NCBI GenBank assembly: GCA_004762155.1
Contig: SIHP01000013.1
Span: 62,001 to 126,000 of the forward strand
Source of the DNA: Flavobacteriaceae bacterium
GTDB lineage: Bacteria > Bacteroidota > Bacteroidia > Flavobacteriales > Flavobacteriaceae
DNA length: 64,000 nt
Direction: 5' to 3'
Shown here: piece by piece, positions 1-64,000 of the stretch
Layout of the letters: every line of letters starts with the position of its first letter
How positions within the stretch are numbered: the first letter of the stretch is position 1
The notes under the pieces: generated by a model
What the model saw: the letters and a program-made list of their open reading frames with translations, nothing else
Database searches by the model: none
What the model was told of the DNA's origin: nothing
Translations under genes and position numbers: made by a program

Positions 1-184
1 CTAATTCTGTTTTTGTTACAGTACTTGTGCTACAATCAGAACCTGAAGGAATATTTTTTGCAGTGATACAATCATCATTTTTATCAACAACAGAACGTCC
101 AGAACTATCTACAACATTACAACACGATTGCCCAAAAGAAACGGCGGACACCAATAAACTTAACGATACTACTAATTTTTTCAT
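1..184 (-). CDS. Secreted protein of unknown function, 3' part outside the window
   Basis: Reading leftward from an ATG at 182-184 gives an open frame of 61 codons that runs off the window edge. It begins MKKLVVSLSLLVSAVSFGQS, a typical flavobacterial signal peptide with cleavage expected after FGQ. The mature part starts with a Cys pair and has two further Cys residues (DDC, SDC), which suggests a disulphide-containing or metal-binding exported protein. I do not recognise the family. The gene is divergent from moeA. The overlapping plus-strand frame in this stretch is a shadow. Confidence 0.6.
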   Translation of the reverse strand, partial: MKKLVVSLSLLVSAVSFGQSCCNVVDSSGRSVVDKNDDCITAKNIPSGSDCSTSTVTKTEL

Positions 185-414
185 CTTTCACTTTTTTAAT
201 AAATTCAAGTTTAAAAGTAAGATATTTATATCTAAAGGATATAAAATCATTGTTTTTTTTGATATATATCGCTGATTTTTATGCTATAAGCAATAGATGG
301 TTTTGTAAAATCCTTATTTTATCATTTTTAATAAATATTCCTTCATAAAAATTTGAAAACCTTAATTTTACAAAGAATATCTAGACTTGTTTCACAAGCA
401 TCAACTTTACAACT

Positions 415-1653
415 ATGATTTCAGTAACAGAAGCCAGAAAATTCATTTTACAAAACACACAAGATTTTGGAACAGAAGAAGTTCCGTTTTTACAATCTGT
501 AGGACGAATTTTGAAAGAAGATATTCTTGCAGATAGAGATTTTCCGCCGTTTAATAGAGTTGCTATGGACGGAATAGCAATTAACTATCGCTTTTTTAAC
601 GAAGGAATTCGTAATTTTAAAATAGCCGGAATTCAGCCTGCTGGAAGCAAACAAGAAACCATGAAAGATGCTTCTAATTGTTACGAAGTAATGACTGGTG
701 CTGTTTTACCAAATAATTGCGATACTGTAATTCGTTATGAAGATGTGACTATAAACAATGGAATTGCTACAATTAATGTTGATAAACTTAATGAAGGCCA
801 GAATATTCATACAAAAGCTAAAGATGGAAGTCTTGGTGATGTTTTAATCAAAAAAAACACGCTCATATCAGCAGCGGAAATTGGTGTTTTCGCAACTGTT
901 GGAAAAACAACGGTAAAAGTAGCAAAATTACCAAAAGTGATGATTGTTTCTACTGGTGATGAATTGGTTGGTGTGGAAGAAAATCCCGAAGCACATCAAA
1001 TAAGAAGAAGTAATGTTTTTACATTAGTTTCTCTTTTACAAAAATTAAATATTCCTTCAGAAACAGCTCATATTACTGATGACAAATCGATTTTAAAACA
1101 AAAAATTGCTTCTTTTTTACAAGAATTTGATGTGTTGTTATTCAGCGGAGCTGTAAGCAAAGGAAAATTCGATTATTTACCTGAAATTTTTGAAGAATTA
1201 AAAGTTGAAAAACTATTTCATAAAGTAACCCAAAGACCAGGAAAACCTTTCTGGTTCGGACGCGAAGCATCTTTAGGTATTAGTGAACGGAACGGAGCAG
1301 CATCACCTAAAAATAATAAAACTATTGTTTTTGCTTTCCCTGGAAATCCTATTTCTACCTATGTAAATTGTTTGGTTTATTTTTACGAATGGTATCATAA
1401 ATCCGTTGGTATAGATTACAAATCACAAACCGCTATTTTAAGCGAAGATGTAAATTTTAGACCTAATTTAACCTACTTTTTACAAGTGAAACTTTTTAAC
1501 GAAAACGGAATTTTAAAAGCAACTCCAATAAAAGGAAATGGCTCTGGTGATTTAGCTAGTTTAGTACATGCTGATGGTTTTATTGAACTACCAAAAACTG
1601 AAGAATTGGTTTTTAAAAAAGGAAATGTTTTTCCTGTTATTTCTTATAGGTAG
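415..1653 (+). CDS. moeA: Molybdopterin molybdenumtransferase MoeA
   Basis: This 412-residue protein catalyses insertion of molybdate into adenylylated molybdopterin, the last general step of molybdenum cofactor synthesis in the cytoplasm. The family-diagnostic N-terminal block around residues 45-56 (DFPPFNRVAMDG) is present. So are the MoCF-binding core (VSTGDELV near 180, FSGAVSKGKFDYLPE near 240) and the C-terminal FAFPGNPISTYV block near 305. Length matches the family. It lies upstream of moaC and mobA on the same strand, but about 570 bp of repeats and a dead GIY-YIG gene separate them, so co-transcription is uncertain. A weak -7-like element (TAGACTTG) lies about 25 bp before the ATG. 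Confidence 0.95.
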   Translation: MISVTEARKFILQNTQDFGTEEVPFLQSVGRILKEDILADRDFPPFNRVAMDGIAINYRFFNEGIRNFKIAGIQPAGSKQETMKDASNCYEVMTGAVLPNNCDTVIRYEDVTINNGIATINVDKLNEGQNIHTKAKDGSLGDVLIKKNTLISAAEIGVFATVGKTTVKVAKLPKVMIVSTGDELVGVEENPEAHQIRRSNVFTLVSLLQKLNIPSETAHITDDKSILKQKIASFLQEFDVLLFSGAVSKGKFDYLPEIFEELKVEKLFHKVTQRPGKPFWFGREASLGISERNGAASPKNNKTIVFAFPGNPISTYVNCLVYFYEWYHKSVGIDYKSQTAILSEDVNFRPNLTYFLQVKLFNENGILKATPIKGNGSGDLASLVHADGFIELPKTEELVFKKGNVFPVISYR

Positions 1654-1668
1654 TTTTTAGAAAACAAA

Positions 1669-1722
1669 TGTTTGTTCAAGTGATTTTATGAAGTGCAACG
1701 GAAGAAAAATGTATAGAGAACA
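1669..1722 (+). repeat. Dispersed repeat, family A, copy 1 (divergent)
   Basis: This is a degenerate copy of an intergenic element with the core GTTCGAGTGATTTTATGAAG and a tail resembling TATCGAGAAC. It shares GTTCAAGTGATTTTATGAAG and the following TGCAACGGAAGAA with the copy at 2114. It lies just after moeA and before the frameshifted GIY-YIG gene. No protein is encoded. Confidence 0.6.
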
Positions 1723-1747
1723 TCACTACAAAAACTTAAATAAAACT

Positions 1748-2036
1748 ATGAAAATCTATTCTGTTTTATTTAAAATGTTCTGACAATTCGTATTATACAG
1801 GTGTAACTTCTAATTTAGAAACAAGATTAATTGAACATCAAGAAGGAAAACATCCTAACAGTTATACCGCATCAAGAAGACCAATTGAATTGTTTTTTTA
1901 TTGTGAATTCACAAATATTGAAATGGCTATTGAGAGAGAAAAACAAATAAAAAAGTGGTCAAAAAATAAAAAAGAAGTTTTGATTAATAATCAATTTGAA
2001 AAACTTCCTAATTTAGCAAAAAAGAAGTTTAGCTAA
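1748..2036 (+). pseudogene. GIY-YIG nuclease family protein, frameshifted
   Basis: The frame opening at ATG 1748 (MKIYS) stops after eleven codons, while the next frame carries a nearly complete GIY-YIG domain: CSDNSYYTGVTSNLETRL, then an Arg-rich middle and REKQIKKWSKNKKEVLI at the end. Removing one T from the TTTT run at 1764-1767 restores a continuous protein of about 95 residues beginning MKIYSVYLKCSDNSYYTGVT, the usual size of the small UPF0213-type family. The order Y-Y-T-G-V-T is the second half of the GIY-YIG signature. This is a single-base insertion, or possibly a sequencing error in a homopolymer. Repeat family A lies on both sides, which suggests insertion of an accessory cassette between moeA and moaC. 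Confidence 0.75.
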
Positions 2037-2113
2037 TATCTCGATACTAATTTGTTTTCCTTTTAGTCAAACCAATTCACTCAATGTGACTGATAGATAA
2101 TTATAAAAACAGA

Positions 2114-2191
2114 TGTCAGTTCGAGTGGTTTTATAAAGTGTAACGGAAGAAATTGTACTTCGATTATACTCAGTAGAACTATTGAGAATAT
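2114..2191 (+). repeat. Dispersed repeat, family A, copy 2
   Basis: It starts TGTCAGTTCGAGTGGTTTTA and ends in AGTAGAACTATTGAGAATA. The copy at 15241 starts TGTCAGTTCGAGTGATTTTA and ends GCAGAACTATCGAGAACA, so the two are homologous over about 75 bp with a variable middle. It lies between the GIY-YIG remnant and moaC and may be a REP-like element. Confidence 0.75.
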
Positions 2192-2223
2192 CGTTAATCA
2201 AAATTAAAAACTCAAGATAAAAA

Positions 2224-2700
2224 GTGAGCAATTTTACCCACATAAACGAACAAAATCAACCTAAAATGGTTAATGTTTCTGATAAAAAAATCACGAAACG
2301 AACTGCTATTGCAAAAGCAACGATGTTTTTAGGAACTGAAATAATCAGTAATTTTAATAATGATGAACTACTAACCAAAAAAGGACCTGTTTTTCAAACA
2401 GCAATTATAGCCGGAATTCAAGGTGTTAAAAAAACTTCTGATTTGATTCCAATGTGTCATCCGTTATTAATAAACGGAGTAGATATTGATATTACTATTG
2501 TGGATACTGAAAACATAGAAGTGTTTTGTAAAGTAACAATTACAGGTAAAACAGGTGTAGAAATGGAAGCTTTAACAGGCGCATCAACAACCTGTTTAAC
2601 GATTTATGATATGTGTAAAGCTATTTCTCAAAAAATGGTGATTAAAGAAGTGAAATTATTAGAAAAAACTGGAGGTAAATCCGATATTAAAAATGGCTAA
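2224..2700 (+). CDS. moaC: Cyclic pyranopterin monophosphate synthase MoaC
   Basis: MoaC converts 3',8-cyclo-GTP to cyclic pyranopterin monophosphate in molybdenum cofactor synthesis. The 158-residue protein shows the family block MVNVSDKKITKRTAIAKA at residues 15-32, the active-site stretch DLIPMCHPLLINGVDID near residue 76, and KTGVEMEALTGASTTCLTIYDMCKA near 117. Length is normal. The start is GTG, since no in-frame ATG lies before the conserved block except Met15. The last 8 bp overlap the start of the next gene, so the two are very probably translated from one message. The partner moaA is not in the window. Confidence 0.95.
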   Translation: MSNFTHINEQNQPKMVNVSDKKITKRTAIAKATMFLGTEIISNFNNDELLTKKGPVFQTAIIAGIQGVKKTSDLIPMCHPLLINGVDIDITIVDTENIEVFCKVTITGKTGVEMEALTGASTTCLTIYDMCKAISQKMVIKEVKLLEKTGGKSDIKNG

Positions 2701-3799
2701 ACATAAAAAACACGCAAGTTTAACAAGAAAATTTAATGATAATTTCGCATCAAATGAAGTGTCTATTTTGGGCGCTAAATGTGGTGTTATTGCAGATTTA
2801 GTATATGCGATTTCTAAAAAATTAAGTCATTTTAACTTGGCGTATTTTGATGCTTCTCATGCAAAAGATGTAGCGAGAAACACCTTATCTGAATACACAT
2901 TTCATCACGAAGGAAATTTGCAAATAAGCACATCTTCTCCTATTAATAAATTTGAACAAAGACTACAGTTTTACAATCATGATTTTGTGTTTATCAACGG
3001 AAATCATTACGCAGGTGCCAAGCAAATTTTAATTTTAGACGATGAAAAAGAAGCTTCTGTTAAGAAAAGAATTGATCAAATTACCAATATTCAATTCATT
3101 ATAAAACTGAAAGCAGCAACACCAATTTTTGATTGTTTAATTGAAAAGTTTCCACAAATACATAATACAACAATTTATACTATTGATGAGATTGATAAAA
3201 TTACCAATCATATTAAAAATAGTATTGAAGCACATATTGCACCTGTAAAAGGTCTGGTGTTAACTGGCGGAAAAAGTACTCGAATGGGGAAAGATAAATC
3301 GGTATTAAATTACCATGGCGTTCCGCAAAAAGAGTTTGCAAAAGAGTTACTAAATAACAGCTTAACAGATGTGTTTTATTCGGTACAAAACAAATCAGAA
3401 AACGATAACGAAATACACGATGTGTTTTTAAATCTTGGTCCTTTTGGTGGAATTTGTTCCGCTTTTCAAAAAGATCCAAATTCCGCTTGGTTAGTTTTAG
3501 CTACAGATTTACCTTTTGTAACTTCTGAATTAATTGATTTGTTATTACAACATAGAAATCCAAGTAAAGTAGCTACTGCAATTAAAGGAAAAGACAAAGA
3601 CTTTCCGGAACCATTAATTACAATTTATGAGCCAAAAGCCTACGCTAAATTATTACAGTATTTAGCACAAGGATATTCTTGTCCGCGTAAAATGTTAATA
3701 AATGCTGATGTTGAAATTATTGAAGTTGATGATACTTTTATAAGAAATATAAATACACCTGAAGAGTTTACAGAAGCTAAAAAAGAAATCCAACGTTGA
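2693..3799 (+). CDS. mobA: MobA-like molybdenum cofactor guanylyltransferase with a MobB-like N-terminal domain
   Basis: The C-terminal half, from about residue 186, is a MobA nucleotidyltransferase. It has the NTP-binding loop LTGGKSTRMGKDKS, a LGPFGGICSAF block and the metal-binding LATDLPFVT. It would attach GMP to molybdopterin to make MGD for DMSO-reductase-type enzymes. The first 185 residues resemble a degenerate MobB-like NTPase: where MobB has a Walker A loop, this protein has ILGAKCGVIADL, which lacks GxxxxGK(S/T). That part may therefore be structural only. The gene overlaps moaC at the 5' end, and its TGA overlaps the TTG of the cytochrome gene. The MobB relationship is inference; the MobA part is firm. 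Confidence 0.85.
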   Translation: MAKHKKHASLTRKFNDNFASNEVSILGAKCGVIADLVYAISKKLSHFNLAYFDASHAKDVARNTLSEYTFHHEGNLQISTSSPINKFEQRLQFYNHDFVFINGNHYAGAKQILILDDEKEASVKKRIDQITNIQFIIKLKAATPIFDCLIEKFPQIHNTTIYTIDEIDKITNHIKNSIEAHIAPVKGLVLTGGKSTRMGKDKSVLNYHGVPQKEFAKELLNNSLTDVFYSVQNKSENDNEIHDVFLNLGPFGGICSAFQKDPNSAWLVLATDLPFVTSELIDLLLQHRNPSKVATAIKGKDKDFPEPLITIYEPKAYAKLLQYLAQGYSCPRKMLINADVEIIEVDDTFIRNINTPEEFTEAKKEIQR

Positions 3800-4224
3800 A
3801 AATAAGCAATAAAATTTTTATTTCTTATATAGTTGTTTTCATAACAATTTTAGGAATGTTATTTTATCCTAGGTTCACTTTTCAACCTAAAAAAGAGGTG
3901 TTTTTTTGTGGAACACCAGATTTTTATCCGAATAAAAGTTTTAAAACTGAAAATCTAAGAGAAGGAAGAAAACTTTTTAAAATTTTATGTGCTTCTTGCC
4001 ATAAATTAAACAAAAAACTCATTGGTCCTGCTTTAGGTAATACTGCGTTAGATTTCAACTACTTTGTAGCTTATACAAGATCAAGAGATAGTTTAGTAAA
4101 GACTAAACACAAAAGAGCAGTAGCAACTACCAAAGAATATGTTGGATTAAACTACAATCATAACTTTAACCAATTAAATAGAGAACAGATTAAACAGGTT
4201 TTTGAATACTGTAATTTAGAATAA
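3796..4224 (+). CDS. Small membrane-anchored or periplasmic cytochrome c
   Basis: This 142-residue protein has an N-terminal hydrophobic segment (about residues 7-25) that can act as signal anchor. It has one haem-attachment motif, CASCH, near residue 65, embedded in GRKLFKILCASCHKLNKK. A Pro-containing segment (IGPALGN) follows in the usual class I position. The axial Met is not obvious, because the C-terminal part has no clear methionine. The start is TTG at 3796, overlapping the mobA stop. Its place at the end of the molybdenum cofactor operon suggests a redox partner for a molybdoenzyme, but that is inferred from position only. Confidence 0.75.
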   Translation: MKISNKIFISYIVVFITILGMLFYPRFTFQPKKEVFFCGTPDFYPNKSFKTENLREGRKLFKILCASCHKLNKKLIGPALGNTALDFNYFVAYTRSRDSLVKTKHKRAVATTKEYVGLNYNHNFNQLNREQIKQVFEYCNLE

Positions 4225-4271
4225 AACACCTATTAATTCTTAGCTTTTACAAGCTTATAAAATATTAAAAG

Positions 4272-4310
4272 CTACTCCGTAATTATACTTTTTATTGAGT
4301 AGTTTTTTAG
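4272..4310 (+). terminator. Rho-independent terminator after the moa/mob/cytochrome genes
   Basis: Arms CTACTC (4272-4277) and GAGTAG (4297-4302) are followed by TTTTTT. The loop is about 19 nt and AT-rich. The structure lies 48 bp after the cytochrome stop and before the first metal-box promoter, separating two transcription units. Confidence 0.55.
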
Positions 4311-4331
4311 TTTTATCAAATAAACAAATAA

Positions 4332-4350
4332 AACGCAACTAAGTTGCGTT
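4332..4350. promoter_or_regulatory. Zur-like operator 1 overlapping the -33 region of the merC/folE promoter
   Basis: AACGCAACT-A-AGTTGCGTT is a perfect 9-1-9 inverted repeat. Two further copies stand in the intergenic region of the Fur-family gene at 6902 and 6940. Its right arm contains TTG (4344-4346), which lies 20 bp before a good -7 element (TACTTTTG, 4367-4374). A bound repressor would therefore block RNA polymerase. Fur/Zur-family proteins bind palindromes of this size. The metal (zinc) is inferred from the genes controlled. Confidence 0.85.
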
Positions 4351-4366
4351 AAAAGATATTCTTGAT

Positions 4367-4374
4367 TACTTTTG
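4367..4374 (+). promoter_or_regulatory. Bacteroidetes -7 promoter element for merC-like/folE
   Basis: TACTTTTG matches TAnnTTTG exactly and lies 20 bp after a TTG inside operator 1. Transcription would start near 4380. This rules out the longer TTG-initiated reading at 4372 for the next gene and supports the ATG at 4402. Confidence 0.75.
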
Positions 4375-4401
4375 CACCTTAGTTGTATTAATAAAGTCTT
4401 A

Positions 4402-4806
4402 ATGTTATTTATAAAACAAAAATCTGATATTTTAGGAGCCGCTGCAAGCACATTGTGTTTAATTCACTGTATTGCTACTCCTTTTATTTTTATAGCACAA
4501 ACATGTTCTATCACTTGTTGTGATGCTACTCCTACTTGGTGGAAATTTATTGATTATTTTTTCTTAACCATTTCTTTCTTTGCTATTTATAGATCAACAC
4601 AAACAACATCAAGCAATTGGATAAAACCTATGTTATGGTCAAGTTGGTTTTTACTATTAATAGTAATTGCAAATGAAAAATTCACTTGGTTTGCCTTGCA
4701 TGATAGTTTTATATATGTTCCTGCTATTTTATTAACAGTACTTCATTTATACAATCAAAGATATTGTCAATGTAACACCACTAAATGTTGTACTAATGAA
4801 GGATAA
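4402..4806 (+). CDS. MerC-like domain membrane protein
   Basis: This inner-membrane protein of 134 residues has four hydrophobic segments and a MerC-type Cys arrangement: GAAASTLCLIHCIATPF in helix 1 and a CSITCCD loop after it. It ends in a Cys cluster (CQCNTTKCC). MerC proteins carry soft metal ions across the inner membrane. In Bacteroidetes this family is common beside zinc-limitation genes, and mercury need not be the substrate. ATG 4402 is chosen because the promoter's -7 box ends at 4374. The 3' end overlaps folE by 11 bp, so the two are coupled. Operator 1 directly upstream predicts repression when metal is plentiful. Confidence 0.8.
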   Translation: MLFIKQKSDILGAAASTLCLIHCIATPFIFIAQTCSITCCDATPTWWKFIDYFFLTISFFAIYRSTQTTSSNWIKPMLWSSWFLLLIVIANEKFTWFALHDSFIYVPAILLTVLHLYNQRYCQCNTTKCCTNEG

Positions 4807-5458
4807 AGAAGAAATTAATATCGTAGGTGATAACCATTATTCTGCAAATACAGAAACACCTTTAAGAGCTGATGCTTTTGAGAAATCAGATGATGAAAAG
4901 ATTAAAAACATTCAACACCATTTTGAACAAATAATGCACGAAATGGGACTCGATTTAACTGATGATAGTTTATCTGGAACTCCATATCGCGTAGCAAAAA
5001 TGTATGTAAAAGAATTGTTTTATGGTTTAAATCCAAGTAATAAACCAAAACTTTCTGTATTTGAAAACAAGTACGGATATAAGAAAATGTTGGTAGAACA
5101 AAACATTACTATTGACTCTTCTTGCGAACATCATTTTTTGCCTATTATTGGACATGCACACATAGGTTATATTCCGAAAGATAAAGTAATAGGATTGTCT
5201 AAAATTAATCGTTTGGTTGATTATTATGCACATCGTCCGCAAGTTCAAGAAAGATTAGTACTTCAAATACTTAAAGACTTGCAAAATATACTGGAAACAA
5301 AAGATGTTATTGTAGTTGTAAATGCCAAACATTTATGTGTTTCTTCCAGAGGTATAAAAGATAAAAATAGCTTTACAACTACGTTAGAATATGGAGGTTG
5401 TTTTTCTAATAAAACAAAACGTAAAGAGTTTTTAAGTATCATAAATCAACAATTATAA
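4796..5458 (+). CDS. folE: GTP cyclohydrolase I (FolE type), probably a metal-limitation paralogue
   Basis: FolE converts GTP to dihydroneopterin triphosphate, the first step of folate and pterin synthesis. The 220-residue protein has the zinc-site motifs CEHHF (about residue 110) and HLCVSSRGI (about residue 181), and the substrate block IGLSKINRLVDYYAHRPQVQERL. The usual Cys/His/Cys zinc ligands are thus retained, so it is type IA and not the zinc-independent FolE2. It overlaps the MerC-like gene and precedes a COG0523 GTPase under a Zur-like operator. In many bacteria a second GTP cyclohydrolase travels with COG0523 genes as a zinc-starvation response, and I infer the same role here. Confidence 0.92.
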   Translation: MKDKEEINIVGDNHYSANTETPLRADAFEKSDDEKIKNIQHHFEQIMHEMGLDLTDDSLSGTPYRVAKMYVKELFYGLNPSNKPKLSVFENKYGYKKMLVEQNITIDSSCEHHFLPIIGHAHIGYIPKDKVIGLSKINRLVDYYAHRPQVQERLVLQILKDLQNILETKDVIVVVNAKHLCVSSRGIKDKNSFTTTLEYGGCFSNKTKRKEFLSIINQQL

Positions 5459-5561
5459 AAATATAGCATAGTAAATTTAAATAGACTACCTGTTTTATAA
5501 TATTCATTCATTGTATATCTTGGTGTTTTAATACAAAATGCAAATAACTATTTTTTAAAAT

Positions 5562-6479
5562 ATGGAAGCTATTATTACAATTGTTGGTTTTTTAGGAGCT
5601 GGTAAAACAACACTTTTAAAACATTTAATTGCTAATTATATAGCTAATGGCTGGAATCCGTTTATTGTTCTTAATGATTACGAAAACGCTACTCTAGATG
5701 CGCTTCAGCTTACTGATAAAATAGATTCAAATTGGATTAAACCGCTTACAGGGAGTTGTATTTGTTGTAGCGGAATACATGAATTAAGAAATTATGTAAA
5801 CCAAATTCCTGAGCGAACAAAAGGAATTACGTTAATTGAAGCAAATGGAACTTCTGATGCTTGTTCTTTGATGGAATTTCTTGGTGTTGGATTACATGAT
5901 CGGTTTTTACCTCCTATTCAAATTTCTGTTGTTGATGTTAAAAACTGGCAAAAAAGAGGAGAACATAATGAACTTGAATTAAATCAGATTCAGGTTTCTT
6001 CTTTAATTGTGCTTACACATCTTTCAAAAGCATCAGAAATTAGACAAAATTTTGTTATTGGAGAACTTAAAAAGCTTAATCCTTATGCCAAGATTTTAAC
6101 AATGGATGCTATTGATATTTCGCTTCTTCCTGAACTTTTACCTTCTAAAAACACAGCAAGTAAATTTGAACATCAAAAAACACATTGGGCTTCTTGTTCT
6201 ACTGACTTACCAAATTTACCAGATGTAAAATGTATTGATGATATTTGTAATGCTCTTCCTAAAAGTATTCTAAGAGTAAAAGGTTGTACAAAAATTGGAA
6301 ACGAAAATAAACATACTTATTTTGAACGAAATCCAGATGGAGAAGTATTTATTAGGCCTTTTAATGGAACGCCTACAACAGGCTCAAAACTCCTTACTAT
6401 TGGTCCAAAAAGTGAAATTACTTTACTCAAAAAAGCAATTAAAGAAAGCCTTTATAATGCAAGTTTGAGACTATCTTAA
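5562..6479 (+). CDS. COG0523 (CobW/YciC-like) GTPase metallochaperone
   Basis: This 305-residue G3E-family GTPase has a P-loop GFLGAGKTT at residues 9-17, the metal-binding CxCC motif (GSCICCSG, about residues 65-72), a switch region with LIEANGTSD, and a VLTHLSKASE stretch in the NKxD region. COG0523 proteins deliver zinc or other metals to client enzymes and are a hallmark of Zur regulons. The C-terminal CobW domain follows and lacks the long His-rich tail of some relatives. It lies 103 bp after folE, with a possible weak promoter (TATCTTGG) between them, and converges on the Fur-family gene 19 bp away. Confidence 0.9.
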   Translation: MEAIITIVGFLGAGKTTLLKHLIANYIANGWNPFIVLNDYENATLDALQLTDKIDSNWIKPLTGSCICCSGIHELRNYVNQIPERTKGITLIEANGTSDACSLMEFLGVGLHDRFLPPIQISVVDVKNWQKRGEHNELELNQIQVSSLIVLTHLSKASEIRQNFVIGELKKLNPYAKILTMDAIDISLLPELLPSKNTASKFEHQKTHWASCSTDLPNLPDVKCIDDICNALPKSILRVKGCTKIGNENKHTYFERNPDGEVFIRPFNGTPTTGSKLLTIGPKSEITLLKKAIKESLYNASLRLS

Positions 6480-6498
6480 AAATTAAAAAAAGAAATAA

Positions 6499-6879
6499 TT
6501 AATTAAAACACTGTTCACATGTTCCTTGTAATAATACCTGAGAAAAATGAACTTTACGATTAGGGATTTCAGGAATAACAACTGTTTCAGACAAACAATC
6601 TACTTTACCGCAATCTACACATTGAAAATGAGGATGTACATCATGATGATGATGCGCTGAACAATTATTACATTTTGCATACCATTTATGTCCGTTTTTA
6701 CCAAGAAAAGAATGTAAAACTCCATCATCTTCTAGCTTGTCTAAAGCACGATAAATAGTAGTTTTATTCATTTCAGAATCAAGTCTTTCTATTAAAGTAA
6801 TAACAGAAATAGCACTTGAGCTTTTCTCAAACTCTTCCAATAATAATTTAACTGACTTTGTTTTTCTTACAACACCCAT
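6499..6879 (-). CDS. Fur-family metalloregulator, probable Zur
   Basis: This 126-residue repressor has an N-terminal winged helix (STAT-like stretch MNKTTIYRALDKLEDDGVLH, about residues 37-56) and a C-terminal dimerisation domain. That domain carries a His-rich sensor segment (CSAHHHHDVHPHFQC) and two Cys pairs (CVDC, CEQC) that form the structural zinc site. Two 19-bp palindromes lie just upstream (6902, 6940) and a third at 4332, so autoregulation and control of both flanking operons are predicted. Genes under the boxes (COG0523, folE, a receptor) point to zinc and not iron or peroxide. The start codon lies only 4 bp beyond a -7 element (6884-6891), suggesting a leaderless transcript. Confidence 0.85.
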   Translation of the reverse strand: MGVVRKTKSVKLLLEEFEKSSSAISVITLIERLDSEMNKTTIYRALDKLEDDGVLHSFLGKNGHKWYAKCNNCSAHHHHDVHPHFQCVDCGKVDCLSETVVIPEIPNRKVHFSQVLLQGTCEQCFN

Positions 6880-6883
6880 GTTA

Positions 6884-6891
6884 CAAATATA
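6884..6891 (-). promoter_or_regulatory. -7 element for the Fur-family gene
   Basis: Read on the minus strand, TATATTTG is an exact TAnnTTTG. It ends 4 bp before the ATG at 6879, so transcription should begin at or within a base or two of the start codon. Operator 2 lies immediately upstream, about 10 bp away, in the -33 region. Confidence 0.6.
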
Positions 6892-6901
6892 ATATATTTT
6901 T

Positions 6902-6920
6902 AACGCAACTTAGTTGCGTA
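6902..6920. promoter_or_regulatory. Zur-like operator 2
   Basis: AACGCAACT-T-AGTTGCGTA is the same 9-1-9 palindrome as at 4332, with one arm mismatch. It covers the -33 region for the plus-strand promoter (TTG at 6914-6916) and lies upstream of the minus-strand -7 element. One bound dimer could therefore repress both directions. Confidence 0.85.
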
Positions 6921-6935
6921 AGTAAAACTTTTGCC

Positions 6936-6958
6936 TATATTTGCAACTAAGTTGCGTT
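6936..6958 (+). promoter_or_regulatory. -7 element overlapped by Zur-like operator 3 (promoter of the ABC/TonB operon)
   Basis: TATATTTG (6936-6943) is an exact TAnnTTTG and lies 19 bp after TTG in operator 2. Operator 3 (centre 6949; GCAACT-A-AGTTGCGTT) covers the last bases of the -7 box and the start point. The left arm of operator 3 is imperfect because it must also serve as the -7 box. The resulting leader before the ATPase ATG would be about 240 nt. No gene was seen in 6960-7190. Confidence 0.75.
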
Positions 6959-7191
6959 AGCAACATTTGTTAGTAATTAAACATATTTGCACATTTTTTG
7001 AATTTTTGTGCATTTGGGTTAATTAAAATTGTGCCTATTGAATCTAACCTATTTTTATTTTCATTGAAGGATTATTGAAAAAAAATGGATTCATTAGGCC
7101 AATTTTAAGTAAAAATTAAGACTACCAGTTAATAGATCAAATGTATTACACTTCATCGCTACTAAAAACTTTTCAAAAAAGATAATTTATA

Positions 7192-7884
7192 ATGTTAGAA
7201 GCCAAAAAGCTTTCCAAGCGATATAACGATAAGTTAGCGCTTAAAGATTTAAGTTTTTCTGTTGCACCTGGAGAAATTTTTTGTTTGCTTGGTCAAAATG
7301 GGGCAGGAAAAACTACAACTATTAATATTTTTTTAGGATTAATAACAGCAACATCAGGAGAGGCTTTACTAGATAATAATTCCGTGTTTGGTAATAAATT
7401 TTCACGAAGTTCTATAGCCTATATTCCTGAAACTGTACAATTATATAGTGATTTTACTGGTTTAGAAAATTTAGATTTTTTTAGTCGATTAGCTGGTTTT
7501 ACCTACACAAAAGAAAAGTTAATTCAACTATTACAAGAAGCCAATTTACAGGAAGATGCTTATCAAAAAAAATTGGAAACCTATTCTAAAGGAATGCGTC
7601 AAAAGGTTGGTATCGCAATAGCATTAGCAAAAAATGCTTCTTTTATTCTTATGGATGAACCTACCTCTGGTTTAGATCCCAAAGCATCTGTAGAATTTGC
7701 CAAAACATGTAAAAAATTAGCAGCAAATGGTGTGGGGATTTTTATGGCTACTCATGATATTTTTAACGCAGTAAATATTGGTTCTAGAATAGGAATAATG
7801 AAAGAAGGAACTTTAATCCATACTACAGAAACTGCTAATATAACTGCTCAAGAACTACAAGATTTATACATTAAAACAATTTAA
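7192..7884 (+). CDS. ABC transporter ATP-binding protein (CcmA/NosF-like) of the palindrome-controlled system
   Basis: This 230-residue cytoplasmic ATPase has Walker A GQNGAGKTT at about residues 35-43, signature YSKGMRQKVGIAIAL near 128, Walker B FILMDEPTSGLDP near 150, and a switch His in MATHD. It belongs to the ABC-2 group, whose permeases lack a solute-binding protein. The likely partners are the two DUF3526 permeases downstream. The TonB-dependent receptor gene lies between them, starting 18 bp after this stop, so all four genes form one operon. The direction of transport is unknown: ABC-2 systems usually export or act mechanically, yet the operon looks like a metal-uptake unit. Confidence 0.88.
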   Translation: MLEAKKLSKRYNDKLALKDLSFSVAPGEIFCLLGQNGAGKTTTINIFLGLITATSGEALLDNNSVFGNKFSRSSIAYIPETVQLYSDFTGLENLDFFSRLAGFTYTKEKLIQLLQEANLQEDAYQKKLETYSKGMRQKVGIAIALAKNASFILMDEPTSGLDPKASVEFAKTCKKLAANGVGIFMATHDIFNAVNIGSRIGIMKEGTLIHTTETANITAQELQDLYIKTI

Positions 7885-7902
7885 CCTACTTAATAATTAA
7901 TA

Positions 7903-10413
7903 ATGCGATTAAAAACAAATTTTAAATACATTGTGTTTTCAATAATCTTATTGGCAGCACAATTTGGTTTTTCTCAATCTAAAATAACTGGTAAAGTTTT
8001 AGATACTGATAATACAGCAATAGAAGGGGCTACAATTATCGTTGAAAATCAAGAGCATCAAAAAAAAGGAACAACCTCTGGCTCAGATGGTGCTTTTAAT
8101 ATCAAAGTAAAATCGAGCGGAACATACAATTTAAAAATAACTTTTGTTGGATACGAAACCTATTCAAAAGAGTTAACAATAGCTGACAATCAGCATATAG
8201 AATTAAACGAAATTATACTTAAAGAAGCTGCTGAATTATTACAATCTGTAGAAGTAATAGGTAGAAAACGCCAAGATTATAATAGTGATTATTCTTTTTC
8301 GGCTTCAAAAATAGCTATTAAGAATAAAGAATTACCACAGGCAGTAACTACTGTAACCAAAGAGCTTATCTCAGACAGGCAAGCTTTTCAGTTAGTAGAT
8401 GCTGTTAAAACAGTAAGTAATGTTTCTGCAACAGGTTTATATAACCACTATAATATTCGTGGTATTACTCAAGCAGATGATGGACAAGTAGTTAACGGAA
8501 TGCGTACACGTCAATATTATTTTTTACAACCAATAACCTCAAATTTAGAACGTGTAGAAGTAATTAAAGGGCCTTCTTCAGTTACTTTTTCAAGTGCAGA
8601 TCCAGGTGGTACTGTAAATATGGTTACTAAAAAGCCATTAGACGAAAAACGTAGTGAAGTATCAGTAGCCACTGGTAGTTATGGTACTTTAAGAGCAACA
8701 GTAGATTTCACAGGGCCTTTAAATGAATCAAAAACATTATTATACCGTTTTAATGCAGCTTATCAAGATGCAGATTCTTTTAGAGATGTAGTAAATAATA
8801 ATGCTATTTTAATTTCTCCTTCTTTTAGTTATGTTCCTGATGAAAACACTTCGTTAAATGTTGAAATGATTTACAACAATGCTGAAGGGAATTTAGATAG
8901 AGGTCAGCCTATTTTTGGAGCTATTAATGGTGAATATTCTATTAATAGTACTCCAATAACTATGAATGTTGGTGCGTCAAATGATCATTATAAAACTAAG
9001 GAATTGACATTTATGGCGAGTTTCAACAAAAAATTTACAGAGAACTTTGGTTTTAACGCACAATACATGAAACAAACATGGGATGAAGATTTAGCTGAAC
9101 ATAGAGTTGGAGGTTCAATGGTTGATATTGATGGCAATGTAATTCCTACTTTGGTAAGATTACGATATGATGAAAGACAACAATTTTGGGAAACAGATAA
9201 TTTTAGTACGTATGTTACTTACGATATTAAAAAAGACAACATTACTAATAAAATTTTAGTGGGTTATGATGCGACTCGCTGGGAAAGAAAAATTGGTGCT
9301 GGATTTCTTAGAGCTAGAAGATATTTAACAGTAAGTGGAGGACAATCTAATTTTGATGCAAGTAATCCAGATAATTTTCAGCAAATGACTATTAATGGTG
9401 TAACGACTCCTGTTCCTGCTGCAGCTTATTTTGATTTAGAAAACCCGTTTAATGGAGCTAGAGATACAAGTGATTACAGTCTTTCTCAATTATCAATCCC
9501 AGCAAACTTAAACACATCTGATGGTATTTATTTACAAAATCAGTTTAAAATAGGAAAATTATCAGCTTTAGTTAATTTAAGATACGAATGGTTTAAAGAT
9601 GTTTTTAATTATGAAGGAGATGAAGAAGAATTTAAAACTAGTGCTTTTGTACCTAGAATAGGTTTAACCTATGAAATTAACGATAAATTAAGTGTTTACT
9701 CAACTTATTTAGAAGGTTTTCAACCTCATACAAATACCGTTTCATTATCACCAACAGCAGAAGGTTTCTTTTGGGCAGCGTCACCAGCAAGATTTGATCC
9801 TTTAGAAAGTACCTTAAATGAAGTAGGACTTAAAGGAGAGTTTTTAAATGGTAAAGTATTCGCTAACCTTGCCTTTTTTGAAATCAATCAAAAAAATATT
9901 TTAATGGGAGATACTTATGATTTAGACAACCTAACAACAAGAGGAAAACAAAGAAGTAGAGGTTTTGAAATGGACTTTTCGGGTTATGTTTTACCAAACT
10001 TTCAAATTACAGCTTCTTACGGTTATACAGATGCTAAAATAATAGAAGATGCTATAGAAGAATTTATAGGAGAACGTATTGGTGGAGCTCCAAAACATAA
10101 TGCTAATTTATGGGGACGTTATGATTTTACAACTGAAACCTTAAAAGGTATTGGATTAGGTTTTGGTGCACAATATGTAGATGAAAGATATACTTGGTAT
10201 AATCCTACGTACGCTACAGATAGAGTATTATTACCAGAATATGCAATATGTGATGCTGCTGTATATTACAAACCAAATAATGCGGGTATTCAATTAACTT
10301 TAAAAGTAAATAATTTATTCAATGATACGTATTGGCTAGGAGGTCTTAATCCGTCAAGATTAGGTCCTGGAGCTCCAAGAAACTTTTTATTAAATGCAAC
10401 CTATAAGTTTTAA
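7903..10413 (+). CDS. TonB-dependent receptor, siderophore-receptor type
   Basis: This 836-residue outer-membrane protein has a signal peptide ending near FGFSQ, then a carboxypeptidase-D-like domain (ITGKVLDTDNTAIEGATI, residues 27-110). The plug domain follows (ELPQAVTTVTKELISDRQ, YNIRGI, LERVEVIKGPSSVTFSSADPGG), and a 22-strand barrel ends in NATYKF with a terminal Phe. The plug is of the FhuE/FpvA siderophore type and lacks the SusC signature. Cargo could be a metal chelate. The palindromic operators upstream and the neighbouring zinc-limitation genes favour a zinc complex, but this is inference. It shares an operon with the ATPase before it and, after 95 bp, the permeases. Confidence 0.9.
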   Translation: MRLKTNFKYIVFSIILLAAQFGFSQSKITGKVLDTDNTAIEGATIIVENQEHQKKGTTSGSDGAFNIKVKSSGTYNLKITFVGYETYSKELTIADNQHIELNEIILKEAAELLQSVEVIGRKRQDYNSDYSFSASKIAIKNKELPQAVTTVTKELISDRQAFQLVDAVKTVSNVSATGLYNHYNIRGITQADDGQVVNGMRTRQYYFLQPITSNLERVEVIKGPSSVTFSSADPGGTVNMVTKKPLDEKRSEVSVATGSYGTLRATVDFTGPLNESKTLLYRFNAAYQDADSFRDVVNNNAILISPSFSYVPDENTSLNVEMIYNNAEGNLDRGQPIFGAINGEYSINSTPITMNVGASNDHYKTKELTFMASFNKKFTENFGFNAQYMKQTWDEDLAEHRVGGSMVDIDGNVIPTLVRLRYDERQQFWETDNFSTYVTYDIKKDNITNKILVGYDATRWERKIGAGFLRARRYLTVSGGQSNFDASNPDNFQQMTINGVTTPVPAAAYFDLENPFNGARDTSDYSLSQLSIPANLNTSDGIYLQNQFKIGKLSALVNLRYEWFKDVFNYEGDEEEFKTSAFVPRIGLTYEINDKLSVYSTYLEGFQPHTNTVSLSPTAEGFFWAASPARFDPLESTLNEVGLKGEFLNGKVFANLAFFEINQKNILMGDTYDLDNLTTRGKQRSRGFEMDFSGYVLPNFQITASYGYTDAKIIEDAIEEFIGERIGGAPKHNANLWGRYDFTTETLKGIGLGFGAQYVDERYTWYNPTYATDRVLLPEYAICDAAVYYKPNNAGIQLTLKVNNLFNDTYWLGGLNPSRLGPGAPRNFLLNATYKF

Positions 10414-10452
10414 TCGCAAAACGACAGCCAAGAGGTTAATTCCTATAGGATT
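10411..10452 (+). repeat. Dispersed repeat, family D, copy 1 (starts at the receptor stop codon)
   Basis: TAATCGCAAAACGACAGCC, then a spacer and AGGATTT. The second copy follows the other TonB receptor's stop codon at 17766 (TAATCGCAAGGCGATAGCT). A third in reverse orientation lies at 38897 (TAATCGCAGGGCGACAGAC). The element is short and its role is unknown. Confidence 0.5.
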
Positions 10453-10508
10453 TCATCAAAAGTAAAAATATATAATTCTTTAAAATGCACTAAAGCTATT
10501 TACTACTT

Positions 10509-11954
10509 ATGAAAAAACAAATCATTCTTTTAATAGCAAAACAATTTTTTAAAAAGACCTTTTTTACTAAAGGTCTTTTAGTCCTTTTATCGTGTTTCTT
10601 ACTTGTTTTGGTTTATATAACTATAACTGGATGGAATGCTTTTGAACAGCACGATCATGCTGTTGAGCATCATCAAGAATCATCAAGAAAAAGTTGGGAA
10701 GATAATCCAGATAAACATCCGCATAGAATGGCGCATTTTGGGTCTTTCACTTTTCGTTTGCAACATCCTTTGCGTATTTTCGATTCAGGAATTGAAAGTT
10801 ATACTGGAAATTCTATTTTTTTAGAAGCACATAAACAAAATACGGCCAACTTTTCAGAAGCTAGTTTATCAACGGGTTTGATTCGTTTTGGTGATTTAAA
10901 TATCGCCCTGTTATTACAACTAATTTTACCTTTGATTATTTTTTTCTTAGGATATTCGGCAATTACTGCTGAAAAAGAAAATGGAACACTTAAAATCATG
11001 TATACTCAAGGTGCAACTATAAAAGAAATCCTTTTAGGAAAGTCACTTGGTTTATTTCTTGTTTCAACTGTATTCTTTTTACCTTGTTTACTGTCATTAT
11101 GGAGTGTTTCTTTTTTAGAAAATCACACTGTTAACGGCGCTATTATTATCAGATCTTTATTAATTACCATAAGCTATGTATTATTTTACATCATTTTATG
11201 TTGTATTACTATACTAATATCTGGTAAGAGTGCTAATTCTAATAAGGCTTTACTAACCTTATTAAGTATTTGGTTATTATTTTTTATTATTGTTCCAAAG
11301 ACAGCTCAAGTTGTTGGTAACGCTTTTCATCCGAATCTTTCAAAAATAGAATTTAAAGCTGCTATTGAAGCAGAGATCGCCAAACAAGGAGACAGTCATA
11401 ATCCGAATGATCCTTATTTTAATTCACTTCGTGATTCTATTTTAAAAGCTAATAATGTAACTGATGTAAAAGATTTACCATTTAATTATAGTGGTTTTTT
11501 AATGAGTAAAGGAGAAGAACAATCGGCAACTATTTATAAAAGTCAACATCTAAAACTAATAGATAGTTACAGAAAACAAAACAGTATCTCCAAAAGATTA
11601 GTGTTATTCAATCCATATTTAGCAATTAAAAATATATCCATGAGTTTTTCAGCTACTGATTTTGATACTTATGTGAGTTTTTTATCCCAAACCGAAAAAT
11701 ATCGATATGAACAATCGCAATACATGAACAACTTACAAATGAAGTTCATTAGTAATAAAGCAAAAAGTAGCGAGGGAAAAGTTCATGTTGTAGGCAAAGA
11801 AAATTGGAAATCTTTACCAACGTTTAATTATAAATATATAACCGTTATTAAAACGATATCAAATCAACTACTTTCCATACTAACACTTTGTGTTTGGTTA
11901 TTATTAACACTGTTTTTTATGAGTAAATCTGCTAACCGTTTTAAAATTATATAG
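10509..11954 (+). CDS. ABC-2 type permease, DUF3526 family (first of pair)
   Basis: This 481-residue inner-membrane protein has one N-terminal membrane helix (about 20-40), a large periplasmic loop, and then about five helices. The loop opens with a His-rich segment (about residues 48-78, including QHDHAVEHHQ and DKHPHRMAHFG) and continues with the DUF3526 block FDSGIESYTG...FLEAHKQN. His residues in this loop could bind metal. LGYSAITAEKENGTLKIM is the typical ABC-2 coupling region that contacts the ATPase. It pairs with the next gene, which starts 2 bp after this stop, and with the ATPase at 7192. DUF3526 permeases have no settled substrate. Confidence 0.85.
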   Translation: MKKQIILLIAKQFFKKTFFTKGLLVLLSCFLLVLVYITITGWNAFEQHDHAVEHHQESSRKSWEDNPDKHPHRMAHFGSFTFRLQHPLRIFDSGIESYTGNSIFLEAHKQNTANFSEASLSTGLIRFGDLNIALLLQLILPLIIFFLGYSAITAEKENGTLKIMYTQGATIKEILLGKSLGLFLVSTVFFLPCLLSLWSVSFLENHTVNGAIIIRSLLITISYVLFYIILCCITILISGKSANSNKALLTLLSIWLLFFIIVPKTAQVVGNAFHPNLSKIEFKAAIEAEIAKQGDSHNPNDPYFNSLRDSILKANNVTDVKDLPFNYSGFLMSKGEEQSATIYKSQHLKLIDSYRKQNSISKRLVLFNPYLAIKNISMSFSATDFDTYVSFLSQTEKYRYEQSQYMNNLQMKFISNKAKSSEGKVHVVGKENWKSLPTFNYKYITVIKTISNQLLSILTLCVWLLLTLFFMSKSANRFKII

Positions 11955-11956
11955 CT

Positions 11957-13303
11957 GTGTATACATTATTAATCAAACAATTTCTGAAAACAAAAACTGT
12001 ATTCTTAGCTTTCGGAATCCTTATATTTTTGTCTGTTTTAAGTATTAGTACTGGAAAGCAATTTTTAAATCAAAAAAAGGCAACAATAGCTAAAACTGTA
12101 ACAGAACAACAAAAACATATAGAAACGCAAACCAGCCTTCATAAAGACGATTTGGGCTTGTTGTTATATTATTTAAAGTTTTCTTTTATTAATGATTTAA
12201 ATCCACTTGCAGGAATCGCTATAGGACAAAGTGATGTGAATTCTCAAATACAAAATGTAACTATTTTAAATCTTGAGGGACAAAAATATAATACTGATTT
12301 AGTAAACCCAATGCGTTTACATGTTGGAAATTTAGATGTTAGCTTTTTGATCATTTTTCTTTTTCCGTTGGTAATTATCGCACTAAACTTTAACCTTTTA
12401 TCAGAAGAAATAGAAAAAGGAACTTGGAAAATGATTACCATTCAAGGAAAATCTTCTTTTAACTTTTTAGTAAAGAAATTAGCTATCCGAATACTTTTTG
12501 TTTTTGCTGTTTTAGGATTACTTTTTATAGCTACTAAGTTCGTTTTAAACATTCCTTTTAATGATAGTTTTTTACACCTAATAATCACCAGTTATTTTTA
12601 TATATTATTCTGGTTTGCTGTATGCTTTTTTGTAATTCTACTAAGAAAATCATCAAATACAAATGCAATTATTTTATTAACGAGCTGGCTTGTATTGGTT
12701 GTTTTTTTACCTGTTTTAGTTAATAATTATGTTACCAATACATATCCTGTAGATGAAGCTTTTGCGATGACAATAAAGCAACGAAATGAATACCATAAAA
12801 AATGGGATACTGATAAAAAAGCAACAATGGATAAGTTTTATACACATTATCCTCAATTTGCCAAATACGGAGTAAAAGAAGAAGGTTTTTCTTGGTTGTG
12901 GTATTATGCGATGCAACAAATGGGAGATGACGAATCTAAACAAGAGCGAGAAGCTATGTATAAAAAGATTGAAAAGAGAGAGTTACTCAGCAAAAAAATA
13001 GCGCAGTTTTTTCCTCCTTTACAAACACAATTAGCTATGAATACTATTGCCAATACTAGCTTAACACATCAAGTAAAATTCTTAAATGCCACTACTAAAT
13101 TCCATGAAGATCTACGTTTACAATTTTATCCTAAAATTTTTGAAAGTAATGATGCAAATACAGTAAATTGGAAAAAATATAAACCTATCCTTTTTAAATC
13201 TGAAACTGAATTTAGCCTTACTAAAAACCTGTTTTACATGGCTTTAATTATTTTTATACTAATTGGAAGTAGTGTTTTTAAAAATCGAAAGTATTTTTAT
13301 TGA
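11957..13303 (+). CDS. ABC-2 type permease, DUF3526-like (second of pair)
   Basis: The 448 residues have the same topology as the preceding permease: one N-terminal helix, a periplasmic domain, a helix with the ABC-2 coupling block (LNFNLLSEEIEKGTWKMITIQG, about 150-171), four more helices and a C-terminal one. It lacks the His-rich loop of its partner, so the two subunits are specialised. The start is GTG at 11957, 2 bp after the previous stop, which indicates translational coupling. It ends the operon that begins at 7192 and converges on the small Cys-rich gene 16 bp away. Confidence 0.82.
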   Translation: MYTLLIKQFLKTKTVFLAFGILIFLSVLSISTGKQFLNQKKATIAKTVTEQQKHIETQTSLHKDDLGLLLYYLKFSFINDLNPLAGIAIGQSDVNSQIQNVTILNLEGQKYNTDLVNPMRLHVGNLDVSFLIIFLFPLVIIALNFNLLSEEIEKGTWKMITIQGKSSFNFLVKKLAIRILFVFAVLGLLFIATKFVLNIPFNDSFLHLIITSYFYILFWFAVCFFVILLRKSSNTNAIILLTSWLVLVVFLPVLVNNYVTNTYPVDEAFAMTIKQRNEYHKKWDTDKKATMDKFYTHYPQFAKYGVKEEGFSWLWYYAMQQMGDDESKQEREAMYKKIEKRELLSKKIAQFFPPLQTQLAMNTIANTSLTHQVKFLNATTKFHEDLRLQFYPKIFESNDANTVNWKKYKPILFKSETEFSLTKNLFYMALIIFILIGSSVFKNRKYFY

Positions 13304-13319
13304 AAATAAAAAGATAAGT

Positions 13320-13505
13320 TTAAGAAACTGCTTTTAATTCAACAGTTAAAGGACATCTTTTACAATTAATTCCTTTCTTTTTGTATTTATTACAACATTT
13401 ACTTTTTGGCTTAATGCAATTAGACGAACATACAGCATCACAAGTAGTTGATGCTAATGTAACTACAGGTGTAGCTTTTTTTATTTCTTTGTAAAATATA
13501 ATCAT
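13320..13505 (-). CDS. Small Cys-rich protein, unknown function
   Basis: This 61-residue protein begins MIIFYKEIKKATPVVTLA and then carries nine Cys residues, including C-x3-C-x3-C and a CC pair in a Lys-rich stretch, ending CKRCP. It has no clear signal peptide. I recall similar small Cys-rich proteins as conserved hypotheticals in Flavobacteriaceae. The Cys spacing suggests a metal-binding or metallothionein-like role, which fits its position between two metal loci. The start at 13505 is preferred over the longer frame because a -7 box (TATATTTG, 13530-13537 on the minus strand) lies just upstream and overlaps the longer start. Confidence 0.7.
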   Translation of the reverse strand: MIIFYKEIKKATPVVTLASTTCDAVCSSNCIKPKSKCCNKYKKKGINCKRCPLTVELKAVS

Positions 13506-13529
13506 CTGATATAAAAATAAATACGTGTG

Positions 13530-13537
13530 CAAATATA
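13530..13537 (-). promoter_or_regulatory. -7 element for the small Cys-rich gene
   Basis: TATATTTG on the minus strand lies 24 bp before the ATG at 13505. The perfect inverted repeat at 13542-13586 lies immediately upstream and could hold a regulator. Confidence 0.6.
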
Positions 13538-13541
13538 TATC

Positions 13542-13586
13542 TTATTTAGAATTAATAAAAACATTATCCTTATTAATTCTAAATAA
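13542..13586. promoter_or_regulatory. Perfect 17-bp inverted repeat between divergent promoters
   Basis: Arms 13542-13558 and 13570-13586 are exact reverse complements (TTATTTAGAATTAATAA and its complement), with an 11-nt spacer. The structure lies between the divergent promoters of the Cys-rich gene and the CNGKC gene. It is AT-only apart from one G:C pair and lacks a T-tract, so an operator is likelier than a terminator. Confidence 0.55.
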
Positions 13587-13642
13587 AATGTTTTTAGCTA
13601 AAAAAAGAAGTTAATATTATTGTTTAATTATTTCCCTTGTCC

Positions 13643-13650
13643 TAGTTTTG
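13643..13650 (+). promoter_or_regulatory. -7 element for the CNGKC gene
   Basis: TAGTTTTG matches TAnnTTTG, with TTG (13620-13622) 20 bp upstream as the -33 element. The predicted start of transcription near 13657 leaves a leader of only about 9 nt before the TTG start at 13666. Confidence 0.65.
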
Positions 13651-13665
13651 CAACAAAGTTAAATT

Positions 13666-14037
13666 TTGATTAAAAAACTGAGCATATACATTTTTGTAGT
13701 GTTGTACATAATTGCTATGTTACGACCAATTGCTCCGTTTGTAGAATATGTAATTAACTACGATTATATAGCAAAAGTACTTTGTATTAATAAAGACAAG
13801 CCAGAACTAAGCTGTAATGGTAAATGTCAATTAATGAAAAAACTAGAGCAACAACAGCAAGACGATTTTAATTCTTTACGCATTAATATGGATGAATATC
13901 CTATTGGTTTTGTTAGTGTTTTGGACTTTTCTGAAAAGAAAAGGAATACAAACACAAAACGCAATAAGATTTTGTCATATAAATCTAATTATTACTTCAC
14001 ATTTCATCAAGAAATATTTCATCCACCAACGGTTTAA
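13666..14037 (+). CDS. Small membrane-anchored protein with a CNGKC motif, metal locus
   Basis: The 123-residue protein starts at TTG with an N-terminal hydrophobic helix (residues 3-24), followed by APFVEYVINYDYIAKVLC and the motif CINKDKPELSCNGKC, giving three Cys residues in a conserved-looking frame. A Gln-rich stretch follows (KKLEQQQQDD), and the C-terminus is positively charged. I recall small proteins with this motif near outer-membrane metal receptors in Bacteroidetes, with no assigned function. It begins a run with the Met/His-rich outer-membrane protein, a TonB receptor and a PepSY protein. A role in copper or other soft-metal handling is inference. Confidence 0.65.
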   Translation: MIKKLSIYIFVVLYIIAMLRPIAPFVEYVINYDYIAKVLCINKDKPELSCNGKCQLMKKLEQQQQDDFNSLRINMDEYPIGFVSVLDFSEKKRNTNTKRNKILSYKSNYYFTFHQEIFHPPTV

Positions 14038-14117
14038 ATTACATAAATAACTAAGCAATAGAGTTATCAATTAGCGTTGATTACTCAAAAACAGTATGTA
14101 ATATTAAATCATAATTA

Positions 14118-15161
14118 ATGAAATTAAATAAAATAATTTTAGCAGGAATTTTAGTATTCCTAAGTCAACAATTCACTGCACAAGAAAAAGAGAGTACAAA
14201 CAACGAATGGAAATCTGGAAGACCAGATGGACATGCACCAATTAGTGTAATGGGAGATCATTATCATGGAAAAGGTGATATAATGTTTTCTTACAGATAT
14301 ATGAATATGTATATGGAAGGATTACAACAAAACGGAAATTCTATTACTAATGACGCTGCTCATGATGCTGGTTATATGGTAACGCCTTTAAATATGCCAA
14401 TGAGCATGCATATGTTAGGTGTTATGTATGCGCCTTCTGATAAAATTACCTTAATGGCAATGGCAAATTATATAACCAACGATATGGATTTGCAAATGAG
14501 AATGACTACAGGAATGGTAGTAGATTTTTCAACAGCTTCTTCTGGTTTTGGAGATGTAAAACTTGGAATATTATACAAGTTTATTAACAACAATCGTCAA
14601 TCTTTACATGGTTTGGTAAATTTCTCTATTCCTACTGGTAGTTTAGAAGCTACAGATGAAACTCCAATGTCTTCTCCAAACGAAATCTTATTGCCTTATC
14701 CAATGCAAGTTGGTAGTGGAACTTTTGATATGGATTTAGGTTTAACGTATTTAGGTCAAAATAATCAAGTTTCTTGGGGTTCTCAATTAAAAGCTACGTA
14801 TCGTTTTGGAAGAAATGAATACGATTATTCTTTAGGAAATCGTTACAGTTTAAATTCTTGGTTTGCAGTAAAAACTTCAGATTGGTTAAGTATTTCTGCC
14901 AGAATAGAAGGAGCTGCTATTGAAAAAATAAATGGTGCAAATCCTAATTTAACACCAATGATGGTAACTACAGCAGACATTGCAAACTCTGGCGGATACC
15001 AAATTAATGGTGGTTTAGGTTTTAATATTTATGCTTTTAAAGGATCGTTGAAAAATGTTCGTTTTGGTGCTGAATATGCATTGCCTATTTATCAAGATTT
15101 AAACGGAATTCAATTAGAACAAAAACAAACCATCACTTTAGGTTTACAATATTCAATGTAA
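14118..15161 (+). CDS. Met/His-rich outer-membrane beta-barrel protein, putative copper-related transporter
   Basis: The 347 residues begin with a signal peptide (to FTAQE), then GRPDGHAPISVMGDHYHGKG and a Met-dense stretch: FSYRYMNMYMEG, and near residue 95 NMPMSMHMLGVMYAP and MDLQMRMTTGM. The rest alternates in beta strands and ends LGLQYSM. The block GDHxHxxGxxMxSYRYMxM marks a family of outer-membrane proteins often found with copper genes. Met and His clusters are classical copper(I) ligands. It lies 80 bp after the CNGKC gene and upstream of a TonB receptor. The barrel assignment is firm; copper is inference. Confidence 0.7.
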   Translation: MKLNKIILAGILVFLSQQFTAQEKESTNNEWKSGRPDGHAPISVMGDHYHGKGDIMFSYRYMNMYMEGLQQNGNSITNDAAHDAGYMVTPLNMPMSMHMLGVMYAPSDKITLMAMANYITNDMDLQMRMTTGMVVDFSTASSGFGDVKLGILYKFINNNRQSLHGLVNFSIPTGSLEATDETPMSSPNEILLPYPMQVGSGTFDMDLGLTYLGQNNQVSWGSQLKATYRFGRNEYDYSLGNRYSLNSWFAVKTSDWLSISARIEGAAIEKINGANPNLTPMMVTTADIANSGGYQINGGLGFNIYAFKGSLKNVRFGAEYALPIYQDLNGIQLEQKQTITLGLQYSM

Positions 15162-15240
15162 ACTCAAACACATTAAAAAAAACATATTTAATATAATTTA
15201 TTCGAAGTAATAGCTAAGAAAGTTTACTAAAGAAAGTGAA

Positions 15241-15316
15241 TGTCAGTTCGAGTGATTTTATGAAGTGCAATGCTATAAAATCTTACAGAATCAAGTTCAG
15301 CAGAACTATCGAGAAC
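15241..15316 (+). repeat. Dispersed repeat, family A, copy 3
   Basis: It starts TGTCAGTTCGAGTGATTTTA and ends GCAGAACTATCGAGAACA, homologous to the copy at 2114. It fills the middle of the 273-bp gap between the Met-rich outer-membrane protein and the next TonB receptor. Nothing else was seen in this gap. Confidence 0.75.
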
Positions 15317-15434
15317 ATTTGTAACAAACATCTTTATATAAATTAATTTTCTTTTGGTTTCTCAATTTTAATTGATTAGACAATTTGGTTGTAAAAGCAG
15401 GTAAATTATAATATTTATAATACACACTCATAAA

Positions 15435-17768
15435 ATGAAAAAATTAGCATTAATTTTATTCATAGGCTTACTAACGCCTATGTTAAAAAGTTACGCACAA
15501 ACAACATATAACGGAAAAGTTACTGATAAAAACAACAACCCAATAGTTGGAGCATCAGTAATTTCAACTTCTAATAAAAACAAAGGAACAGCTACCGATT
15601 TTGAAGGTAATTTTACTATAAAACTTAGTAACTCAACTGTAAAAGTAACTTCTGTAGGTTTTCAAACAAAAGAAGTTACACTTACACTTAAATTAAATAA
15701 AATAATTTTAGAACAAGCTACCGAGAATTTAGAAGAAGTTGTAATTTCTGCAAGTAGAGAAATTCAACAAAGAAGTGAAGTTCCTGGCGCAATTGGGGTA
15801 TTAACTGCAAATCAAATAGAAAACACAAAAGCTTTTGGTATAGAACAATTGGTAAATCAAGTTCCTGGTGTATTCATGAGTACGTCAAAAGCAGCCAGTA
15901 ATGAACAACATTTTATGGCTACGCGTTCGCCAATATCAACAAAATCATTGTTTTTATATGTAGAAGATGGTTTGCCTATTCGTCCTGTAGCTGTATTTAA
16001 CCATAATGCTTTATTAGAAATGAACAACACAACTTTTAATCGTGTAGAAGTTTTAAAAGGACCTGCTTCTAGTATTTACGGAAGTGAAGCCATTGGTGGA
16101 AGTTTTAATTTTATCACCAAAAATCCAACAAAAGAATTTGAAGGTTCTTTAGGCGCTCAAATAAACACCATGGGTTTAAGTCGTTTTGAAGCAGAAGCTT
16201 CAACAACTGCAAAAGAAAAATATGGTTTTTATGTTGGTGGACATTATGTACAACGCAAAAACGGACCTGTTGAACATTCAGACTACGAGAAATTTGCGAT
16301 TAGCTTTAAAAACGTAAATGATTTTTCTGAAACTTTAAAATGGACAAATATGGTAACTTTTATAGATTATCGTTCGGATATGTCAGGTTCTATTTCAGAA
16401 GAAGATTATCAGGCTGGTGAATATGAAAGTGATCAAACTTTTACCGAAAGAGTCGCAAGATCTCTTCGTTTTAGATCTACTTTAGACAAAAAATGGAATG
16501 AGAACAACAAAACATCTTTCAATTTTATTTATAGAAATAATGTGATGGATCAAATTCCTTCATATAGAATTAGTCAATGGAGTGGAACTGGTGAAATTAA
16601 TTCTAATACTTTTAGAAGTTATGTTGGTTTGGTACAACACAAAATTAATTTCGATTTTGCTGATGCTTCTTTAATCGTTGGTGCAACTGCCGATTTTTCT
16701 CCACAGGATTATGTTGCAGAAACAATAGCTGTTGTTACAGATGCTGAAACAAATAAGAACATTAGTTACACCGTAAATTCTGGTGATTATATATTAAATT
16801 ATCAAGCTGATATTTTTAATTATGCTGGTTATGCTCAGTTTGAAATTTCTCCATTAGAAAAATTAAAATTAACAGGTGCTATTCGTTATGACGGATTTAG
16901 CTATGATTACGACAATTTAGTAGAAAACCTTATTGGTGTTGCTGATACTAAAGTGACGTATACTAATGTTGCTCCAAAATTAGGGTTTAACTATAACCTA
17001 TCTAAAAACGCAGGGTTTTATGGTAATTATTCTAAAGGATTTACACCACCACAAACATCAACCTTATTTAGAAATGGAGATAATGATGCTGCAGGAAATA
17101 CGGTTTTTGATTTAAAACCTGCTAAGTTTGATAATTTTGAAGTTGGTGGATATTTTACTATTCCATCAAAATTAAAAGTTGACGTTGCTATTTATCAATT
17201 AGACGGAAAAGATCGTTTAATTTCTATTCAAGATGAAAATGATAATTTCTTACAATTAAATGCTGGTAAAACACAGTCTCGTGGTATTGAATTAGGCGTA
17301 AAATATAATTTCATGGAAAATCTTTGGGTTTCGTATAGTGGAAGTTATGCTACACACAAATACATTGACTTTTTTGAAGATGCTATAGATTATTCTAATA
17401 CCGATATGCAAACTGCACCAAATTACTTAGCCAATGCAAGTATTAATTACAAGCCATTAAAAGACCTATTATTGACTTTAGAACACGAACAAGTAGGTGC
17501 TTATAATACAAGTTTTGAAGGACAGGCTGTTGTTGGCGTAGATGCCGCTGATGAGGATATTTTAGGAACATCAACATACAACGGACATAATGTATTTAAT
17601 TTCAGAGCAAATTATACTATAGGTAAGTTTGATGTTTGGGGACAAGCATTAAATATTTTTGACACCTTATATGCCGTAAGAGCTTCTTACAGTATTTGGG
17701 ATCAAGCAAATACGTATAGCATTGGTAATCCAAGAGCATTTCATTTTGGAGTAAAGTATAATTTCTAA
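15435..17768 (+). CDS. TonB-dependent receptor (metal uptake type)
   Basis: This 777-residue outer-membrane receptor has a signal peptide (to YAQ) and a carboxypeptidase-like domain (YNGKVTDKNNNPIVGASVIS, residues 24-105). Its plug contains GIEQLVNQVPGVFMSTSKAASNE and FNRVEVLKGPASSIYGSEAIGG, and its barrel ends in FHFGVKYNF. The plug is of the general CirA/BtuB type and differs from the receptor at 7903. A PepSY membrane protein lies 150 bp downstream, a pairing common for metal or haem uptake. With the CNGKC and Met-rich genes upstream, copper or iron are the likeliest cargoes. Family certain, cargo unknown. Confidence 0.9.
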   Translation: MKKLALILFIGLLTPMLKSYAQTTYNGKVTDKNNNPIVGASVISTSNKNKGTATDFEGNFTIKLSNSTVKVTSVGFQTKEVTLTLKLNKIILEQATENLEEVVISASREIQQRSEVPGAIGVLTANQIENTKAFGIEQLVNQVPGVFMSTSKAASNEQHFMATRSPISTKSLFLYVEDGLPIRPVAVFNHNALLEMNNTTFNRVEVLKGPASSIYGSEAIGGSFNFITKNPTKEFEGSLGAQINTMGLSRFEAEASTTAKEKYGFYVGGHYVQRKNGPVEHSDYEKFAISFKNVNDFSETLKWTNMVTFIDYRSDMSGSISEEDYQAGEYESDQTFTERVARSLRFRSTLDKKWNENNKTSFNFIYRNNVMDQIPSYRISQWSGTGEINSNTFRSYVGLVQHKINFDFADASLIVGATADFSPQDYVAETIAVVTDAETNKNISYTVNSGDYILNYQADIFNYAGYAQFEISPLEKLKLTGAIRYDGFSYDYDNLVENLIGVADTKVTYTNVAPKLGFNYNLSKNAGFYGNYSKGFTPPQTSTLFRNGDNDAAGNTVFDLKPAKFDNFEVGGYFTIPSKLKVDVAIYQLDGKDRLISIQDENDNFLQLNAGKTQSRGIELGVKYNFMENLWVSYSGSYATHKYIDFFEDAIDYSNTDMQTAPNYLANASINYKPLKDLLLTLEHEQVGAYNTSFEGQAVVGVDAADEDILGTSTYNGHNVFNFRANYTIGKFDVWGQALNIFDTLYAVRASYSIWDQANTYSIGNPRAFHFGVKYNF

Positions 17769-17790
17769 TCGCAAGGCGATAGCTAATTAT
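17766..17790 (+). repeat. Dispersed repeat, family D, copy 2
   Basis: TAATCGCAAGGCGATAGCTA begins with the receptor's own stop codon, as copy 1 does at 10411. Confidence 0.45.
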
Positions 17791-17826
17791 TTAATTGTCT
17801 TAACAAAAAATCAAAAAAGAATTAAT

Positions 17827-17898
17827 GTCATCGCTAGGAGCGAAGCGATCTGTTTTATAATAAACGGATTGCTTCTTTCATTATTCATTCGCAATGAC
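17827..17898. repeat. Palindromic dispersed repeat, family B (GTCATtGCgA type)
   Basis: GTCATCGCTAGGAGCGAAGC at the left and ATTCGCAATGAC at the right form an imperfect inverted repeat around GATCTG...CGGATTGCTTC. The element fills the gap between the receptor and the PepSY gene. Related sequences form the tandem block at 52.9-53.2 kb and the arm at 53337. Such palindromes are widespread in flavobacterial intergenic regions and may act as transcription-end hairpins. Confidence 0.7.
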
Positions 17899-17918
17899 GA
17901 TTATTAAATTACTAAAAG

Positions 17919-19157
17919 ATGAAAAACAGAAAATTAAATCAATGGCTTTGGAAATGGCATTTTATAGCTGGACTTATTTCATTGCCTTTTGTATTAGTAT
18001 TAGCTATAACAGGCGCTATATATTTATTTAAACCAGATGTAGAAAAAGATGCAATTGCTAAAATTCAGCATATAAAACAGATACAAGAAAAAACAGTTTC
18101 TTATGAAAAACAATTTGCAATTGCTCAAGGTCAATTAAAAAAGAAACCTAATGCTTTAATTTTACATAATGATGCAACTAAAAGTACCGAGTTTGTTTCA
18201 GGAAGATTCAGTCATAAAAAATCTGTATTCGTTAATCAATATTCAGGAGAAGTTTCTGGTAAATTCAGTCCAAAAAGTACTTGGATGCATACTGTTAGAA
18301 AATTACATGGCGAATTATTAGCAGGAAAAGTAGGAACAAAAATAGTAGAATTCATTGCCAGCTGGATGGTGGTTTTAATCTTAACAGGTTTATATATTTG
18401 GTGGCCATTTACAACAGGAATAAAAGGAGTGTTTACTATTAGATTTAAAGACGGAAAAAGAACCTTGTTTAGAGATTTACATGCAGTAACAGGTTTTTGG
18501 ATATCTATTTTATTATTAATTGTTTTAGCTGGTGGATTTCCTTGGACAGATGTTTTTGGAAGTAATTTTAAATGGATGCAAAAAGTAACCAATACTGGTT
18601 ATCCGAAAACTTGGAGCGGAAGAGGTTTAACATCTACACCAAAAGACAAAGCAATAACTATTGAAGAAATGGTTGTTATTACAAACCAACAAAACTTAAA
18701 AGGATTGATTACTTTAGGATTACCAAAATCACCTAAAAGTACGTTTAGTGTTTCCAACAAAACATTTCCTTTAGATGCGCAACAAATGCTACATTTCGAT
18801 CAGTATTCTGGTAAATTAATAAAAAAACATACTTGGAGTGATGTTGGATTTTTAATGAAATCTAGAATGTGGTTAATGGCATTTCATCAAGGAGAATTTG
18901 GTGGATGGAATTGGTGGTTAATGTTTGGAATTGCAATTGGTTTAACAATAATGACAATTGCTGGATTGTTTTCTTATGTATACAGAAAAGCAAAAGGAAG
19001 TTGGAGTGTACCAAAAGTATCAAAACAATTTACAGTTGGTAAAGTAGTTATTTTCCTTTTAGTTGTATTGGCAATTATCTTTCCATTGTTCGGAATAAGT
19101 TTAGTGTTAATAACACTTTATGAATACTACAAAAAAAGGAAAAAATTAACACTGTAA
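17919..19157 (+). CDS. PepSY-associated membrane protein
   Basis: This 412-residue inner-membrane protein has an N-terminal KWHFIAGLISLPFVLVLAITGAIYLF segment (helix 1, about residues 12-37), the hallmark of the PepSY_TM family. It has a periplasmic PepSY domain, then helices near 143-163, 190-207, 338-357 and 370-398. Pairs of His in WMHTVRKLHGELLAG and FRDLHAVTGFW could bind haem or metal. Members are thought to act as ferric- or cupric-reductase-like partners of TonB receptors. It follows such a receptor here and is closed by a strong terminator. The role is inferred from family and context. Confidence 0.85.
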   Translation: MKNRKLNQWLWKWHFIAGLISLPFVLVLAITGAIYLFKPDVEKDAIAKIQHIKQIQEKTVSYEKQFAIAQGQLKKKPNALILHNDATKSTEFVSGRFSHKKSVFVNQYSGEVSGKFSPKSTWMHTVRKLHGELLAGKVGTKIVEFIASWMVVLILTGLYIWWPFTTGIKGVFTIRFKDGKRTLFRDLHAVTGFWISILLLIVLAGGFPWTDVFGSNFKWMQKVTNTGYPKTWSGRGLTSTPKDKAITIEEMVVITNQQNLKGLITLGLPKSPKSTFSVSNKTFPLDAQQMLHFDQYSGKLIKKHTWSDVGFLMKSRMWLMAFHQGEFGGWNWWLMFGIAIGLTIMTIAGLFSYVYRKAKGSWSVPKVSKQFTVGKVVIFLLVVLAIIFPLFGISLVLITLYEYYKKRKKLTL

Positions 19158-19185
19158 TTTCTTTTTATAATAACATATTGTAAAT

Positions 19186-19214
19186 AAAAAAGCTGGGAAC
19201 TTCCCAGCTTTTTT
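19186..19214. terminator. Bidirectional terminator between the PepSY and ABC-F genes
   Basis: AAAAAAGCTGGGAA (19186-19199) and TTCCCAGCTTTTTT (19201-19214) form a perfect 14-bp stem flanked by A and T tracts. It lies between two convergent genes and can serve both. Confidence 0.9.
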
Positions 19215-19226
19215 ATTTATTCTTTT

Positions 19227-21086
19227 TTACTCTTCTAACTTCATTGAAAGTTCAAACCAACGTTCTTCTTTGGTTTCTTTTTCATCAATAATTTTTTGAA
19301 GTTCTATTGATTTATCATTTATATCTTCTGGAGCAATTGATCCATTAACAAATTGTGCTTCTATAACTGCTTTTTTCTTTTGAAGATTTTCAATATCTTT
19401 TTCTAACGTACCAAACTCTCTCTTTTCATTATAACTCAACTTAACTTTAGAGACTGATTTTGTCGTTTCTACATCATTTTTTTCTTTAACCGCTACTTCT
19501 TTAGGTTGTGAGTCTTCATAGCTTCTATAATCCGAGTAATTTCCTGGGAAATTCTCTACAACTCCATCTCCTCTAAATACAAATAAAGAATCTACTATTT
19601 TATCCATAAAATAACGATCATGGGAAACTACCATTAAATTTCCTGGAAAATCTAACAAGAAGTTTTCAAGTACGTTTAAAGTAAGAACATCTAAATCGTT
19701 TGTTGGCTCATCTAGAATTAAAAAATTAGGATTCTGAATTAACACCGCACATAAGTATAATCGCTTCTGCTCTCCTCCGCTTAACTTTTCAACAAAATCA
19801 TGTTGTTTTTTTCTATCGAATAAGAAACGTTCTAGTAATTGACCAGCTGATATTCTTCTACCTTTGGTTAATGGAATTTCTTCTCCAAATTCCTTAATTA
19901 CGTCTATTACCTTCTGCCCTTCTTTAACTTCAATTCCTTTTTGTGTATAATACCCAAACTTAACTGTTTCTCCAACAATTACCTTTCCACCATCAACAGG
20001 ATAATTTCCTGTTAAAATGTTTAAAAAAGATGATTTACCTGTTCCGTTTTTACCAATAATACCAATACGTTCTCCTTTTGTAAAAACGTAATCAAAACCA
20101 TCTAAAATAACTAAATCATCAAACGATTTTTTTAATTTGTGTAGCTCTACAATTTTGCTACCCAAACGCTCCATATTTATTTCTAATTGGACTTCATGCT
20201 CATTACGTCTTTGATGTGCTTTTTCTTTTATTTTAGAAAAATCGTCTATTCTTGATTTAGATTTTGTCGTACGTGCTTTTGGTTGACGACGCATCCAATC
20301 TAATTCTTTTTTAAATAAACTCTTTGCTTTACCAAGGTTTACAGCTTCTAAAGCTTTTCTTTCTTCTTTATTTTGAAGATAATACGAGTAATTACCTTTG
20401 TACTTATATAACTTTCCGTTATCTAACTCTATAATTTCGTTACATACACGTTCTAAAAAATAACGATCATGTGTAACCATAAATAAGGTTATCTTTTCTT
20501 TAGCAAAAAAAGCTTCTAACCATTCAATCATTTCTAAATCTAAATGGTTTGTTGGCTCATCTAAAATCAACAAATCTGGTTTGTTAATTAAAACAATTGC
20601 CAAACCTAATCTTTTTATTTGTCCACCTGAAAGTTTCCCTACTTTTAAATCTAACTTATCTAGTTTTAATTTCGATAAAATTTGTTTGTACTGTGTTTCA
20701 AAATCCCAAGCATTATGTTGATCCATTAACTCAAAAGCTTTTTGATAAGCTTCTGCATTTTCTGGATTCTCTAGTGCCTTTTCGTATTGTTGAATTATTG
20801 TAAGAATTTTATTTTCTGTTGAAAAAATAGTTTCTTCAATTGTTAGATTAGGATCGAATTTTTGATCTTGGGCTAAATATGCAATATGAATTCCTTTTCT
20901 ATTGATAACTTGTCCAGTATCTGAAGAATCTATACCTGCAATAATATTTAAGATTGATGTTTTTCCTGTACCATTTTTAGCTACAAAAGCAATCTTTTGA
21001 TCTTTATTTATTCCGAAAGAAATGTCTTCAAACAAAACTCTTTCTCCATAAGATTTTGATATATTTTCTACAGTAAGGTAATTCAT
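19227..21086 (-). CDS. ABC-F family ATPase (Uup/EttA-like)
   Basis: The 619-residue soluble protein has two ABC domains and no membrane segments. Walker A sites are VAKNGTGKTS (about residue 35) and IGKNGTGKSS (about 345). Signatures are KLSGGQIKRLGLA and KLSGGEQKRLYLC, and both Walker B sites are followed by DEPTN(H/D)LD. The linker between them is basic (KELDWMRRQPKARTTKSKSR). The C-terminal extension from about 540 is a charged coiled coil, as in Uup. ABC-F proteins act on the ribosome or on DNA repair intermediates and do not transport. It has its own terminator and looks monocistronic. Confidence 0.93.
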   Translation of the reverse strand: MNYLTVENISKSYGERVLFEDISFGINKDQKIAFVAKNGTGKTSILNIIAGIDSSDTGQVINRKGIHIAYLAQDQKFDPNLTIEETIFSTENKILTIIQQYEKALENPENAEAYQKAFELMDQHNAWDFETQYKQILSKLKLDKLDLKVGKLSGGQIKRLGLAIVLINKPDLLILDEPTNHLDLEMIEWLEAFFAKEKITLFMVTHDRYFLERVCNEIIELDNGKLYKYKGNYSYYLQNKEERKALEAVNLGKAKSLFKKELDWMRRQPKARTTKSKSRIDDFSKIKEKAHQRRNEHEVQLEINMERLGSKIVELHKLKKSFDDLVILDGFDYVFTKGERIGIIGKNGTGKSSFLNILTGNYPVDGGKVIVGETVKFGYYTQKGIEVKEGQKVIDVIKEFGEEIPLTKGRRISAGQLLERFLFDRKKQHDFVEKLSGGEQKRLYLCAVLIQNPNFLILDEPTNDLDVLTLNVLENFLLDFPGNLMVVSHDRYFMDKIVDSLFVFRGDGVVENFPGNYSDYRSYEDSQPKEVAVKEKNDVETTKSVSKVKLSYNEKREFGTLEKDIENLQKKKAVIEAQFVNGSIAPEDINDKSIELQKIIDEKETKEERWFELSMKLEE

Positions 21087-21112
21087 CTTTTAAATTTTGA
21101 ACAAAGAAACAA

Positions 21113-21139
21113 AAAAACCGAGCGATACGCTCGGTTTTT
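21113..21139. terminator. Terminator hairpin between ABC-F and the proteases
   Basis: AAAACCGAGCG-ATA-CGCTCGGTTTT is an 11-bp perfect stem with A/T tracts on both sides. It lies in the ABC-F 5' region and directly after the 3' end of the M43 protease gene, for which it is the likely terminator (minus strand). Confidence 0.85.
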
Positions 21140-21180
21140 AGTTGATTTTAAAATTAGAACTATTAATAAAATAGTTTTAA

Positions 21181-23340
21181 TTACTTAATAATAAATTGTT
21201 TTGATGTATTTGTAAATTTATTACTTACATTAAGTATATAAACTCCAGCTTTTAAGTCATTTGTACTTAAAGATCCTTGATCTAAAGTTCCTTGATCTAA
21301 TACTTGACCTAACATATTTATTACCGAATACTTCGTATCAGATAAATCTTTACCTAATGGTGATAATACTTTTAATAAACTTCCTCTTTGTACTGGGTTA
21401 GGAGCAATAGATAATTGAGATAAAAGGCCTTCGTCTTCATCACCTAAAACATCTAATCTAGCACCGAACGTAACAACATTTCTTGATGTTGAACATGAAG
21501 TTTCATAAATTTTAACATTAGAGAAAGTAGATGTATTTCCAGAACCTGCATCATTATCATTTATAAACACTAACCTATCCATACTTCCAGTATAAGAATC
21601 TCCAACAGGAATTACATATGTTGTTGTTCCTGAAGAGTAATTATCATAGTTAGTAACTCCATAATTTTGAGTTCCATAAACTTTAAAGTAGCGAGATGAT
21701 GTTAATGAGTTATCATCTTCAAAACCTACTCCATGAATCTCTCCTTCTGAAGTGCTACTAAATTCAAATTCGATAACTGTATTTGCAGTTACAGTGTAAT
21801 CAAAATCTATATACTTCCAAGTATTGTTTGTTAATGTTAAATTAGCTCCTCCCCCTGATATTGCAGAGTTACCTGCCGAATCTTGAGTTGCAAAAGAATT
21901 TAATGTGTATTGATTGAAATTTAGAGCATCACAATCTGTTGGTGTTGGATTAGTTCCTCCATCTCCTACACAAATTTCATTTGATTCTGTACTTCCAAAA
22001 GAACCTCCAGAAGCTAAAACACTGCTAGAATCTGTAACACTAAAAGAACCGTTTCCATAAGAACAACAAATTCCATCACCATATGCATCATTAATAGTAA
22101 ATGTATAACATCCGTCTGGTAAACATAAATCTTCTGTTACAGTTGATCCATCTGCATTAGAACTTGAATAACTGTCTGATGCAACTGTTTGTCCAGAACT
22201 ATTTGTAAGTGACCAAGAAGTTTCTTCAGGATAATTATCAAAAGTTATTGAAATAGTTACTTCATTATCTGTACAAGCTGTTGAACATGGAGCACATGAA
22301 GAACCACCACAATCAACACCTGTTTCATCTCCATTCTGGATTCCGTCAGAACAAGTTGGCGTTGTAGTACCTCCTCCAAATTTATCCGATAATGCTAAAG
22401 CTCGTCTAGAACCTCCTGCTTCTAAAACAGTACGCATTCTTGTTGTTTGACCAGCTGTAAATAAATTCATACAAGAATCATCAGAATAATCCATATAATT
22501 TTCTACCATATCTAAACTTCCACATGATGTATGCGTTGAAGCACAACCGTAATTTGCAGCATCTGATGAAGGAGTATCAGTAACAAAATCATCAACACCG
22601 CAAGCTCCATCACCCCAAATGTGACGTAAATTTAAAAAGTGACCAACTTCATGAGTAGTCGTTCTTCCTTTATCAAATGGTGATGATAAATAGAATCCGC
22701 TTCCTTTATCAGAACTACCAAAATAATTAGGCCCCATTACAACACCATCTGTTGCTGCACTACCTCCTGGGAATTGAGCGTAACCTAAAAGTCCGCTTCC
22801 AATATTACAAACCCACATGTTAAGGTATTCAGAAGAATCCCAAGGATCTACTCCACCCTGAGAAGAACGCTTCATTGCGTCATTTGTTCCCCAAGCTGTT
22901 GTTGATGAAGATTTTCTTGTAATACCAGTTGTTGTATTACCATTTGGATCAACTGTTGCTAGTGCAAATTCTATTTGTGTATCTGCTGCTTGCGACCATT
23001 TGTTATCAGCATCTGAATTAGTTCTACGGAAATCTTCATTTAAAACATCTATTTGTGATTGTATTTGAGCATCACTAATATTTTCATTAGTATTACTGTA
23101 AATAACATGAACAACCACAGGAATTGTAATAATGTTTCCGTCTACTTTTCCTTGATAATTTTGTTTATCTAAAATTCTTTTTTGGGTGTGAACTTCAATT
23201 TGATCCATTTTGTGTTGTAGTGAAGGATCTAAGTTCTTTCTGTACTCAAGGTTTTCCATTGAGAGGCAATTTCTTTTTTGTTGTGCAAAAGATGCCACAA
23301 CAAAAAATAAACACATTAGTGATAATGTAAATTTTTTCAT
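21181..23340 (-). CDS. Secreted M43 (pappalysin-type) zinc metalloprotease with T9SS sorting domain
   Basis: The 719 residues start with a signal peptide (to SFAQ) and a short propeptide-like region. The M43 catalytic domain has its zinc site HEVGHFLNLRH at 231-241 and a Met-turn in VENYMDYSDDSCMNLF near 288. Cys pairs in this domain probably form disulphides. After about 330 comes a Cys-rich linker, then two beta-sandwich segments. A type A T9SS sorting domain forms the end (from APNPVQRGSLLKV to SNKFTNTSKQFIIK). The protein is therefore exported across the outer membrane by type IX secretion. It is the last of four linked protease genes and is closely related to the next one in its first 320 residues. 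Confidence 0.92.
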   Translation of the reverse strand: MKKFTLSLMCLFFVVASFAQQKRNCLSMENLEYRKNLDPSLQHKMDQIEVHTQKRILDKQNYQGKVDGNIITIPVVVHVIYSNTNENISDAQIQSQIDVLNEDFRRTNSDADNKWSQAADTQIEFALATVDPNGNTTTGITRKSSSTTAWGTNDAMKRSSQGGVDPWDSSEYLNMWVCNIGSGLLGYAQFPGGSAATDGVVMGPNYFGSSDKGSGFYLSSPFDKGRTTTHEVGHFLNLRHIWGDGACGVDDFVTDTPSSDAANYGCASTHTSCGSLDMVENYMDYSDDSCMNLFTAGQTTRMRTVLEAGGSRRALALSDKFGGGTTTPTCSDGIQNGDETGVDCGGSSCAPCSTACTDNEVTISITFDNYPEETSWSLTNSSGQTVASDSYSSSNADGSTVTEDLCLPDGCYTFTINDAYGDGICCSYGNGSFSVTDSSSVLASGGSFGSTESNEICVGDGGTNPTPTDCDALNFNQYTLNSFATQDSAGNSAISGGGANLTLTNNTWKYIDFDYTVTANTVIEFEFSSTSEGEIHGVGFEDDNSLTSSRYFKVYGTQNYGVTNYDNYSSGTTTYVIPVGDSYTGSMDRLVFINDNDAGSGNTSTFSNVKIYETSCSTSRNVVTFGARLDVLGDEDEGLLSQLSIAPNPVQRGSLLKVLSPLGKDLSDTKYSVINMLGQVLDQGTLDQGSLSTNDLKAGVYILNVSNKFTNTSKQFIIK

Positions 23341-23500
23341 TTTTGAAGGATTTATAGTTAGTATTAAACCTAGTTAATAAAAGGATATTTTATTAACTAG
23401 GTATCAAATATAAACATTACACTAATAAATTACTAAATTTTTGTTAAAATTTTAAACATAAAACACCTATAAGTCATAAAAAAGAAAGATTACAACAACA

Positions 23501-23526
23501 AAAACCCAAGCCTAGGCTTGGGTTTT
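23501..23526. terminator. Terminator after the second M43 protease gene
   Basis: AAAACCCAAGCC-TA-GGCTTGGGTTTT is a perfect 12-bp stem ending in T residues. It lies 22 bp past the stop codon at 23548 on the minus strand. Confidence 0.9.
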
Positions 23527-23547
23527 TCTAAAAATGTAAACTAAAAT

Positions 23548-26091
23548 TTAATTTTTAATAAATTTAGTTTTTAGTAGTTTTTGACTGTCATTAACTTCTA
23601 ACATATAAATCCCTGTTTTTAATTGAGATACATTAATTGTTGAGTTATTTAATTTTCCTGATAATACAGATTGGCCTATAGTATTTACTACTCTATATGA
23701 CACTTCTGATATATCATTTTTGTTTAATTTAATTTTAACAAAACTATTTGCTGGACTTGGATATGCCACAAGGTCTAATACAGACTCATTTCCTAAAGCA
23801 GTTGCAAAAACATCGCTATTAGAGACACGAGCACTACTAGAAATATTAACCGTATAGTCCTCTACTTCACCATAACTAAATGTTTCACAAGCCGTTTGTT
23901 CAGCATCATACTTCATTGAAACACGCATTCTTGTTGCTCCTGAAGTTGCTGTACTTGGAATTGTTACATCTACAGATAAATTATCTGCACTTGTAGAAGA
24001 ACCAGATGCTACAACCTCATCATCTCCAAAAGTACCATCCTGATTATAATCAATCCATACTTTCCAATATTCTGTATAAGAGGAACTAGTAAATCCTGCA
24101 CTAAAGATCAATGTATTTGTACTACCTGGAGCTACAGAAGCAGAAGTACTTGTAAAATCTGCATAACCTCCATTATCTCCTGTGCTATTTGTAAACCCTC
24201 CAAAAGAAACATAATCAATCCATTCATAAGAAGAATCACTTCCTTCTGAACCACAATAAGAAACTGGAGTTACTGCTCCACTATCTGTACTAAACGTTAC
24301 TGAATCTGCTGAAGATTCATTTCCAGCTGCATCAACAGCTGTTACTGAATATGAATACGTAGTCCCTGCTGATAACCCTGTTAAACTTGCAGAAGTTCCT
24401 GTTACTGATCCTAATAAAGTAACACCTTGATAAACATTATATGCAGTAACTCCAACATTATCTGAAGAAGCAGACCAACTAATTGTTACTGTTGTTTCTT
24501 GTATACTTGATGCTGTTAAGTTTGAAGGTGTTGTTGGTGAACTAGTATCTGAAGTACTTCCCCCAGAAGTTGTTAACTCTAAATCATCAACAGCAATATC
24601 ACTAGACCAACTACTTCCAGTTGTTCCTACAAATCTTAATCTTACTGTTCCTCCTACATAAGAAGCAAGACTTACTGATGCTGAATTCCATTGATCTCCT
24701 TGATTATCTGAATCAGACCATAAAGACGTCCAAGCACTACCATCTGTAGAAACTTGTAATACCAAAGAACCTACACTAGTACCATACATATGGTTTTGAA
24801 ATGTAAATGTTGCAGTAGACGCACTTGAAAGATCAAAACATGGACTTTCTAAAATGGCTGTTGCACTAGAACCTATTGCTCCTGTACTTGTATTAGAAGA
24901 AGCTTCTAAAAACATATAATAAGAACCATCTGCTCCTGCACTAGGACCAGTATTTGAAGAAGGTGTTCCTGAGGCATCATTTACCCAGTCTCCATCATCA
25001 TCTGTAGCTTGAGTCCAAGCTGCTCCAGATTCAAAACTTTCACTATAAGGAAAAGAACTTACTGTAGAACTACAAGCTGTAGGATCTGTTGGCTCTGAAG
25101 TTCCATCTCCGAATTTATCAGACAATGCTAAAGCTCTTCTAGAACCTCCTGTTTCTAAAACAGTACGCATTCTATCTTTTTGTCCTTCTGTAAATAAATT
25201 CATACAAGAATCATCTGAATAATCCATATAATTTTGTACCATATCTACTGAATCACAAGATGTATTACCTGTAGCACAACCGTAATTTGCTTCATAAGCA
25301 TTAGGTGTATCAGAAACAAAATCATCTACTGAACAACCATTTCCTAAACTAGAGTTTCCATCACCCCAAATATGGCGTAAATTTAAATAATGACCAACTT
25401 CATGAGTTGTTGTTCTTCCTCCATCAAAAGGAGCTGATGCTGTACCAGTAGTACCAAAATATTGATCCGCCATTACAACTCCATCTGTTGAAGCTGCTCC
25501 TCCAGGAAATTGTGCATATCCTAAAATAGTCCCCCCTTGTGTAGTTGTTAAATTATCTACAATCCACATATTTAAATATTCTGAAGTATCCCATGGATCA
25601 ACTCCTCCCTGTGAAGAAGACTTCATTGAATCATCTGTTAACCAAGTAGATGTACTTACTTGAGTTCTTGTAATTCCAGTTGTTGTATTACCACTTGGAT
25701 CTACAGTCACTAACTGAAATTCAATTTCAGTATCGGCTGCTTGAGACCAAGTGTTGTCTGCATCTGGATTAGTTCTTCTAAAATCTTGATTTAAAACTTC
25801 CATTTGTGATGCAATTTGTGCATCACTAATATTATTTGTAGAACTTGTATACAATACATGAACAACTACAGGAAGAATTATAGTTTCTCCTGCTACTTTT
25901 GATTGAAATTGTTGTTTCTCTAAAATTCTTGCTTGTGTAAAAGTCTCTATAGCATTCATTTTTTGCTCAAGAGTTGGATCTAAGTGCTTTCTATGTTCTA
26001 GGTTTTCCATTGTTGAACAATTTCTTTTTTGCTGTGCGAAAATTACAGCAGAAAAAAGTAAACACATTAGTGTTAGGGTAAGTTTTTTCAT
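23548..26091 (-). CDS. Secreted M43 metalloprotease with MAM-like, FN3 and GEVED domains and T9SS sorting domain
   Basis: The 847 residues have a signal peptide (to IFAQ), then an M43 domain with HEVGHYLNLRH at 230-240 and YMDYSDDSCMNLF near 290. A MAM-like sandwich (about 345-505) includes FPYSESFESGAAWTQ and VRLRFVGTTGSSWSSDIAVDD. An FN3 domain (about 515-605) begins with PSNLTASSIQETTVTISWSA, and a GEVED domain (about 615-750) contains SYGEVEDYTV. The type A T9SS domain follows (SYPSPANSFVKIKL-like). MAM, FN3 and GEVED probably bind substrate such as polysaccharide or glycoprotein. The middle domains are near-duplicates of those in the subtilase gene upstream, evidence of module exchange. 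Confidence 0.92.
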   Translation of the reverse strand: MKKLTLTLMCLLFSAVIFAQQKRNCSTMENLEHRKHLDPTLEQKMNAIETFTQARILEKQQFQSKVAGETIILPVVVHVLYTSSTNNISDAQIASQMEVLNQDFRRTNPDADNTWSQAADTEIEFQLVTVDPSGNTTTGITRTQVSTSTWLTDDSMKSSSQGGVDPWDTSEYLNMWIVDNLTTTQGGTILGYAQFPGGAASTDGVVMADQYFGTTGTASAPFDGGRTTTHEVGHYLNLRHIWGDGNSSLGNGCSVDDFVSDTPNAYEANYGCATGNTSCDSVDMVQNYMDYSDDSCMNLFTEGQKDRMRTVLETGGSRRALALSDKFGDGTSEPTDPTACSSTVSSFPYSESFESGAAWTQATDDDGDWVNDASGTPSSNTGPSAGADGSYYMFLEASSNTSTGAIGSSATAILESPCFDLSSASTATFTFQNHMYGTSVGSLVLQVSTDGSAWTSLWSDSDNQGDQWNSASVSLASYVGGTVRLRFVGTTGSSWSSDIAVDDLELTTSGGSTSDTSSPTTPSNLTASSIQETTVTISWSASSDNVGVTAYNVYQGVTLLGSVTGTSASLTGLSAGTTYSYSVTAVDAAGNESSADSVTFSTDSGAVTPVSYCGSEGSDSSYEWIDYVSFGGFTNSTGDNGGYADFTSTSASVAPGSTNTLIFSAGFTSSSYTEYWKVWIDYNQDGTFGDDEVVASGSSTSADNLSVDVTIPSTATSGATRMRVSMKYDAEQTACETFSYGEVEDYTVNISSSARVSNSDVFATALGNESVLDLVAYPSPANSFVKIKLNKNDISEVSYRVVNTIGQSVLSGKLNNSTINVSQLKTGIYMLEVNDSQKLLKTKFIKN

Positions 26092-26315
26092 TAGTGTAAA
26101 GGGTTAAAAATTAATTAATACCTTCTTAACAAAAACCTATTTTTTTATTAAGAGGGCAGCAAATATAGCAATTTTATTAAGTTACGGTTATTTTTATGTT
26201 AAATTTTTGTAAAAAATATGCAAACAATTCAAAAACACTGCAAATAACCCTACAATAAATGCAGTTTTTTAACAAAAAATAGAGTATTTGTGTTTTTATT
26301 ATATTATAAATAGAA

Positions 26316-26339
26316 AAACCCAAACTTACGCTTGGGTTT
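26316..26339. terminator. Terminator after the subtilase gene
   Basis: AAACCCAA-(ACTTACGC)-TTGGGTTT lies 25 bp past the stop of the gene ending at 26364. The same hairpin and about 30 bp of flank recur at 29824 after the M4 pseudogene. Confidence 0.85.
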
Positions 26340-26363
26340 ATTCAAATTTATGTGTTTAAAAAT

Positions 26364-29300
26364 TTACTCTTTAACTAACTTAGTTCTGAAGGCTTTTTGT
26401 CCATCACTAACTTGTAAGATATATATTCCTGGGGTTAAACTAGACACATTTATATTTGCATCTATTAAAGAACCTTTTTGAACTAATTGTCCTATTGTAT
26501 TTACAATTTTATAAGAAGCATCTACTCCTCTATTTTGTATATTAATCTGAACAAAACTAGTTGCTGGGTTTGGATATGATTTTAAAACAAAACCTTCTTC
26601 ATAACCTAAAACATCTGCATCTAAGCTTGTATTAGCAAAAGTTTGGTAAGATGAAACTGTATTTGTTATATTAACAGTATAATCCTCAACTTCTCCGTAA
26701 TTAAATGTTTCACAAGCAGTTTGCTCAGCATTATACTTCATAGAAACTCGCATTCTTGTAGCTCCTGTAATTGCTGATGAAGGAATCGTTACATCTACCG
26801 ATAAATTATCTGCACTTGAAGAAGAACCAGAAGCAACTACTTCGTCATCATCAAATGCTCCATCTTGATTATAATCTATCCATACTTTCCAGTATTCTGT
26901 ATAAGAAGAACTTGCAAATCCTGCACTTATTATTAAAGTATTTGTACTTCCTGGCGTTACAGAAGCTACATTACCTGTGTAATCAGCATAACCACCATCA
27001 TCACCAGTACTATTTGTGAATCCACCAAAAGAAACATTATCAATCCATTCAAAAGAAGAATCACTTCCTTCAGAATCACAATACGTAACATCTCCACCGC
27101 CCGAAGAATCACTTGCAGTAGTTACTGTTACTGAATCTGCTGAAGACTCATTTCCAGCTGCATCAAAAGCTGTTACATTATAAGTATATGTTGTACCTGC
27201 AGTTAAGCTTGAAATATTTGCAGAAGTACTTGTTGTTGTTCCTAATAAACTTGATCCTTGATAAACATTATAACCAGTAACTCCAACATTGTCTGAAGAA
27301 GCGGACCAACTAATCGTTAATGAAGTTTCAGTTACACCAGACGCAGCTAAATTAGATGGAGCTGTTGGTGCACTAGTATCAGTACTTGAACCTCCAGCTA
27401 TTAAATTTATATCATCAATTGCAATATCACTTGACCAACTTGAACCAGTAGTCCCTACAAATCGTAATTGTATTGTACCTCCTACATAAGAAGCTAAACT
27501 AATAGATTCTTCATTCCATTGATTTCCTAAGTCTCCTGAACTAGACCATAATGAAGACCAAGATGAACCTTCATTTGTAGATACCTCTAAAGCCAATGAC
27601 CCAACACTTGTTCCATACATATGATTTTGAAAGCTAAAAGTTGCTGAAGAAACTGTTGATAAATCAAAACAAGGACTTTCTAAAATTGCTGTTGCATTTG
27701 CTCCAATTTGCCCAGCACTATCATTAGTAGAAGCTTCTAAAAACATGTAATAAGAACCATCTGCTCCAGCACTAGGTCCTGTATTTGAAGAAGGAGTTCC
27801 TGAAGCATCATTAATCCAATCTCCATCATCTCCAGATGCCTGAACCCATCCATCTCCTGATTCAAAACTTTCGCTATAAGGCAAAGACTCACAAGTTACT
27901 GGGTCTGGATCTGGGTCAGTACCACCACCTGAACCGTCTGTAGTAATTCCTGAAACTATTAAAGAAAAATTTTGACTACCTCCTGTTAAAGTACCTTTAT
28001 GCGTAACTGTAATTGTATACGTTCCTGATGCACCATTTACATCTATTCTTTCATAAGGATCTACATCATTATCTCTAGCAGTACTGCTAGTAGCTCCAGT
28101 TAACTCATAAGGCAAATACTCTACACCATTTTTAGATACTCTTACATCTAAATCATTAACCAAAACAGGCGCACTTGAAACAGAAGTTATAGCAGTACCT
28201 GGTCTATCTGTCCAAGAAATCGATGCTAATAATGGACTTGATCCATCAGAATCAACAGTAATTGTATATGATGCACCTTGAGTTAATGTTAATTCTTCAA
28301 TTGTTGAAAAACTTCCATTATTTGAAATAGTTTCAGCTGCGTTTTTAGCATTTAATAATCCCCACCCAAAAACTGCATCAGGTCCAGAAGCCCCAGCATC
28401 ATCTGCAGTATGAAGTGCCAATCCCTTTAGAGTTGCCGCTCTCATGAAGTTTCCATTAAGATTGTTATAATGTTGTTGTAAAATCAGTAATGATCCTGCT
28501 ACATTAGGAGAAGCCATTGAAGTACCAGTTATAGAAGCATAAGCTGTATTACTACTTTCATAAGTAGAGTAAACATTAGTACCATTTCCAGTTATATCTG
28601 GCTTAATACGAAAGTCATCTGTTGGACCTTCACTACTTGAACTATTAATCGACACAGAAACTAAGTTACCATTTGCATCAACATTTGCATCATTAGCATT
28701 TGCAACTACTAAGTTATTTTTAGAAGTAGCGAAAGCTGATAATTTATCGAAACCTGTTCCACCTGTAGGATTTGGACTTGCTGAATTATCATTACCGTCA
28801 TTCCCAGCTGCAACTACCATTAAGTAATTTGGTGCATTAAACATAATTTCATCCCACTCACGAGATACATCGATATATCCTCCAAAAAAATAATCAGGCA
28901 ATTGTACATTTCCAAATTGATCTCTTGCTGCATAACCATAAGAGTGATTGGAAACTAACATTCCATTTGCTGTTGCACCTATTGCTTCAGAAGTATCACT
29001 ATTCCAGTCATATCCAACCGCTTCAGCATAAGGAGCCATACCTTTTGCAGCAGATTGAACACCAGAAGCTATAATTGTTCCCGTAACATGTGCTGCGTGA
29101 AAATTTAAAGTTGTACTGCTATCACCAATAGAAAATCTATTTGTTCCTCCTGCTCCATCGTATTCCTGATGAGAAGTTCTAGCAAGACCACCATCCCATA
29201 CGTGAGCAGTCATATTTTGACCCATCAAATTCAAACCTAAAGATCCTCCAGAATGCAAATGATCTGTTCTTGTAGATTCAGCAGCATCAACATTAAATGT

Positions 29301-29579
29301 TGTATAATAAATAGGTTTGTTATTAACTACTCGTTGTAGCTCTAACATACGTCCATCTTCAGTTTTTATGTTAGTTTTCCAACCATTTTTTTTAGCTTTT
29401 TCAATTGCTTTTTGTTTTTCTACAGTTGATTTTTCTATCAATCTTTCTTTGATAGATTCTAGTTTAACTAAATCATAATTATTTCTAATTTGACTTATTT
29501 CTTTTTTACTTTGTGCATTCAAAGAACTTAATCCCAAGAATACCGTAAGAAAAGTAAAACTTAAATGTTTTATTTTCAT
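26364..29579 (-). CDS. Secreted S8 subtilisin-like serine protease with MAM-like, FN3, GEVED and T9SS domains
   Basis: This protein of 1071 residues has a signal peptide (to LNAQS), a charged propeptide, and an S8 domain. The Asp region is AHVWDGGLARTSHQEYDG (about 126-143), the His region is NFHAAHVTGTI, the oxyanion Asn lies in VVAAGNDGND, and the Ser region is SITGTSMASPNVAGSL (about 350). A proprotein-convertase-like P-domain follows (TLTQGASYTITVDSDG, about 430-550), then MAM-like (565-730), FN3 (740-830), GEVED (835-970) and a type A T9SS sorting domain ending RTKLVKE. It should be cell-surface or secreted. Its last 80 codons and terminator are almost identical to those of the neighbouring pseudogene. 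Confidence 0.92.
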   Translation of the reverse strand: MKIKHLSFTFLTVFLGLSSLNAQSKKEISQIRNNYDLVKLESIKERLIEKSTVEKQKAIEKAKKNGWKTNIKTEDGRMLELQRVVNNKPIYYTTFNVDAAESTRTDHLHSGGSLGLNLMGQNMTAHVWDGGLARTSHQEYDGAGGTNRFSIGDSSTTLNFHAAHVTGTIIASGVQSAAKGMAPYAEAVGYDWNSDTSEAIGATANGMLVSNHSYGYAARDQFGNVQLPDYFFGGYIDVSREWDEIMFNAPNYLMVVAAGNDGNDNSASPNPTGGTGFDKLSAFATSKNNLVVANANDANVDANGNLVSVSINSSSSEGPTDDFRIKPDITGNGTNVYSTYESSNTAYASITGTSMASPNVAGSLLILQQHYNNLNGNFMRAATLKGLALHTADDAGASGPDAVFGWGLLNAKNAAETISNNGSFSTIEELTLTQGASYTITVDSDGSSPLLASISWTDRPGTAITSVSSAPVLVNDLDVRVSKNGVEYLPYELTGATSSTARDNDVDPYERIDVNGASGTYTITVTHKGTLTGGSQNFSLIVSGITTDGSGGGTDPDPDPVTCESLPYSESFESGDGWVQASGDDGDWINDASGTPSSNTGPSAGADGSYYMFLEASTNDSAGQIGANATAILESPCFDLSTVSSATFSFQNHMYGTSVGSLALEVSTNEGSSWSSLWSSSGDLGNQWNEESISLASYVGGTIQLRFVGTTGSSWSSDIAIDDINLIAGGSSTDTSAPTAPSNLAASGVTETSLTISWSASSDNVGVTGYNVYQGSSLLGTTTSTSANISSLTAGTTYTYNVTAFDAAGNESSADSVTVTTASDSSGGGDVTYCDSEGSDSSFEWIDNVSFGGFTNSTGDDGGYADYTGNVASVTPGSTNTLIISAGFASSSYTEYWKVWIDYNQDGAFDDDEVVASGSSSSADNLSVDVTIPSSAITGATRMRVSMKYNAEQTACETFNYGEVEDYTVNITNTVSSYQTFANTSLDADVLGYEEGFVLKSYPNPATSFVQINIQNRGVDASYKIVNTIGQLVQKGSLIDANINVSSLTPGIYILQVSDGQKAFRTKLVKE

Positions 29580-29823
29580 TTCGTGAAGAGTTTAGTTATT
29601 AATTTAATTATTTTTGAACGACAAATATATGTTTTAATTCATTATAAACAATTTTTTTGTTAATTTATCAATAAATACCTTTAAAAAACACAATAAAATG
29701 CAATAAAACGCAATTTTAGTCAACAATAATTACTTTCAATAAAGTTAAATTGATTTTTATTTTAAATGACTACTACTTAACAAAAACCACAGTTTTTGTG
29801 TTTTTATTATATTATAAATAGAA

Positions 29824-29847
29824 AAACCCAAACTTACGTTTGGGTTT
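29824..29847. terminator. Terminator after the M4 protease pseudogene
   Basis: AAACCCAAAC-TTAC-GTTTGGGTTT is a 10-bp perfect stem. The surrounding bases match those at 26316, so this terminator was copied along with the 3' end of the gene. Confidence 0.85.
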
Positions 29848-29872
29848 ATTCAAATTAATATGTTTAAAAGAT

Positions 29873-31975
29873 TTACTCTTTAACCAACTTAGTTCTGAAG
29901 GCTTTTTGTCCATCACTAACTTGTAAGATATATATTCCAGGAGTTAAACTAGACACATTTATATTTGCATCTATTAAAGAACCTTTTTGAACTAATTGTC
30001 CTATTGTATTTACAATTTTATAAGAAGCATCTACTCCTCTATTTTGTAAATTAACCTGAACAAAACTAGTTGCTGGGTTTGGGTATGATTTTAAAACAAA
30101 ACCTTCTTCGTTTCCTAAAACACTAGCATTCACATCAGCAGTTATTCCAAAAGTTTGAACACCTATTTGTGAATTAGTTATGTTTACAGTATAATCTTCA
30201 ACTTCACCATAACTAAAACTTTCACATGAAGTTTGAACCTATTTGACCAGCACTACTATTAGAAGAAGCTTCTAAAAACATATAGTAAGAATCATCTGCT
30301 CCTGCACTAGGCCCAGTGTTTTAAGAAAGAGTTCCAGAAGCATCATTTACCCAATCTCCATCATCTCCAGAAACTTGATTCCATCCATCTCCAGATTCAA
30401 AACTTTCACTATACGGAAAAGATGCTATTGTAGCAGAACATTCAGTAAGTGTAATAACACCATCGTCATAAGCGTCACCAACACCAACTGCATACCAAGC
30501 ATTTGTAACTGCAATTTCTTCAGTAGAACCCGCTCCATACAAATCAATTGCTGCTTGAATAGCTCCTTCTCTAACATCATCATACTGAGAGCTCGATGAC
30601 AAATAAACATTTAAGTTCCTATAAGCAACTGCTGCAGCTGCATCCATACCAATTTGAGTTACAATATAAGCATCTCCATTATCATTTGTTCCAGATCCAG
30701 TATACCAACTATTTCCTAAATATGTATCTGGCTGTGAGTAAACATTAGGATTACTCATAGAACGTAAAGCTCCGCCAGAACCACCAGCTCCAATTGCATC
30801 TCCCATTAACCAGTCGTTAGATCCTTGTGCGTAAAACTCAATAGATTCTCCAAAAACATCTGAAAAAGACTCATTTAAAGCACCTGATTCATAACTATAA
30901 ACTAAGTTTGCAGCATACTCAGTTATACCATGAGCAACTATATCTAAAGAAACCAAAGGCCATAATTTGTTCTACCTCCATCTCCGTAAGTCATTCTTGA
31001 ACCACCAAAAAATGCATTCACGTAGTTGTTACTGCAACTTACATAAGATCTAATTACAGCTCCATTATCATTATAAGAATCTCTATTATGTTTTTCAAAA
31101 AAGTAATTATACATCTGTTCTGCTCCCCAATGTGCTTGTACAGCTGTTGCTGAACCAGAAAAAGAAGAAGAATTGCTGGTTACACTTGAAGCACTGTTAT
31201 AATTTGTACTTCCATTCATATCATAAGTTTCTATATCAGTAGCTTCTAAAGAATATGTACCTCCGCTTAAATCAGCAGTAAAAGAAACCGTTCCGTTATA
31301 CAAGGTTGAACCAGTAGCTGGTGTGTCTGCGTGATGAATTCTATTATTTTCAAAAACAATTTCCCCAGTTTGAGTATCTACATAAACATCTGCTTTATAT
31401 AAAGACGCTTGAGAATACACATCGTATTTATAAACCAATCTAGTTTTTTCACTAACCCCTTCTGTAATAGGTAAAATTAATAATTCGCCTTCTGGCTTTT
31501 TGTAATCTAAAGCATTTTCTTTTTCCCACAAATAACTAGACGCCCCAACATGAGACATTGCTTTTTGTAAACCTGCAGATTTAGATAAAGAAGGTGATAC
31601 ATTTTCTTTTTCAATCTTAAAAACTCTACCAGAAGCAGATTTTACACTTCCTTCTTTCGAATGAAATGTATACTCACCAAACTCCACTTTTATTCCTTTA
31701 TAAAATTGCTGTTGTTTTTCATGAGTAAAACCTAATTGATCATTTTCAACATCCGCCTATTTAAATGTTAAACCCGTTGTTTGAAGGTTTTGTTTAATTA
31801 CTTGTTTCGCTTGACTAACTGAATATTTAGATTCTTTTTTAAAAGTAACCAAAGAAAGATTACCTTGTTGATCTAAATGTTGTTTTTTGATGAGCAGGTC
31901 GTTCTCTTGTCCACTAACGGATCCTGCGGCTAGCATTATTAAAAACAATGCATAGCTTAAGTAGTTATTTTTCAT
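29873..31975 (-). pseudogene. M4 (thermolysin family) metalloprotease with T9SS domain, multiply inactivated
   Basis: Homology runs from a signal peptide (MKNNYLSYALFLIMLAAGSV) through an FTP/PepSY-like propeptide, an M4 domain (LVSLDIVAH, YSYESGALNESFSDVFGE, GAGSTEEIAVTNAWYAVGVG) and a MAM-like start to a T9SS sorting domain. Five lesions are visible in gene order. There is a TAG at 31757-31759. A one-base loss near 30956-30962 shifts NYGPLVSLD out of frame. An in-frame loss near 30929-30934 leaves VAHGITEY where M4 enzymes have VAHExTHG, so the zinc site is gone. A TAA lies at 30321-30323. A large deletion with frameshift near 30240 joins the MAM domain to the end of GEVED. No active enzyme can be made. 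Confidence 0.93.
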
Positions 31976-32120
31976 TATTGAAGGGTTTTGTTTTTATTAA
32001 AAAAACGTTAATACTTCAGTAAATATATTATTTTTTTGTTAAAAAATAACAATATATCAACATTTTTAATAATTTATTGAATTAAAACCAACAAAAACAA
32101 ACATACATTAAATTAAATTT

Positions 32121-33779
32121 ATGCTCAAAATATCTAGTTTATCAGTGTTTTTTTCTGAAAAAAGAGTAGTTAAAAAAATCAATCTTGAGATAAAAAGCAA
32201 TAGAATTTTAGGACTAGTTGGTGAAAGTGGAAGTGGAAAATCCGTTACTTCTCTAGCTGTTTTAGGACTATTATCAAATACAGCTAAAATTGAGGGTGAA
32301 ATTTTTTTTAATGATGAAAATATTTTATCGTTTTCTGAAAAAAAATTTCAGGATATAAGAGGAAAAGACATTGCTATGATTTTTCAAGAACCTATGAGTT
32401 CTTTAAATCCAACTTTACCTTGTGGCTATCAAGTTTCCGAAATTTTAAAACAACACACAAATTTATCTTCATTAGAAATTAAAAATGAAGTAATCTCTTT
32501 ATTTGAAAAAGTAAAACTTCCAAGACCAAAAGATATTTACAATGCATATCCTCATCAAATAAGTGGTGGACAAAAACAGCGTGTAATGATTGCTATGGCA
32601 ATTGCTTGTAAACCTAAACTATTAATTGCTGACGAACCCACTACTGCTCTAGATGTTACTGTTCAAAAAGAAATTATTCATTTATTAAAAGACTTACAAC
32701 AAGAAACTAAAATGAGTATTTTATTCATCACTCACGATTTAGCTTTAGTCTCTGAAATTGCAGATGATATTGTAGTTATGTACCAAGGAGAAATCATAGA
32801 AAAAGGAACGACAGAAGCTGTTTTTTTACATTCGAAAAAGGAATACACTAAAGCACTTATACAATCGAAACCTAATTTAAATGTTCGTTTGAAAAACCTA
32901 CCAACGGTTACGGATTTTATAAAAAACACAGTAGATACTTCTATTTACACAAACGAAGAACGCATTGCTTTTCATCAAAAAATATACGAAAAGAAACCTT
33001 TGCTTGAAATATTCAACTTAAAAAAAGAATTTATCTCTAAAAAAAGCTGGTTTGGCAACACAAGTAAAGTAAAAGCTGTAAATGATGTTTCTTTTAAAAT
33101 TTACGAAGGAGAAACACTTGGTTTGGTTGGAGAATCTGGTTGTGGAAAAACCACATTAGGCCGCACAATATTACACCTTGAAAAGGCAACTTCTGGTCAG
33201 ATTTTATACAAAGGAAATGATATTACAGGGCTTTCAAAAAAAGATTTTAAATCACTTAGAAAAGAAATTCAAATCATTTTTCAAGATCCGTTTTCTTCTT
33301 TAAACCCTAGAATCCCCGTTGGAGAAGCAATTTTAGAACCTATGAAAGTACATGGCATTTTATCTTCAAAAAAAGAACGAAAAAAGTATGTTTTGGAATT
33401 ATTAAAAAAAGTAGGTTTAGAAGAAGAGCATTTTTATCGTTATCCGCATGAATTTTCTGGCGGACAAAGACAACGAATAGGAATTGCAAGAACCATTGCT
33501 TTAAAACCAAAACTTATTATTTGTGACGAATCTGTTTCTGCTTTAGATGTTTCTGTACAAGCACAAGTTTTAAATTTATTGAATCAATTAAAATCAGAAT
33601 TCAATTTTACTTATATTTTTATTTCACATGATTTAGCTGTTGTAAAATATATGGCAGATCAGCTTATTGTAATGAACAAAGGAAAAATTGAAGAAACAGG
33701 TGACGCGGATCTAATTTACAAGAATCCAAAAACAGCATACACTAAAAAACTAATTAATGCTATTCCAAAAGGGATTTAA
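32121..33779 (+). CDS. Fused two-domain ABC ATPase of the peptide/nickel type (DppD-DppF-like)
   Basis: The 552 residues contain two complete ABC domains of the Opp/Dpp family. Walker A is GESGSGKS near 36 and GESGCGKT near 337. Signatures are ISGGQKQRVMIAMA and FSGGQRQRIGIART. Walker B is LLIADEPTTALDVT and LIICDESVSALDVS; note Ser in place of the usual Pro in the second. Each domain ends with the Opp-type C-terminal extension (YTKALIQSKP, YTKKLINAIP). Such fused ATPases (YejF-like) energise peptide import with separate permeases, which are not in the window. The gene stands alone just after the protease cluster, which could supply peptides, though that link is speculation. Confidence 0.93.
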   Translation: MLKISSLSVFFSEKRVVKKINLEIKSNRILGLVGESGSGKSVTSLAVLGLLSNTAKIEGEIFFNDENILSFSEKKFQDIRGKDIAMIFQEPMSSLNPTLPCGYQVSEILKQHTNLSSLEIKNEVISLFEKVKLPRPKDIYNAYPHQISGGQKQRVMIAMAIACKPKLLIADEPTTALDVTVQKEIIHLLKDLQQETKMSILFITHDLALVSEIADDIVVMYQGEIIEKGTTEAVFLHSKKEYTKALIQSKPNLNVRLKNLPTVTDFIKNTVDTSIYTNEERIAFHQKIYEKKPLLEIFNLKKEFISKKSWFGNTSKVKAVNDVSFKIYEGETLGLVGESGCGKTTLGRTILHLEKATSGQILYKGNDITGLSKKDFKSLRKEIQIIFQDPFSSLNPRIPVGEAILEPMKVHGILSSKKERKKYVLELLKKVGLEEEHFYRYPHEFSGGQRQRIGIARTIALKPKLIICDESVSALDVSVQAQVLNLLNQLKSEFNFTYIFISHDLAVVKYMADQLIVMNKGKIEETGDADLIYKNPKTAYTKKLINAIPKGI

Positions 33780-33862
33780 GTACAAAAAACATAGGTTTTA
33801 TCTCTTTTTTATATGAAATGAATTAATAGTATATTGCAAGGAAATTCTAAAGGAAATAACGA

Positions 33863-34879
33863 ATGAAAATTATAGTACCAATGGCAGGTATAGGCTCGCG
33901 TTTGAGACCTCATACACTAACTACTCCAAAACCTTTAACAGTAATCGCAGGAAAAACTATTGTACAACGTTTAGTTGAAGACATTAGTGGAGTTGTTGAT
34001 CAAAAAATAGATGAAATAGCTTTTATTATTGGTCCTGCTAAAAAAGGTTTCCCTTCAGACACAGCAGATAAATTAAAAGAAATAGCCAAGAACTTAGGCG
34101 CAAAAGGTTCTGTTTATGTTCAAGAAGAAGCTTTAGGTACTGCACACGCAATTTATTGTGCAAAAGAATCAATCAGTGGTCCTTGTGTTGTTGCTTTTGC
34201 TGATACTTTATTTAAAGCTGATTTTACTTTAGATGCTACAAAAGATGGAGCAATTTGGGTAAAACAAGTAGAAGATCCAAGTGCTTTTGGTGTGGTAAAG
34301 TTGAAAGATGGAATTATTACTGATTTTGTTGAAAAACCAAAAGAATTTGTTTCTGATTTAGCAATTATTGGTATTTATTACTTTAAAGATGGTGATAAAT
34401 TACGTAGTGAAATTAAAGATTTAATTGATAATGATATTAAAGAACACGGCGAATACCAATTAACAAATGTTTTAGAATCTTTAAAACAACAAGGCGCTCA
34501 ATTTATTCCTGGTACAGTAAATACTTGGATGGATTGTGGTAAAAAAGATCCTACAGTAGACACTAACAAAATTGTATTAGGATTTGAACATGCTAACGGA
34601 AATAATTTAGTGTCTGATGACGTTATATTAGAGAATTCAGAAATTATTCAACCTTGTTATATAGGTAAAAACGTTGTGTTAAAAAACACAAAAGTTGGTC
34701 CGTATGTTTCAATAGGAGAAAACAGTACTGTTGAAGAGTCAACAATAACAAACTCATTAATTCAAACAAACGTTACTATTTCTAATGCAACTTTAGATAA
34801 TGCAATGATTGGAAATCATGCAAAATATAATGGTAACTATACATCTGTAAGCATTGGTGATTATACAGAACTTACATAA
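33863..34879 (+). CDS. Sugar-phosphate nucleotidyltransferase with C-terminal left-handed beta-helix
   Basis: The 338-residue cytoplasmic enzyme begins MKIIVPMAGIGSRLRPHTLT, the nucleotide-binding loop of the RmlA/GlmU family. QEEALGTAHAIYCAKE (near 93) and VAFADTLF (near 111) contact nucleotide and metal. From about 250 the sequence shows hexapeptide-like repeats (CYIGKNVVLKNTKVGPYVSIG), forming a beta-helix. The sugar is not identifiable. It starts an apparent operon with a TPR protein, DUF4292, an EnvC-like protein and an AI-2E permease, so a cell-envelope role is likely. The next frame overlaps its 3' end by 26 bp. Confidence 0.9.
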   Translation: MKIIVPMAGIGSRLRPHTLTTPKPLTVIAGKTIVQRLVEDISGVVDQKIDEIAFIIGPAKKGFPSDTADKLKEIAKNLGAKGSVYVQEEALGTAHAIYCAKESISGPCVVAFADTLFKADFTLDATKDGAIWVKQVEDPSAFGVVKLKDGIITDFVEKPKEFVSDLAIIGIYYFKDGDKLRSEIKDLIDNDIKEHGEYQLTNVLESLKQQGAQFIPGTVNTWMDCGKKDPTVDTNKIVLGFEHANGNNLVSDDVILENSEIIQPCYIGKNVVLKNTKVGPYVSIGENSTVEESTITNSLIQTNVTISNATLDNAMIGNHAKYNGNYTSVSIGDYTELT

Positions 34880-35813
34880 TAAAGCTTTTACAGCTACTTT
34901 AAAAATCAAGACAGGTATTTTACTTGTCTTGATTCTTTTGTCTTGCCCTATTTTTTGTCAAGACAGCATACCAGAAACTCAAAACCTAAAGTTTCAAGAA
35001 TACTTTTTTGCGGCAATTACTCAAAAAGCTATCAATAATCATCAGAAAGCAATTGAAAATTTAGAAGAATGTAATGTTATTATGCCTAGTAACACTTCTG
35101 TTTTGTTTGAACTTTCTAAAAACTACTTAAAATTAAATAAAACACCTCAAGCACTTGCTTACATCAACGAAGCGTTGCAATTAGCACCTAATAATCTTTG
35201 GCTTTTAGAACATGCTGTTGCTGTGTATAAAAAACAAAAAAATTATAGTGAAGCAATTGTAATTCAACAAAAAATTGCAGAAAATCATCCAAAGAAAAAA
35301 CGTCAAATAGTGTATTTGCACTTACAAAATAACGATACTGAATCGGCTAAAAAAGTTTTGTCTGAACTAGCAGAAGCTAAAATGTTAAACGCAAGACTTC
35401 GTAGAATTCAAAATCGATTAACGTTGTTAAATAATATTGAAAACAGCTATCAAAATAAAACAAAAACAACAGAAAATAAAGGAACAATTAAAGAACAATT
35501 TGAAAAGGAAAATTCATTTACAACCTTAGAAAAATTATTGCATCAACTAGATAAAAAAAACAACCCTGAACTTTTAAAGTATAGCAACAAGGGATTGCAA
35601 TTGTTTCCTGCACAACCGTTTGTTTATTTAATGAATGGAAAAGCGTTAAATAAAGACAAAAAACACAAAAAAGCTACAGAAAGTTTACAAAATGGTATTG
35701 ATTTTGTTATAGACAACGAAACCATGGAAAAAAGTTTTTACAAAGAACTAATTACTGCATATAAAGGATTAGGAGATACTAAAAACGTTACCAAATATCA
35801 AAAGAAATTATAA
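34854..35813 (+). CDS. TPR-repeat exported protein
   Basis: About 319 residues. A hydrophobic segment (KTGILLVLILLSCPIFCQD, about residues 19-37) works as a signal peptide. Helical TPR repeats follow (AITQKAINNHQKAIENLEECN, LFELSKNYLKLNKTPQALAYINEALQLAPNN, and again near the C-terminus, PFVYLMNGKALNKDKKHKKATESLQNG). No ATG is available; TTG 34854 or GTG 34857 are the first choices, and the true start could be later. It overlaps the nucleotidyltransferase and abuts the DUF4292 gene without a gap, so the proteins are co-expressed. It may be a scaffold for envelope assembly; the partner is unknown. Confidence 0.8.
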   Translation: MVIIQNLHNKAFTATLKIKTGILLVLILLSCPIFCQDSIPETQNLKFQEYFFAAITQKAINNHQKAIENLEECNVIMPSNTSVLFELSKNYLKLNKTPQALAYINEALQLAPNNLWLLEHAVAVYKKQKNYSEAIVIQQKIAENHPKKKRQIVYLHLQNNDTESAKKVLSELAEAKMLNARLRRIQNRLTLLNNIENSYQNKTKTTENKGTIKEQFEKENSFTTLEKLLHQLDKKNNPELLKYSNKGLQLFPAQPFVYLMNGKALNKDKKHKKATESLQNGIDFVIDNETMEKSFYKELITAYKGLGDTKNVTKYQKKL

Positions 35814-36584
35814 ATGAAATTCACCAAATATATTCTTATTTTTCTTATTGTTTTTGCCTCTTGTAAGTCAAGCAAAACAGTAACAGACACTTCTCTGGGA
35901 TTAAAAAAAATAGCTGCAAAAAAGTTAGCAAAAAAACATGTTGCCAATCATTTTGACAGAAAAACTGTTGATGCGAAATTAAAGATTGGTTTTAAAAACA
36001 AAAAACAAGATGTTGATTTCTCTGTTAAAATGAGAATTAAAAAAGACGAAGTTATTTGGCTAAAAGGCTCTAAAATAATTACGGTTTTTAAAGCTAAAAT
36101 AACACCAAATAAAGTGAGTTTTTATTCGCCTTATATGAAAAACTATATTGAAGGTGATTTTTCTATATTGAAGAAAATATTAGGTACAGAAATTAATTTT
36201 CAACAGCTACAAAATATGTTATTAGGACAAGCTTTGTTTGATTTAAAATCTGAAAAACATATAGCAAATGTGGATGAAAAAGCGTACATTCTATCACCAA
36301 AAAAACAATCGGAAGTTTTTAAATTATTTTACTGGTTAAATCCTAATCATTTTAAATTAAATCAACAATCGTTAGTTAACGAAACAAAAAACCAACGATT
36401 AGATATTATTTATCCTGCTTATAAGAAAACAAACAATACTTTGTTTCCTCAAAGCATAAAAATAAAAGCAAAAGACGCCAAAACATTTACCAATATAAAT
36501 ATGGTTGTTCGTTCTGTTGAATTTGACAAAGAAATTAGCACACCTTTTAAAATCCCAACTGGATATAAAGAAATTAAACTATAA
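35814..36584 (+). CDS. DUF4292 lipoprotein (LolA/LolB-like fold)
   Basis: This 256-residue lipoprotein has a signal peptide with lipobox FASC (Cys17), then SSKTVTDTS. The DUF4292 body includes FDRKTVDAKLKIGFKNKKQDVDFSVKMRIKKDEVIWLKGSKII and PFKIPTGYKEIKL at the end. DUF4292 is found mainly in Bacteroidetes and resembles lipoprotein-carrier folds, so it may bind lipid or lipoprotein in the periplasm. The gene starts 1 bp after the TPR stop and overlaps the next ATG (TAATG), so translation is coupled. Confidence 0.88.
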   Translation: MKFTKYILIFLIVFASCKSSKTVTDTSLGLKKIAAKKLAKKHVANHFDRKTVDAKLKIGFKNKKQDVDFSVKMRIKKDEVIWLKGSKIITVFKAKITPNKVSFYSPYMKNYIEGDFSILKKILGTEINFQQLQNMLLGQALFDLKSEKHIANVDEKAYILSPKKQSEVFKLFYWLNPNHFKLNQQSLVNETKNQRLDIIYPAYKKTNNTLFPQSIKIKAKDAKTFTNINMVVRSVEFDKEISTPFKIPTGYKEIKL

Positions 36585-37795
36585 TGAAAAAACATCTTTT
36601 TTACACTTTTTTACTGCTTTTTATCAGCTTTAGTTTTGTTGGGTTTAGCCAAACAAGAAAAGAGCTAGAAAACCGTAGAAAAAAGCTAAATAGAGAGATA
36701 GAAAAAGTAAATACATTATTATTTAAAACAGAAAAGAAAAAAAGTAACGCTTTAGATGATCTAAAGGATATTAATCAAAAAATTACAGTTCGTGAACGCT
36801 TAATAGAAACTATTGAATTAGAAATAAAAGAGCTTTCTAAAGAAATTAAACAAAACGAAAAAAAAATAACTAGTTACAACAAAAACTTAACTGCTTTAAA
36901 AGCTGATTATGCTGATATGGTTTTTAAATCCTATAAAAGTAAATCACATCAAAGTAAAACCATGTTTTTATTATCTTCTGAGAGCTTTTATCAGGCTTAT
37001 AAAAGGATAAAATACATTGAGCAATATAAAGATTTCCGTAAAAAACAAGGTGAAAAAATTATTACTCAAACCAATCTTATTGAAAAATCTAACGATTCTT
37101 TAACCAAAAAAAAAGACGAGAAAAAACGTTTAATTGGTCAAGAAAAAAAGCAACAAGATTATATTGAAGGAGATAAAAAAAATCAAGAAGATTTAGTTTC
37201 TCAAATAAAAAAGCAAGAAAGTAAGTACAAAAAACAGCTTCAAGATAAAATAAAAGAAGAAAAAAGAGTCGCTAAAAAATTAGATAAAATAATTAGAGCC
37301 GCTATTGCAAAAGCCAATAAAGCAAAAAAAGGAAAGGCTAAAAAAGATGAACTTTTATTAAATGCTGCTGAAAAATCGTTAAAAGCAAACTTTGAACAAA
37401 ACAAAGGGCGTTTGCCTTGGCCACTAAACGGATTAATTACTAGAAAATTTGGTGTACAACCTCATCCTACTTTTAAAGGAATTAGTATTAATAGTACTGG
37501 ATTGCATATTAGAGGAAAAAAAGGAGACAAAGCCAAAAGTGTTTTTAACGGTAAGGTATTAGCTATTCAGCTTTTATCAAAAGGAAGAAAATCTGTTCTA
37601 ATACAACATGGAGATTATATTACTGCGTATAATAACTTAAAAGAAATTTACGTTAAAAAAGGAGATGTTGTAAAAACAGGTACTGTTTTAGGGCAAATTT
37701 TTACAGATAAAGTTACCGGAAAAAGTAATCTTATTTTTATTTTATACAAAAACACCAATCCATTAAATCCATCTGATTGGATTGCAAATAAATAA
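36584..37795 (+). CDS. EnvC-like coiled-coil protein with degenerate LytM (M23) domain
   Basis: The 403 residues have a signal peptide (to VGFSQ), then a long Lys/Glu-rich coiled coil (about 22-245), then a LytM-type domain from about 285 (RLPWPLNGLITRKFGVQPHPTFKGISI). The catalytic residues of active M23 enzymes are not all present. The first His of HPTFKGIS is kept, but the expected Asp is Ser. The HxH pair is replaced (SNLIFILYK). This matches EnvC, which activates amidases at the septum without cutting peptidoglycan itself. It overlaps both neighbours by the TAATG arrangement. Confidence 0.9.
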   Translation: MKKHLFYTFLLLFISFSFVGFSQTRKELENRRKKLNREIEKVNTLLFKTEKKKSNALDDLKDINQKITVRERLIETIELEIKELSKEIKQNEKKITSYNKNLTALKADYADMVFKSYKSKSHQSKTMFLLSSESFYQAYKRIKYIEQYKDFRKKQGEKIITQTNLIEKSNDSLTKKKDEKKRLIGQEKKQQDYIEGDKKNQEDLVSQIKKQESKYKKQLQDKIKEEKRVAKKLDKIIRAAIAKANKAKKGKAKKDELLLNAAEKSLKANFEQNKGRLPWPLNGLITRKFGVQPHPTFKGISINSTGLHIRGKKGDKAKSVFNGKVLAIQLLSKGRKSVLIQHGDYITAYNNLKEIYVKKGDVVKTGTVLGQIFTDKVTGKSNLIFILYKNTNPLNPSDWIANK

Positions 37796-38853
37796 TGAAA
37801 AACGCAACTAATTTTATTGTCATTACAGCTGCCATTATTGCTATTTTGGTTGTTGGAAAAGGAATTTTAATTCCGTTTATTTTTGCTTTAATATTTTGGT
37901 TTTTAACGAGGGAAATACGCAAAACAATATATAAACTTCCATTTGCAAAACGATTTATACCAAAATGGTTGAGTAATATTTTGGTATTTACCATAATTAT
38001 TTTGGCTTTTGGTTTTATTTCGGAAATTATTACCAATAGTATTACTGATCTTACCACTTCGTATAGCGAATACGAACCTAACGTAGAAAATATTATAAAA
38101 AATCTATCTGGTTATTTCCATGTAGACGTTGTTACTTCTATCAAATCTGTTGTTGGAGATTTTAACTATGGTTCTGTTCTTGGTGAAATTGCAAATGGTG
38201 TAAGCGGTATTTTAGGAGATACTTTTATGATTCTTATTTATGCTTTATTTATCTTTTTAGAAGAAAGCAGTTTGATAAAAAAGATAAGTAAAATATTTCC
38301 AACAAAACAGTCTTATGATAGCATGAATAGTATTTTAGAAAAAATTGAGTTTTCAATTTCTAATTACTTACGTCTAAAAACATACGTAAGCATTCTTACA
38401 GGTGTTTTAAGCTACTTAATTTTATTTTTTGTTGGTGTAGATAGTGCTCCGTTTTGGGCGTTTTTAATCTTCTTATTAAATTATATACCAACTATTGGTT
38501 CATTAATAGCAACTGCTTTTCCAGCAATATTTTGTTTAATTCAGTTTGGAGAATTAACTCCTTTTTTAATTGTGTTAATTGCTGTTGGTTTAGTACAAGT
38601 AATTGTTGGAAACCTAATAGAACCTCGACTGTTTGGTAAGTCTTTAAATGTCAGCCCGTTAGTAACCATTTTATCACTAGCTATTTGGGGACAAATTTGG
38701 GGAATTACTGGTATGATTTTATCTGTATTATTTACCGTAATTATGATTATCGTTTTCTCTCAATTCGAAAAAACAAGATCCATAGCGATTCTCCTATCTG
38801 AAAACGGTGAAATAGATGATATTACGAAACAAAATAAAGCTATTAAAAAATAA
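37795..38853 (+). CDS. AI-2E family (PerM/YdiK-like) membrane permease
   Basis: This 352-residue inner-membrane protein has seven to eight predicted helices. Helices 1-2 are in the first 75 residues, there is a large middle loop, and a cluster of four helices spans 200-330. The family block NYIPTIGSLIATAFPAIFCLIQFG and VGNLIEPRLFGKSLNVSPLV near the end is diagnostic. Despite the name, most members are not proven autoinducer exporters; some are Na+/H+ antiporters. It overlaps the EnvC-like gene (TAATG) and ends the operon. Confidence 0.9.
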   Translation: MKNATNFIVITAAIIAILVVGKGILIPFIFALIFWFLTREIRKTIYKLPFAKRFIPKWLSNILVFTIIILAFGFISEIITNSITDLTTSYSEYEPNVENIIKNLSGYFHVDVVTSIKSVVGDFNYGSVLGEIANGVSGILGDTFMILIYALFIFLEESSLIKKISKIFPTKQSYDSMNSILEKIEFSISNYLRLKTYVSILTGVLSYLILFFVGVDSAPFWAFLIFLLNYIPTIGSLIATAFPAIFCLIQFGELTPFLIVLIAVGLVQVIVGNLIEPRLFGKSLNVSPLVTILSLAIWGQIWGITGMILSVLFTVIMIIVFSQFEKTRSIAILLSENGEIDDITKQNKAIKK

Positions 38854-38896
38854 CTTTATCTTCGCAAATATTCTCGAGGCAAACGTCTGCTAATTA

Positions 38897-38924
38897 AATC
38901 CTTGTCTGTCGCCCTGCGATTAAA
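38897..38924 (-). repeat. Dispersed repeat, family D, copy 3
   Basis: Read on the minus strand it is TTAATCGCAGGGCGACAGAC then AAGGATTT, matching copies at 10411 and 17766. It fills part of the 94-bp gap between two convergent genes. Confidence 0.5.
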
Positions 38925-38947
38925 ATAGAAAATGTTTGTTATTTTAA

Positions 38948-39460
38948 TTAATCAAAAAACAATGCTTTTAATTCTGTAGCATCTTTTGGAGCTAATTTTC
39001 CTGCTAAGATTAAGCTTAATTGCTTTCTACGCAAAGCACCTTCAAAACGTGTTTTTTCTAAATCTGTCTCTGGTATTACTGGTGCAATTGGTACAGGTTT
39101 TCCGGTTTCATCCACAGCTACAAAGGTATAAATACCTTCATTTACTTGAGTTCTTTCTCCAGACTGACGATCTTCAATCCAAACATCTACATAAATTTCC
39201 ATAGAAGATCTAAAAGCTCTTGAAACTTTAGCTTCTACAGTAACTACACTACCAACAGGTACAGATTTTGTAAAGGAAACATGATTTACAGAAGCAGTAA
39301 CAACAATTCTACGCGAATGTCTTCTTGCAGCAATACTACAAGCTCTATCCATTCTTGCTAATAATTCTCCACCAAAAAGATTATCTAAATAATTTGTTTC
39401 ACCAGGTAAAACAAGATCGGTAAGTACAGTTAATGATTCTTTAGGCGTTTTTGCTACCAT
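38948..39460 (-). CDS. Acyl-CoA thioesterase, hotdog fold
   Basis: The 170-residue enzyme hydrolyses acyl-CoA to free acid and CoA. It has the YciA/BFIT-like block ETNYLDNLFGGELLARMDRACSIAARRHS, with the catalytic Asp/Asn positions typical of this subfamily, then VTASVNHVSFTKSVPVGSVVTVEAKV. The start at 39460 (MVAKTPKES) is chosen because a -7 box (TATCTTTG on the minus strand, 39476-39483) lies just upstream, inside the longer frame. The gene stands alone. Confidence 0.9.
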   Translation of the reverse strand: MVAKTPKESLTVLTDLVLPGETNYLDNLFGGELLARMDRACSIAARRHSRRIVVTASVNHVSFTKSVPVGSVVTVEAKVSRAFRSSMEIYVDVWIEDRQSGERTQVNEGIYTFVAVDETGKPVPIAPVIPETDLEKTRFEGALRRKQLSLILAGKLAPKDATELKALFFD

Positions 39461-39475
39461 CAATAAATTTTTCTG

Positions 39476-39483
39476 CAAAGATA
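39476..39483 (-). promoter_or_regulatory. -7 element for the thioesterase gene
   Basis: TATCTTTG on the minus strand matches TAnnTTTG. Transcription should start near 39470, about 10 nt before the ATG at 39460. Confidence 0.6.
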
Positions 39484-39522
39484 TACAATCCTTCTTCAAG
39501 AAGTTTTGTTATAGGTTTGTAC

Positions 39523-40443
39523 CTAATTGAAGTTTTTAACTAACAACCAAGCATCTTCAAAACCAATTTCTTTAATACTTTCTAAAGCAATCCTAGCTTC
39601 TTGTTTAGTTTCATAACTATCAAAAGACACTTGCGTTAATCCCCATTTATTTACACCTAAAACACGTGCATTATAACCTTGGTTAATCAATTGATTTACT
39701 TTCTTCTGCGCATTTTTAGTTAACTGAAAAGCTCCAGCAACAACATGAAAATCTTTTGTATTTGCTTTAGAAGCATTTAAATTAATTGTAGGTAATGGAC
39801 TATCAATAACAAAAGTTGCCGATTGTATTTTTTGCTCTACTTTTTCTTGTTGCTTAGCGAATTTAGTAGCTTCTTGTGTTTTGTTATATTCGTTAAAACC
39901 AAGAGTTCCAACAGTTAATAAAATAGCTGCAGCTGCGGCTACTTTTATAAATGCAGGCATTGTTCTTCTTGCTGTTTCTTCAACAGGAGCTTCATTAACA
40001 GGTATTAAAGGAATTACTTGCTCTTTAAAACGTTCTGTTGCCGAAGCAGTAATTGTTGATAAACCAAACGATTCTGTTAAGAAGTTTGAAGTTGTATTTG
40101 GTTCAAAAACTATTTGTTTCTCTTCATTTAAAGTTAACACTCCAACATCTGAAATTTCAATAGAATTATCTTCTATTTCATCTTGCCATTTTAAAACTAC
40201 TGTATTAATAAATGTAGTAGCTTTTTCAAATGATATGTTTTCAATAGAAGCAACATAATTGGCTAATAAACCATCATTGTGTTTCAAATTAGCATTAAAA
40301 CTAATTTGTTTCGTTGGTGGCGAAAATGTGTGCGTATCACTTATTGACGCACCTATTTTATTGGTTATAAAACCTCCAAAATTTGGTACAATTACACAAT
40401 CGTATCTATATAGTAAATCGTTAATATAGTTTGCTAACTTCAT
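39523..40443 (-). CDS. HU-like (CCDC81-type) and SPOR-domain membrane protein
   Basis: 306 residues from MKLANYINDLLYRYDCVIVP. Residues 1-130 form the two bacterial CCDC81-like HU domains (VPNFGGFITNKIGASISDTHTFSPP, NDGLLANYVASIENISFEKA). A single membrane helix (AFIKVAAAAAILLTVGTLGF) follows near residue 170. The C-terminal SPOR domain (FHVVAGAFQLTKNAQKKVNQL onwards) binds denuded peptidoglycan at division sites. The protein therefore spans the inner membrane with the HU part in the cytoplasm. ATG 40443 lies only a few bases beyond a -7 box (TAACTTTG, 40449-40456 on the minus strand), so the message is nearly leaderless. It is divergent from dprA. Confidence 0.88.
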   Translation of the reverse strand: MKLANYINDLLYRYDCVIVPNFGGFITNKIGASISDTHTFSPPTKQISFNANLKHNDGLLANYVASIENISFEKATTFINTVVLKWQDEIEDNSIEISDVGVLTLNEEKQIVFEPNTTSNFLTESFGLSTITASATERFKEQVIPLIPVNEAPVEETARRTMPAFIKVAAAAAILLTVGTLGFNEYNKTQEATKFAKQQEKVEQKIQSATFVIDSPLPTINLNASKANTKDFHVVAGAFQLTKNAQKKVNQLINQGYNARVLGVNKWGLTQVSFDSYETKQEARIALESIKEIGFEDAWLLVKNFN

Positions 40444-40448
40444 ACAAA

Positions 40449-40456
40449 CAAAGTTA
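40449..40456 (-). promoter_or_regulatory. -7 element for the HU/SPOR gene
   Basis: TAACTTTG matches TAnnTTTG on the minus strand and ends 5 bp before the ATG at 40443. This supports the shorter start and a leaderless or near-leaderless message. Confidence 0.55.
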
Positions 40457-40537
40457 GCTTTTTTGTACATTTTTACAACTATTTTACACAATTGTTATCA
40501 ACAAATATTTTGTATATTGATTTTCAAAAAATTGCAA

Positions 40538-41635
40538 ATGAATATAGATGAATTATTGGCGGTTTTGCGCTTGCAAGCCACGCCAAAAATTGGTGATGTT
40601 ATGGCCAAAAAGCTCATTTCAACTTTAGGAAGTGCTAAAAATGTGTTTAAGGAAACAAAATCTTCACTATTAAAAATTGATGGAATAGGGGAGTTATTAG
40701 TTAAAAATTTATTGGATACTTCTCCTTTAAAAAAAGCAGAGCGAGAACTTCAATTTATTGAAAAAAATAATATTGATTACACTTATTTTTTAGACGATTC
40801 TTATCCTGATAAATTGAAACACTGTATTGACAGTCCTATTTTATTATTTACTGATGGAAATATCAATATAAAAAATCAAAAAATAATTTCTATTGTTGGT
40901 ACAAGAAACATCACCGCTTATGGACGCGATTTTTGTAATGAATTAATTGAAGATTTAGCCAAACACAACCCTGTTATTGTTAGTGGTTTTGCTTATGGTG
41001 TAGACATTTGTGCGCACAAGGCTGCTATAAAAAACAACTTACAAACTATTGGCGTATTTGCACATGGTTTGGATGAAATTTATCCCAAAGTTCACAAAAA
41101 ACACATGAGAGATGTTATTGAAAACGGTGGATTTTTTACAGAGTTTTGGCATGATGAAAAACCATTACGTGAAAATTTTTTAAAAAGGAATAGAGTAGTA
41201 GCTGGAATGTCTGAAGCAACAATTGTTATAGAATCTGCGGCAAAAGGAGGCTCTTTAGTAACTGCTGATATTGCTAACTCATATAATAAAGATGTTTTTG
41301 CATTGCCAGGAAGAGTTACTGATGTATTTAGCAAAGGCTGTAATAATTTAATTAAAAACAACCAAGCACATTTACTAAATTCATCTGAAGATATTGTAAA
41401 AATGCTGAATTGGGACATCCAAAAAAAAGAAACGGTTAAACAAACACAATTGTTTATTCAGTTAAACGAAACGGAACAAAAAATACATACCTATTTGCAA
41501 CAAAACGGAAAACAATTGTTAGATGTTATTGCTATGGATTGTAAAATACCAACCTATCAACTTTCGTCTATTTTATTACAAATGGAATTAAAAGGCTGCA
41601 TAAAACCACTTCCTGGAAAACTATTTGAAATTTAG
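40538..41635 (+). CDS. dprA: DNA-processing protein DprA
   Basis: 365 residues. DprA protects incoming single-stranded DNA and loads RecA in natural transformation. An N-terminal helix-hairpin-helix region (IGDVMAKKLISTLGS, LLKIDGIGELLVKNLL) is followed by the Rossmann core with ISIVGTRNITAYGRDF, VSGFAYGVDICAHKAAI, GVFAHGLDEIYP and VIESAAKGGSLVTADIA. A C-terminal winged helix begins about 310. The start MNIDELLAVLRLQ at 40538 fits homologues; the longer upstream frame would overlap the promoter of the divergent gene. It is the only competence gene in the window. Confidence 0.94.
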   Translation: MNIDELLAVLRLQATPKIGDVMAKKLISTLGSAKNVFKETKSSLLKIDGIGELLVKNLLDTSPLKKAERELQFIEKNNIDYTYFLDDSYPDKLKHCIDSPILLFTDGNINIKNQKIISIVGTRNITAYGRDFCNELIEDLAKHNPVIVSGFAYGVDICAHKAAIKNNLQTIGVFAHGLDEIYPKVHKKHMRDVIENGGFFTEFWHDEKPLRENFLKRNRVVAGMSEATIVIESAAKGGSLVTADIANSYNKDVFALPGRVTDVFSKGCNNLIKNNQAHLLNSSEDIVKMLNWDIQKKETVKQTQLFIQLNETEQKIHTYLQQNGKQLLDVIAMDCKIPTYQLSSILLQMELKGCIKPLPGKLFEI

Positions 41636-41697
41636 AAAATCTATTTCGTAAATTATAACGATTTTTGAATTGTATTTAAAGTATTAAAAATAATTTT

Positions 41698-42756
41698 ATG
41701 GCCTCCGACGAAAAATTAATGTCTAAAAAAAAACCTGCTTATCCTATTAATCAGTTTTTAGAAGAATATTTAATAGAACATAGTAGAAGTATAAAAATAC
41801 CTGTTTTTTATGATGATTTATTACGTTTCCAAGGCTCTATAAATTTGTACGATAAAAATGATGAAGACACGCTTTGGATACGTGTTTATTATTCTGAATT
41901 TGAACGACAAGAAATTGATTTAAGCTTAAAAAAAGTTTACAACATTTTACACTCCAACGGAAATGAAGATAACATTCAGTATTTAAATATTGACGCTATT
42001 GACTATTGTACGTTTGGTAACTCAAAGCCATTTCGAGTAAAAGTTCGTAATATTTTAAATGATAACTACACGTATTTTTACGTTAAAAAAACCGATGCTT
42101 CTCGTGTTTATGGTTTAGAATTGGAACACATACTTTCTCCATACAACCTCAACTTTTTGGTATATGAAGACACGTTAATTGAAGAACATATTGCAGGAAT
42201 ACCTGGAGACACTTTTATTAAAGATATTTTACCCAAATGTACCGAAGCTGAAAAAGCAGAAATTGCTAAAGAGTTTGTAAAATTTAACGAACGTTGTATG
42301 ATTCGTTTATTAGGTGATATGCGCTCGTACAACTATGTAATTGTACCTACTCATGATTTTGATCAAGTAGTGTATAAAATACGTGGAATTGACTTTGATC
42401 AGCAATGTTTTGAAGGGAAATTTAAAGTATACTATCCGCAGTTTTTTAAAGAGAACTTTCCAATGGTAAAATTAGTAACCGACAAATTACTCACCAATTC
42501 TATTGAGCAGTATAAATTAGAAGAGCGTTCTATTGTAGCGAAACGAATTTTATCTTCGGAAGACCGCGTTAATGAATTGGTTTTTTGTATGAAAAATGAC
42601 ACTATTTCTAACAACGAGAATATAGAATTGCTTAAAAATCAAGTGTATGGTTTTACCAAAGACATCAATTTCAAAAAAAGTAAAAATATGGGCGAAATTT
42701 TAGAAAATGCGCTTGAGTTTGTAAAAAGAAATTATGAAGATGTTACTACGCATTAA
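41698..42756 (+). CDS. Conserved hypothetical protein, unknown function
   Basis: The 352 residues have no signal peptide or membrane helix, so it is cytoplasmic. The sequence is well ordered in mixed alpha and beta segments, with a Tyr/Asp-rich first half (IKIPVFYDDLLRFQGSINLYD) and a basic C-terminal end. FNERCMIRLLGDMRSYNYVIVP and IRGIDFDQQCFEGKFKVYYPQFF in the middle faintly recall a kinase-like HxD/D pattern, but I cannot assign a fold. Codon use looks like its neighbours. It lies 62 bp after dprA and 20 bp before a small lipoprotein gene. Confidence 0.75.
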   Translation: MASDEKLMSKKKPAYPINQFLEEYLIEHSRSIKIPVFYDDLLRFQGSINLYDKNDEDTLWIRVYYSEFERQEIDLSLKKVYNILHSNGNEDNIQYLNIDAIDYCTFGNSKPFRVKVRNILNDNYTYFYVKKTDASRVYGLELEHILSPYNLNFLVYEDTLIEEHIAGIPGDTFIKDILPKCTEAEKAEIAKEFVKFNERCMIRLLGDMRSYNYVIVPTHDFDQVVYKIRGIDFDQQCFEGKFKVYYPQFFKENFPMVKLVTDKLLTNSIEQYKLEERSIVAKRILSSEDRVNELVFCMKNDTISNNENIELLKNQVYGFTKDINFKKSKNMGEILENALEFVKRNYEDVTTH

Positions 42757-42776
42757 TACTTTATAGCAACTTATAA

Positions 42777-43478
42777 ATGAAATATTTTACATTTTACACT
42801 TTCCTTTTTTTACTAATATCTTCATGTGGACATAATCCAAAAAAGGATGGCGCTATAAAAGTTGTAATTAGCAGTTGTAAATATGATAATAAACAGATGC
42901 TAGACTTAAAAGAATTTGTATTATTAAAAAACAACATAGAAATTAAAACATTTTCTTACGATAAAAATGGAGTAGAAGTTAGTGAACTATATTATGGAGA
43001 CTATGAAATAATATATAAATCTATATTCAACAAATATGAAAAAATTAATTTTAGGATCACTGATCACAAACAAAAGGTAGTAACTCTTTGTATTGACAAA
43101 ATAGATTATAAAAAAAACGATAATATTTTACTTTTAGATGAAATGAAATATGGAGAAATTTTAAGTTTATCTTTTGAATCTCAAGGCTGTTTTCATAATA
43201 CTAAAGAGGAAATAAGATTAAAGAAGACTCAAAATAACATGATTCTATTTTATGATCAAGATGTTATAGAATTATCTAACAAACAATATAAATTAATTAG
43301 AGAATTTGAAATTGAATTAAAAAGTAATCATAACGGTTTGTGCTCATCTAAAGATGAATATAACCTTTATAACAAGCAATCTGGTGAAATTTTTACAATG
43401 AAAGATCAAAGTTGTAGTTGGAATGGGTTTTGGAATCTTATTAAGCTACTTAAACTTGATGAAAGAAAAACAAAATAA
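42777..43478 (+). CDS. Putative lipoprotein, unknown function
   Basis: The 233 residues begin with a signal peptide and lipobox (LLISSCGHNPKKDG, Cys17). Two short hydrophilic domains follow with Cys at SSCKYD and a CSSKDEYNLYN segment near the end, plus SCSWNGFW at the C-terminus. A carboxypeptidase-like beta stretch (YYGDYEIIYKSIFNKYEKINF) is possible. I do not recognise the family. It lies 20 bp after the preceding gene and is probably cotranscribed. Confidence 0.65.
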   Translation: MKYFTFYTFLFLLISSCGHNPKKDGAIKVVISSCKYDNKQMLDLKEFVLLKNNIEIKTFSYDKNGVEVSELYYGDYEIIYKSIFNKYEKINFRITDHKQKVVTLCIDKIDYKKNDNILLLDEMKYGEILSLSFESQGCFHNTKEEIRLKKTQNNMILFYDQDVIELSNKQYKLIREFEIELKSNHNGLCSSKDEYNLYNKQSGEIFTMKDQSCSWNGFWNLIKLLKLDERKTK

Positions 43479-43586
43479 GTTGTATAAAAAAACGAAATTA
43501 TCTCTTTGTTGACTGAAAAAGATAATTTCGTTAAAATAAAGCTTTCGCTTTGCATAGTCTCGGGGGTATTATAAATATTTTGATTA

Positions 43587-43721
43587 TTAAATAACTTCTC
43601 CGTTGTCAATTTCCTGTAAATTGATAATTTTATTTTCAATTACTACTTCGTCATCACTAGTACATGAATAAAACCCAAATACTATTGTTACTATTAGTAA
43701 AATTTTTAAAATGTTTTTCAT
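43587..43721 (-). CDS. Very small lipoprotein, 44 residues
   Basis: ATG at 43721 opens MKNILKILLIVTIVFGFYSC then TSDDEVVIENKIINLQEID, stopping at 43587. FYSC is a good lipobox, and SDDE after the Cys resembles the acidic surface-export signal of Bacteroidetes lipoproteins. The length is too small for a folded domain, so it may be a truncated lipoprotein or a small surface peptide. It is convergent with the lipoprotein at 42777. Confidence 0.5.
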   Translation of the reverse strand: MKNILKILLIVTIVFGFYSCTSDDEVVIENKIINLQEIDNGEVI

Positions 43722-44044
43722 AATTGCGTGTCGTTAGTTATTATTAAAACTCCTTTTGTACAATACTAAAACATTTGTAATAGGTTTGGTTTTACTTACA
43801 AATTCATGACTTTCTTTTTAATATAATTACCATAATTACTTAAAAATAAAATGTTTTTGTTCATTGAAATTAAATAGTAAAACTGGTATCAATTTTTAAT
43901 TTTTTTAAAACTTACTTTTAGATTAAATTTTTTATTTATTTGATTATCAATTGTTTTAGCACTTAAATTTACATTGTTTTTTTGAGGTTTCTTTATGGAT
44001 TCCCATAATTAGGAATGTTTTTTTTAAAAAATTGTGCTTTTAGA
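43722..44044. other. Intergenic stretch, no gene seen
   Basis: Very AT-rich spacer of 323 bp between the mini-lipoprotein start and the 3' end of the TonB-like gene. A weak inverted repeat (ATTCC...GGAAT followed by a T tract, about 43997-44025) could end transcription, but I see no coding frame, promoter pair or known RNA. Confidence 0.4.
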
Positions 44045-45010
44045 TTATTCAACAACAAAACTTATTGGTAATACGTAACGAACACTTACATTTTTACCAT
44101 TTTGTTGTCCAGGAATAAATTGTGGTAGCTTTTGTAAAAGCTCTTTTGTATGTTCTTGTAGTTTTAAATGTGGTGCTCTTACTTTTATATCAGAAATATT
44201 TCCAGTAGCATCGATAATAAATCGGGCAAGGATTCTGTATTTTTTTTTATCGAGCCCCAAACAAGTCGTTAAATTTGTATCAAAGTTTTTAGTTACAAAA
44301 GCATTCATTTTTTTGTGAAAAACAATTTTTGCTTCTTCTTTATTTTTTGATGTTGTGTCTTTAAATTTTGGTGGAATTTCAACGATGTTAAAAGAATAAG
44401 GCTGTATCTCTTCAAAAACAACTTCTCCGTCTTCTACATGCGAAATATCTCCCATTATTTCTACCACTTCAACTATACTATCATTCTTACAAAGTGTTGC
44501 TGGTTCGGCTGCTATTGGTAATCCCATTGTGGTATGTTCTTCTTTGATAACAGGCAAAGGTTTTGGTGGTGGTGGAATATTTATTTTTGCTTTTATTATT
44601 GTGTCAACCTTTATTGTATCTAATACTTTTTGAGTTTTTATAATAGTATCTATCAATTCTACTTTTTCTATTTTTTGTTTCTTTCCTTCATCGGTTTTAC
44701 AACTAAACAATGTTGTTCCCATTACAAATAACAGCGCTAAGAGAAATAGTTTTTGAAATGAAAGCTGTGTTACAAATGTTGTTTCTGGAATTTGAATAAC
44801 AATACTATCTAATTGCTTTCTTTTAAAATGTCCGCAAATACGTTTTCCTTTATTTTCAGTGAAAAATTCTTGGATTTCTTTTGCTGATTTTTCTGTAAAA
44901 TCTACTACTGTTTTTGCACAAGAACCACAGAATCTTCCTTTTTCATTGGTGGTCATTTTGTTCCAATCTTCATGGCATGGCTTTGGAATACTAATTTTAT
45001 AGTTTTTCAT
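44045..45010 (-). CDS. Energy transducer TonB-like protein with N-terminal Cys motif
   Basis: 321 residues. The N-terminus (ISIPKPCHEDWNKMTTNEKGRFCGSCAKTVVDFT) carries a CxxC (FCGSC) typical of a Bacteroidetes family. One membrane helix lies near 85-105 (LFLLALLFVMGTTLFSC), followed by a Lys/Pro-containing periplasmic linker (NIPPPPKPLPV). A TonB C-terminal domain begins about 240 (YRILARFIIDATGNISDIKVRAPHL). The C-terminal domain would contact TonB boxes of outer-membrane receptors. The cytoplasmic CxxC segment has no known role. The gene is solitary. Confidence 0.82.
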   Translation of the reverse strand: MKNYKISIPKPCHEDWNKMTTNEKGRFCGSCAKTVVDFTEKSAKEIQEFFTENKGKRICGHFKRKQLDSIVIQIPETTFVTQLSFQKLFLLALLFVMGTTLFSCKTDEGKKQKIEKVELIDTIIKTQKVLDTIKVDTIIKAKINIPPPPKPLPVIKEEHTTMGLPIAAEPATLCKNDSIVEVVEIMGDISHVEDGEVVFEEIQPYSFNIVEIPPKFKDTTSKNKEEAKIVFHKKMNAFVTKNFDTNLTTCLGLDKKKYRILARFIIDATGNISDIKVRAPHLKLQEHTKELLQKLPQFIPGQQNGKNVSVRYVLPISFVVE

Positions 45011-45202
45011 AGTTATTTGTTTAGACTCTGATTCATAACAATATGTGTTCCAAAAAAAAAGGTAAAATATTAAATAATATACTTTTTATAAAAGAAAAAC
45101 AGATCTCATTGTTCTCGATACCCGCTACTGACTAAAACCAAAGTAAAATTTTATAACGTTATTTTTTTTTAATACTTGAACTAACATTGCTTAATTGTAT
45201 TC

Positions 45203-45297
45203 GCGTTAGGGATTGAAGTGGCATCCTTTTTATTTTTATCATTAAAAAAATAAAAAGATATAACGGAAAGCCCGACCTTTAGGTAACGCCCAAAAAA
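45203..45297 (+). repeat. Dispersed hairpin repeat, family E, copy 1
   Basis: The element runs from GCGTTAGGGATTGAAGTGG through an AT-rich hairpin (TTTTTATTTTTATC and its near-complement) to GGAAAGCCCGACC and ACGCCCAAAAA. A second copy in opposite orientation is at 53173-53274, with the same outer blocks and a different hairpin. It lies alone in the 306-bp gap between two genes. I recall the same motif in other flavobacterial genomes. Confidence 0.7.
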
Positions 45298-45316
45298 TTA
45301 ACTATAAGAACTAAAA

Positions 45317-46174
45317 CTATTTTTTGCTTCTAACACTTTCTATAAGAACTGTTGCTAAAATTAAACCTCCACCAACGTAGGTATTTATTGTTGGGATTTC
45401 ATTTAAAAATAAAAACGCGATAATTATACCAAAAATTGGTTGTGCGCTACTAATTATACTTGTTGTAGACGCAGAAAAGAATTGTAATGAATGTACCATT
45501 AAACTGTGTCCGATTGCTGTCGTTACAAAGGCTAATACTACAATATAAGGCCATTGTGTTTGTATACCAGAACTATCCATAAAAAACAAAACTGGACTTA
45601 AACAAACGGTAATAACAACTGTTTGATAAAACATAAGTACAATACCATTGTATTGCGTTACATATTGTTTTAAAATTAAAATTCTTATAGTATAACATAA
45701 CGCAGATAACAACCCAAATAAAACTCCTTGAACTGTGGTACTTTCTATATTAAATTCTGGCGATAAGACGTAAACACCTAACAATACTAATATTGCCAAA
45801 ACAATATTCATTGGATCGAATTTTAGCTTTAGAAACAAAGGTTCTAAAAAAGCAACCATTACTGGAAATGTGTATAAAGACAGCATACCAATAGCCACAT
45901 TGGCCATTTTTAAAGCATAAAAATAAGTAACCCAATGTGCGCCCATAAAAATTCCGCCAACTATAAACGGAACCAAGTGTTTTTTTGATTTTAATTGAAT
46001 ACTATCTTTTCTAATCTTACAAAAAATGAATAGAAAAACCATGGCTAATGCTGCACGAAACCAAATAATAACTTCAGATGGCATAGCAATATACCTACCC
46101 AAAGCACCAGATGTGCTTACTAAAAAAGCAGATAATAATAATCCTAATACATTTTTAATATGATTGTTTTCCAT
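45317..46174 (-). CDS. EamA/DMT family transporter
   Basis: This 285-residue inner-membrane protein has ten predicted helices in two EamA repeats (about 5-135 and 145-280). Typical features are FIVGGIFMGAHWVTYFYALKMANVAIGMLSLYTFPVMVAFLEP in the first repeat and SAQPIFGIIIAFLFLNEIP in the second. These proteins export amino acids or other metabolites; substrate cannot be read from sequence. No operon partner is obvious. Confidence 0.88.
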   Translation of the reverse strand: MENNHIKNVLGLLLSAFLVSTSGALGRYIAMPSEVIIWFRAALAMVFLFIFCKIRKDSIQLKSKKHLVPFIVGGIFMGAHWVTYFYALKMANVAIGMLSLYTFPVMVAFLEPLFLKLKFDPMNIVLAILVLLGVYVLSPEFNIESTTVQGVLFGLLSALCYTIRILILKQYVTQYNGIVLMFYQTVVITVCLSPVLFFMDSSGIQTQWPYIVVLAFVTTAIGHSLMVHSLQFFSASTTSIISSAQPIFGIIIAFLFLNEIPTINTYVGGGLILATVLIESVRSKK

Positions 46175-46216
46175 GGTATTTTTATAAAAATTGATAGTAT
46201 ATAAAACCTGTAAAAA

Positions 46217-46762
46217 TTACTTGTTTTTGCTACTAAATCGTTTCACAAAAATACAGCTTATTACATACAAAAAACTAGGAATACCAATCCAAATAAGTTC
46301 ACTTTTTAATACACGTATTCCTTTTTCTCCAAAAAAACGTGCTACACCAATTGGAGAAACCTGTATTGGCCTCCATGGAAAAAAATAACGAGTATCATTA
46401 AAAGGAGAGAAAAAAGCAACACCTAATCCGCCAGTTGTTAATGCATCTAAAACACCATGAGAAATAGTACATGCAGCAAAAAACAAACTATATAAAAGTC
46501 CTGTTTTTGTAAAAAATAGTTTGCTGTAAAATAATAATGTTATTAAAAAACCTAAAAAAATTGCAAACACAATGGAATGCGAAAAACCTCTATGTCCCCA
46601 AAAACTATTATAATTAATATGGAAACTGAAACCAATTACATCAGCATCTGGAAGAATAGCGCATAAAATACCTAAAATCCAGAATTTATAACTTCTTAAG
46701 TTTTTAGAAAAACTATGTCCTAAACCAATTGCAACAACTGCATGTCCGAAAATTGATGCCAT
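46217..46762 (-). CDS. YdjM/DUF457 membrane-bound putative metal-dependent hydrolase
   Basis: The 181 residues have about five helices. The family motif is present: MASIFGHAVVAIGLG, AILPDADVIGF and HRGFSHSIVFAIFLG, with SHGVLDALTTGG later, supplying His and Asp residues for a metal site in the membrane. Members of this family are called hydrolases by similarity, and their substrate is unproven. It lies 1 bp upstream of the TlpA-like gene's stop region and is probably cotranscribed after it. Confidence 0.85.
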   Translation of the reverse strand: MASIFGHAVVAIGLGHSFSKNLRSYKFWILGILCAILPDADVIGFSFHINYNSFWGHRGFSHSIVFAIFLGFLITLLFYSKLFFTKTGLLYSLFFAACTISHGVLDALTTGGLGVAFFSPFNDTRYFFPWRPIQVSPIGVARFFGEKGIRVLKSELIWIGIPSFLYVISCIFVKRFSSKNK

Positions 46763-46763
46763 A

Positions 46764-48131
46764 TTATTCTTCTAATAAAGCTTCGATTATTTTTTGTGTT
46801 TTTTTAGAAGAAATTTTTTCAATTTCTATGTCAGTTGGAACTCCTTTTTTAGAGATGATAACTGTGCTTGGTAAAGCTGTAATGTTGTAGGCTTTTATAA
46901 ACTTTAGTTTTGGACTGTCTAAAAACAATTGATTTCCTTGAATGTTTTGTTCTTTTAAAAGGACTAACCAGTCTTCATATTGTTCTTTTTTATCTATTGA
47001 AATTGATACAAAAGCTATATTTTTTTCTTCAAATTTTGCTTGTAGTTTATCCAAGTCTTTAAAACGCTTTTCACAAGTTTTACAACGGTTTGTCCAAAAA
47101 TTTATAAAGATGTATTTTCCTTTATATTTTACCAATTGTTCTTGCTCTCCATTAGCATTTTTAAATTTAAACTTAGATAAGTTTTTTTCAGCCTCAACTT
47201 GCCTTATCTCATCGTACTTTTCTTTGGCTTTCGTTTCTAATTTTATATCCTGAGAATGAAGCTTTATTAACCTGTAATAATCTCTAGCATTAACCTCTTT
47301 TGTATTGATTAGATAATACAAACTTTCTAAAACACCTTGCTTTAAACTTGGTATTCTTATGTCGTTAATTAATTGATTCATCATGCCATAATCTTTAGCA
47401 TTTTCAATATCTTTTTTCCATTTTAAAATGGTTAGTTCTTTATATGAATTATACTTTTCGTATAGTTGATTATTTTGAAAATGAATATGATTTAAAGGCT
47501 CTAAGAAATAAGAAGACGGAGCTAAACTGTCTTTATATTGGTAGTGTTTTTTTGCTCCTTCGTATTTTAATAAATCTAAAGAATAAGCATATTGAAGGTT
47601 TTTCATTTCTTCATCTACAAACTTTTTATCAAGCTGTCCGGAAAAAAGAGTTCCATAATTTTCTTTATACAAGCGATCTAGCTTATCTAAATACTTGTTT
47701 TCATCACCTTCATAAAATTCCTTTTTATAATAGGTATTTACCTTCCCTTTTTTGTTTATAAAATGGGATTTTTTATTTAGTAAATACGTATTTATGTAGG
47801 CTCCTTCTCCAGTAAAAGTTAATGATTTATAAAAATTTTCATTATCAAAAGAAATAGTTATATCATCTGTTGGTTTTAAATATAAAACCACAACATTTTC
47901 GTCTTTTTTAAGCAGGTAATATCCTTCATCAAAACCTAAATAATCTACAACAAAACTATTTTCTTTTTCTATAATTGATTTTAACACCTCATCATCAATA
48001 CTAGATAAATATACCTTTTTATTAATGGTGTCGTTTTGTATTTTAAATGTTAATTTTTGGCTACTAACAGTTATAGTTGCCAAGAATAGTATATAAAAAA
48101 TTATACTTTTTGTTATTGTAATTTTTTCCAT
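46764..48131 (-). CDS. TlpA-like thioredoxin-fold periplasmic protein
   Basis: The 455 residues have a signal peptide (to TVSSQ), a DUF4369-like N-terminal region and a helical middle. The thioredoxin domain begins about 325 (KFKFKNANGEQEQLVKYKGKYIFINFW), with active site CKTC in TNRCKTCEKRFKDL. The cis-Pro loop is ITALPSTVIISKKG. Such Bacteroidetes proteins reduce disulphides in exported proteins or cytochromes. CKTC departs from the commoner CxPC, so redox potential may differ. It immediately precedes the DUF457 gene. Confidence 0.87.
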   Translation of the reverse strand: MEKITITKSIIFYILFLATITVSSQKLTFKIQNDTINKKVYLSSIDDEVLKSIIEKENSFVVDYLGFDEGYYLLKKDENVVVLYLKPTDDITISFDNENFYKSLTFTGEGAYINTYLLNKKSHFINKKGKVNTYYKKEFYEGDENKYLDKLDRLYKENYGTLFSGQLDKKFVDEEMKNLQYAYSLDLLKYEGAKKHYQYKDSLAPSSYFLEPLNHIHFQNNQLYEKYNSYKELTILKWKKDIENAKDYGMMNQLINDIRIPSLKQGVLESLYYLINTKEVNARDYYRLIKLHSQDIKLETKAKEKYDEIRQVEAEKNLSKFKFKNANGEQEQLVKYKGKYIFINFWTNRCKTCEKRFKDLDKLQAKFEEKNIAFVSISIDKKEQYEDWLVLLKEQNIQGNQLFLDSPKLKFIKAYNITALPSTVIISKKGVPTDIEIEKISSKKTQKIIEALLEE

Positions 48132-48176
48132 TTTTATAATTAAGAAATTGCTTTTCTCAAAGCAATAACATTTATT

Positions 48177-49334
48177 TTATTCATTTATTATAGGCAGAAA
48201 ACCATTTTCATCTAAAGCTTTTATAATTCCTTTTAATAAAATCTTATTTTGGAAACTTATAATATATTTTCTACTATTTTCTTTTTCTGATATAATTAAA
48301 TTTTTGTCTTTTAATTTTTTAAGATTTCTTGATATTTCTGCACTATGCTTTCCTTTAAAAATAGCTTTTAAATCCGAAGCTTGAAATACTTGTTTTTTTA
48401 TTGCTATTTGTAATACCTGAAATTCAATATCATTTATTTGTCCATTTTCTTTTGAATATAAAATTGCTTTTGATAAAATATTTTTACTTAAAAAAGAATA
48501 ATCTAATAACTTATCTATTTTTTCAATTTCTGTTTTTAAACCGCTCAATACATATTCACACCATGTTATCAATCCTTTTTTCGTGCCAGTATCTGCTTTA
48601 GATAAATATTTGTAATACAAATCTCTATCATTACAAAAAACAGCAGTAGGATTAACTATTCTACCCATATTTACATTAAAACCTTGTTTAACTAACATTG
48701 CATAGGTAAATAAACGTACCGTTCTTCCATTTCCATTAGCAAAAGGATGCACCCAAACAAAACGGTGATGAGCAAGTGCCGTTTTTAATAAGTCATATTT
48801 AGGTGGATGATTTTCTGATATAAAATTAAATAACTCATCCATATATCCATCAATTTGAAATGGAGCAGGAGGCTTATGTAATGCATTTGTTATACTTATA
48901 TCGTGATTTCTATAAAAACCAGGTCTTTTATCTCCTTCTCCAATTGGCGGTGGTGTTAAATCTTTTACTATATGTTTATGTAATTCACTTATAAAAATTT
49001 TATTTATTTCAATATCTTCAATGTGCTCATCTATAAAAGACATTGATCTTTCAATATTTTGAATTTCTAAAATGTTTTCATTTACTATTTCACCATTTTC
49101 AGATTTGTTCTCTATAAAATCAGTTATCGTAGTGTTATTTCCTTCAATACGAGCAGAACCAATACTTTCTAACGTATGGAAAATATTTTTTAATTGAAAA
49201 AATATTTTAGGATGTGTTGAACCTCCCAATTCTTTTCTTCTTAAATAATCTAACTCGATAATTAAATCGGTAATAGTAGAACCAAAATCAGGCTTTACCA
49301 ATTCTAAATCATAATGTATAAACTTTGACATCAT
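48177..49334 (-). CDS. Fic domain protein with N-terminal inhibitory helix and C-terminal winged helix
   Basis: 385 residues. Fic enzymes AMPylate target proteins. The active-site motif HPFANGNGRTVRLF lies near residue 195. An inhibitory helix with the class II motif (S/T)xxxE(G/N), here SARIEGNNT near residue 58, sits before it and would block ATP until relieved. The C-terminal part (from about 300: QVLQIAIKKQVFQASDLKAIF and HSAEISRNLKKLKDKNLIIS) is a winged helix that may bind DNA for autoregulation. The start is at the first of two Met codons. No antitoxin gene is adjacent, as expected for class II Fic. Confidence 0.9.
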   Translation of the reverse strand: MMSKFIHYDLELVKPDFGSTITDLIIELDYLRRKELGGSTHPKIFFQLKNIFHTLESIGSARIEGNNTTITDFIENKSENGEIVNENILEIQNIERSMSFIDEHIEDIEINKIFISELHKHIVKDLTPPPIGEGDKRPGFYRNHDISITNALHKPPAPFQIDGYMDELFNFISENHPPKYDLLKTALAHHRFVWVHPFANGNGRTVRLFTYAMLVKQGFNVNMGRIVNPTAVFCNDRDLYYKYLSKADTGTKKGLITWCEYVLSGLKTEIEKIDKLLDYSFLSKNILSKAILYSKENGQINDIEFQVLQIAIKKQVFQASDLKAIFKGKHSAEISRNLKKLKDKNLIISEKENSRKYIISFQNKILLKGIIKALDENGFLPIINE

Positions 49335-49513
49335 TTAACAATTAAGCAATTCAACATTTAACAAATATATCTAATAATTAAGCTTAAAACACTGTGCTTA
49401 AACATTTATGTGTCAACAACAACAACAACATGATTTAACAAATCAAAACATTGTTTATTAACAAACCCTTTGAAGTTATTAACAAATCGACAACCTTATT
49501 AGTTATATACTTA

Positions 49514-52500
49514 TTACACCTTTTGCAATACTTTTAACGCTGTGTTTACTGAATCAATTTTTATAAAAGTGATTAATAAACGTAAGCCTTTTTTACTTTC
49601 TTTTTCTTTCATAACGCAACTTTTCGGATTCTTTTGAACGTATTTTAACATTCTAGAAAATGCGTCGGTTTGATAAAAATCACTTTGTTGATTCGCTACA
49701 AAATACCCAATCATTCTTTTTTTCTTTAGAATTATCTTCTCTAAACCTAATTCTTTCGCTAACCATTTGATGCGAACACTATCTAAAAGATCAACAACTT
49801 GCGTTGGAATTTCTCCAAATCTATCTATAATTTCACTTTCAAACGTTACTAAATCAGCTTCATTGTTTAATTCGCCCAATTTATTGTATAAATTCAATCG
49901 CTCTGATACTGAATTGACATAATCATCTGGAAATAAGATCTCAAAATCGGTATCAATAGTTACGTCTTTTACATATTCCTTTGGCTCATTTTCATCAACA
50001 GGATATAAATCTTTAAATTCATTTTCTTTTAACTCTACAATAGCTTCTTCCAAAATTTTCTGATACGTATCAAAACCAATATCATTCATAAATCCGCTTT
50101 GTTCACCACCTAACAAATCTCCAGCACCACGAATCTCCAAATCTTTCATTGCAATATTTAAGCCACTTCCTAATTCCGAGAACATTTCTAAAGCCGTAAT
50201 ACGCTTACGCGCATCGTCCGTCATCATATGATATGGCGGTGTTATGAAATAACAAAATGCCTTTTTATTAGAACGACCAACACGTCCACGCATTTGGTGT
50301 AGATCAGATAATCCGAAATTATTAGCGTTGTTTATAAAAATGGTATTTGCATTTGGTACATCCAATCCACTTTCAATAATTGTAGTAGAAACCAATACAT
50401 CAAATTCCCCATTCATAAAACCAAGCATCAATTCCTCTAACTTTTTACCTTCCATTTGTCCGTGACCAATTCCTATTTTGGCATCTGGAACCAAACGTTG
50501 TAACATGCCGGCAACTTCTTTAATATTTTCTATTCTATTATGAATAAAAAATACTTGTCCGCCACGGGAAATCTCATACGAAATTGCATCTCGCATCGTT
50601 TCTTCGTTTAAACGAACCACATTTGTTTCAATAGGATGACGGTTTGGCGGCGCCGTTTTTATTACCGATAAATCTCTTGCTGCCATCAAACTAAATTGCA
50701 ACGTACGCGGAATTGGTGTAGCCGTTAAGGTTAACGTATCTACATTTTCCTTAATCGTTTTTAACTTGTCTTTTACAGCAACACCAAATTTTTGCTCTTC
50801 ATCAATAATTAAAAGCCCTAAATCTTTAAAATTAACGCGTTTATTGGTTAATTGATGTGTTCCTATAACAATATCTATACTTCCGTCTGTAACACCTTCT
50901 AAAACCGTGTTTTTTTGCTTTGTAGTTCTAAATCGGTTTAAATAATCTATCGTTACTGGAAAATCTTTTAATCGTTCCGAAAAAGTTTTAAAATGTTGAA
51001 AGGCTAGGATAGTGGTTGGTACCAAAACAGCTACTTGTTTTCCGTTATCTACAGCTTTAAAAGCGGCACGAATAGCAACTTCTGTTTTTCCAAAACCAAC
51101 ATCTCCACAAACCAAACGATCCATCGGTTGTTCTTTTTCCATATCTGCTTTTACATCTTGTGTAGATGAAAACTGATCTGGTGTGTCTTCAAACAAAAAA
51201 CTTGCTTCCAACTCATGTTGCATATTCGTATCCGGACCAAAAGCAAATCCTTTTTGAAGTTTTCTTTTTGCGTATAATTGAATTAAGTTAAACGCAACAT
51301 GTTTAACACGTGCTTTGGTTTTTTGCTTAACTTTTTTCCAAGCATCGGAACCTAATTTATATATTTTAGGAGCTTTTCCGTCTTTTCCGTTGAATTTAGA
51401 TATTTTATGTAACGAGTGGATACTTACATACAAAATATCGCGTTCGCCATAAATTAACTTAATTGCTTCTTGCTTTTTACCTTCAACATCTATTTTTTGT
51501 AAACCTGCAAAACGTCCAATTCCATGATCAATATGCGTTACATAATCGCCTTTTTCTAAATTGGTTAATTCTTTTAAAGTGATGTTTTGCTTTTTGGCGT
51601 ATCCGTTTTTTAATCGGAATTTATGATAACGTTCAAAAATTTGATGATCTGTATAACAAACCAACTTTTCATCTTCATCTATAAATCCTTCAAATAAAGG
51701 AGAAACGACTGTTTCATAATGTACTTCTTCATCTGCATCTTCAAAAATATCATGAAAACGTTGTGCTTGTTTTTCATTCGCACAAAAAATATAGTTGCTA
51801 TATCCTTTATCGTGATGTACGTTTAAATCTTCAATTAATAAATTGAATTGCTTGTTAAAAGAAGGTTGTGAACGTATGTTGAATTTTACATTTCTACTTT
51901 TTTCTGAAACCGAACTTTTACTTCCAAAATACGCCACTGGAAAATCTTGTAATTGATTCATAATTAAATCGCCATTACAAAATAATTCTTCTGGTTTTGA
52001 ATGCTTTACTTCTTTGGATAGTTTCTCGTATTCTACCAAAGCTCTATGATAAAACTTGTCTAAATTTCCTTTTAATATTTCTTGATTTTTAACAAACAAT
52101 ACCGTTTTAGCCGAAATATACTTTAAAAAACTCTCCCTATTTTCTTCCAAGGTTTTATTTTCTACATTTGGCATAATGCTCACTTTGGTAAGCTTTTCGT
52201 TAGACAATTGTGTTTCTACATCAAACGTACGAATGCTATCTACCTCATCTCCAAAAAACTCAATTCTATACGGTTCGTTGTGCGAATAAGAAAATACATC
52301 TATAATTCCACCACGAACAGAAAACTCTCCCGCTTCCGTAACAAAATCTACACGATTAAATTTGTATTCGAATAAAACTTCATTAATAAAATCTAGCGAC
52401 ACATTTTCGCCAACCGCAATTTTTAACGTGTTTTTTTCCAGTTCTTTTTTCGTCACTACTTTTTCAAATAGAGCAGTAGGATAGGTAACAATAATCGCTG

Positions 52501-52852
52501 GTTTTTTTCGCGAATTAATTCGGTTTAAAACCTCAGCACGTAATAAAACATTGGCGTTATCGGTTTCTTCTATCTGGTATGGTCTGCGATACGAACCTGG
52601 ATAAAACAATACGTTTTTATCGCCCAACAATTGTTCTAAATCGTTTAGGTAATACGCCGCTTCTTCTTTGTCGTTAAAAACTAACAAATACGGTTTATCG
52701 GCTTGTTTAAAGGTTTCAGAAATAACAAAAGACAACGACGATCCGACCAAATTCGATATTTGAAAATGGTTTTTATCGTGTTGTAAGGCGGATAAAATCT
52801 GCGTTGTTTTAGCAGATTTTAAATAATGATTAACAATCGTTTGCTTGCTCAA
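49514..52852 (-). CDS. mfd: Transcription-repair coupling factor Mfd
   Basis: The 1112-residue DNA translocase removes stalled RNA polymerase and recruits UvrA. It has the N-terminal UvrB-homology region, the RNA-polymerase-interacting domain (LEKGDYVTHIDHGIGRFAGL near 425), and helicase motifs (MDRLVCGDVGFGKTEVAIRAAF, LLIIDEEQKFGV, LTATPIPRTLQFSL, GRVGRSNKKAFCY). The C-terminal TRCF domain follows. Length is close to the usual 1100-1150. It is read from ATG 52852 and is followed only by the Fic gene after about 180 bp. Confidence 0.96.
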   Translation of the reverse strand: MSKQTIVNHYLKSAKTTQILSALQHDKNHFQISNLVGSSLSFVISETFKQADKPYLLVFNDKEEAAYYLNDLEQLLGDKNVLFYPGSYRRPYQIEETDNANVLLRAEVLNRINSRKKPAIIVTYPTALFEKVVTKKELEKNTLKIAVGENVSLDFINEVLFEYKFNRVDFVTEAGEFSVRGGIIDVFSYSHNEPYRIEFFGDEVDSIRTFDVETQLSNEKLTKVSIMPNVENKTLEENRESFLKYISAKTVLFVKNQEILKGNLDKFYHRALVEYEKLSKEVKHSKPEELFCNGDLIMNQLQDFPVAYFGSKSSVSEKSRNVKFNIRSQPSFNKQFNLLIEDLNVHHDKGYSNYIFCANEKQAQRFHDIFEDADEEVHYETVVSPLFEGFIDEDEKLVCYTDHQIFERYHKFRLKNGYAKKQNITLKELTNLEKGDYVTHIDHGIGRFAGLQKIDVEGKKQEAIKLIYGERDILYVSIHSLHKISKFNGKDGKAPKIYKLGSDAWKKVKQKTKARVKHVAFNLIQLYAKRKLQKGFAFGPDTNMQHELEASFLFEDTPDQFSSTQDVKADMEKEQPMDRLVCGDVGFGKTEVAIRAAFKAVDNGKQVAVLVPTTILAFQHFKTFSERLKDFPVTIDYLNRFRTTKQKNTVLEGVTDGSIDIVIGTHQLTNKRVNFKDLGLLIIDEEQKFGVAVKDKLKTIKENVDTLTLTATPIPRTLQFSLMAARDLSVIKTAPPNRHPIETNVVRLNEETMRDAISYEISRGGQVFFIHNRIENIKEVAGMLQRLVPDAKIGIGHGQMEGKKLEELMLGFMNGEFDVLVSTTIIESGLDVPNANTIFINNANNFGLSDLHQMRGRVGRSNKKAFCYFITPPYHMMTDDARKRITALEMFSELGSGLNIAMKDLEIRGAGDLLGGEQSGFMNDIGFDTYQKILEEAIVELKENEFKDLYPVDENEPKEYVKDVTIDTDFEILFPDDYVNSVSERLNLYNKLGELNNEADLVTFESEIIDRFGEIPTQVVDLLDSVRIKWLAKELGLEKIILKKKRMIGYFVANQQSDFYQTDAFSRMLKYVQKNPKSCVMKEKESKKGLRLLITFIKIDSVNTALKVLQKV

Positions 52853-52938
52853 CGGTAATAATTTTAAGCAAAGGTAAAATTATTATTTGTACTGTATAGT
52901 TTTAGTTTTGATTCAAACGGGTTTTTAGCAATCTTATT

Positions 52939-53166
52939 CGTTATTGCAAACAAAACGCAGTGAAATAATCGGTGTATTAAATAATGAAACTCTGTTTTTA
53001 TCATCGAATTAATAAATCTTCGTCATTGCGAACGAAACGCAGTGAAGTGAAGCAATTTGTTTATTTAATAACGAAACTCTTTTTTTATCCTCAACTTAAT
53101 AAATATTCGTCATTGCGAACGAAACGCAGTGAAGTGAAGCAATCTGTTTATTTAATAACGAAATTA
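52939..53166 (+). repeat. Tandem repeat of about 87 bp, family B, three copies
   Basis: Units start at 52939 (degenerate), 53021 and 53108. Each contains CGTCATTGCGAACGAAACGC, AGTGAAGTGAAGCAATCTG or close variants, then TTTATTTAATAACGAAACTC and an AT spacer. Copies two and three differ at few positions. The matching arm in opposite orientation (CAGATTGCTTCGTGCC then TCGCAATGAC) is at 53337-53362, so the block makes a long imperfect palindrome. The plus-strand frame of 95 codons here translates the repeat and is not a gene. Confidence 0.85.
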
Positions 53167-53172
53167 AATTAT

Positions 53173-53274
53173 GTTTTTGGGCGTTTCCTTGCAGGTCAGG
53201 CTTTCGCTACTCGCTTTTTTGTAAAAGAAATGTTTTACAAAAAGAGCTCAAACAAACCACTCAATCCTTAACGC
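53173..53274 (-). repeat. Dispersed hairpin repeat, family E, copy 2
   Basis: On the minus strand: GCGTTAAGGATTGAGTGG, a hairpin (TTTGTAAAACATTTCTTTTACAAA, quoted here as its 7-bp arms TTTGTAA and TTACAAA), GCGAAAGCCTGACC and ACGCCCAAAAA. It is homologous to the copy at 45203 except in the hairpin itself, which is replaced by an unrelated inverted repeat. Confidence 0.7.
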
Positions 53275-53336
53275 AAAATTTAGATAATATAAAACCTCAC
53301 TGGTTTATAAAATTGTAATCAAAACTAAATGATTTA

Positions 53337-53362
53337 CAGATTGCTTCGTGCCTCGCAATGAC
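53337..53362 (-). repeat. Closing arm of family B palindrome
   Basis: CAGATTGCTTCGTGCC and TCGCAATGAC are the reverse complement of the family B unit that lies upstream at 53021-53146, with two central differences. Transcripts crossing 53020-53362 could fold on themselves. Confidence 0.65.
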
Positions 53363-53369
53363 AAACAAA

Positions 53370-53730
53370 GTCATTTCGACCGCAGCGGAGAAATCACACC
53401 CAAATATTCACACTAAAAAACATCTGCTTACTCAGATGCGATGTCTCGGTTACTCTCGACATGACAAAAACAAAGCCTTTAAGAGCTTATGAAAATATCA
53501 TATCCTGTAAGTCAAAAACAAACAATAAAATACAACTTGTCATTTCGACCGCAGCGGAGAAATCACACCCAAATATTCATACCAAAAAACACATGCTTAC
53601 TCAGATGTGATGTCTCGATTACTCTCGACATGACAAACAAAGTCTTTTCAAACTTATGACAAAACCACATCTTGTAAGTTAACAACAAACAATAAAATAC
53701 AAATTGTCATTTCGACCGTAGCGGAGAAAA
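53370..53730 (+). repeat. Tandem repeat of about 168 bp, family C, two copies and a third partial
   Basis: GTCATTTCGACCGCAGCGGA begins at 53370 and 53539, and a variant (GTAGCGG) at 53706; spacings are 169 and 167 bp. Each full unit ends its palindromic half with GATGTCTCG...CTCTCGACATGAC and then a spacer TTATGA...AACAAACAATAAAATACAA. Within a unit, GTCATTTCGA pairs with TCGACATGAC, and GAGAAATCACA with TGTGATGTCTC, giving REP-like hairpins. Nothing else was seen from 53731 to 53973 except a non-coding AT-rich spacer. Confidence 0.85.
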
Positions 53731-53973
53731 CAACAGTTGCTATTACAAAATTTTGAAATGTTTATTAGTGGTTTCTTCTTTAAAGTAACTACCTTGATTA
53801 TTATCAAAATAGACTTCTTCAAAATCTTTTCGGTTAAATTTTAAATCAATTTCTAACAATTTTTCATACAGTATAATGAGATATTTACTACATCTTAAGG
53901 AAACTAATTTAATAAATACAAACTGAATGGAAAACCCTGTAAACTTTTTACAAGTGGGTTGTTGATTATTATG

Positions 53974-54597
53974 CTAAACATTTTCAAAAAACTTTACAGC
54001 ATATCTACAATATTCGATAATCAAATCTTTATCAGTATTAAATTCTTTTCTCTTTCCTAAATAGTTATGAGAAGTTGAAGTAATTTCTTTTCCATCTAGT
54101 AATTCCTTGTATGAAATACATTTTATATGCTTTTTAGTAACAAGAACAAAAAGAGCATTTTCAAAAGGATAATCACCATATTTATTAATATCTTTTAATT
54201 TTAATTCACCATTTGCTCGATATTTGACTTCTATAAAATGCGCTTGATTGTCTTTGAAAACAACAAAATCTGGCATTTGTCGAATGTTTTTAGAAACATC
54301 TCCTCTAACTCCTTTTAATAAATCCTTTATTCCAGGTATAGAATTTTCCATTCCATAACTGAATACTTGAAACCCAAGTGAACGAAAAAGCTCTTCAACA
54401 ATTGTTTCGGCAATTCTACCTTTTATAACACCAGAAATCCAAGGGTTTTCTTTAGATTCTGATTTTTTTATTTCCTTTTTTTTAGACTCTTTTTCAATAA
54501 CCAAAGTATCCTTAGAATTTCCATCTTTTTTGTAGCATGAAAAACAAAGCCCACCATTAAATTTTGTGTATTCTCCACAAGTTATACACTCTGCCAT
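53974..54597 (-). CDS. Zinc-ribbon plus PD-(D/E)XK nuclease-like protein
   Basis: The 207 residues start MAECITCGEYTKFNGGLCFSC, a four-Cys zinc ribbon. A Lys/Glu-rich linker follows, then a domain with the order GRIAETIVEELFRSLGFQV (helix with Glu), MPDFVVF (Asp near residue 110) and AHFIEVKYR (ExK near 123). This is the E...PD...ExK pattern of restriction-endonuclease or Holliday-resolvase-like folds, so a DNA nuclease is likely. I cannot name the family. It stands alone downstream of the toxin/immunity region and could be defence-related; that is position-based inference. ATG 54597 is the only sensible start. Confidence 0.7.
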   Translation of the reverse strand: MAECITCGEYTKFNGGLCFSCYKKDGNSKDTLVIEKESKKKEIKKSESKENPWISGVIKGRIAETIVEELFRSLGFQVFSYGMENSIPGIKDLLKGVRGDVSKNIRQMPDFVVFKDNQAHFIEVKYRANGELKLKDINKYGDYPFENALFVLVTKKHIKCISYKELLDGKEITSTSHNYLGKRKEFNTDKDLIIEYCRYAVKFFENV

Positions 54598-55010
54598 ATT
54601 TTTAATTATGTATTCGCTTTTTAAAATTCTTCATAGGTTTTTCTTATTAAATGTAACCTTTATTTTTAGTAAACCCAAAAGTATGCATTCGGCAAAGTAC
54701 ATTCTTACGGATTTCCGTATGAGGAAGTAATTATTTTAAAAAATATATAAACCGCAAAAAAGCAAGTGATAAAAACTATTGTAAATTGAATTACAATAAG
54801 AAGTATAAATACTTTTTAAATAAACATAGAAAACAGCTTTTAAAAGTATTTTAAGTTCGTGTTTAAACTCCAACCAAAGCATTACAAAGACCTATTTTAA
54901 AAAGCCTTTAAACGCCACTTAAATAAACTCGTTAAAATTAGTTCTACTTATAGTATTGCTTATTAGTATCAGAAAAACTAATTTTTAGTTATGGCGAGTT
55001 TTTAATAAAA
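54598..55010. other. Intergenic stretch, mostly without recognisable content
   Basis: A 413-bp AT-rich spacer between the nuclease-like gene start and the orphan immunity gene's terminator. It holds one GC-richer perfect palindrome (54706-54719). No frame, RNA gene or mobile-element end was seen in the remainder. Confidence 0.4.
54706..54719. promoter_or_regulatory. Short perfect palindrome, possible regulator site
   Basis: TACGGA-TT-TCCGTA is a perfect 6-2-6 palindrome in an otherwise AT-rich spacer, about 110 bp before the start of the nuclease-like gene at 54597 on the minus strand. The symmetry is typical of sites for dimeric regulators. The protein that would bind it is unknown. Confidence 0.35.
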
Positions 55011-55043
55011 AAACAGTCTGCAAATTTAGTATGCAGACTGTTT
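55011..55043 (-). terminator. Terminator after the orphan immunity-like gene
   Basis: AAACAGTCTGCA (55011-55022) and TGCAGACTGTTT (55032-55043) form a perfect 12-bp stem. On the minus strand it is followed by a T tract. The stem and the preceding GGTTAAGAA resemble those after the SUKH gene at 56056. Confidence 0.8.
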
Positions 55044-55090
55044 TAATTTAATTAGATTTTTGGTGAATAATGTTCTTAACCTCTTTTAAG

Positions 55091-55507
55091 CTATAACAAT
55101 AACCATTCTGGTAAATTAACTTTTTCTTCTATTTGTTTTATTGAATAGAAATCTTTTAAGGATTCATCTCCAACTAACATTTCTGGATATAGTTTTAAAA
55201 ATTGAGTTAAAAACTTATTTAAATAGGGTAAAGCTTCTGAATCATGATTTATAATTATGGAAATATAATAATCATTACCATCTATTATTAATTTATCTTC
55301 TTTAAACTCTGACTCCTTTATAGCCCAAAATGTAATGAAATAAGCAGTTTCTTCGTCTATATCTATATAAAAATTTAAATCATCTAGTTTACTATATAAA
55401 TCTTCTGTTCTAACGTCAAATTTTAACTCATTAGCTATTTTTTTTGCTGTATCAACTAATTTTTCTTTATCAATGTATTCTTTCGATATTACTGTAATTC
55501 CTGTCAT
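55091..55507 (-). CDS. Orphan immunity-like protein, unknown family
   Basis: 138 residues, acidic, cytoplasmic, with no signal or membrane segment (MTGITVISKEYIDKEKLVDT; aromatic beta strands such as TAYFITFWAIKESEF and NDYYISIIINHD; C-terminus NLPEWLLL). Size, acidity and position behind a toxin locus fit an immunity protein. The short frame just upstream (55561-55614) looks like the tail of a lost toxin. It is followed by a terminator related to the one after the SUKH gene. The family is not recognised. Confidence 0.6.
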   Translation of the reverse strand: MTGITVISKEYIDKEKLVDTAKKIANELKFDVRTEDLYSKLDDLNFYIDIDEETAYFITFWAIKESEFKEDKLIIDGNDYYISIIINHDSEALPYLNKFLTQFLKLYPEMLVGDESLKDFYSIKQIEEKVNLPEWLLL

Positions 55508-55560
55508 TTTAATAAACTTAATTGTACATATTATTTCTACAAAAAAAGGGAAATTTCAAT

Positions 55561-55614
55561 TTAGCCATTTCCACCTTGTGGAGAAATCGCTAGTAGTTTT
55601 TCTAAATTGGACTG
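55561..55614 (-). pseudogene. Possible 3' remnant of a toxin gene
   Basis: The minus-strand frame QSNLEKLLAISPQGGNG then stop occupies 17 codons between stops, directly upstream of the orphan immunity gene. It has protein-like composition and the Gly-rich end of a toxin domain. It is too short to identify and could be chance. Confidence 0.3.
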
Positions 55615-55620
55615 TTAAAA

Positions 55621-55836
55621 TCATTCACTAATAAACAACATCTCCTTTTTTATACTCAGATGTTCTAATTCTATCATAGCCTTTTCTTCATCTATTGGCG
55701 TATCTGAAGGGAAATATATCCAGTCTCCTTCATCATCTATTAATAAAACATCTTCTAGCTCTTTTAATAATTCAAAAATTAATGGAAGCATTATTCCATC
55801 GTTGTTATTGGTAAAATCGTAATCAATTGAAACCAA
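55621..55836 (-). pseudogene. 5'-damaged immunity-like gene
   Basis: The open frame reads KVKETKDINIVGYGTLVSID... to LFISE, but no ATG or GTG precedes it. The first usable start is TTG at 55836, in the middle of a well-formed beta strand (GYGTLVSIDYDF). The product is acidic (ELEDVLLIDDEGDWIYFPSD) and immunity-like. It overlaps the end of another fragment in a different frame (55823-56047). I take it as a remnant whose start codon was lost, though TTG initiation cannot be excluded. Confidence 0.5.
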
Positions 55837-56047
55837 AGTTCCGTAACCAACTATATTTATATCTTTTGTTTCTTTTACTTTTTACCAAAAGCCTCAAATA
55901 CTCCTCAACCAAAATCCCTTCTTTTTTAGCAGCTTTGGTATATACTTCCATTCTTTTAGAAACCTCTAATTCACTTAAATTAGTGTCTAAAATATTGCCA
56001 TCAGCATCTGCTAAATCAAATTTACCTTTTTTGGTAGATGATGCTAT
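55823..56047 (-). pseudogene. 5'-truncated gene fragment in the toxin/immunity array
   Basis: The minus-strand frame of 74 codons begins right after a stop with ASSTKKGKFDLADADGNILD, continues NLSELEVSKRMEVYTKAAKK and EGILVEEYLRLLVKSK, and has no start codon at its beginning. The coding quality is high, so it is the C-terminal end of a protein whose 5' part is gone, probably a displaced toxin domain. It directly follows the SUKH gene's terminator. Confidence 0.55.
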
Positions 56048-56055
56048 TTATAACT

Positions 56056-56088
56056 AAAAAACAGCCTACAAAAATATTTGTAGACTGT
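56056..56088 (-). terminator. Terminator after the SUKH gene
   Basis: On the minus strand ACAGTCTACAAA and TTTGTAGGCTGT pair over 12 bp with one G-T wobble, followed by TTTTTT. It has the same stem type and T tract as the terminator at 55011, and both are preceded by GGTTAAGAA. Confidence 0.8.
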
Positions 56089-56144
56089 CTTGGTCTAAGA
56101 AAATTTAGATAAATGGTGTTTTTCTTAACCATATTTTTTAAAAT

Positions 56145-56552
56145 TTAGACTTCTCCTTCATGAAATTCCTCTATAAATTCATCAAAAGATTTAGACAAAA
56201 GCTCTGGTTCCCAATCAGAAAAGGCTACATATATATAGCCATAATCCTTACTGCTTAAACTCATATAAATAGTTCCACTTGTGCTTGTTGCGAAAGGAAC
56301 CTCACCTGTCTTTAAAACATGATCCAATGATTTTAATGATTTTTCTATTGTTTGATTGCCATTTTTTAGTGACAAAAATGAATCAATAGGTAAATTAAAG
56401 TCTCCATAATAAATATCTGAGGAAGGATAACCACCGTTAAATTTTAATAAATGAGATTTATAAGACTCCGGTAATTTTACATTATAGTTTACCTCAAAAC
56501 TCAATAAATCATTAATTGTAATTGCTTCTTTTGTGTTTTCAAACTGTATCAT
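56145..56552 (-). CDS. SMI1/KNR4 (SUKH-1) family immunity protein
   Basis: The 135-residue cytoplasmic protein has the SUKH core LLSFEVNYNVKLPESYKSHLLKFNGGYPS (residues 16-44). The matching C-terminal strand region is also present (GTIYMSLSSKDYGYIYVAFSDWEPELLSKSFDEFIEEF). SUKH proteins neutralise many polymorphic nuclease toxins. Its ATG (56550-56552) overlaps the nuclease stop, which is the normal toxin-immunity order. It very probably protects against the WHH-type nuclease encoded upstream. Confidence 0.9.
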   Translation of the reverse strand: MIQFENTKEAITINDLLSFEVNYNVKLPESYKSHLLKFNGGYPSSDIYYGDFNLPIDSFLSLKNGNQTIEKSLKSLDHVLKTGEVPFATSTSGTIYMSLSSKDYGYIYVAFSDWEPELLSKSFDEFIEEFHEGEV

Positions 56553-57454
56553 TATAAATATTTTTCTGTTATTCCTAATAAATCTTGGAACTGCCCTGCT
56601 GAACCAAAATGGGTAATTGTTGCATCATGAACTTCTCTTAAAACCAACTGCATAGTACCTTCCAAATTTTCATCAATATTATCTAAATGGTGCCAAGTAT
56701 ATTTTTCCTTAATACTTTTTTGAGTTTTAAAATCAAAAATTTTCATTTTCTCAAATGCCTGTACAAAATCTTTATCTCTACTTCCAGTAACTTTTATCTT
56801 AACTCTACCAAAAGCTATGTCATTATTGTATAAATAATGAGCTAATCCATCAAAATCAGGTGAAGTTCCTTTTCCTTTCCTACTAATCGGAATATCATCA
56901 TAACCCTTTTCTACAGCATTTTTTGGATTATATTTATTAGGTTTTGAATCTATTCTTTTATACATTTCTGAAATTAACTTCTTTCTTTCTGCTCCAGATT
57001 TATTGATAAATGTAAGATATTTTTCAATATTCTTCTCAATACCTCTAAAAACAACAGTACCTTGATCATTAAGAAAATCTATTGTTGTTTTATTTCGTTT
57101 AACCGATAATTTAAACTTAGTAAGTAAACTATTAATTTTACTAGGGAAATTTTGAACTTTAATATTCATAAAATCCTCTAGCGTTTTACCAGATTTCTTC
57201 CACTCATTATATAAATTTTTTGTAAATGTTTTTAATGATATTTTTTTCGTTTCATTGAATATAATAACACTATTCCAAGTGATAACCCTATTACCTTGTG
57301 AATTAATTCCACCTCCTAGACATCCCAACACTATGCTTGTATTTCTTTGCTTTTTTATTTTAAAAAAAGGATGTTTTTTAATTCGGTTTAGTTCTCTTTT
57401 TTTCTGTTTAGTCTTTTCCCATATTATGAGAAATTTTTTAAATTTATTTTTCAT
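56552..57454 (-). CDS. WHH/HNH-type nuclease toxin domain protein
   Basis: 300 residues from ATG 57454; the frame is open to TTG 57478. The C-terminal part contains YTWHHLDN, then GTMQLVLREVHDATITHFGSAGQF (about 250-295). This is the WHH/LHH variant of HNH/ENDO VII nucleases found in polymorphic toxins, with His as metal and base ligands. The N-terminal part is Lys-rich (KKFLIIWEKTKQKKRELNRIKKH). The gene starts 5 bp after the stop of the 641-residue protein, in the -1 frame. One extra T in the T6 run 57477-57482 would join them, so it may be the toxin end of a split or programmed-shift protein. The cognate immunity gene follows. Confidence 0.85.
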   Translation of the reverse strand: MKNKFKKFLIIWEKTKQKKRELNRIKKHPFFKIKKQRNTSIVLGCLGGGINSQGNRVITWNSVIIFNETKKISLKTFTKNLYNEWKKSGKTLEDFMNIKVQNFPSKINSLLTKFKLSVKRNKTTIDFLNDQGTVVFRGIEKNIEKYLTFINKSGAERKKLISEMYKRIDSKPNKYNPKNAVEKGYDDIPISRKGKGTSPDFDGLAHYLYNNDIAFGRVKIKVTGSRDKDFVQAFEKMKIFDFKTQKSIKEKYTWHHLDNIDENLEGTMQLVLREVHDATITHFGSAGQFQDLLGITEKYL

Positions 57455-57459
57455 AGCTT

Positions 57460-59385
57460 CTACTTTAGCGTTGGACAAAAAATTACTAAACCGTCTTTAA
57501 AACTTGTTGGTGTTAGCTTAAATTTACTAAGCCAAAATTTCTCAGAAAAATTAAATAACTCATTGTATTTTTCGGTTGCCAACTGCTTAGTCGTTTTTAA
57601 CAATTGTTGTATCCAAACCACAAACTCATCCATTAATTTTTGAACATCTAAAGCTTTTAGTTTTTTAAACAAAACAGATAAAGCATTAATAAAATCCGCA
57701 GGTTTTTTTACTACTATTTTAGCAGCGTTTTTAGTTTTTGTTAATACTGTTGCTAAAGATTCTATGGTTAATTTAAACGCTTGTGCAATTGTTTTTGCAC
57801 CACCTGTTGCCAAAATTGTTAGTACTTCTTCTATAATAAAACCTACAGCATAACCAATTACGTATCCAATACGATCTACTTTTGTGGCTGTATAATTTAC
57901 GCCGTCTGCTATTTTAGACAATACCTCATTTGGATTTGCCATTGTTGTTAACAAGGTTTCTCCTATTTTTAAAAAACCTGTAAACAATGCTTTTATATTT
58001 TTTATAGAAAAGAGTTTTAAAAATGTTTCAGTAACATTTTCTAATACTTCTCTTCCAACATTTGCAGCTTGACTTATTTTTGCGTCGTCTACTTTTACTA
58101 AGTAAGAAGGTATGTTGATAACATGTCCAATAATGGTAATTATACCACCAATTGCTTCTACAATACTATTATAAACGCCTAGAAATAGTGCGTTTAAAAA
58201 TATAAACAGACTTTTAGAATTAATTAATTTTATAAAGCTTTTGTACATTTCTTCCAAAGCATCTAATGTTTTAAAAACAAACGATAATTTGTCTTTAATA
58301 AAAGCTCTAAAATCGCTGTTTGGTACTTTTTGAATAGTATTGGTTACTGTCTCTTTTAATTCTGTTAATTTACTGGCTAATGTTTCGCCTTCATTTGATT
58401 TTTCATCTTTGTCTAAAAAAGATTTAAAACCTGGGAAAATAGGAGCAAACTCACTATTGATATTTCCCTCTTTATCGTAATATTGCCAACGTTTTTTATC
58501 AATTTTAAGTCCTGCTGATAGTTCTCTTCCAATAATAATTAGTGGATCACCAAATAATCCTTTTAAAACAGCACCTGTTATTTCTAATACAAACTCACCC
58601 ATTTCATAAAAAATAGTATTAATTGTAAATTCATCTTCTTTGTTTTTATTTTTAAAATGATTCTCAAATACTTTTTTTATGTGTTTTTCTTCAATATGTA
58701 CACCAACTAATTGAGCTAATGTAGCTATTGATGAAAATGGTAATATTTTGTCTTTTGCTATTCCGCTACCAGATTTTACTTTAATTACAGATACTGGATT
58801 AAACAAACTATCTTTTTCTAAAAAGAAAATAATCTCATTGGCTTCAATAGTAGTAATGCTGCTATAAGCATTTTCTAAAACGGCTCCATCTTCATTAAAA
58901 AAGAAAACCAAAGAAATAGAATCGTCTTCTAAAATTTTTCTCAACTTTATATCTGCTAAGCCAAAAATTTTAGGAACTAAAGATCCTTTTTTGGAAGTAC
59001 TATTAACAATAGCAACCTCATCTAAATATTCTGTTGGTGAAAATTCTGTTTTAACATAATACTCATCTTCATATTTATATACCGCTACCAAACCAGTACC
59101 TATTCCTACTACAGTATTTCCTTCTGTTACGGTTATATAGTTATTTGGAATTAAGTAATCCTCAACTACATCTGCATTCAATCGTTTTGGTTCTAAAATA
59201 TGCTGATAATTAGTTCCGTTTACCAAAGCAACTTGTTTGTAACTAAATATACTAGGCTCGTAATCTGTTAATGTATGTTCTTCTTCTTCTCCTTGAACGT
59301 GAAGTTTATTGTTAAAAACAACACAATTGGGTTTGGGTTGGTATTTTACTTTAAAATACTTTAACCCATATTCATAAGCATTCAT
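57460..59385 (-). CDS. Polymorphic-toxin-like N-terminal protein
   Basis: 641 residues. The first 250 form a beta-rich domain (KYFKVKYQPKPNCVVFNNKL, EEEEHTLTDYEPSIFSYKQ) with no signal peptide. A helical region follows, with hydrophobic stretches near 390-430 (LNALFLGVYNSIVEAIGGIITIIGHV). A Gly-rich pre-toxin-like segment lies near 525-550 (DRIGYVIGYAVGFIIEEVLTILATGGAKTIAQ). Such segments precede C-terminal nuclease domains in polymorphic toxins delivered by T6SS-like or contractile systems, and the nuclease gene follows immediately. The stop at 57460 falls right after the T6 run, so truncation by frameshift is likely. The delivery route is not shown in the window. Confidence 0.7.
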   Translation of the reverse strand: MNAYEYGLKYFKVKYQPKPNCVVFNNKLHVQGEEEEHTLTDYEPSIFSYKQVALVNGTNYQHILEPKRLNADVVEDYLIPNNYITVTEGNTVVGIGTGLVAVYKYEDEYYVKTEFSPTEYLDEVAIVNSTSKKGSLVPKIFGLADIKLRKILEDDSISLVFFFNEDGAVLENAYSSITTIEANEIIFFLEKDSLFNPVSVIKVKSGSGIAKDKILPFSSIATLAQLVGVHIEEKHIKKVFENHFKNKNKEDEFTINTIFYEMGEFVLEITGAVLKGLFGDPLIIIGRELSAGLKIDKKRWQYYDKEGNINSEFAPIFPGFKSFLDKDEKSNEGETLASKLTELKETVTNTIQKVPNSDFRAFIKDKLSFVFKTLDALEEMYKSFIKLINSKSLFIFLNALFLGVYNSIVEAIGGIITIIGHVINIPSYLVKVDDAKISQAANVGREVLENVTETFLKLFSIKNIKALFTGFLKIGETLLTTMANPNEVLSKIADGVNYTATKVDRIGYVIGYAVGFIIEEVLTILATGGAKTIAQAFKLTIESLATVLTKTKNAAKIVVKKPADFINALSVLFKKLKALDVQKLMDEFVVWIQQLLKTTKQLATEKYNELFNFSEKFWLSKFKLTPTSFKDGLVIFCPTLK

Positions 59386-59560
59386 AAATATCGTTTTAAG
59401 TTAAAAAAATAATAGGTCAAATAGTATTGCTATACTAAAATCTTGAAAGCTTAGGTGAAATTTTAAAAGAAGTACTATGGTAAAAATTTCAAAAACCTAA
59501 AAACACAACAATTGTTTGAATAAATAGCTTTTTTATTCTCTTTTGCTATGATTAATTATG

Positions 59561-59589
59561 CAAATATAACTAAATTAAACAATTTACAA
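59561..59589 (-). promoter_or_regulatory. Predicted promoter of the toxin operon
   Basis: On the minus strand TATATTTG (59561-59568) lies 18 bp after TTG (59587-59589). Both match the Bacteroidetes consensus. The leader before the toxin ATG would be about 165 nt. Nothing else was seen in the 346-bp gap apart from the start region of the TerB-like gene. Confidence 0.6.
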
Positions 59590-59731
59590 AACATATTTTT
59601 GCTTTTTGTAATATTAATTTGTAATTTGTTTAACTGTGTTTTTAATATTAATTGTGACTTTTTTATTAAAAACATTTCTAACAAATAGAAGTTTAAGTAC
59701 TTTTACACCAATTAAAAAAAAACAAAAAAAT

Positions 59732-60166
59732 ATGTCGATATCTGATTTATATTCAAGCGGAAAACATAAACAAGAAATAGGTCATTTTGCTAGTGTAGTT
59801 AAAATTGCACAAACCGATGCTATTATTACCGAAGAAGAACAAAAACTTTTAGATAAAGCTGCTAAGCGATTAAACATTAGCGAAGAAGAATACAAGAAGA
59901 TTTTAAAGAATCCTGAAAAGTTTCCAGTAAATCCTCCTGTAAGTTACGATGAGCGTATTGAAAGATTATACCGTTTAACTAAAATGGTTTTTGCTGATAA
60001 CGAAATTAATAAAGATGAAATGTTATTAATGCGTAAAATTGCAGTTGCTTTACACATACCAACAGACAATGTAGAAAAGGTTTGTGATGAAGCTATTCAT
60101 CTGGTAATGAACAACAATGATTTAGAGGGTTTTACTACTGCAATTAAGAAAGTAAATTCAATTTAG
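59732..60166 (+). CDS. TerB-like protein (tellurite resistance TerB fold)
   Basis: The 144-residue all-helical cytoplasmic protein has two acidic helical hairpins: FASVVKIAQTDAIITEEEQKLLDKAAKRLNISEEEYKKILKNP and LYRLTKMVFADNEINKDEMLLMRKIAVALHI. D/E-rich loops in both suggest metal binding, as in TerB. Tellurite resistance itself is not implied. The start ATG at 59732 is chosen over an earlier in-frame start because of family length; the extra 32 residues would be hydrophobic and unlike TerB. It is followed by an outer-membrane protein gene 61 bp later. Confidence 0.85.
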   Translation: MSISDLYSSGKHKQEIGHFASVVKIAQTDAIITEEEQKLLDKAAKRLNISEEEYKKILKNPEKFPVNPPVSYDERIERLYRLTKMVFADNEINKDEMLLMRKIAVALHIPTDNVEKVCDEAIHLVMNNNDLEGFTTAIKKVNSI

Positions 60167-60227
60167 TATATTTACAAGATACTAAAACTGTAATTTTTTA
60201 GTTTAAAACAAAAATAATCCCCTGAGT

Positions 60228-60818
60228 ATGTTTTATAAAAAAATAACTTTTATTGTTATAATTACACTTTGTTCAAGCCTTTTTGCGCAGTCAAAACATC
60301 AAGAGTGGCAAATTGGTATAAGTGCTAGTGCTGTTAAATTTAGTGATGAAGATGTTGCTTTTATTGGCGATCAATATTTATTTCAAATTCCTCGTTTAAA
60401 TTTAACAATGCCTATTGGACATAATATGTCTTTAGATGGCGCAATGTCTTTTAATACTATTGATATTGGATTTATAGAAAATTCTGCAAACTATTTTTCT
60501 ATGGATGCTTCTTTACGTTATCATTTTGATGTTACTGATAATTTTTATCCGTATGTTTTTGTTGGTACAAGTATTACAGACTCTAGTTTTAAAATAACAC
60601 CAACCTTTAATGTTGGAGCTGGTTTAACCTATTGGGTTAGTGAAAAATTAGGTATTAATACCCAAATTTATTACAAACACTCTTTAGAATCTTTTGAAAG
60701 TATGCGTTCTCACATTCAAGGATCTCTTGGATTGGTGTATTCTTTTAAAATTAATAGCATTTTCTCTGGCGGAGGCGGAGGTTCTTCATCAACATCATGC
60801 TATTACAATCAGCATTAA
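60228..60818 (+). CDS. Outer-membrane beta-barrel protein
   Basis: 196 residues. A signal peptide (to SLFAQ) is followed by alternating strands (WQIGISASAVKF, LRYHFDVTDNFYPYVFVG, IQGSLGLVYSF) typical of small OmpA/OmpW-like barrels. It ends with an unusual Gly/Ser/Cys tail (GGGGGSSSTSCYYNQH) after the last strand. Its function is unknown. It is closed by a strong bidirectional hairpin. Confidence 0.8.
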   Translation: MFYKKITFIVIITLCSSLFAQSKHQEWQIGISASAVKFSDEDVAFIGDQYLFQIPRLNLTMPIGHNMSLDGAMSFNTIDIGFIENSANYFSMDASLRYHFDVTDNFYPYVFVGTSITDSSFKITPTFNVGAGLTYWVSEKLGINTQIYYKHSLESFESMRSHIQGSLGLVYSFKINSIFSGGGGGSSSTSCYYNQH

Positions 60819-60837
60819 AGAAAACAAATAATCTTAT

Positions 60838-60875
60838 AAAAAAAGAGTTCAATGTAAACATTGAACTCTTTTTTT
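60838..60875. terminator. Bidirectional terminator
   Basis: AAAAGAGTTCAATG (60841-60854) and CATTGAACTCTTTT (60859-60872) form a perfect 14-bp stem with a 4-nt loop, flanked by A and T tracts between convergent genes. Confidence 0.9.
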
Positions 60876-60902
60876 ATTTCTTAAAACATTCTTCAATATC
60901 AA

Positions 60903-61646
60903 TTAAAAAAAGTAAACCAACCCGTTAGACAGCTCAAACTGTTCTTTTACTGCATTTGTTGCTGGAAAAGAATCAAATAAATAAGAAAAGGATGTCGTAA
61001 ATTTTAAATTTTTTATTATTGTAAATAATAGTGACGTTTCACTTAAAATTCTAAAATCAGAAAACATATCCATTCTTGGTTGGTAATAATTAGTACTTAC
61101 TATTGAAATATTGTCTTTTAACTTTAATTTAAAAGACGCATAAATACTATTTCTAATGTCTCTATGAATATTGTCATTTATATCATCTACAGAATCTTCA
61201 TATTCAAACATTACTGTAGTTCCAAGAAAAAAGTTAAACACTGTAGATTTGTGCAAATTAAAACGTAACCCTGTTCCTACTAGTGCTCTTAATTTAATTT
61301 CTGATATTTCATCCGATTGCGATTGAATAAAAGCTTCGTAAGAAATTTTTGGTGTAATAGTATGACTGAATCTTAAATGCTGAGTACTATTGTTTACAAT
61401 ATCACTACCATTTACTTCTTTAAAATCCATGTCATTAATTAGAAACCAAGTGCTTTTTTTACCTTTATATTGAAGTCTCAGTTGGTTAGAAAAAGCTAAA
61501 ATTCTGTTTCTATTCTTTTGTAAATTAAATTCTAATAACACATGACCAGACCAGCCAATAGTATCTTTTTTTTTTCTAAGATTTTCTATATTAACAATTT
61601 GGCTGTGTAAAAAAACACTACTCATTAGTATAAAAATGAGTAGCAT
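60903..61646 (-). CDS. DUF481-like outer-membrane protein
   Basis: 247 residues from MLLIFILMSSVFLHSQIVNI (signal peptide to HSQ). The rest is barrel-like: WSGHVLLEFNLQKNRNRILAF, FLINDMDFKEVNGSDIVNNS and RALVGTGLRFNLH, ending LSNGLVYFF with a terminal Phe. It most resembles DUF481 proteins of unknown role. Start 61646 is preferred over 61682, which would overlap gltX and lack a signal peptide at the N-terminus. It lies 13 bp after gltX and is probably cotranscribed. Confidence 0.78.
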   Translation of the reverse strand: MLLIFILMSSVFLHSQIVNIENLRKKKDTIGWSGHVLLEFNLQKNRNRILAFSNQLRLQYKGKKSTWFLINDMDFKEVNGSDIVNNSTQHLRFSHTITPKISYEAFIQSQSDEISEIKLRALVGTGLRFNLHKSTVFNFFLGTTVMFEYEDSVDDINDNIHRDIRNSIYASFKLKLKDNISIVSTNYYQPRMDMFSDFRILSETSLLFTIIKNLKFTTSFSYLFDSFPATNAVKEQFELSNGLVYFF

Positions 61647-61659
61647 TCTTTTAATTATG

Positions 61660-63186
61660 TTATGATAATGCTGAAATGGCATTTTTAATACGTTTTAAGC
61701 TCTTTTCTTTTCCAATCATTGTCATGATATCAAACAAATCTGGTCCAGCTAATTTACCCACCAAACTTAAACGAAGTGGTTGCATAACTTTTCCAAATCC
61801 AATTTCCTTAGAAGTAATCCAACCTTTAATTGCTGTTTGTGCATTTTCTATGTTGAAATCTTCTATTTTTTCAATTACATTAACCAATTCTTCCATTAGA
61901 GCAGGTGTAGTTTCTTTCCACTGCTTTTTGGTTGCTTTTGCATCGTATTCTGTTGGGTTATCAAAAAAGAAATACGATAAATCCCAAAAATCAGCAACAA
62001 AAACTGCACGCTCTTTAATTAACGAAACTACTTTTGTTATGTATTCTTTAGAAAAAGATTCCTTGGTTTCATTTGGAATAATGTCTAAAAACAAAGCAGC
62101 TAATTCTTCATTAGATTTTGTTTGTAAATATTGTTGGTTAAACCATTTGGTTTTATCTGGACTAAATTTTGCACCAGATTTACTCACTCTTTTTAAATCA
62201 AAAGCAGCAACCAATTCTTCTAAAGAAAATATTTCTTGTTCCGTTCCAGGATTCCAACCTAATAAAGCTAACATGTTTATAAAAGCGTCGTTAAAATAAC
62301 CGTCTTCTTTATATCCACGTGAAACATCTCCTGTTTTTTCATTTGTATATTCTAACGGAAATACTGGAAAACCTAATTTATCTCCATCACGTTTACTTAA
62401 TTTTCCTTTACCAACTGGTTTTAAAATTAATGGTAAATGTGCAAATTTTGGAGCTTCCCATTCAAAAGCTTGGTATAATAAAACGTGTAATGGCATAGAA
62501 GGTAACCATTCTTCTCCACGAATTACATGTGAAATTTCCATTAAATGATCATCTACAATATTTGCTAAATGATATGTTGGCATTCCATCTGACTTAAACA
62601 ATACTTTATCATCTAAAGTATTCGTATCAATTTTAATTGTTCCACGAATTTCATCTTGTAAAATCAAAGTTTCATCTTGTGGAGTTTTAAAACGGATGAC
62701 ATAATTTTCGCCATTATTAATTTTGTTTTGTACCTCTTCTTCAGATAAAACTAACGAGTTAACCAAACGTCCTTTTGCTCTATTGTGCCAATTGTAAATA
62801 AAGGTTTTTTTATTTTCTTCATGATCTTTTCTATGTGCATCTAACTGCTCAGAAGTATCAAAAGCATAATATGCCCAACCTTTTTCTATTAAATTATCAG
62901 CATATTCTTTATACAATGCTTTTCTTTCAGATTGACGATATGGTCCAAATTTTTCATTTTTCCCTGGTCCTTCATCAAAAGGAATTCCACACCAATTGAA
63001 AGCATCAATAATATATTGTTCTGCATTTGCTACATAACGAGTTTGATCAGTATCTTCAATACGTAATACAAAAGTTCCGTTATATTTTTTTGCAAATAAA
63101 TAATTGAATAATGCAGTTCTTACTCCTCCAATATGTAAAGGTCCGGTAGGACTTGGTGCAAATCGCACGCGTACGTTTTCTAACAT
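61660..63186 (-). CDS. gltX: Glutamyl-tRNA synthetase GltX
   Basis: 508 residues. GltX charges tRNA(Glu), and in organisms without GlnRS also tRNA(Gln). Class I signatures are present: RFAPSPTGPLHIGGVRTALFNYLFA with the HIGH motif (HIGG) near residue 18, and KLSKRDG (the KMSKS loop) near 265. RGEEWLPSMPLHVLLYQAF and the anticodon-binding C-terminal helical domain follow. Length is usual. A -7 element (TATATTTG, 63207-63214 on the minus strand) lies 21 bp before the ATG. Confidence 0.96.
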   Translation of the reverse strand: MLENVRVRFAPSPTGPLHIGGVRTALFNYLFAKKYNGTFVLRIEDTDQTRYVANAEQYIIDAFNWCGIPFDEGPGKNEKFGPYRQSERKALYKEYADNLIEKGWAYYAFDTSEQLDAHRKDHEENKKTFIYNWHNRAKGRLVNSLVLSEEEVQNKINNGENYVIRFKTPQDETLILQDEIRGTIKIDTNTLDDKVLFKSDGMPTYHLANIVDDHLMEISHVIRGEEWLPSMPLHVLLYQAFEWEAPKFAHLPLILKPVGKGKLSKRDGDKLGFPVFPLEYTNEKTGDVSRGYKEDGYFNDAFINMLALLGWNPGTEQEIFSLEELVAAFDLKRVSKSGAKFSPDKTKWFNQQYLQTKSNEELAALFLDIIPNETKESFSKEYITKVVSLIKERAVFVADFWDLSYFFFDNPTEYDAKATKKQWKETTPALMEELVNVIEKIEDFNIENAQTAIKGWITSKEIGFGKVMQPLRLSLVGKLAGPDLFDIMTMIGKEKSLKRIKNAISALS

Positions 63187-63206
63187 TTTTTAGCCTTTTG
63201 AAAGCA

Positions 63207-63214
63207 CAAATATA
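63207..63214 (-). promoter_or_regulatory. -7 element of gltX
   Basis: TATATTTG on the minus strand, an exact TAnnTTTG, with a predicted start about 14 nt before the gltX ATG. No strong -33 TTG was seen at the usual distance. Confidence 0.55.
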
Positions 63215-63336
63215 CTTTTATAAAGGCATAAAAAAAATGGAACTTTTTGAAAATTTAAAAATGTAATATGCTTTGTTTTTTTATTCTTCTAATTACTACA
63301 CTCAGAAGCCTAAATACTTGAATATTTAACCAAAAA

Positions 63337-63364
63337 AAAAGTATATTTTTTCAAATATACTTTT
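63337..63364. terminator. AT-rich hairpin in the gltX upstream region
   Basis: AAAAGTATATTT and AAATATACTTTT form a perfect 12-bp stem with a 4-nt loop and a T run after it. It may end transcription from the minus-strand gene at 63628, or act for both strands. Confidence 0.6.
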
Positions 63365-63400
63365 AATGATATTATGTGGGGTTTGGGGATGTACTAAATA

Positions 63401-63436
63401 AAAAAGCTACTTACTATTTTATAATAAATAGCTTTA
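63401..63436 (-). terminator. Possible second terminator hairpin
   Basis: On the minus strand AAAGCTA and TAGCTTT pair over 7 bp around a 19-nt loop, followed by TTTTTT. It lies about 190 bp downstream of the outer-membrane protein gene ending at 63628. The rest of 63437-63627 holds no convincing gene. Confidence 0.45.
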
Positions 63437-63627
63437 AAAAATTAATCAAACTAACTACTTTAAATTTCTATGAAAAAACTTATGGTAAAGATAGTTAGTT
63501 GGTTAAGTTATTATTTAGGTTATTCTATAAACTGACTTGTTAATACTGTTGAATGGTAACTTAGTTTCGTTAAAATGTTTTTATCCATTAATTTAAAAAA
63601 ACTAAAACATTAAAACGCTTTACTATA

Positions 63628-64000
63628 TTACATTTTATAAAAAACACCAAATGAAATTGCTGGACTTTTAGCTACATTTCTTCCACCAAAAGCACCACCT
63701 AAACCTAAATTCAATCCTAATTTATCATTTACTTCTCCAATAAACTTTAATCCAAATGCTGCATAACTTTGGTTATTCACATACAAACCAGTAGCTATAT
63801 TTTCAATTGGTTGTGCTAATTCTCCATTATGAAAAGAAGCAACTCCATCTAAAAATCCTGCAACCCATAACCAATCCAATGTTTTATAACCAACTTCTCC
63901 TCCTAATTTAAAAGCACTACTATAATCATTTGTTCTAATATCTACTCCTGTAAATGCTTGGATATACCAATTATTAAAACCTCTACCTGTTATTATCAAA
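63628..64000 (-). CDS. Outer-membrane beta-barrel protein, 5' part outside the window
   Basis: The last 123 codons are visible and the frame continues past the window edge. Repeated Gly/aromatic strands (NNWYIQAFTGVDIRT, LGGEVGYKTLDWLWVAGFLD, KLGLNLGLGGAFGGRN) and the end SPAISFGVFYKM are typical of a membrane barrel. The function is unknown. The apparent TTG start at 63999 is only an internal codon. Confidence 0.7.
   Translation of the reverse strand, partial: LIITGRGFNNWYIQAFTGVDIRTNDYSSAFKLGGEVGYKTLDWLWVAGFLDGVASFHNGELAQPIENIATGLYVNNQSYAAFGLKFIGEVNDKLGLNLGLGGAFGGRNVAKSPAISFGVFYKM

Follow-up and report, generated by a model that had tools for sequence, protein, structure and literature searches.

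A probable zinc-starvation operon of a Flavobacteriaceae bacterium that joins a TonB-dependent receptor to a DUF3526-type ABC-2 transporter

Introduction

The stretch of DNA that we have analysed (64,000 nucleotides, referred to as the window) raises the question of what an ABC-2 transporter does in one operon with a TonB-dependent receptor (TBDR), the receptor gene being located between the gene of the ATPase and the genes of two permeases, behind a palindrome. An earlier reading of the letters (the sequence-only reading) had described this arrangement, had suspected a role in metal handling, and had offered two functions: the export of a metallophore followed by the re-uptake of its metal complex, or the release of a metal at the inner membrane.

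Results

The operon and its neighbourhood

The features of the window to which the text refers are the following:

4335-4347: palindrome, predicted Zur box, before the MerC-folE-COG0523 genes
4372..4806, plus strand: MerC-domain membrane protein (PF03203, 70.5 bits); the true start is possibly further in
4796..5458, plus strand: GTP cyclohydrolase I (folE), one of three copies in the genome
5562..6479, plus strand: COG0523 (CobW-like) GTPase (PF02492, 83.1 bits)
6499..6879, minus strand: Fur-family repressor, probable Zur (PF01475, 39.2 bits, cut-off 23.1), divergent from the operon
6905-6917: palindrome copy 1, predicted Zur box GCAACTTAGTTGC, between the Fur-family gene and the ATPase gene
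6943-6955: palindrome copy 2, predicted Zur box GCAACTAAGTTGC, 38 nt from copy 1, start to start
7192..7884, plus strand: ABC-2 type ATPase, znuG-like (ABC_tran, 104.1 bits)
7903..10413, plus strand: TBDR of the siderophore/metallophore type, znuK-like (TIGR01783)
10509..11954, plus strand: DUF3526 ABC-2 permease 1, znuH-like (DUF3526, 97.6 bits, cut-off 25; ABC2_membrane_2)
11957..13303, plus strand: DUF3526 ABC-2 permease 2, znuI-like (DUF3526, 96.9 bits, cut-off 25; ABC2_membrane_2)

The order ATPase, TBDR, permease, permease at 7192-13303 is exactly as the sequence-only reading had given it, in coordinates as well as in order, and its gene identities have been borne out: the receptor is of the siderophore type (287.3 bits against TIGR01783, cut-off 223.5), with Plug, barrel and carboxypeptidase-like domains in the profile search; the permeases are of the ABC-2 DUF3526 type, with scores far above the cut-off, and are the only DUF3526 proteins found by a search of the 4.69 Mb genome; and the unit has no substrate-binding protein, as neither PF01297 nor the permease family PF00950 occurs in it in a family scan of the ten ORFs at 4796-17768, among which there is also no NosD-like gene. 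The intergenic gaps of 18, 95 and 2 bp are compatible with a single operon; a terminator-like hairpin of 11 pairs at 10552-10579, located within the permease 1 gene, counts against it, and the window holds five terminator-like hairpins, with a mean of 2.5 in shuffled sequences. In the comparison with the Protein Data Bank (PDB), ABCA domains are the top matches of the ATPase, and NosF is matched with an E value of 3.2e-32. The gliding transporter GldA/GldFG has been considered and rejected, with scores of 26.7 bits for GldF (cut-off 288.5) and 138.6 for GldA (cut-off 402.6).

The palindromic box and the assignment of zinc

The two palindromes that had been reported before the operon belong to a small set: the genome contains five perfect GCAACTNAGTTGC sites, three of which are those at 4335, 6905 and 6943 of the window, while approximately 0.1 sites (0.096) are expected under an i.i.d. 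model with the base composition of the window. With up to one mismatch, there are eight sites in the whole genome, compared with two for the reversed control pattern; all five perfect sites are intergenic, and the three one-mismatch sites are located inside ORFs and have been discarded as chance. In the window alone, six sites with up to two mismatches are found, a weak excess over the shuffles (mean 2.31; 4 of 100 shuffles have as many). One of these accompanies the palindrome at 4335-4347, as a two-mismatch partner that is located 39 nt downstream (4374-4386).

The genes that follow the perfect sites are of a consistent kind. Site 1 (4335) precedes the genes of the MerC-domain protein, folE and the COG0523 GTPase, and sites 2 and 3 (6905 and 6943) precede both the Fur-family gene and the ATPase-TBDR-permease-permease operon. 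Site 4 (L091) precedes two minus-strand genes, those of a DUF1826 protein, which we take to be of a Zur-linked family, and of a HisI paralogue; the gene on the other side of the site is of the molybdopterin type. Site 5 (L092) precedes, all on the minus strand, a carbonic-anhydrase relative (103.3 bits against NF047901, metal-independent carbonic anhydrase, under the equivalog cut-off of 350), an unplaced ORF, PhoX, an S9-peptidase-type ORF and a second COG0523 GTPase. The genome has three folE and two hisI genes, so that the boxed folE and the boxed hisI are extra copies; apart from the operon, the only candidate for an inner-membrane transporter that we have seen at the boxes of this genome is the MerC protein. 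According to the available part of a 2018 review, the targets of Zur in several other bacteria include extra folE and hisI genes, carbonic anhydrase genes and COG0523 genes (PMC6103462); the review names folE2 there, and the boxed folE encodes a type I enzyme.

This sequence evidence makes it very probable that we are dealing with a Zur box, and we hold with high confidence that zinc is the metal of the operon, because of the regulon content, i.e. the genes of the zinc-starvation type that share the box. The same content is the reason for naming the Fur-family gene Zur, as the NCBIfam Zur model fails: there are three genes of the Fur family in this genome, and the protein of the one at 6499..6879 scores 21.7 bits against the Zur equivalog NF008646 (cut-off 167), and lies far under the cut-off of all seven NCBIfam Fur/Zur/PerR/Irr models listed. 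The earlier view of the receptor and the ABC-2 transporter as a joint metal unit behind a metal box is supported, zinc being assigned by regulon content. In the literature searched, we have found no description of a Zur regulon in Bacteroidota, and the part of PMC11960050 available to us contains no Zur work on the flavobacterium that is treated there.

The genome also encodes a ZnuA-like protein with two ABC-3 permeases (on C21), located beside a regulator of the DtxR type; no listed box, with up to one mismatch, occurs at this set, and because of the DtxR-type neighbour and the lack of a box, it is more likely a manganese set. A possible anticorrelation of DUF3526 and ABC-3 permeases across 296 genomes was considered and dropped, as relatedness and manganese-type ABC-3 sets would confound it.

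Conservation of the unit and of the box

The arrangement recurs in other genomes, together with the palindrome. A scan of a genome collection with permease 1 has returned 123 relatives, and 80 loci were retained for the comparison; these are mostly from Flavobacterium and are related, so that the counts are not independent. The order ATPase-receptor-permease-permease is found at 75 of the 80 loci (the permease ORF being split at two of these) and the order receptor-permease-permease-ATPase at one, while no receptor is seen in the operon at four, three of which are at contig ends. At the fourth, that of Myroides (L076), a TBDR plug domain is encoded by a divergent gene, which is followed by DUF4876 and DUF6850 genes.

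For the box, we scored the 76 loci at which permease 1 is preceded by another gene of the unit. The strict scan finds GCAAC-N3-GTTGC within 1.2 kb upstream of the unit at 59 of the 76, and its density is much higher there (64 sites in 89.6 kb) than in the rest of the loci (3 in 1200 kb). A relaxed scan adds L007, L009, L012, L014, L025, L051 and L058, raising the count to 66 of 76; nine loci have upstream DNA and no box in the relaxed scan (L005, L006, L008, L015, L022, L023, L024, L028 and L031), and the upstream DNA of L011, which is counted among the 76, is absent. Pairs of boxes that are 39 nt apart are located upstream of the unit in L004, L010, L016, L019, L020, L025 and L121.

Directly before the unit, 65 of the 74 relatives with enough upstream DNA encode a small CxxC protein (80-180 residues) with a hydrophobic N-terminus and a C-terminal PP, one proteobacterial counterpart of which scores over the DUF2946 cut-off. 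At the tested place, this protein is missing in the window and in 9 of the 74 relatives; L003 and L004, which are nearest to the window, lack it there.

The unit is also found on plasmids: 12 plasmid records have a match, 11 of which were fetched (H9, a near-copy of H8, was left out), and for units on the minus strand the gene order was determined manually. The receptor is followed by the ATPase and the permeases on plasmids of Hymenobacter (two), Variovorax (two), Eleftheria and Comamonas. The order is receptor-permease-permease-ATPase in Spirosoma, ATPase-permease-permease-receptor in Blastomonas, and TBDR, DUF4374 gene, ATPase, permeases in Aureibacter; the receptor is divergent in Novosphingobium, and the Methylocystis unit is without one. 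Receptor-bearing units of Bacteroidota and Proteobacteria occur in four gene orders; that the receptor stays adjacent in all four, within the receptor-bearing group, suggests that the genes function as a unit. The Caulobacter-type box GTTA-N5-TAAC (up to one mismatch) was not found before the plasmid-borne units of Proteobacteria, and Novosphingobium L096 has a different palindrome, TGATATGTTG/CATCATATCA.

Fold and conserved residues of the permeases

The predicted model of permease 1 (pLDDT 84.8, pTM 0.85) is closest in fold to NosY of the NosDFY system, which is its best Foldseek match (E 8.2e-05) and its best match by VIA-align (Z 22.7, rmsd 3.0, 249 aligned residues; ABCA3, from the next family, Z 17.4); the sequence profile also matches NosY in the PDB (E 1.3e-5). 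With 249 of the 481 residues of permease 1 aligned, the DUF3526 insert is largely outside this comparison. For the model of permease 2 (pLDDT 85.8), NosY again ranks first in Foldseek, but weakly (E 0.098).

The sequence-only reading had pointed to a periplasmic histidine cluster at about residues 48-78 of permease 1, and this holds for a part of it: His72 and His76 are identical in 49 of 49 aligned sequences, as are His108, Asp295 and His297, which are located outside the cluster, while His70 is present in 25 of 49, and His48, His50, His54 and His55 (12, 12, 14 and 20 of 49) have been rejected as a conserved site. The five invariant residues are common to most of the motif-bearing relatives that lack a receptor, so they are marks of a wider family and not of the receptor unit. 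Permease 2 has residues that follow the receptor: in an alignment of 58 rows, His280 is present in 22 of 24 receptor-bearing rows and in 1 of 34 others, and His383 in 24 of 24 and in 2 of 34, respectively. Tyr279 is substituted in the rows from Proteobacteria and Hymenobacter and in L112; Trp283 and Asp284 are also present in motif-less rows.

The wider DUF3526 family

DUF3526 is matched in 47 of 296 sampled Bacteroidota genomes, over the cut-off in 46. From the 46 genomes other than our own, 53 loci were fetched, 52 of which have permease ORFs; L171 was left out, as it has no permease ORF and its match contains two internal stops. The His72/His76 motif, scored with a wide pattern that counts L117 (PHRMSHYG) as motif-bearing, occurs at 28 of the 52 loci and is absent from 24. 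A TBDR, MerC or COG0523 gene is located within 6 kb at 23 of the 28 motif loci and at none of the 24 motif-less loci; when TBDRs are disregarded, the counts are 10 of 28 and 0 of 24. The Fisher test of this link treats the loci as unrelated. The TBDRs were sought with a flavobacterial receptor profile (E 1e-3, more than 400 residues), which dissimilar TBDRs may escape. Genes for Zur and FolE gave no match within 6 kb of the 52 loci. The objection that DUF3526 pairs might stand mainly among unrelated genes applies, accordingly, to these 24 loci, which have neither a receptor nor a zinc gene within 6 kb; however, they all lack the motif, and the 21 of them that were placed in our tree form a separate group.

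The tree comprises 69 first permeases (L165, L173 and L175, with a single permease, were left out); L054 and L075 are labelled receptor-bearing despite a cut upstream flank, and L133 receptor-less although TBDR-like genes flank it on both sides. On one side of one branch (100/97) lie 27 receptor-bearing rows from Bacteroidota and Proteobacteria, including the Novosphingobium relative with a divergent TBDR; on one side of another branch (100/100) lie the 21 motif-less rows. The motif-bearing, receptor-less rows are located between these groups, and several of them adjoin a DUF5916-type barrel, a CxxC protein, MerC or COG0523; L121 has two boxes, spaced by 39 nt. Four pairs that are linked to a TBDR (L099, L102, L104 and L105) are not part of the group of 27 rows, so that the partnership with a receptor has probably arisen or disappeared repeatedly. 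In L102, Asn replaces His72; the L120 unit is followed by genes for a binding protein and a FecCD permease.

Discussion

Comparison with known systems

The claim that such a unit would be new has proved too strong: the znuGHI genes of Caulobacter crescentus (CC1518-1520), which encode an ATPase of the ABC-2 type and two permeases, and the adjoining TBDR gene znuK (CC1517) were published in 2014 (Mazzon et al., PMC4176598). In the available part of that paper, both are repressed by Zur, and mutation of zur raises their expression 12- to 41-fold. The mutants that fail to form colonies at 850 uM EDTA, and that are rescued by added zinc, are in this part those of znuK and znuL, with no znuGHI deletion (PMC4176598). 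The 2018 review, as far as it was available, places znuGHI among the ABC-type zinc uptake systems (PMC6103462). As in Caulobacter, an ABC-2 ATPase and two ABC-2 permeases adjoin a TBDR here, and a palindromic box is common to a zinc regulon with a Fur-family regulator, a likeness that for our operon is read from the sequence; the Caulobacter regulon has further TBDRs and a COG0523 gene (PMC4176598), and COG0523 genes are part of the regulon here too. By contrast, znuK and znuGHI are separate units in the pages available (apparently divergent, as the same box is listed on both strands), while here the receptor is located between the ATPase and the permeases, and the box is GCAAC-N3-GTTGC instead of the GTTA-N5-TAAC type. 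Among 14 control genomes, DUF3526 is matched in that of Caulobacter only; the literature searched contains no mention of DUF3526 that we could find. The kind of system is hence known by its regulation from Caulobacter, and the operon described here, from Bacteroidota and with a box of its own, adds a further member to it.

The closest solved metal-related ABC system is NosDFY (PDB 7o0y, 7znq and others), an ATP-driven copper delivery machine that supplies copper to NosZ. It shares with our unit the fold of NosY, seen in permease 1, and a NosF-like ATPase; it differs in that NosY has about 270 residues and is without the large DUF3526 insert, and in its periplasmic partner NosD, which has no counterpart in the operon. 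The NosDFY passage that was available in PMC6530538 still speaks of sulfide supply.

Metal import by a TBDR together with an ABC transporter has a precedent in the Lut system of Methylorubrum extorquens, in which, according to the available text, such a pair imports lanthanides and mutants of the ABC part hold the metal in the periplasm (PMC7391723). In that description, the TBDR, the ABC ATPase and the permease are encoded in one cluster, as here; unlike our unit, Lut has a periplasmic binding protein (LutA), one listed permease gene and a lanthanide as its metal. LutF is presumably of the ABC-2 type. With ZnuABC and the ABC-3 systems, which act in zinc starvation under Zur in the part of PMC6103462 available, the likeness is one of role: these have a PF00950 permease and a ZnuA binding protein, both absent from our unit.

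Proposed mechanism and alternatives

We favour the reading that the unit serves to acquire zinc during starvation, in the manner of ZnuK/ZnuGHI of Caulobacter, with a probability of roughly 0.6, the likeness to CC1518-1520 being one of published description. At high cell zinc, Zur, i.e. the divergent Fur-family protein, would bind the paired palindromes and repress both itself and the operon, and the operon would be expressed as zinc falls. The TBDR would carry zinc, bare or complexed, into the periplasm, where the two DUF3526 permeases, arranged as a NosFY-like membrane dimer and powered by the ATPase, would capture it through their periplasmic parts with the conserved His and Asp residues and pass it inward; such capture by the permeases themselves would make a separate binding protein dispensable. 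We infer, then, that Zur binds the box, that zinc is the ligand, that the His/Asp residues form its site and that the direction is inward. Inward zinc transport by the permease pair seems rather probable; the direction is the less sure part, because ABC-2 transporters are mostly exporters or machines.

The same nearness of permease 1 to NosY also suits a zinc-release machine, in which the ATPase and the permeases would work mechanically on the periplasmic side, as has been proposed for NosDFY, and would strip zinc from a carrier, a metallophore or the small Cys-x-x-Cys protein, the metal then going to another importer or to periplasmic zinc enzymes and not through the permeases. The CxxC protein just upstream in 65 of 74 relatives, with its DUF2946 counterpart, and the binding protein and FecCD permease after the L120 unit agree with this; but the CxxC protein is missing at the tested place in the window and in 9 of 74 relatives, the operon has no NosD-like neighbour, and the MerC protein is the only other candidate for an inner-membrane transporter seen at the boxes of the genome, so that we regard such a machine as rather unlikely here.

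An exporter of a zinc chelator, the loaded form of which the TBDR would retrieve, is what the sequence-only reading had put forward. The ABC-2 fold and the siderophore-type receptor agree with it, as CntO, the receptor for metal-pseudopaline, is a top match of the TBDR in the PDB (4e-41), tied with FoxA (4.2e-41), and chelator genes do exist in the genome: two IucA/IucC genes (NIS, PF04183) on C11 and an NRPS cluster (PF00668) on C45. Yet no box with up to one mismatch is located near either, other chelator chemistries being outside this search, and the recurrent partners of the unit are MerC, COG0523, the DUF5916-type barrel and the small CxxC protein; we consider this export and re-uptake improbable. 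Least probable is a pump that removes surplus zinc or copper: ABC-2 exporters are common and NosDFY handles copper, but the box is shared with genes of the zinc-starvation type, receptors of this class import, and the Caulobacter relatives rise in the zur mutant by the factors given above (PMC4176598, in part).

For the family as a whole, we suggest, tentatively and at slightly less than even odds, that the DUF3526 pairs with the His motif form a distinct family of zinc machines driven by ATP. These would combine a core like that of NosFY with swappable outer-membrane partners and with a periplasmic metal-binding domain of their own, which would replace the substrate-binding protein, and would serve as the zinc-starvation transporter of many Bacteroidota and some Proteobacteria. 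The partners in such a family would be the TBDR in one group, and DUF5916-type barrels with the small CxxC protein in others.

Significance

If our reading of the operon as a zinc acquisition system is true, zinc would enter through an ABC-2 fold with no substrate-binding protein involved, contrary to the general expectation that transporters of this type are exporters, and a metal importer of the ABC-2 fold, or a metal-release device, would be a mechanism not previously shown for zinc. Through the conserved residues, the box and the regulon, the proposal can be put directly to the test in tractable flavobacteria or in Caulobacter, and for Bacteroidota the present work sketches a zinc regulon together with its box.

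Paired boxes and palindromes

Upstream of the MerC gene, a perfect probable Zur box (GCAAC-N3-GTTGC) is followed 39 nt further on by a partner with two mismatches (window 4335-4386), and this spacing equals that of the paired boxes upstream of the unit (ATPase, TonB-dependent receptor and two DUF3526 permeases) in seven relatives; such a constant distance could reflect joint binding by two repressor dimers. On a Novosphingobium plasmid, a 20-nt palindrome (L096:5026-5045) that separates a divergent receptor and ATPase differs both from the box of our genome and from the Caulobacter box (GTTA-N5-TAAC type).

Other gene sets of the same genome

One further gene row is headed by a single box:

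L092:456-5479, single box heading a gene row

This row, which may be an operon for sparing zinc, encodes in order a carbonic-anhydrase-like protein, one ORF without an assigned identity, PhoX phosphatase, an ORF of the S9-peptidase type and a GTPase of the COG0523 family.

Downstream of the unit (window 13666-19157), where the probable Zur box is absent, are encoded a small protein with CNGKC and a C-terminal PP, a Met- and His-rich ORF with no Pfam match, a second receptor and a PepSY_TM protein, perhaps another metal set. An NRPS cluster with 12 condensation-domain matches is located elsewhere in the genome (C45:139653-176806).

Relatives with other partners or neighbours

In two relatives (L005:3487 and L006:1394) the unit is preceded, at a distance of about 0.6 kb, by a second ABC ATPase gene that is more distantly related. 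In a Myroides relative (L076:2153-7785) a plug-domain receptor gene and genes for DUF4876 and DUF6850 proteins are divergent from permease-permease-ATPase. The receptor is missing from one relative (L120:4443-15351), whose row comprises a CxxC protein, a CBM9/DUF5916 protein, the ATPase, two permeases, binding-protein-like genes, a FecCD permease and another ATPase; here, the same pump is paired with a different outer-membrane partner.
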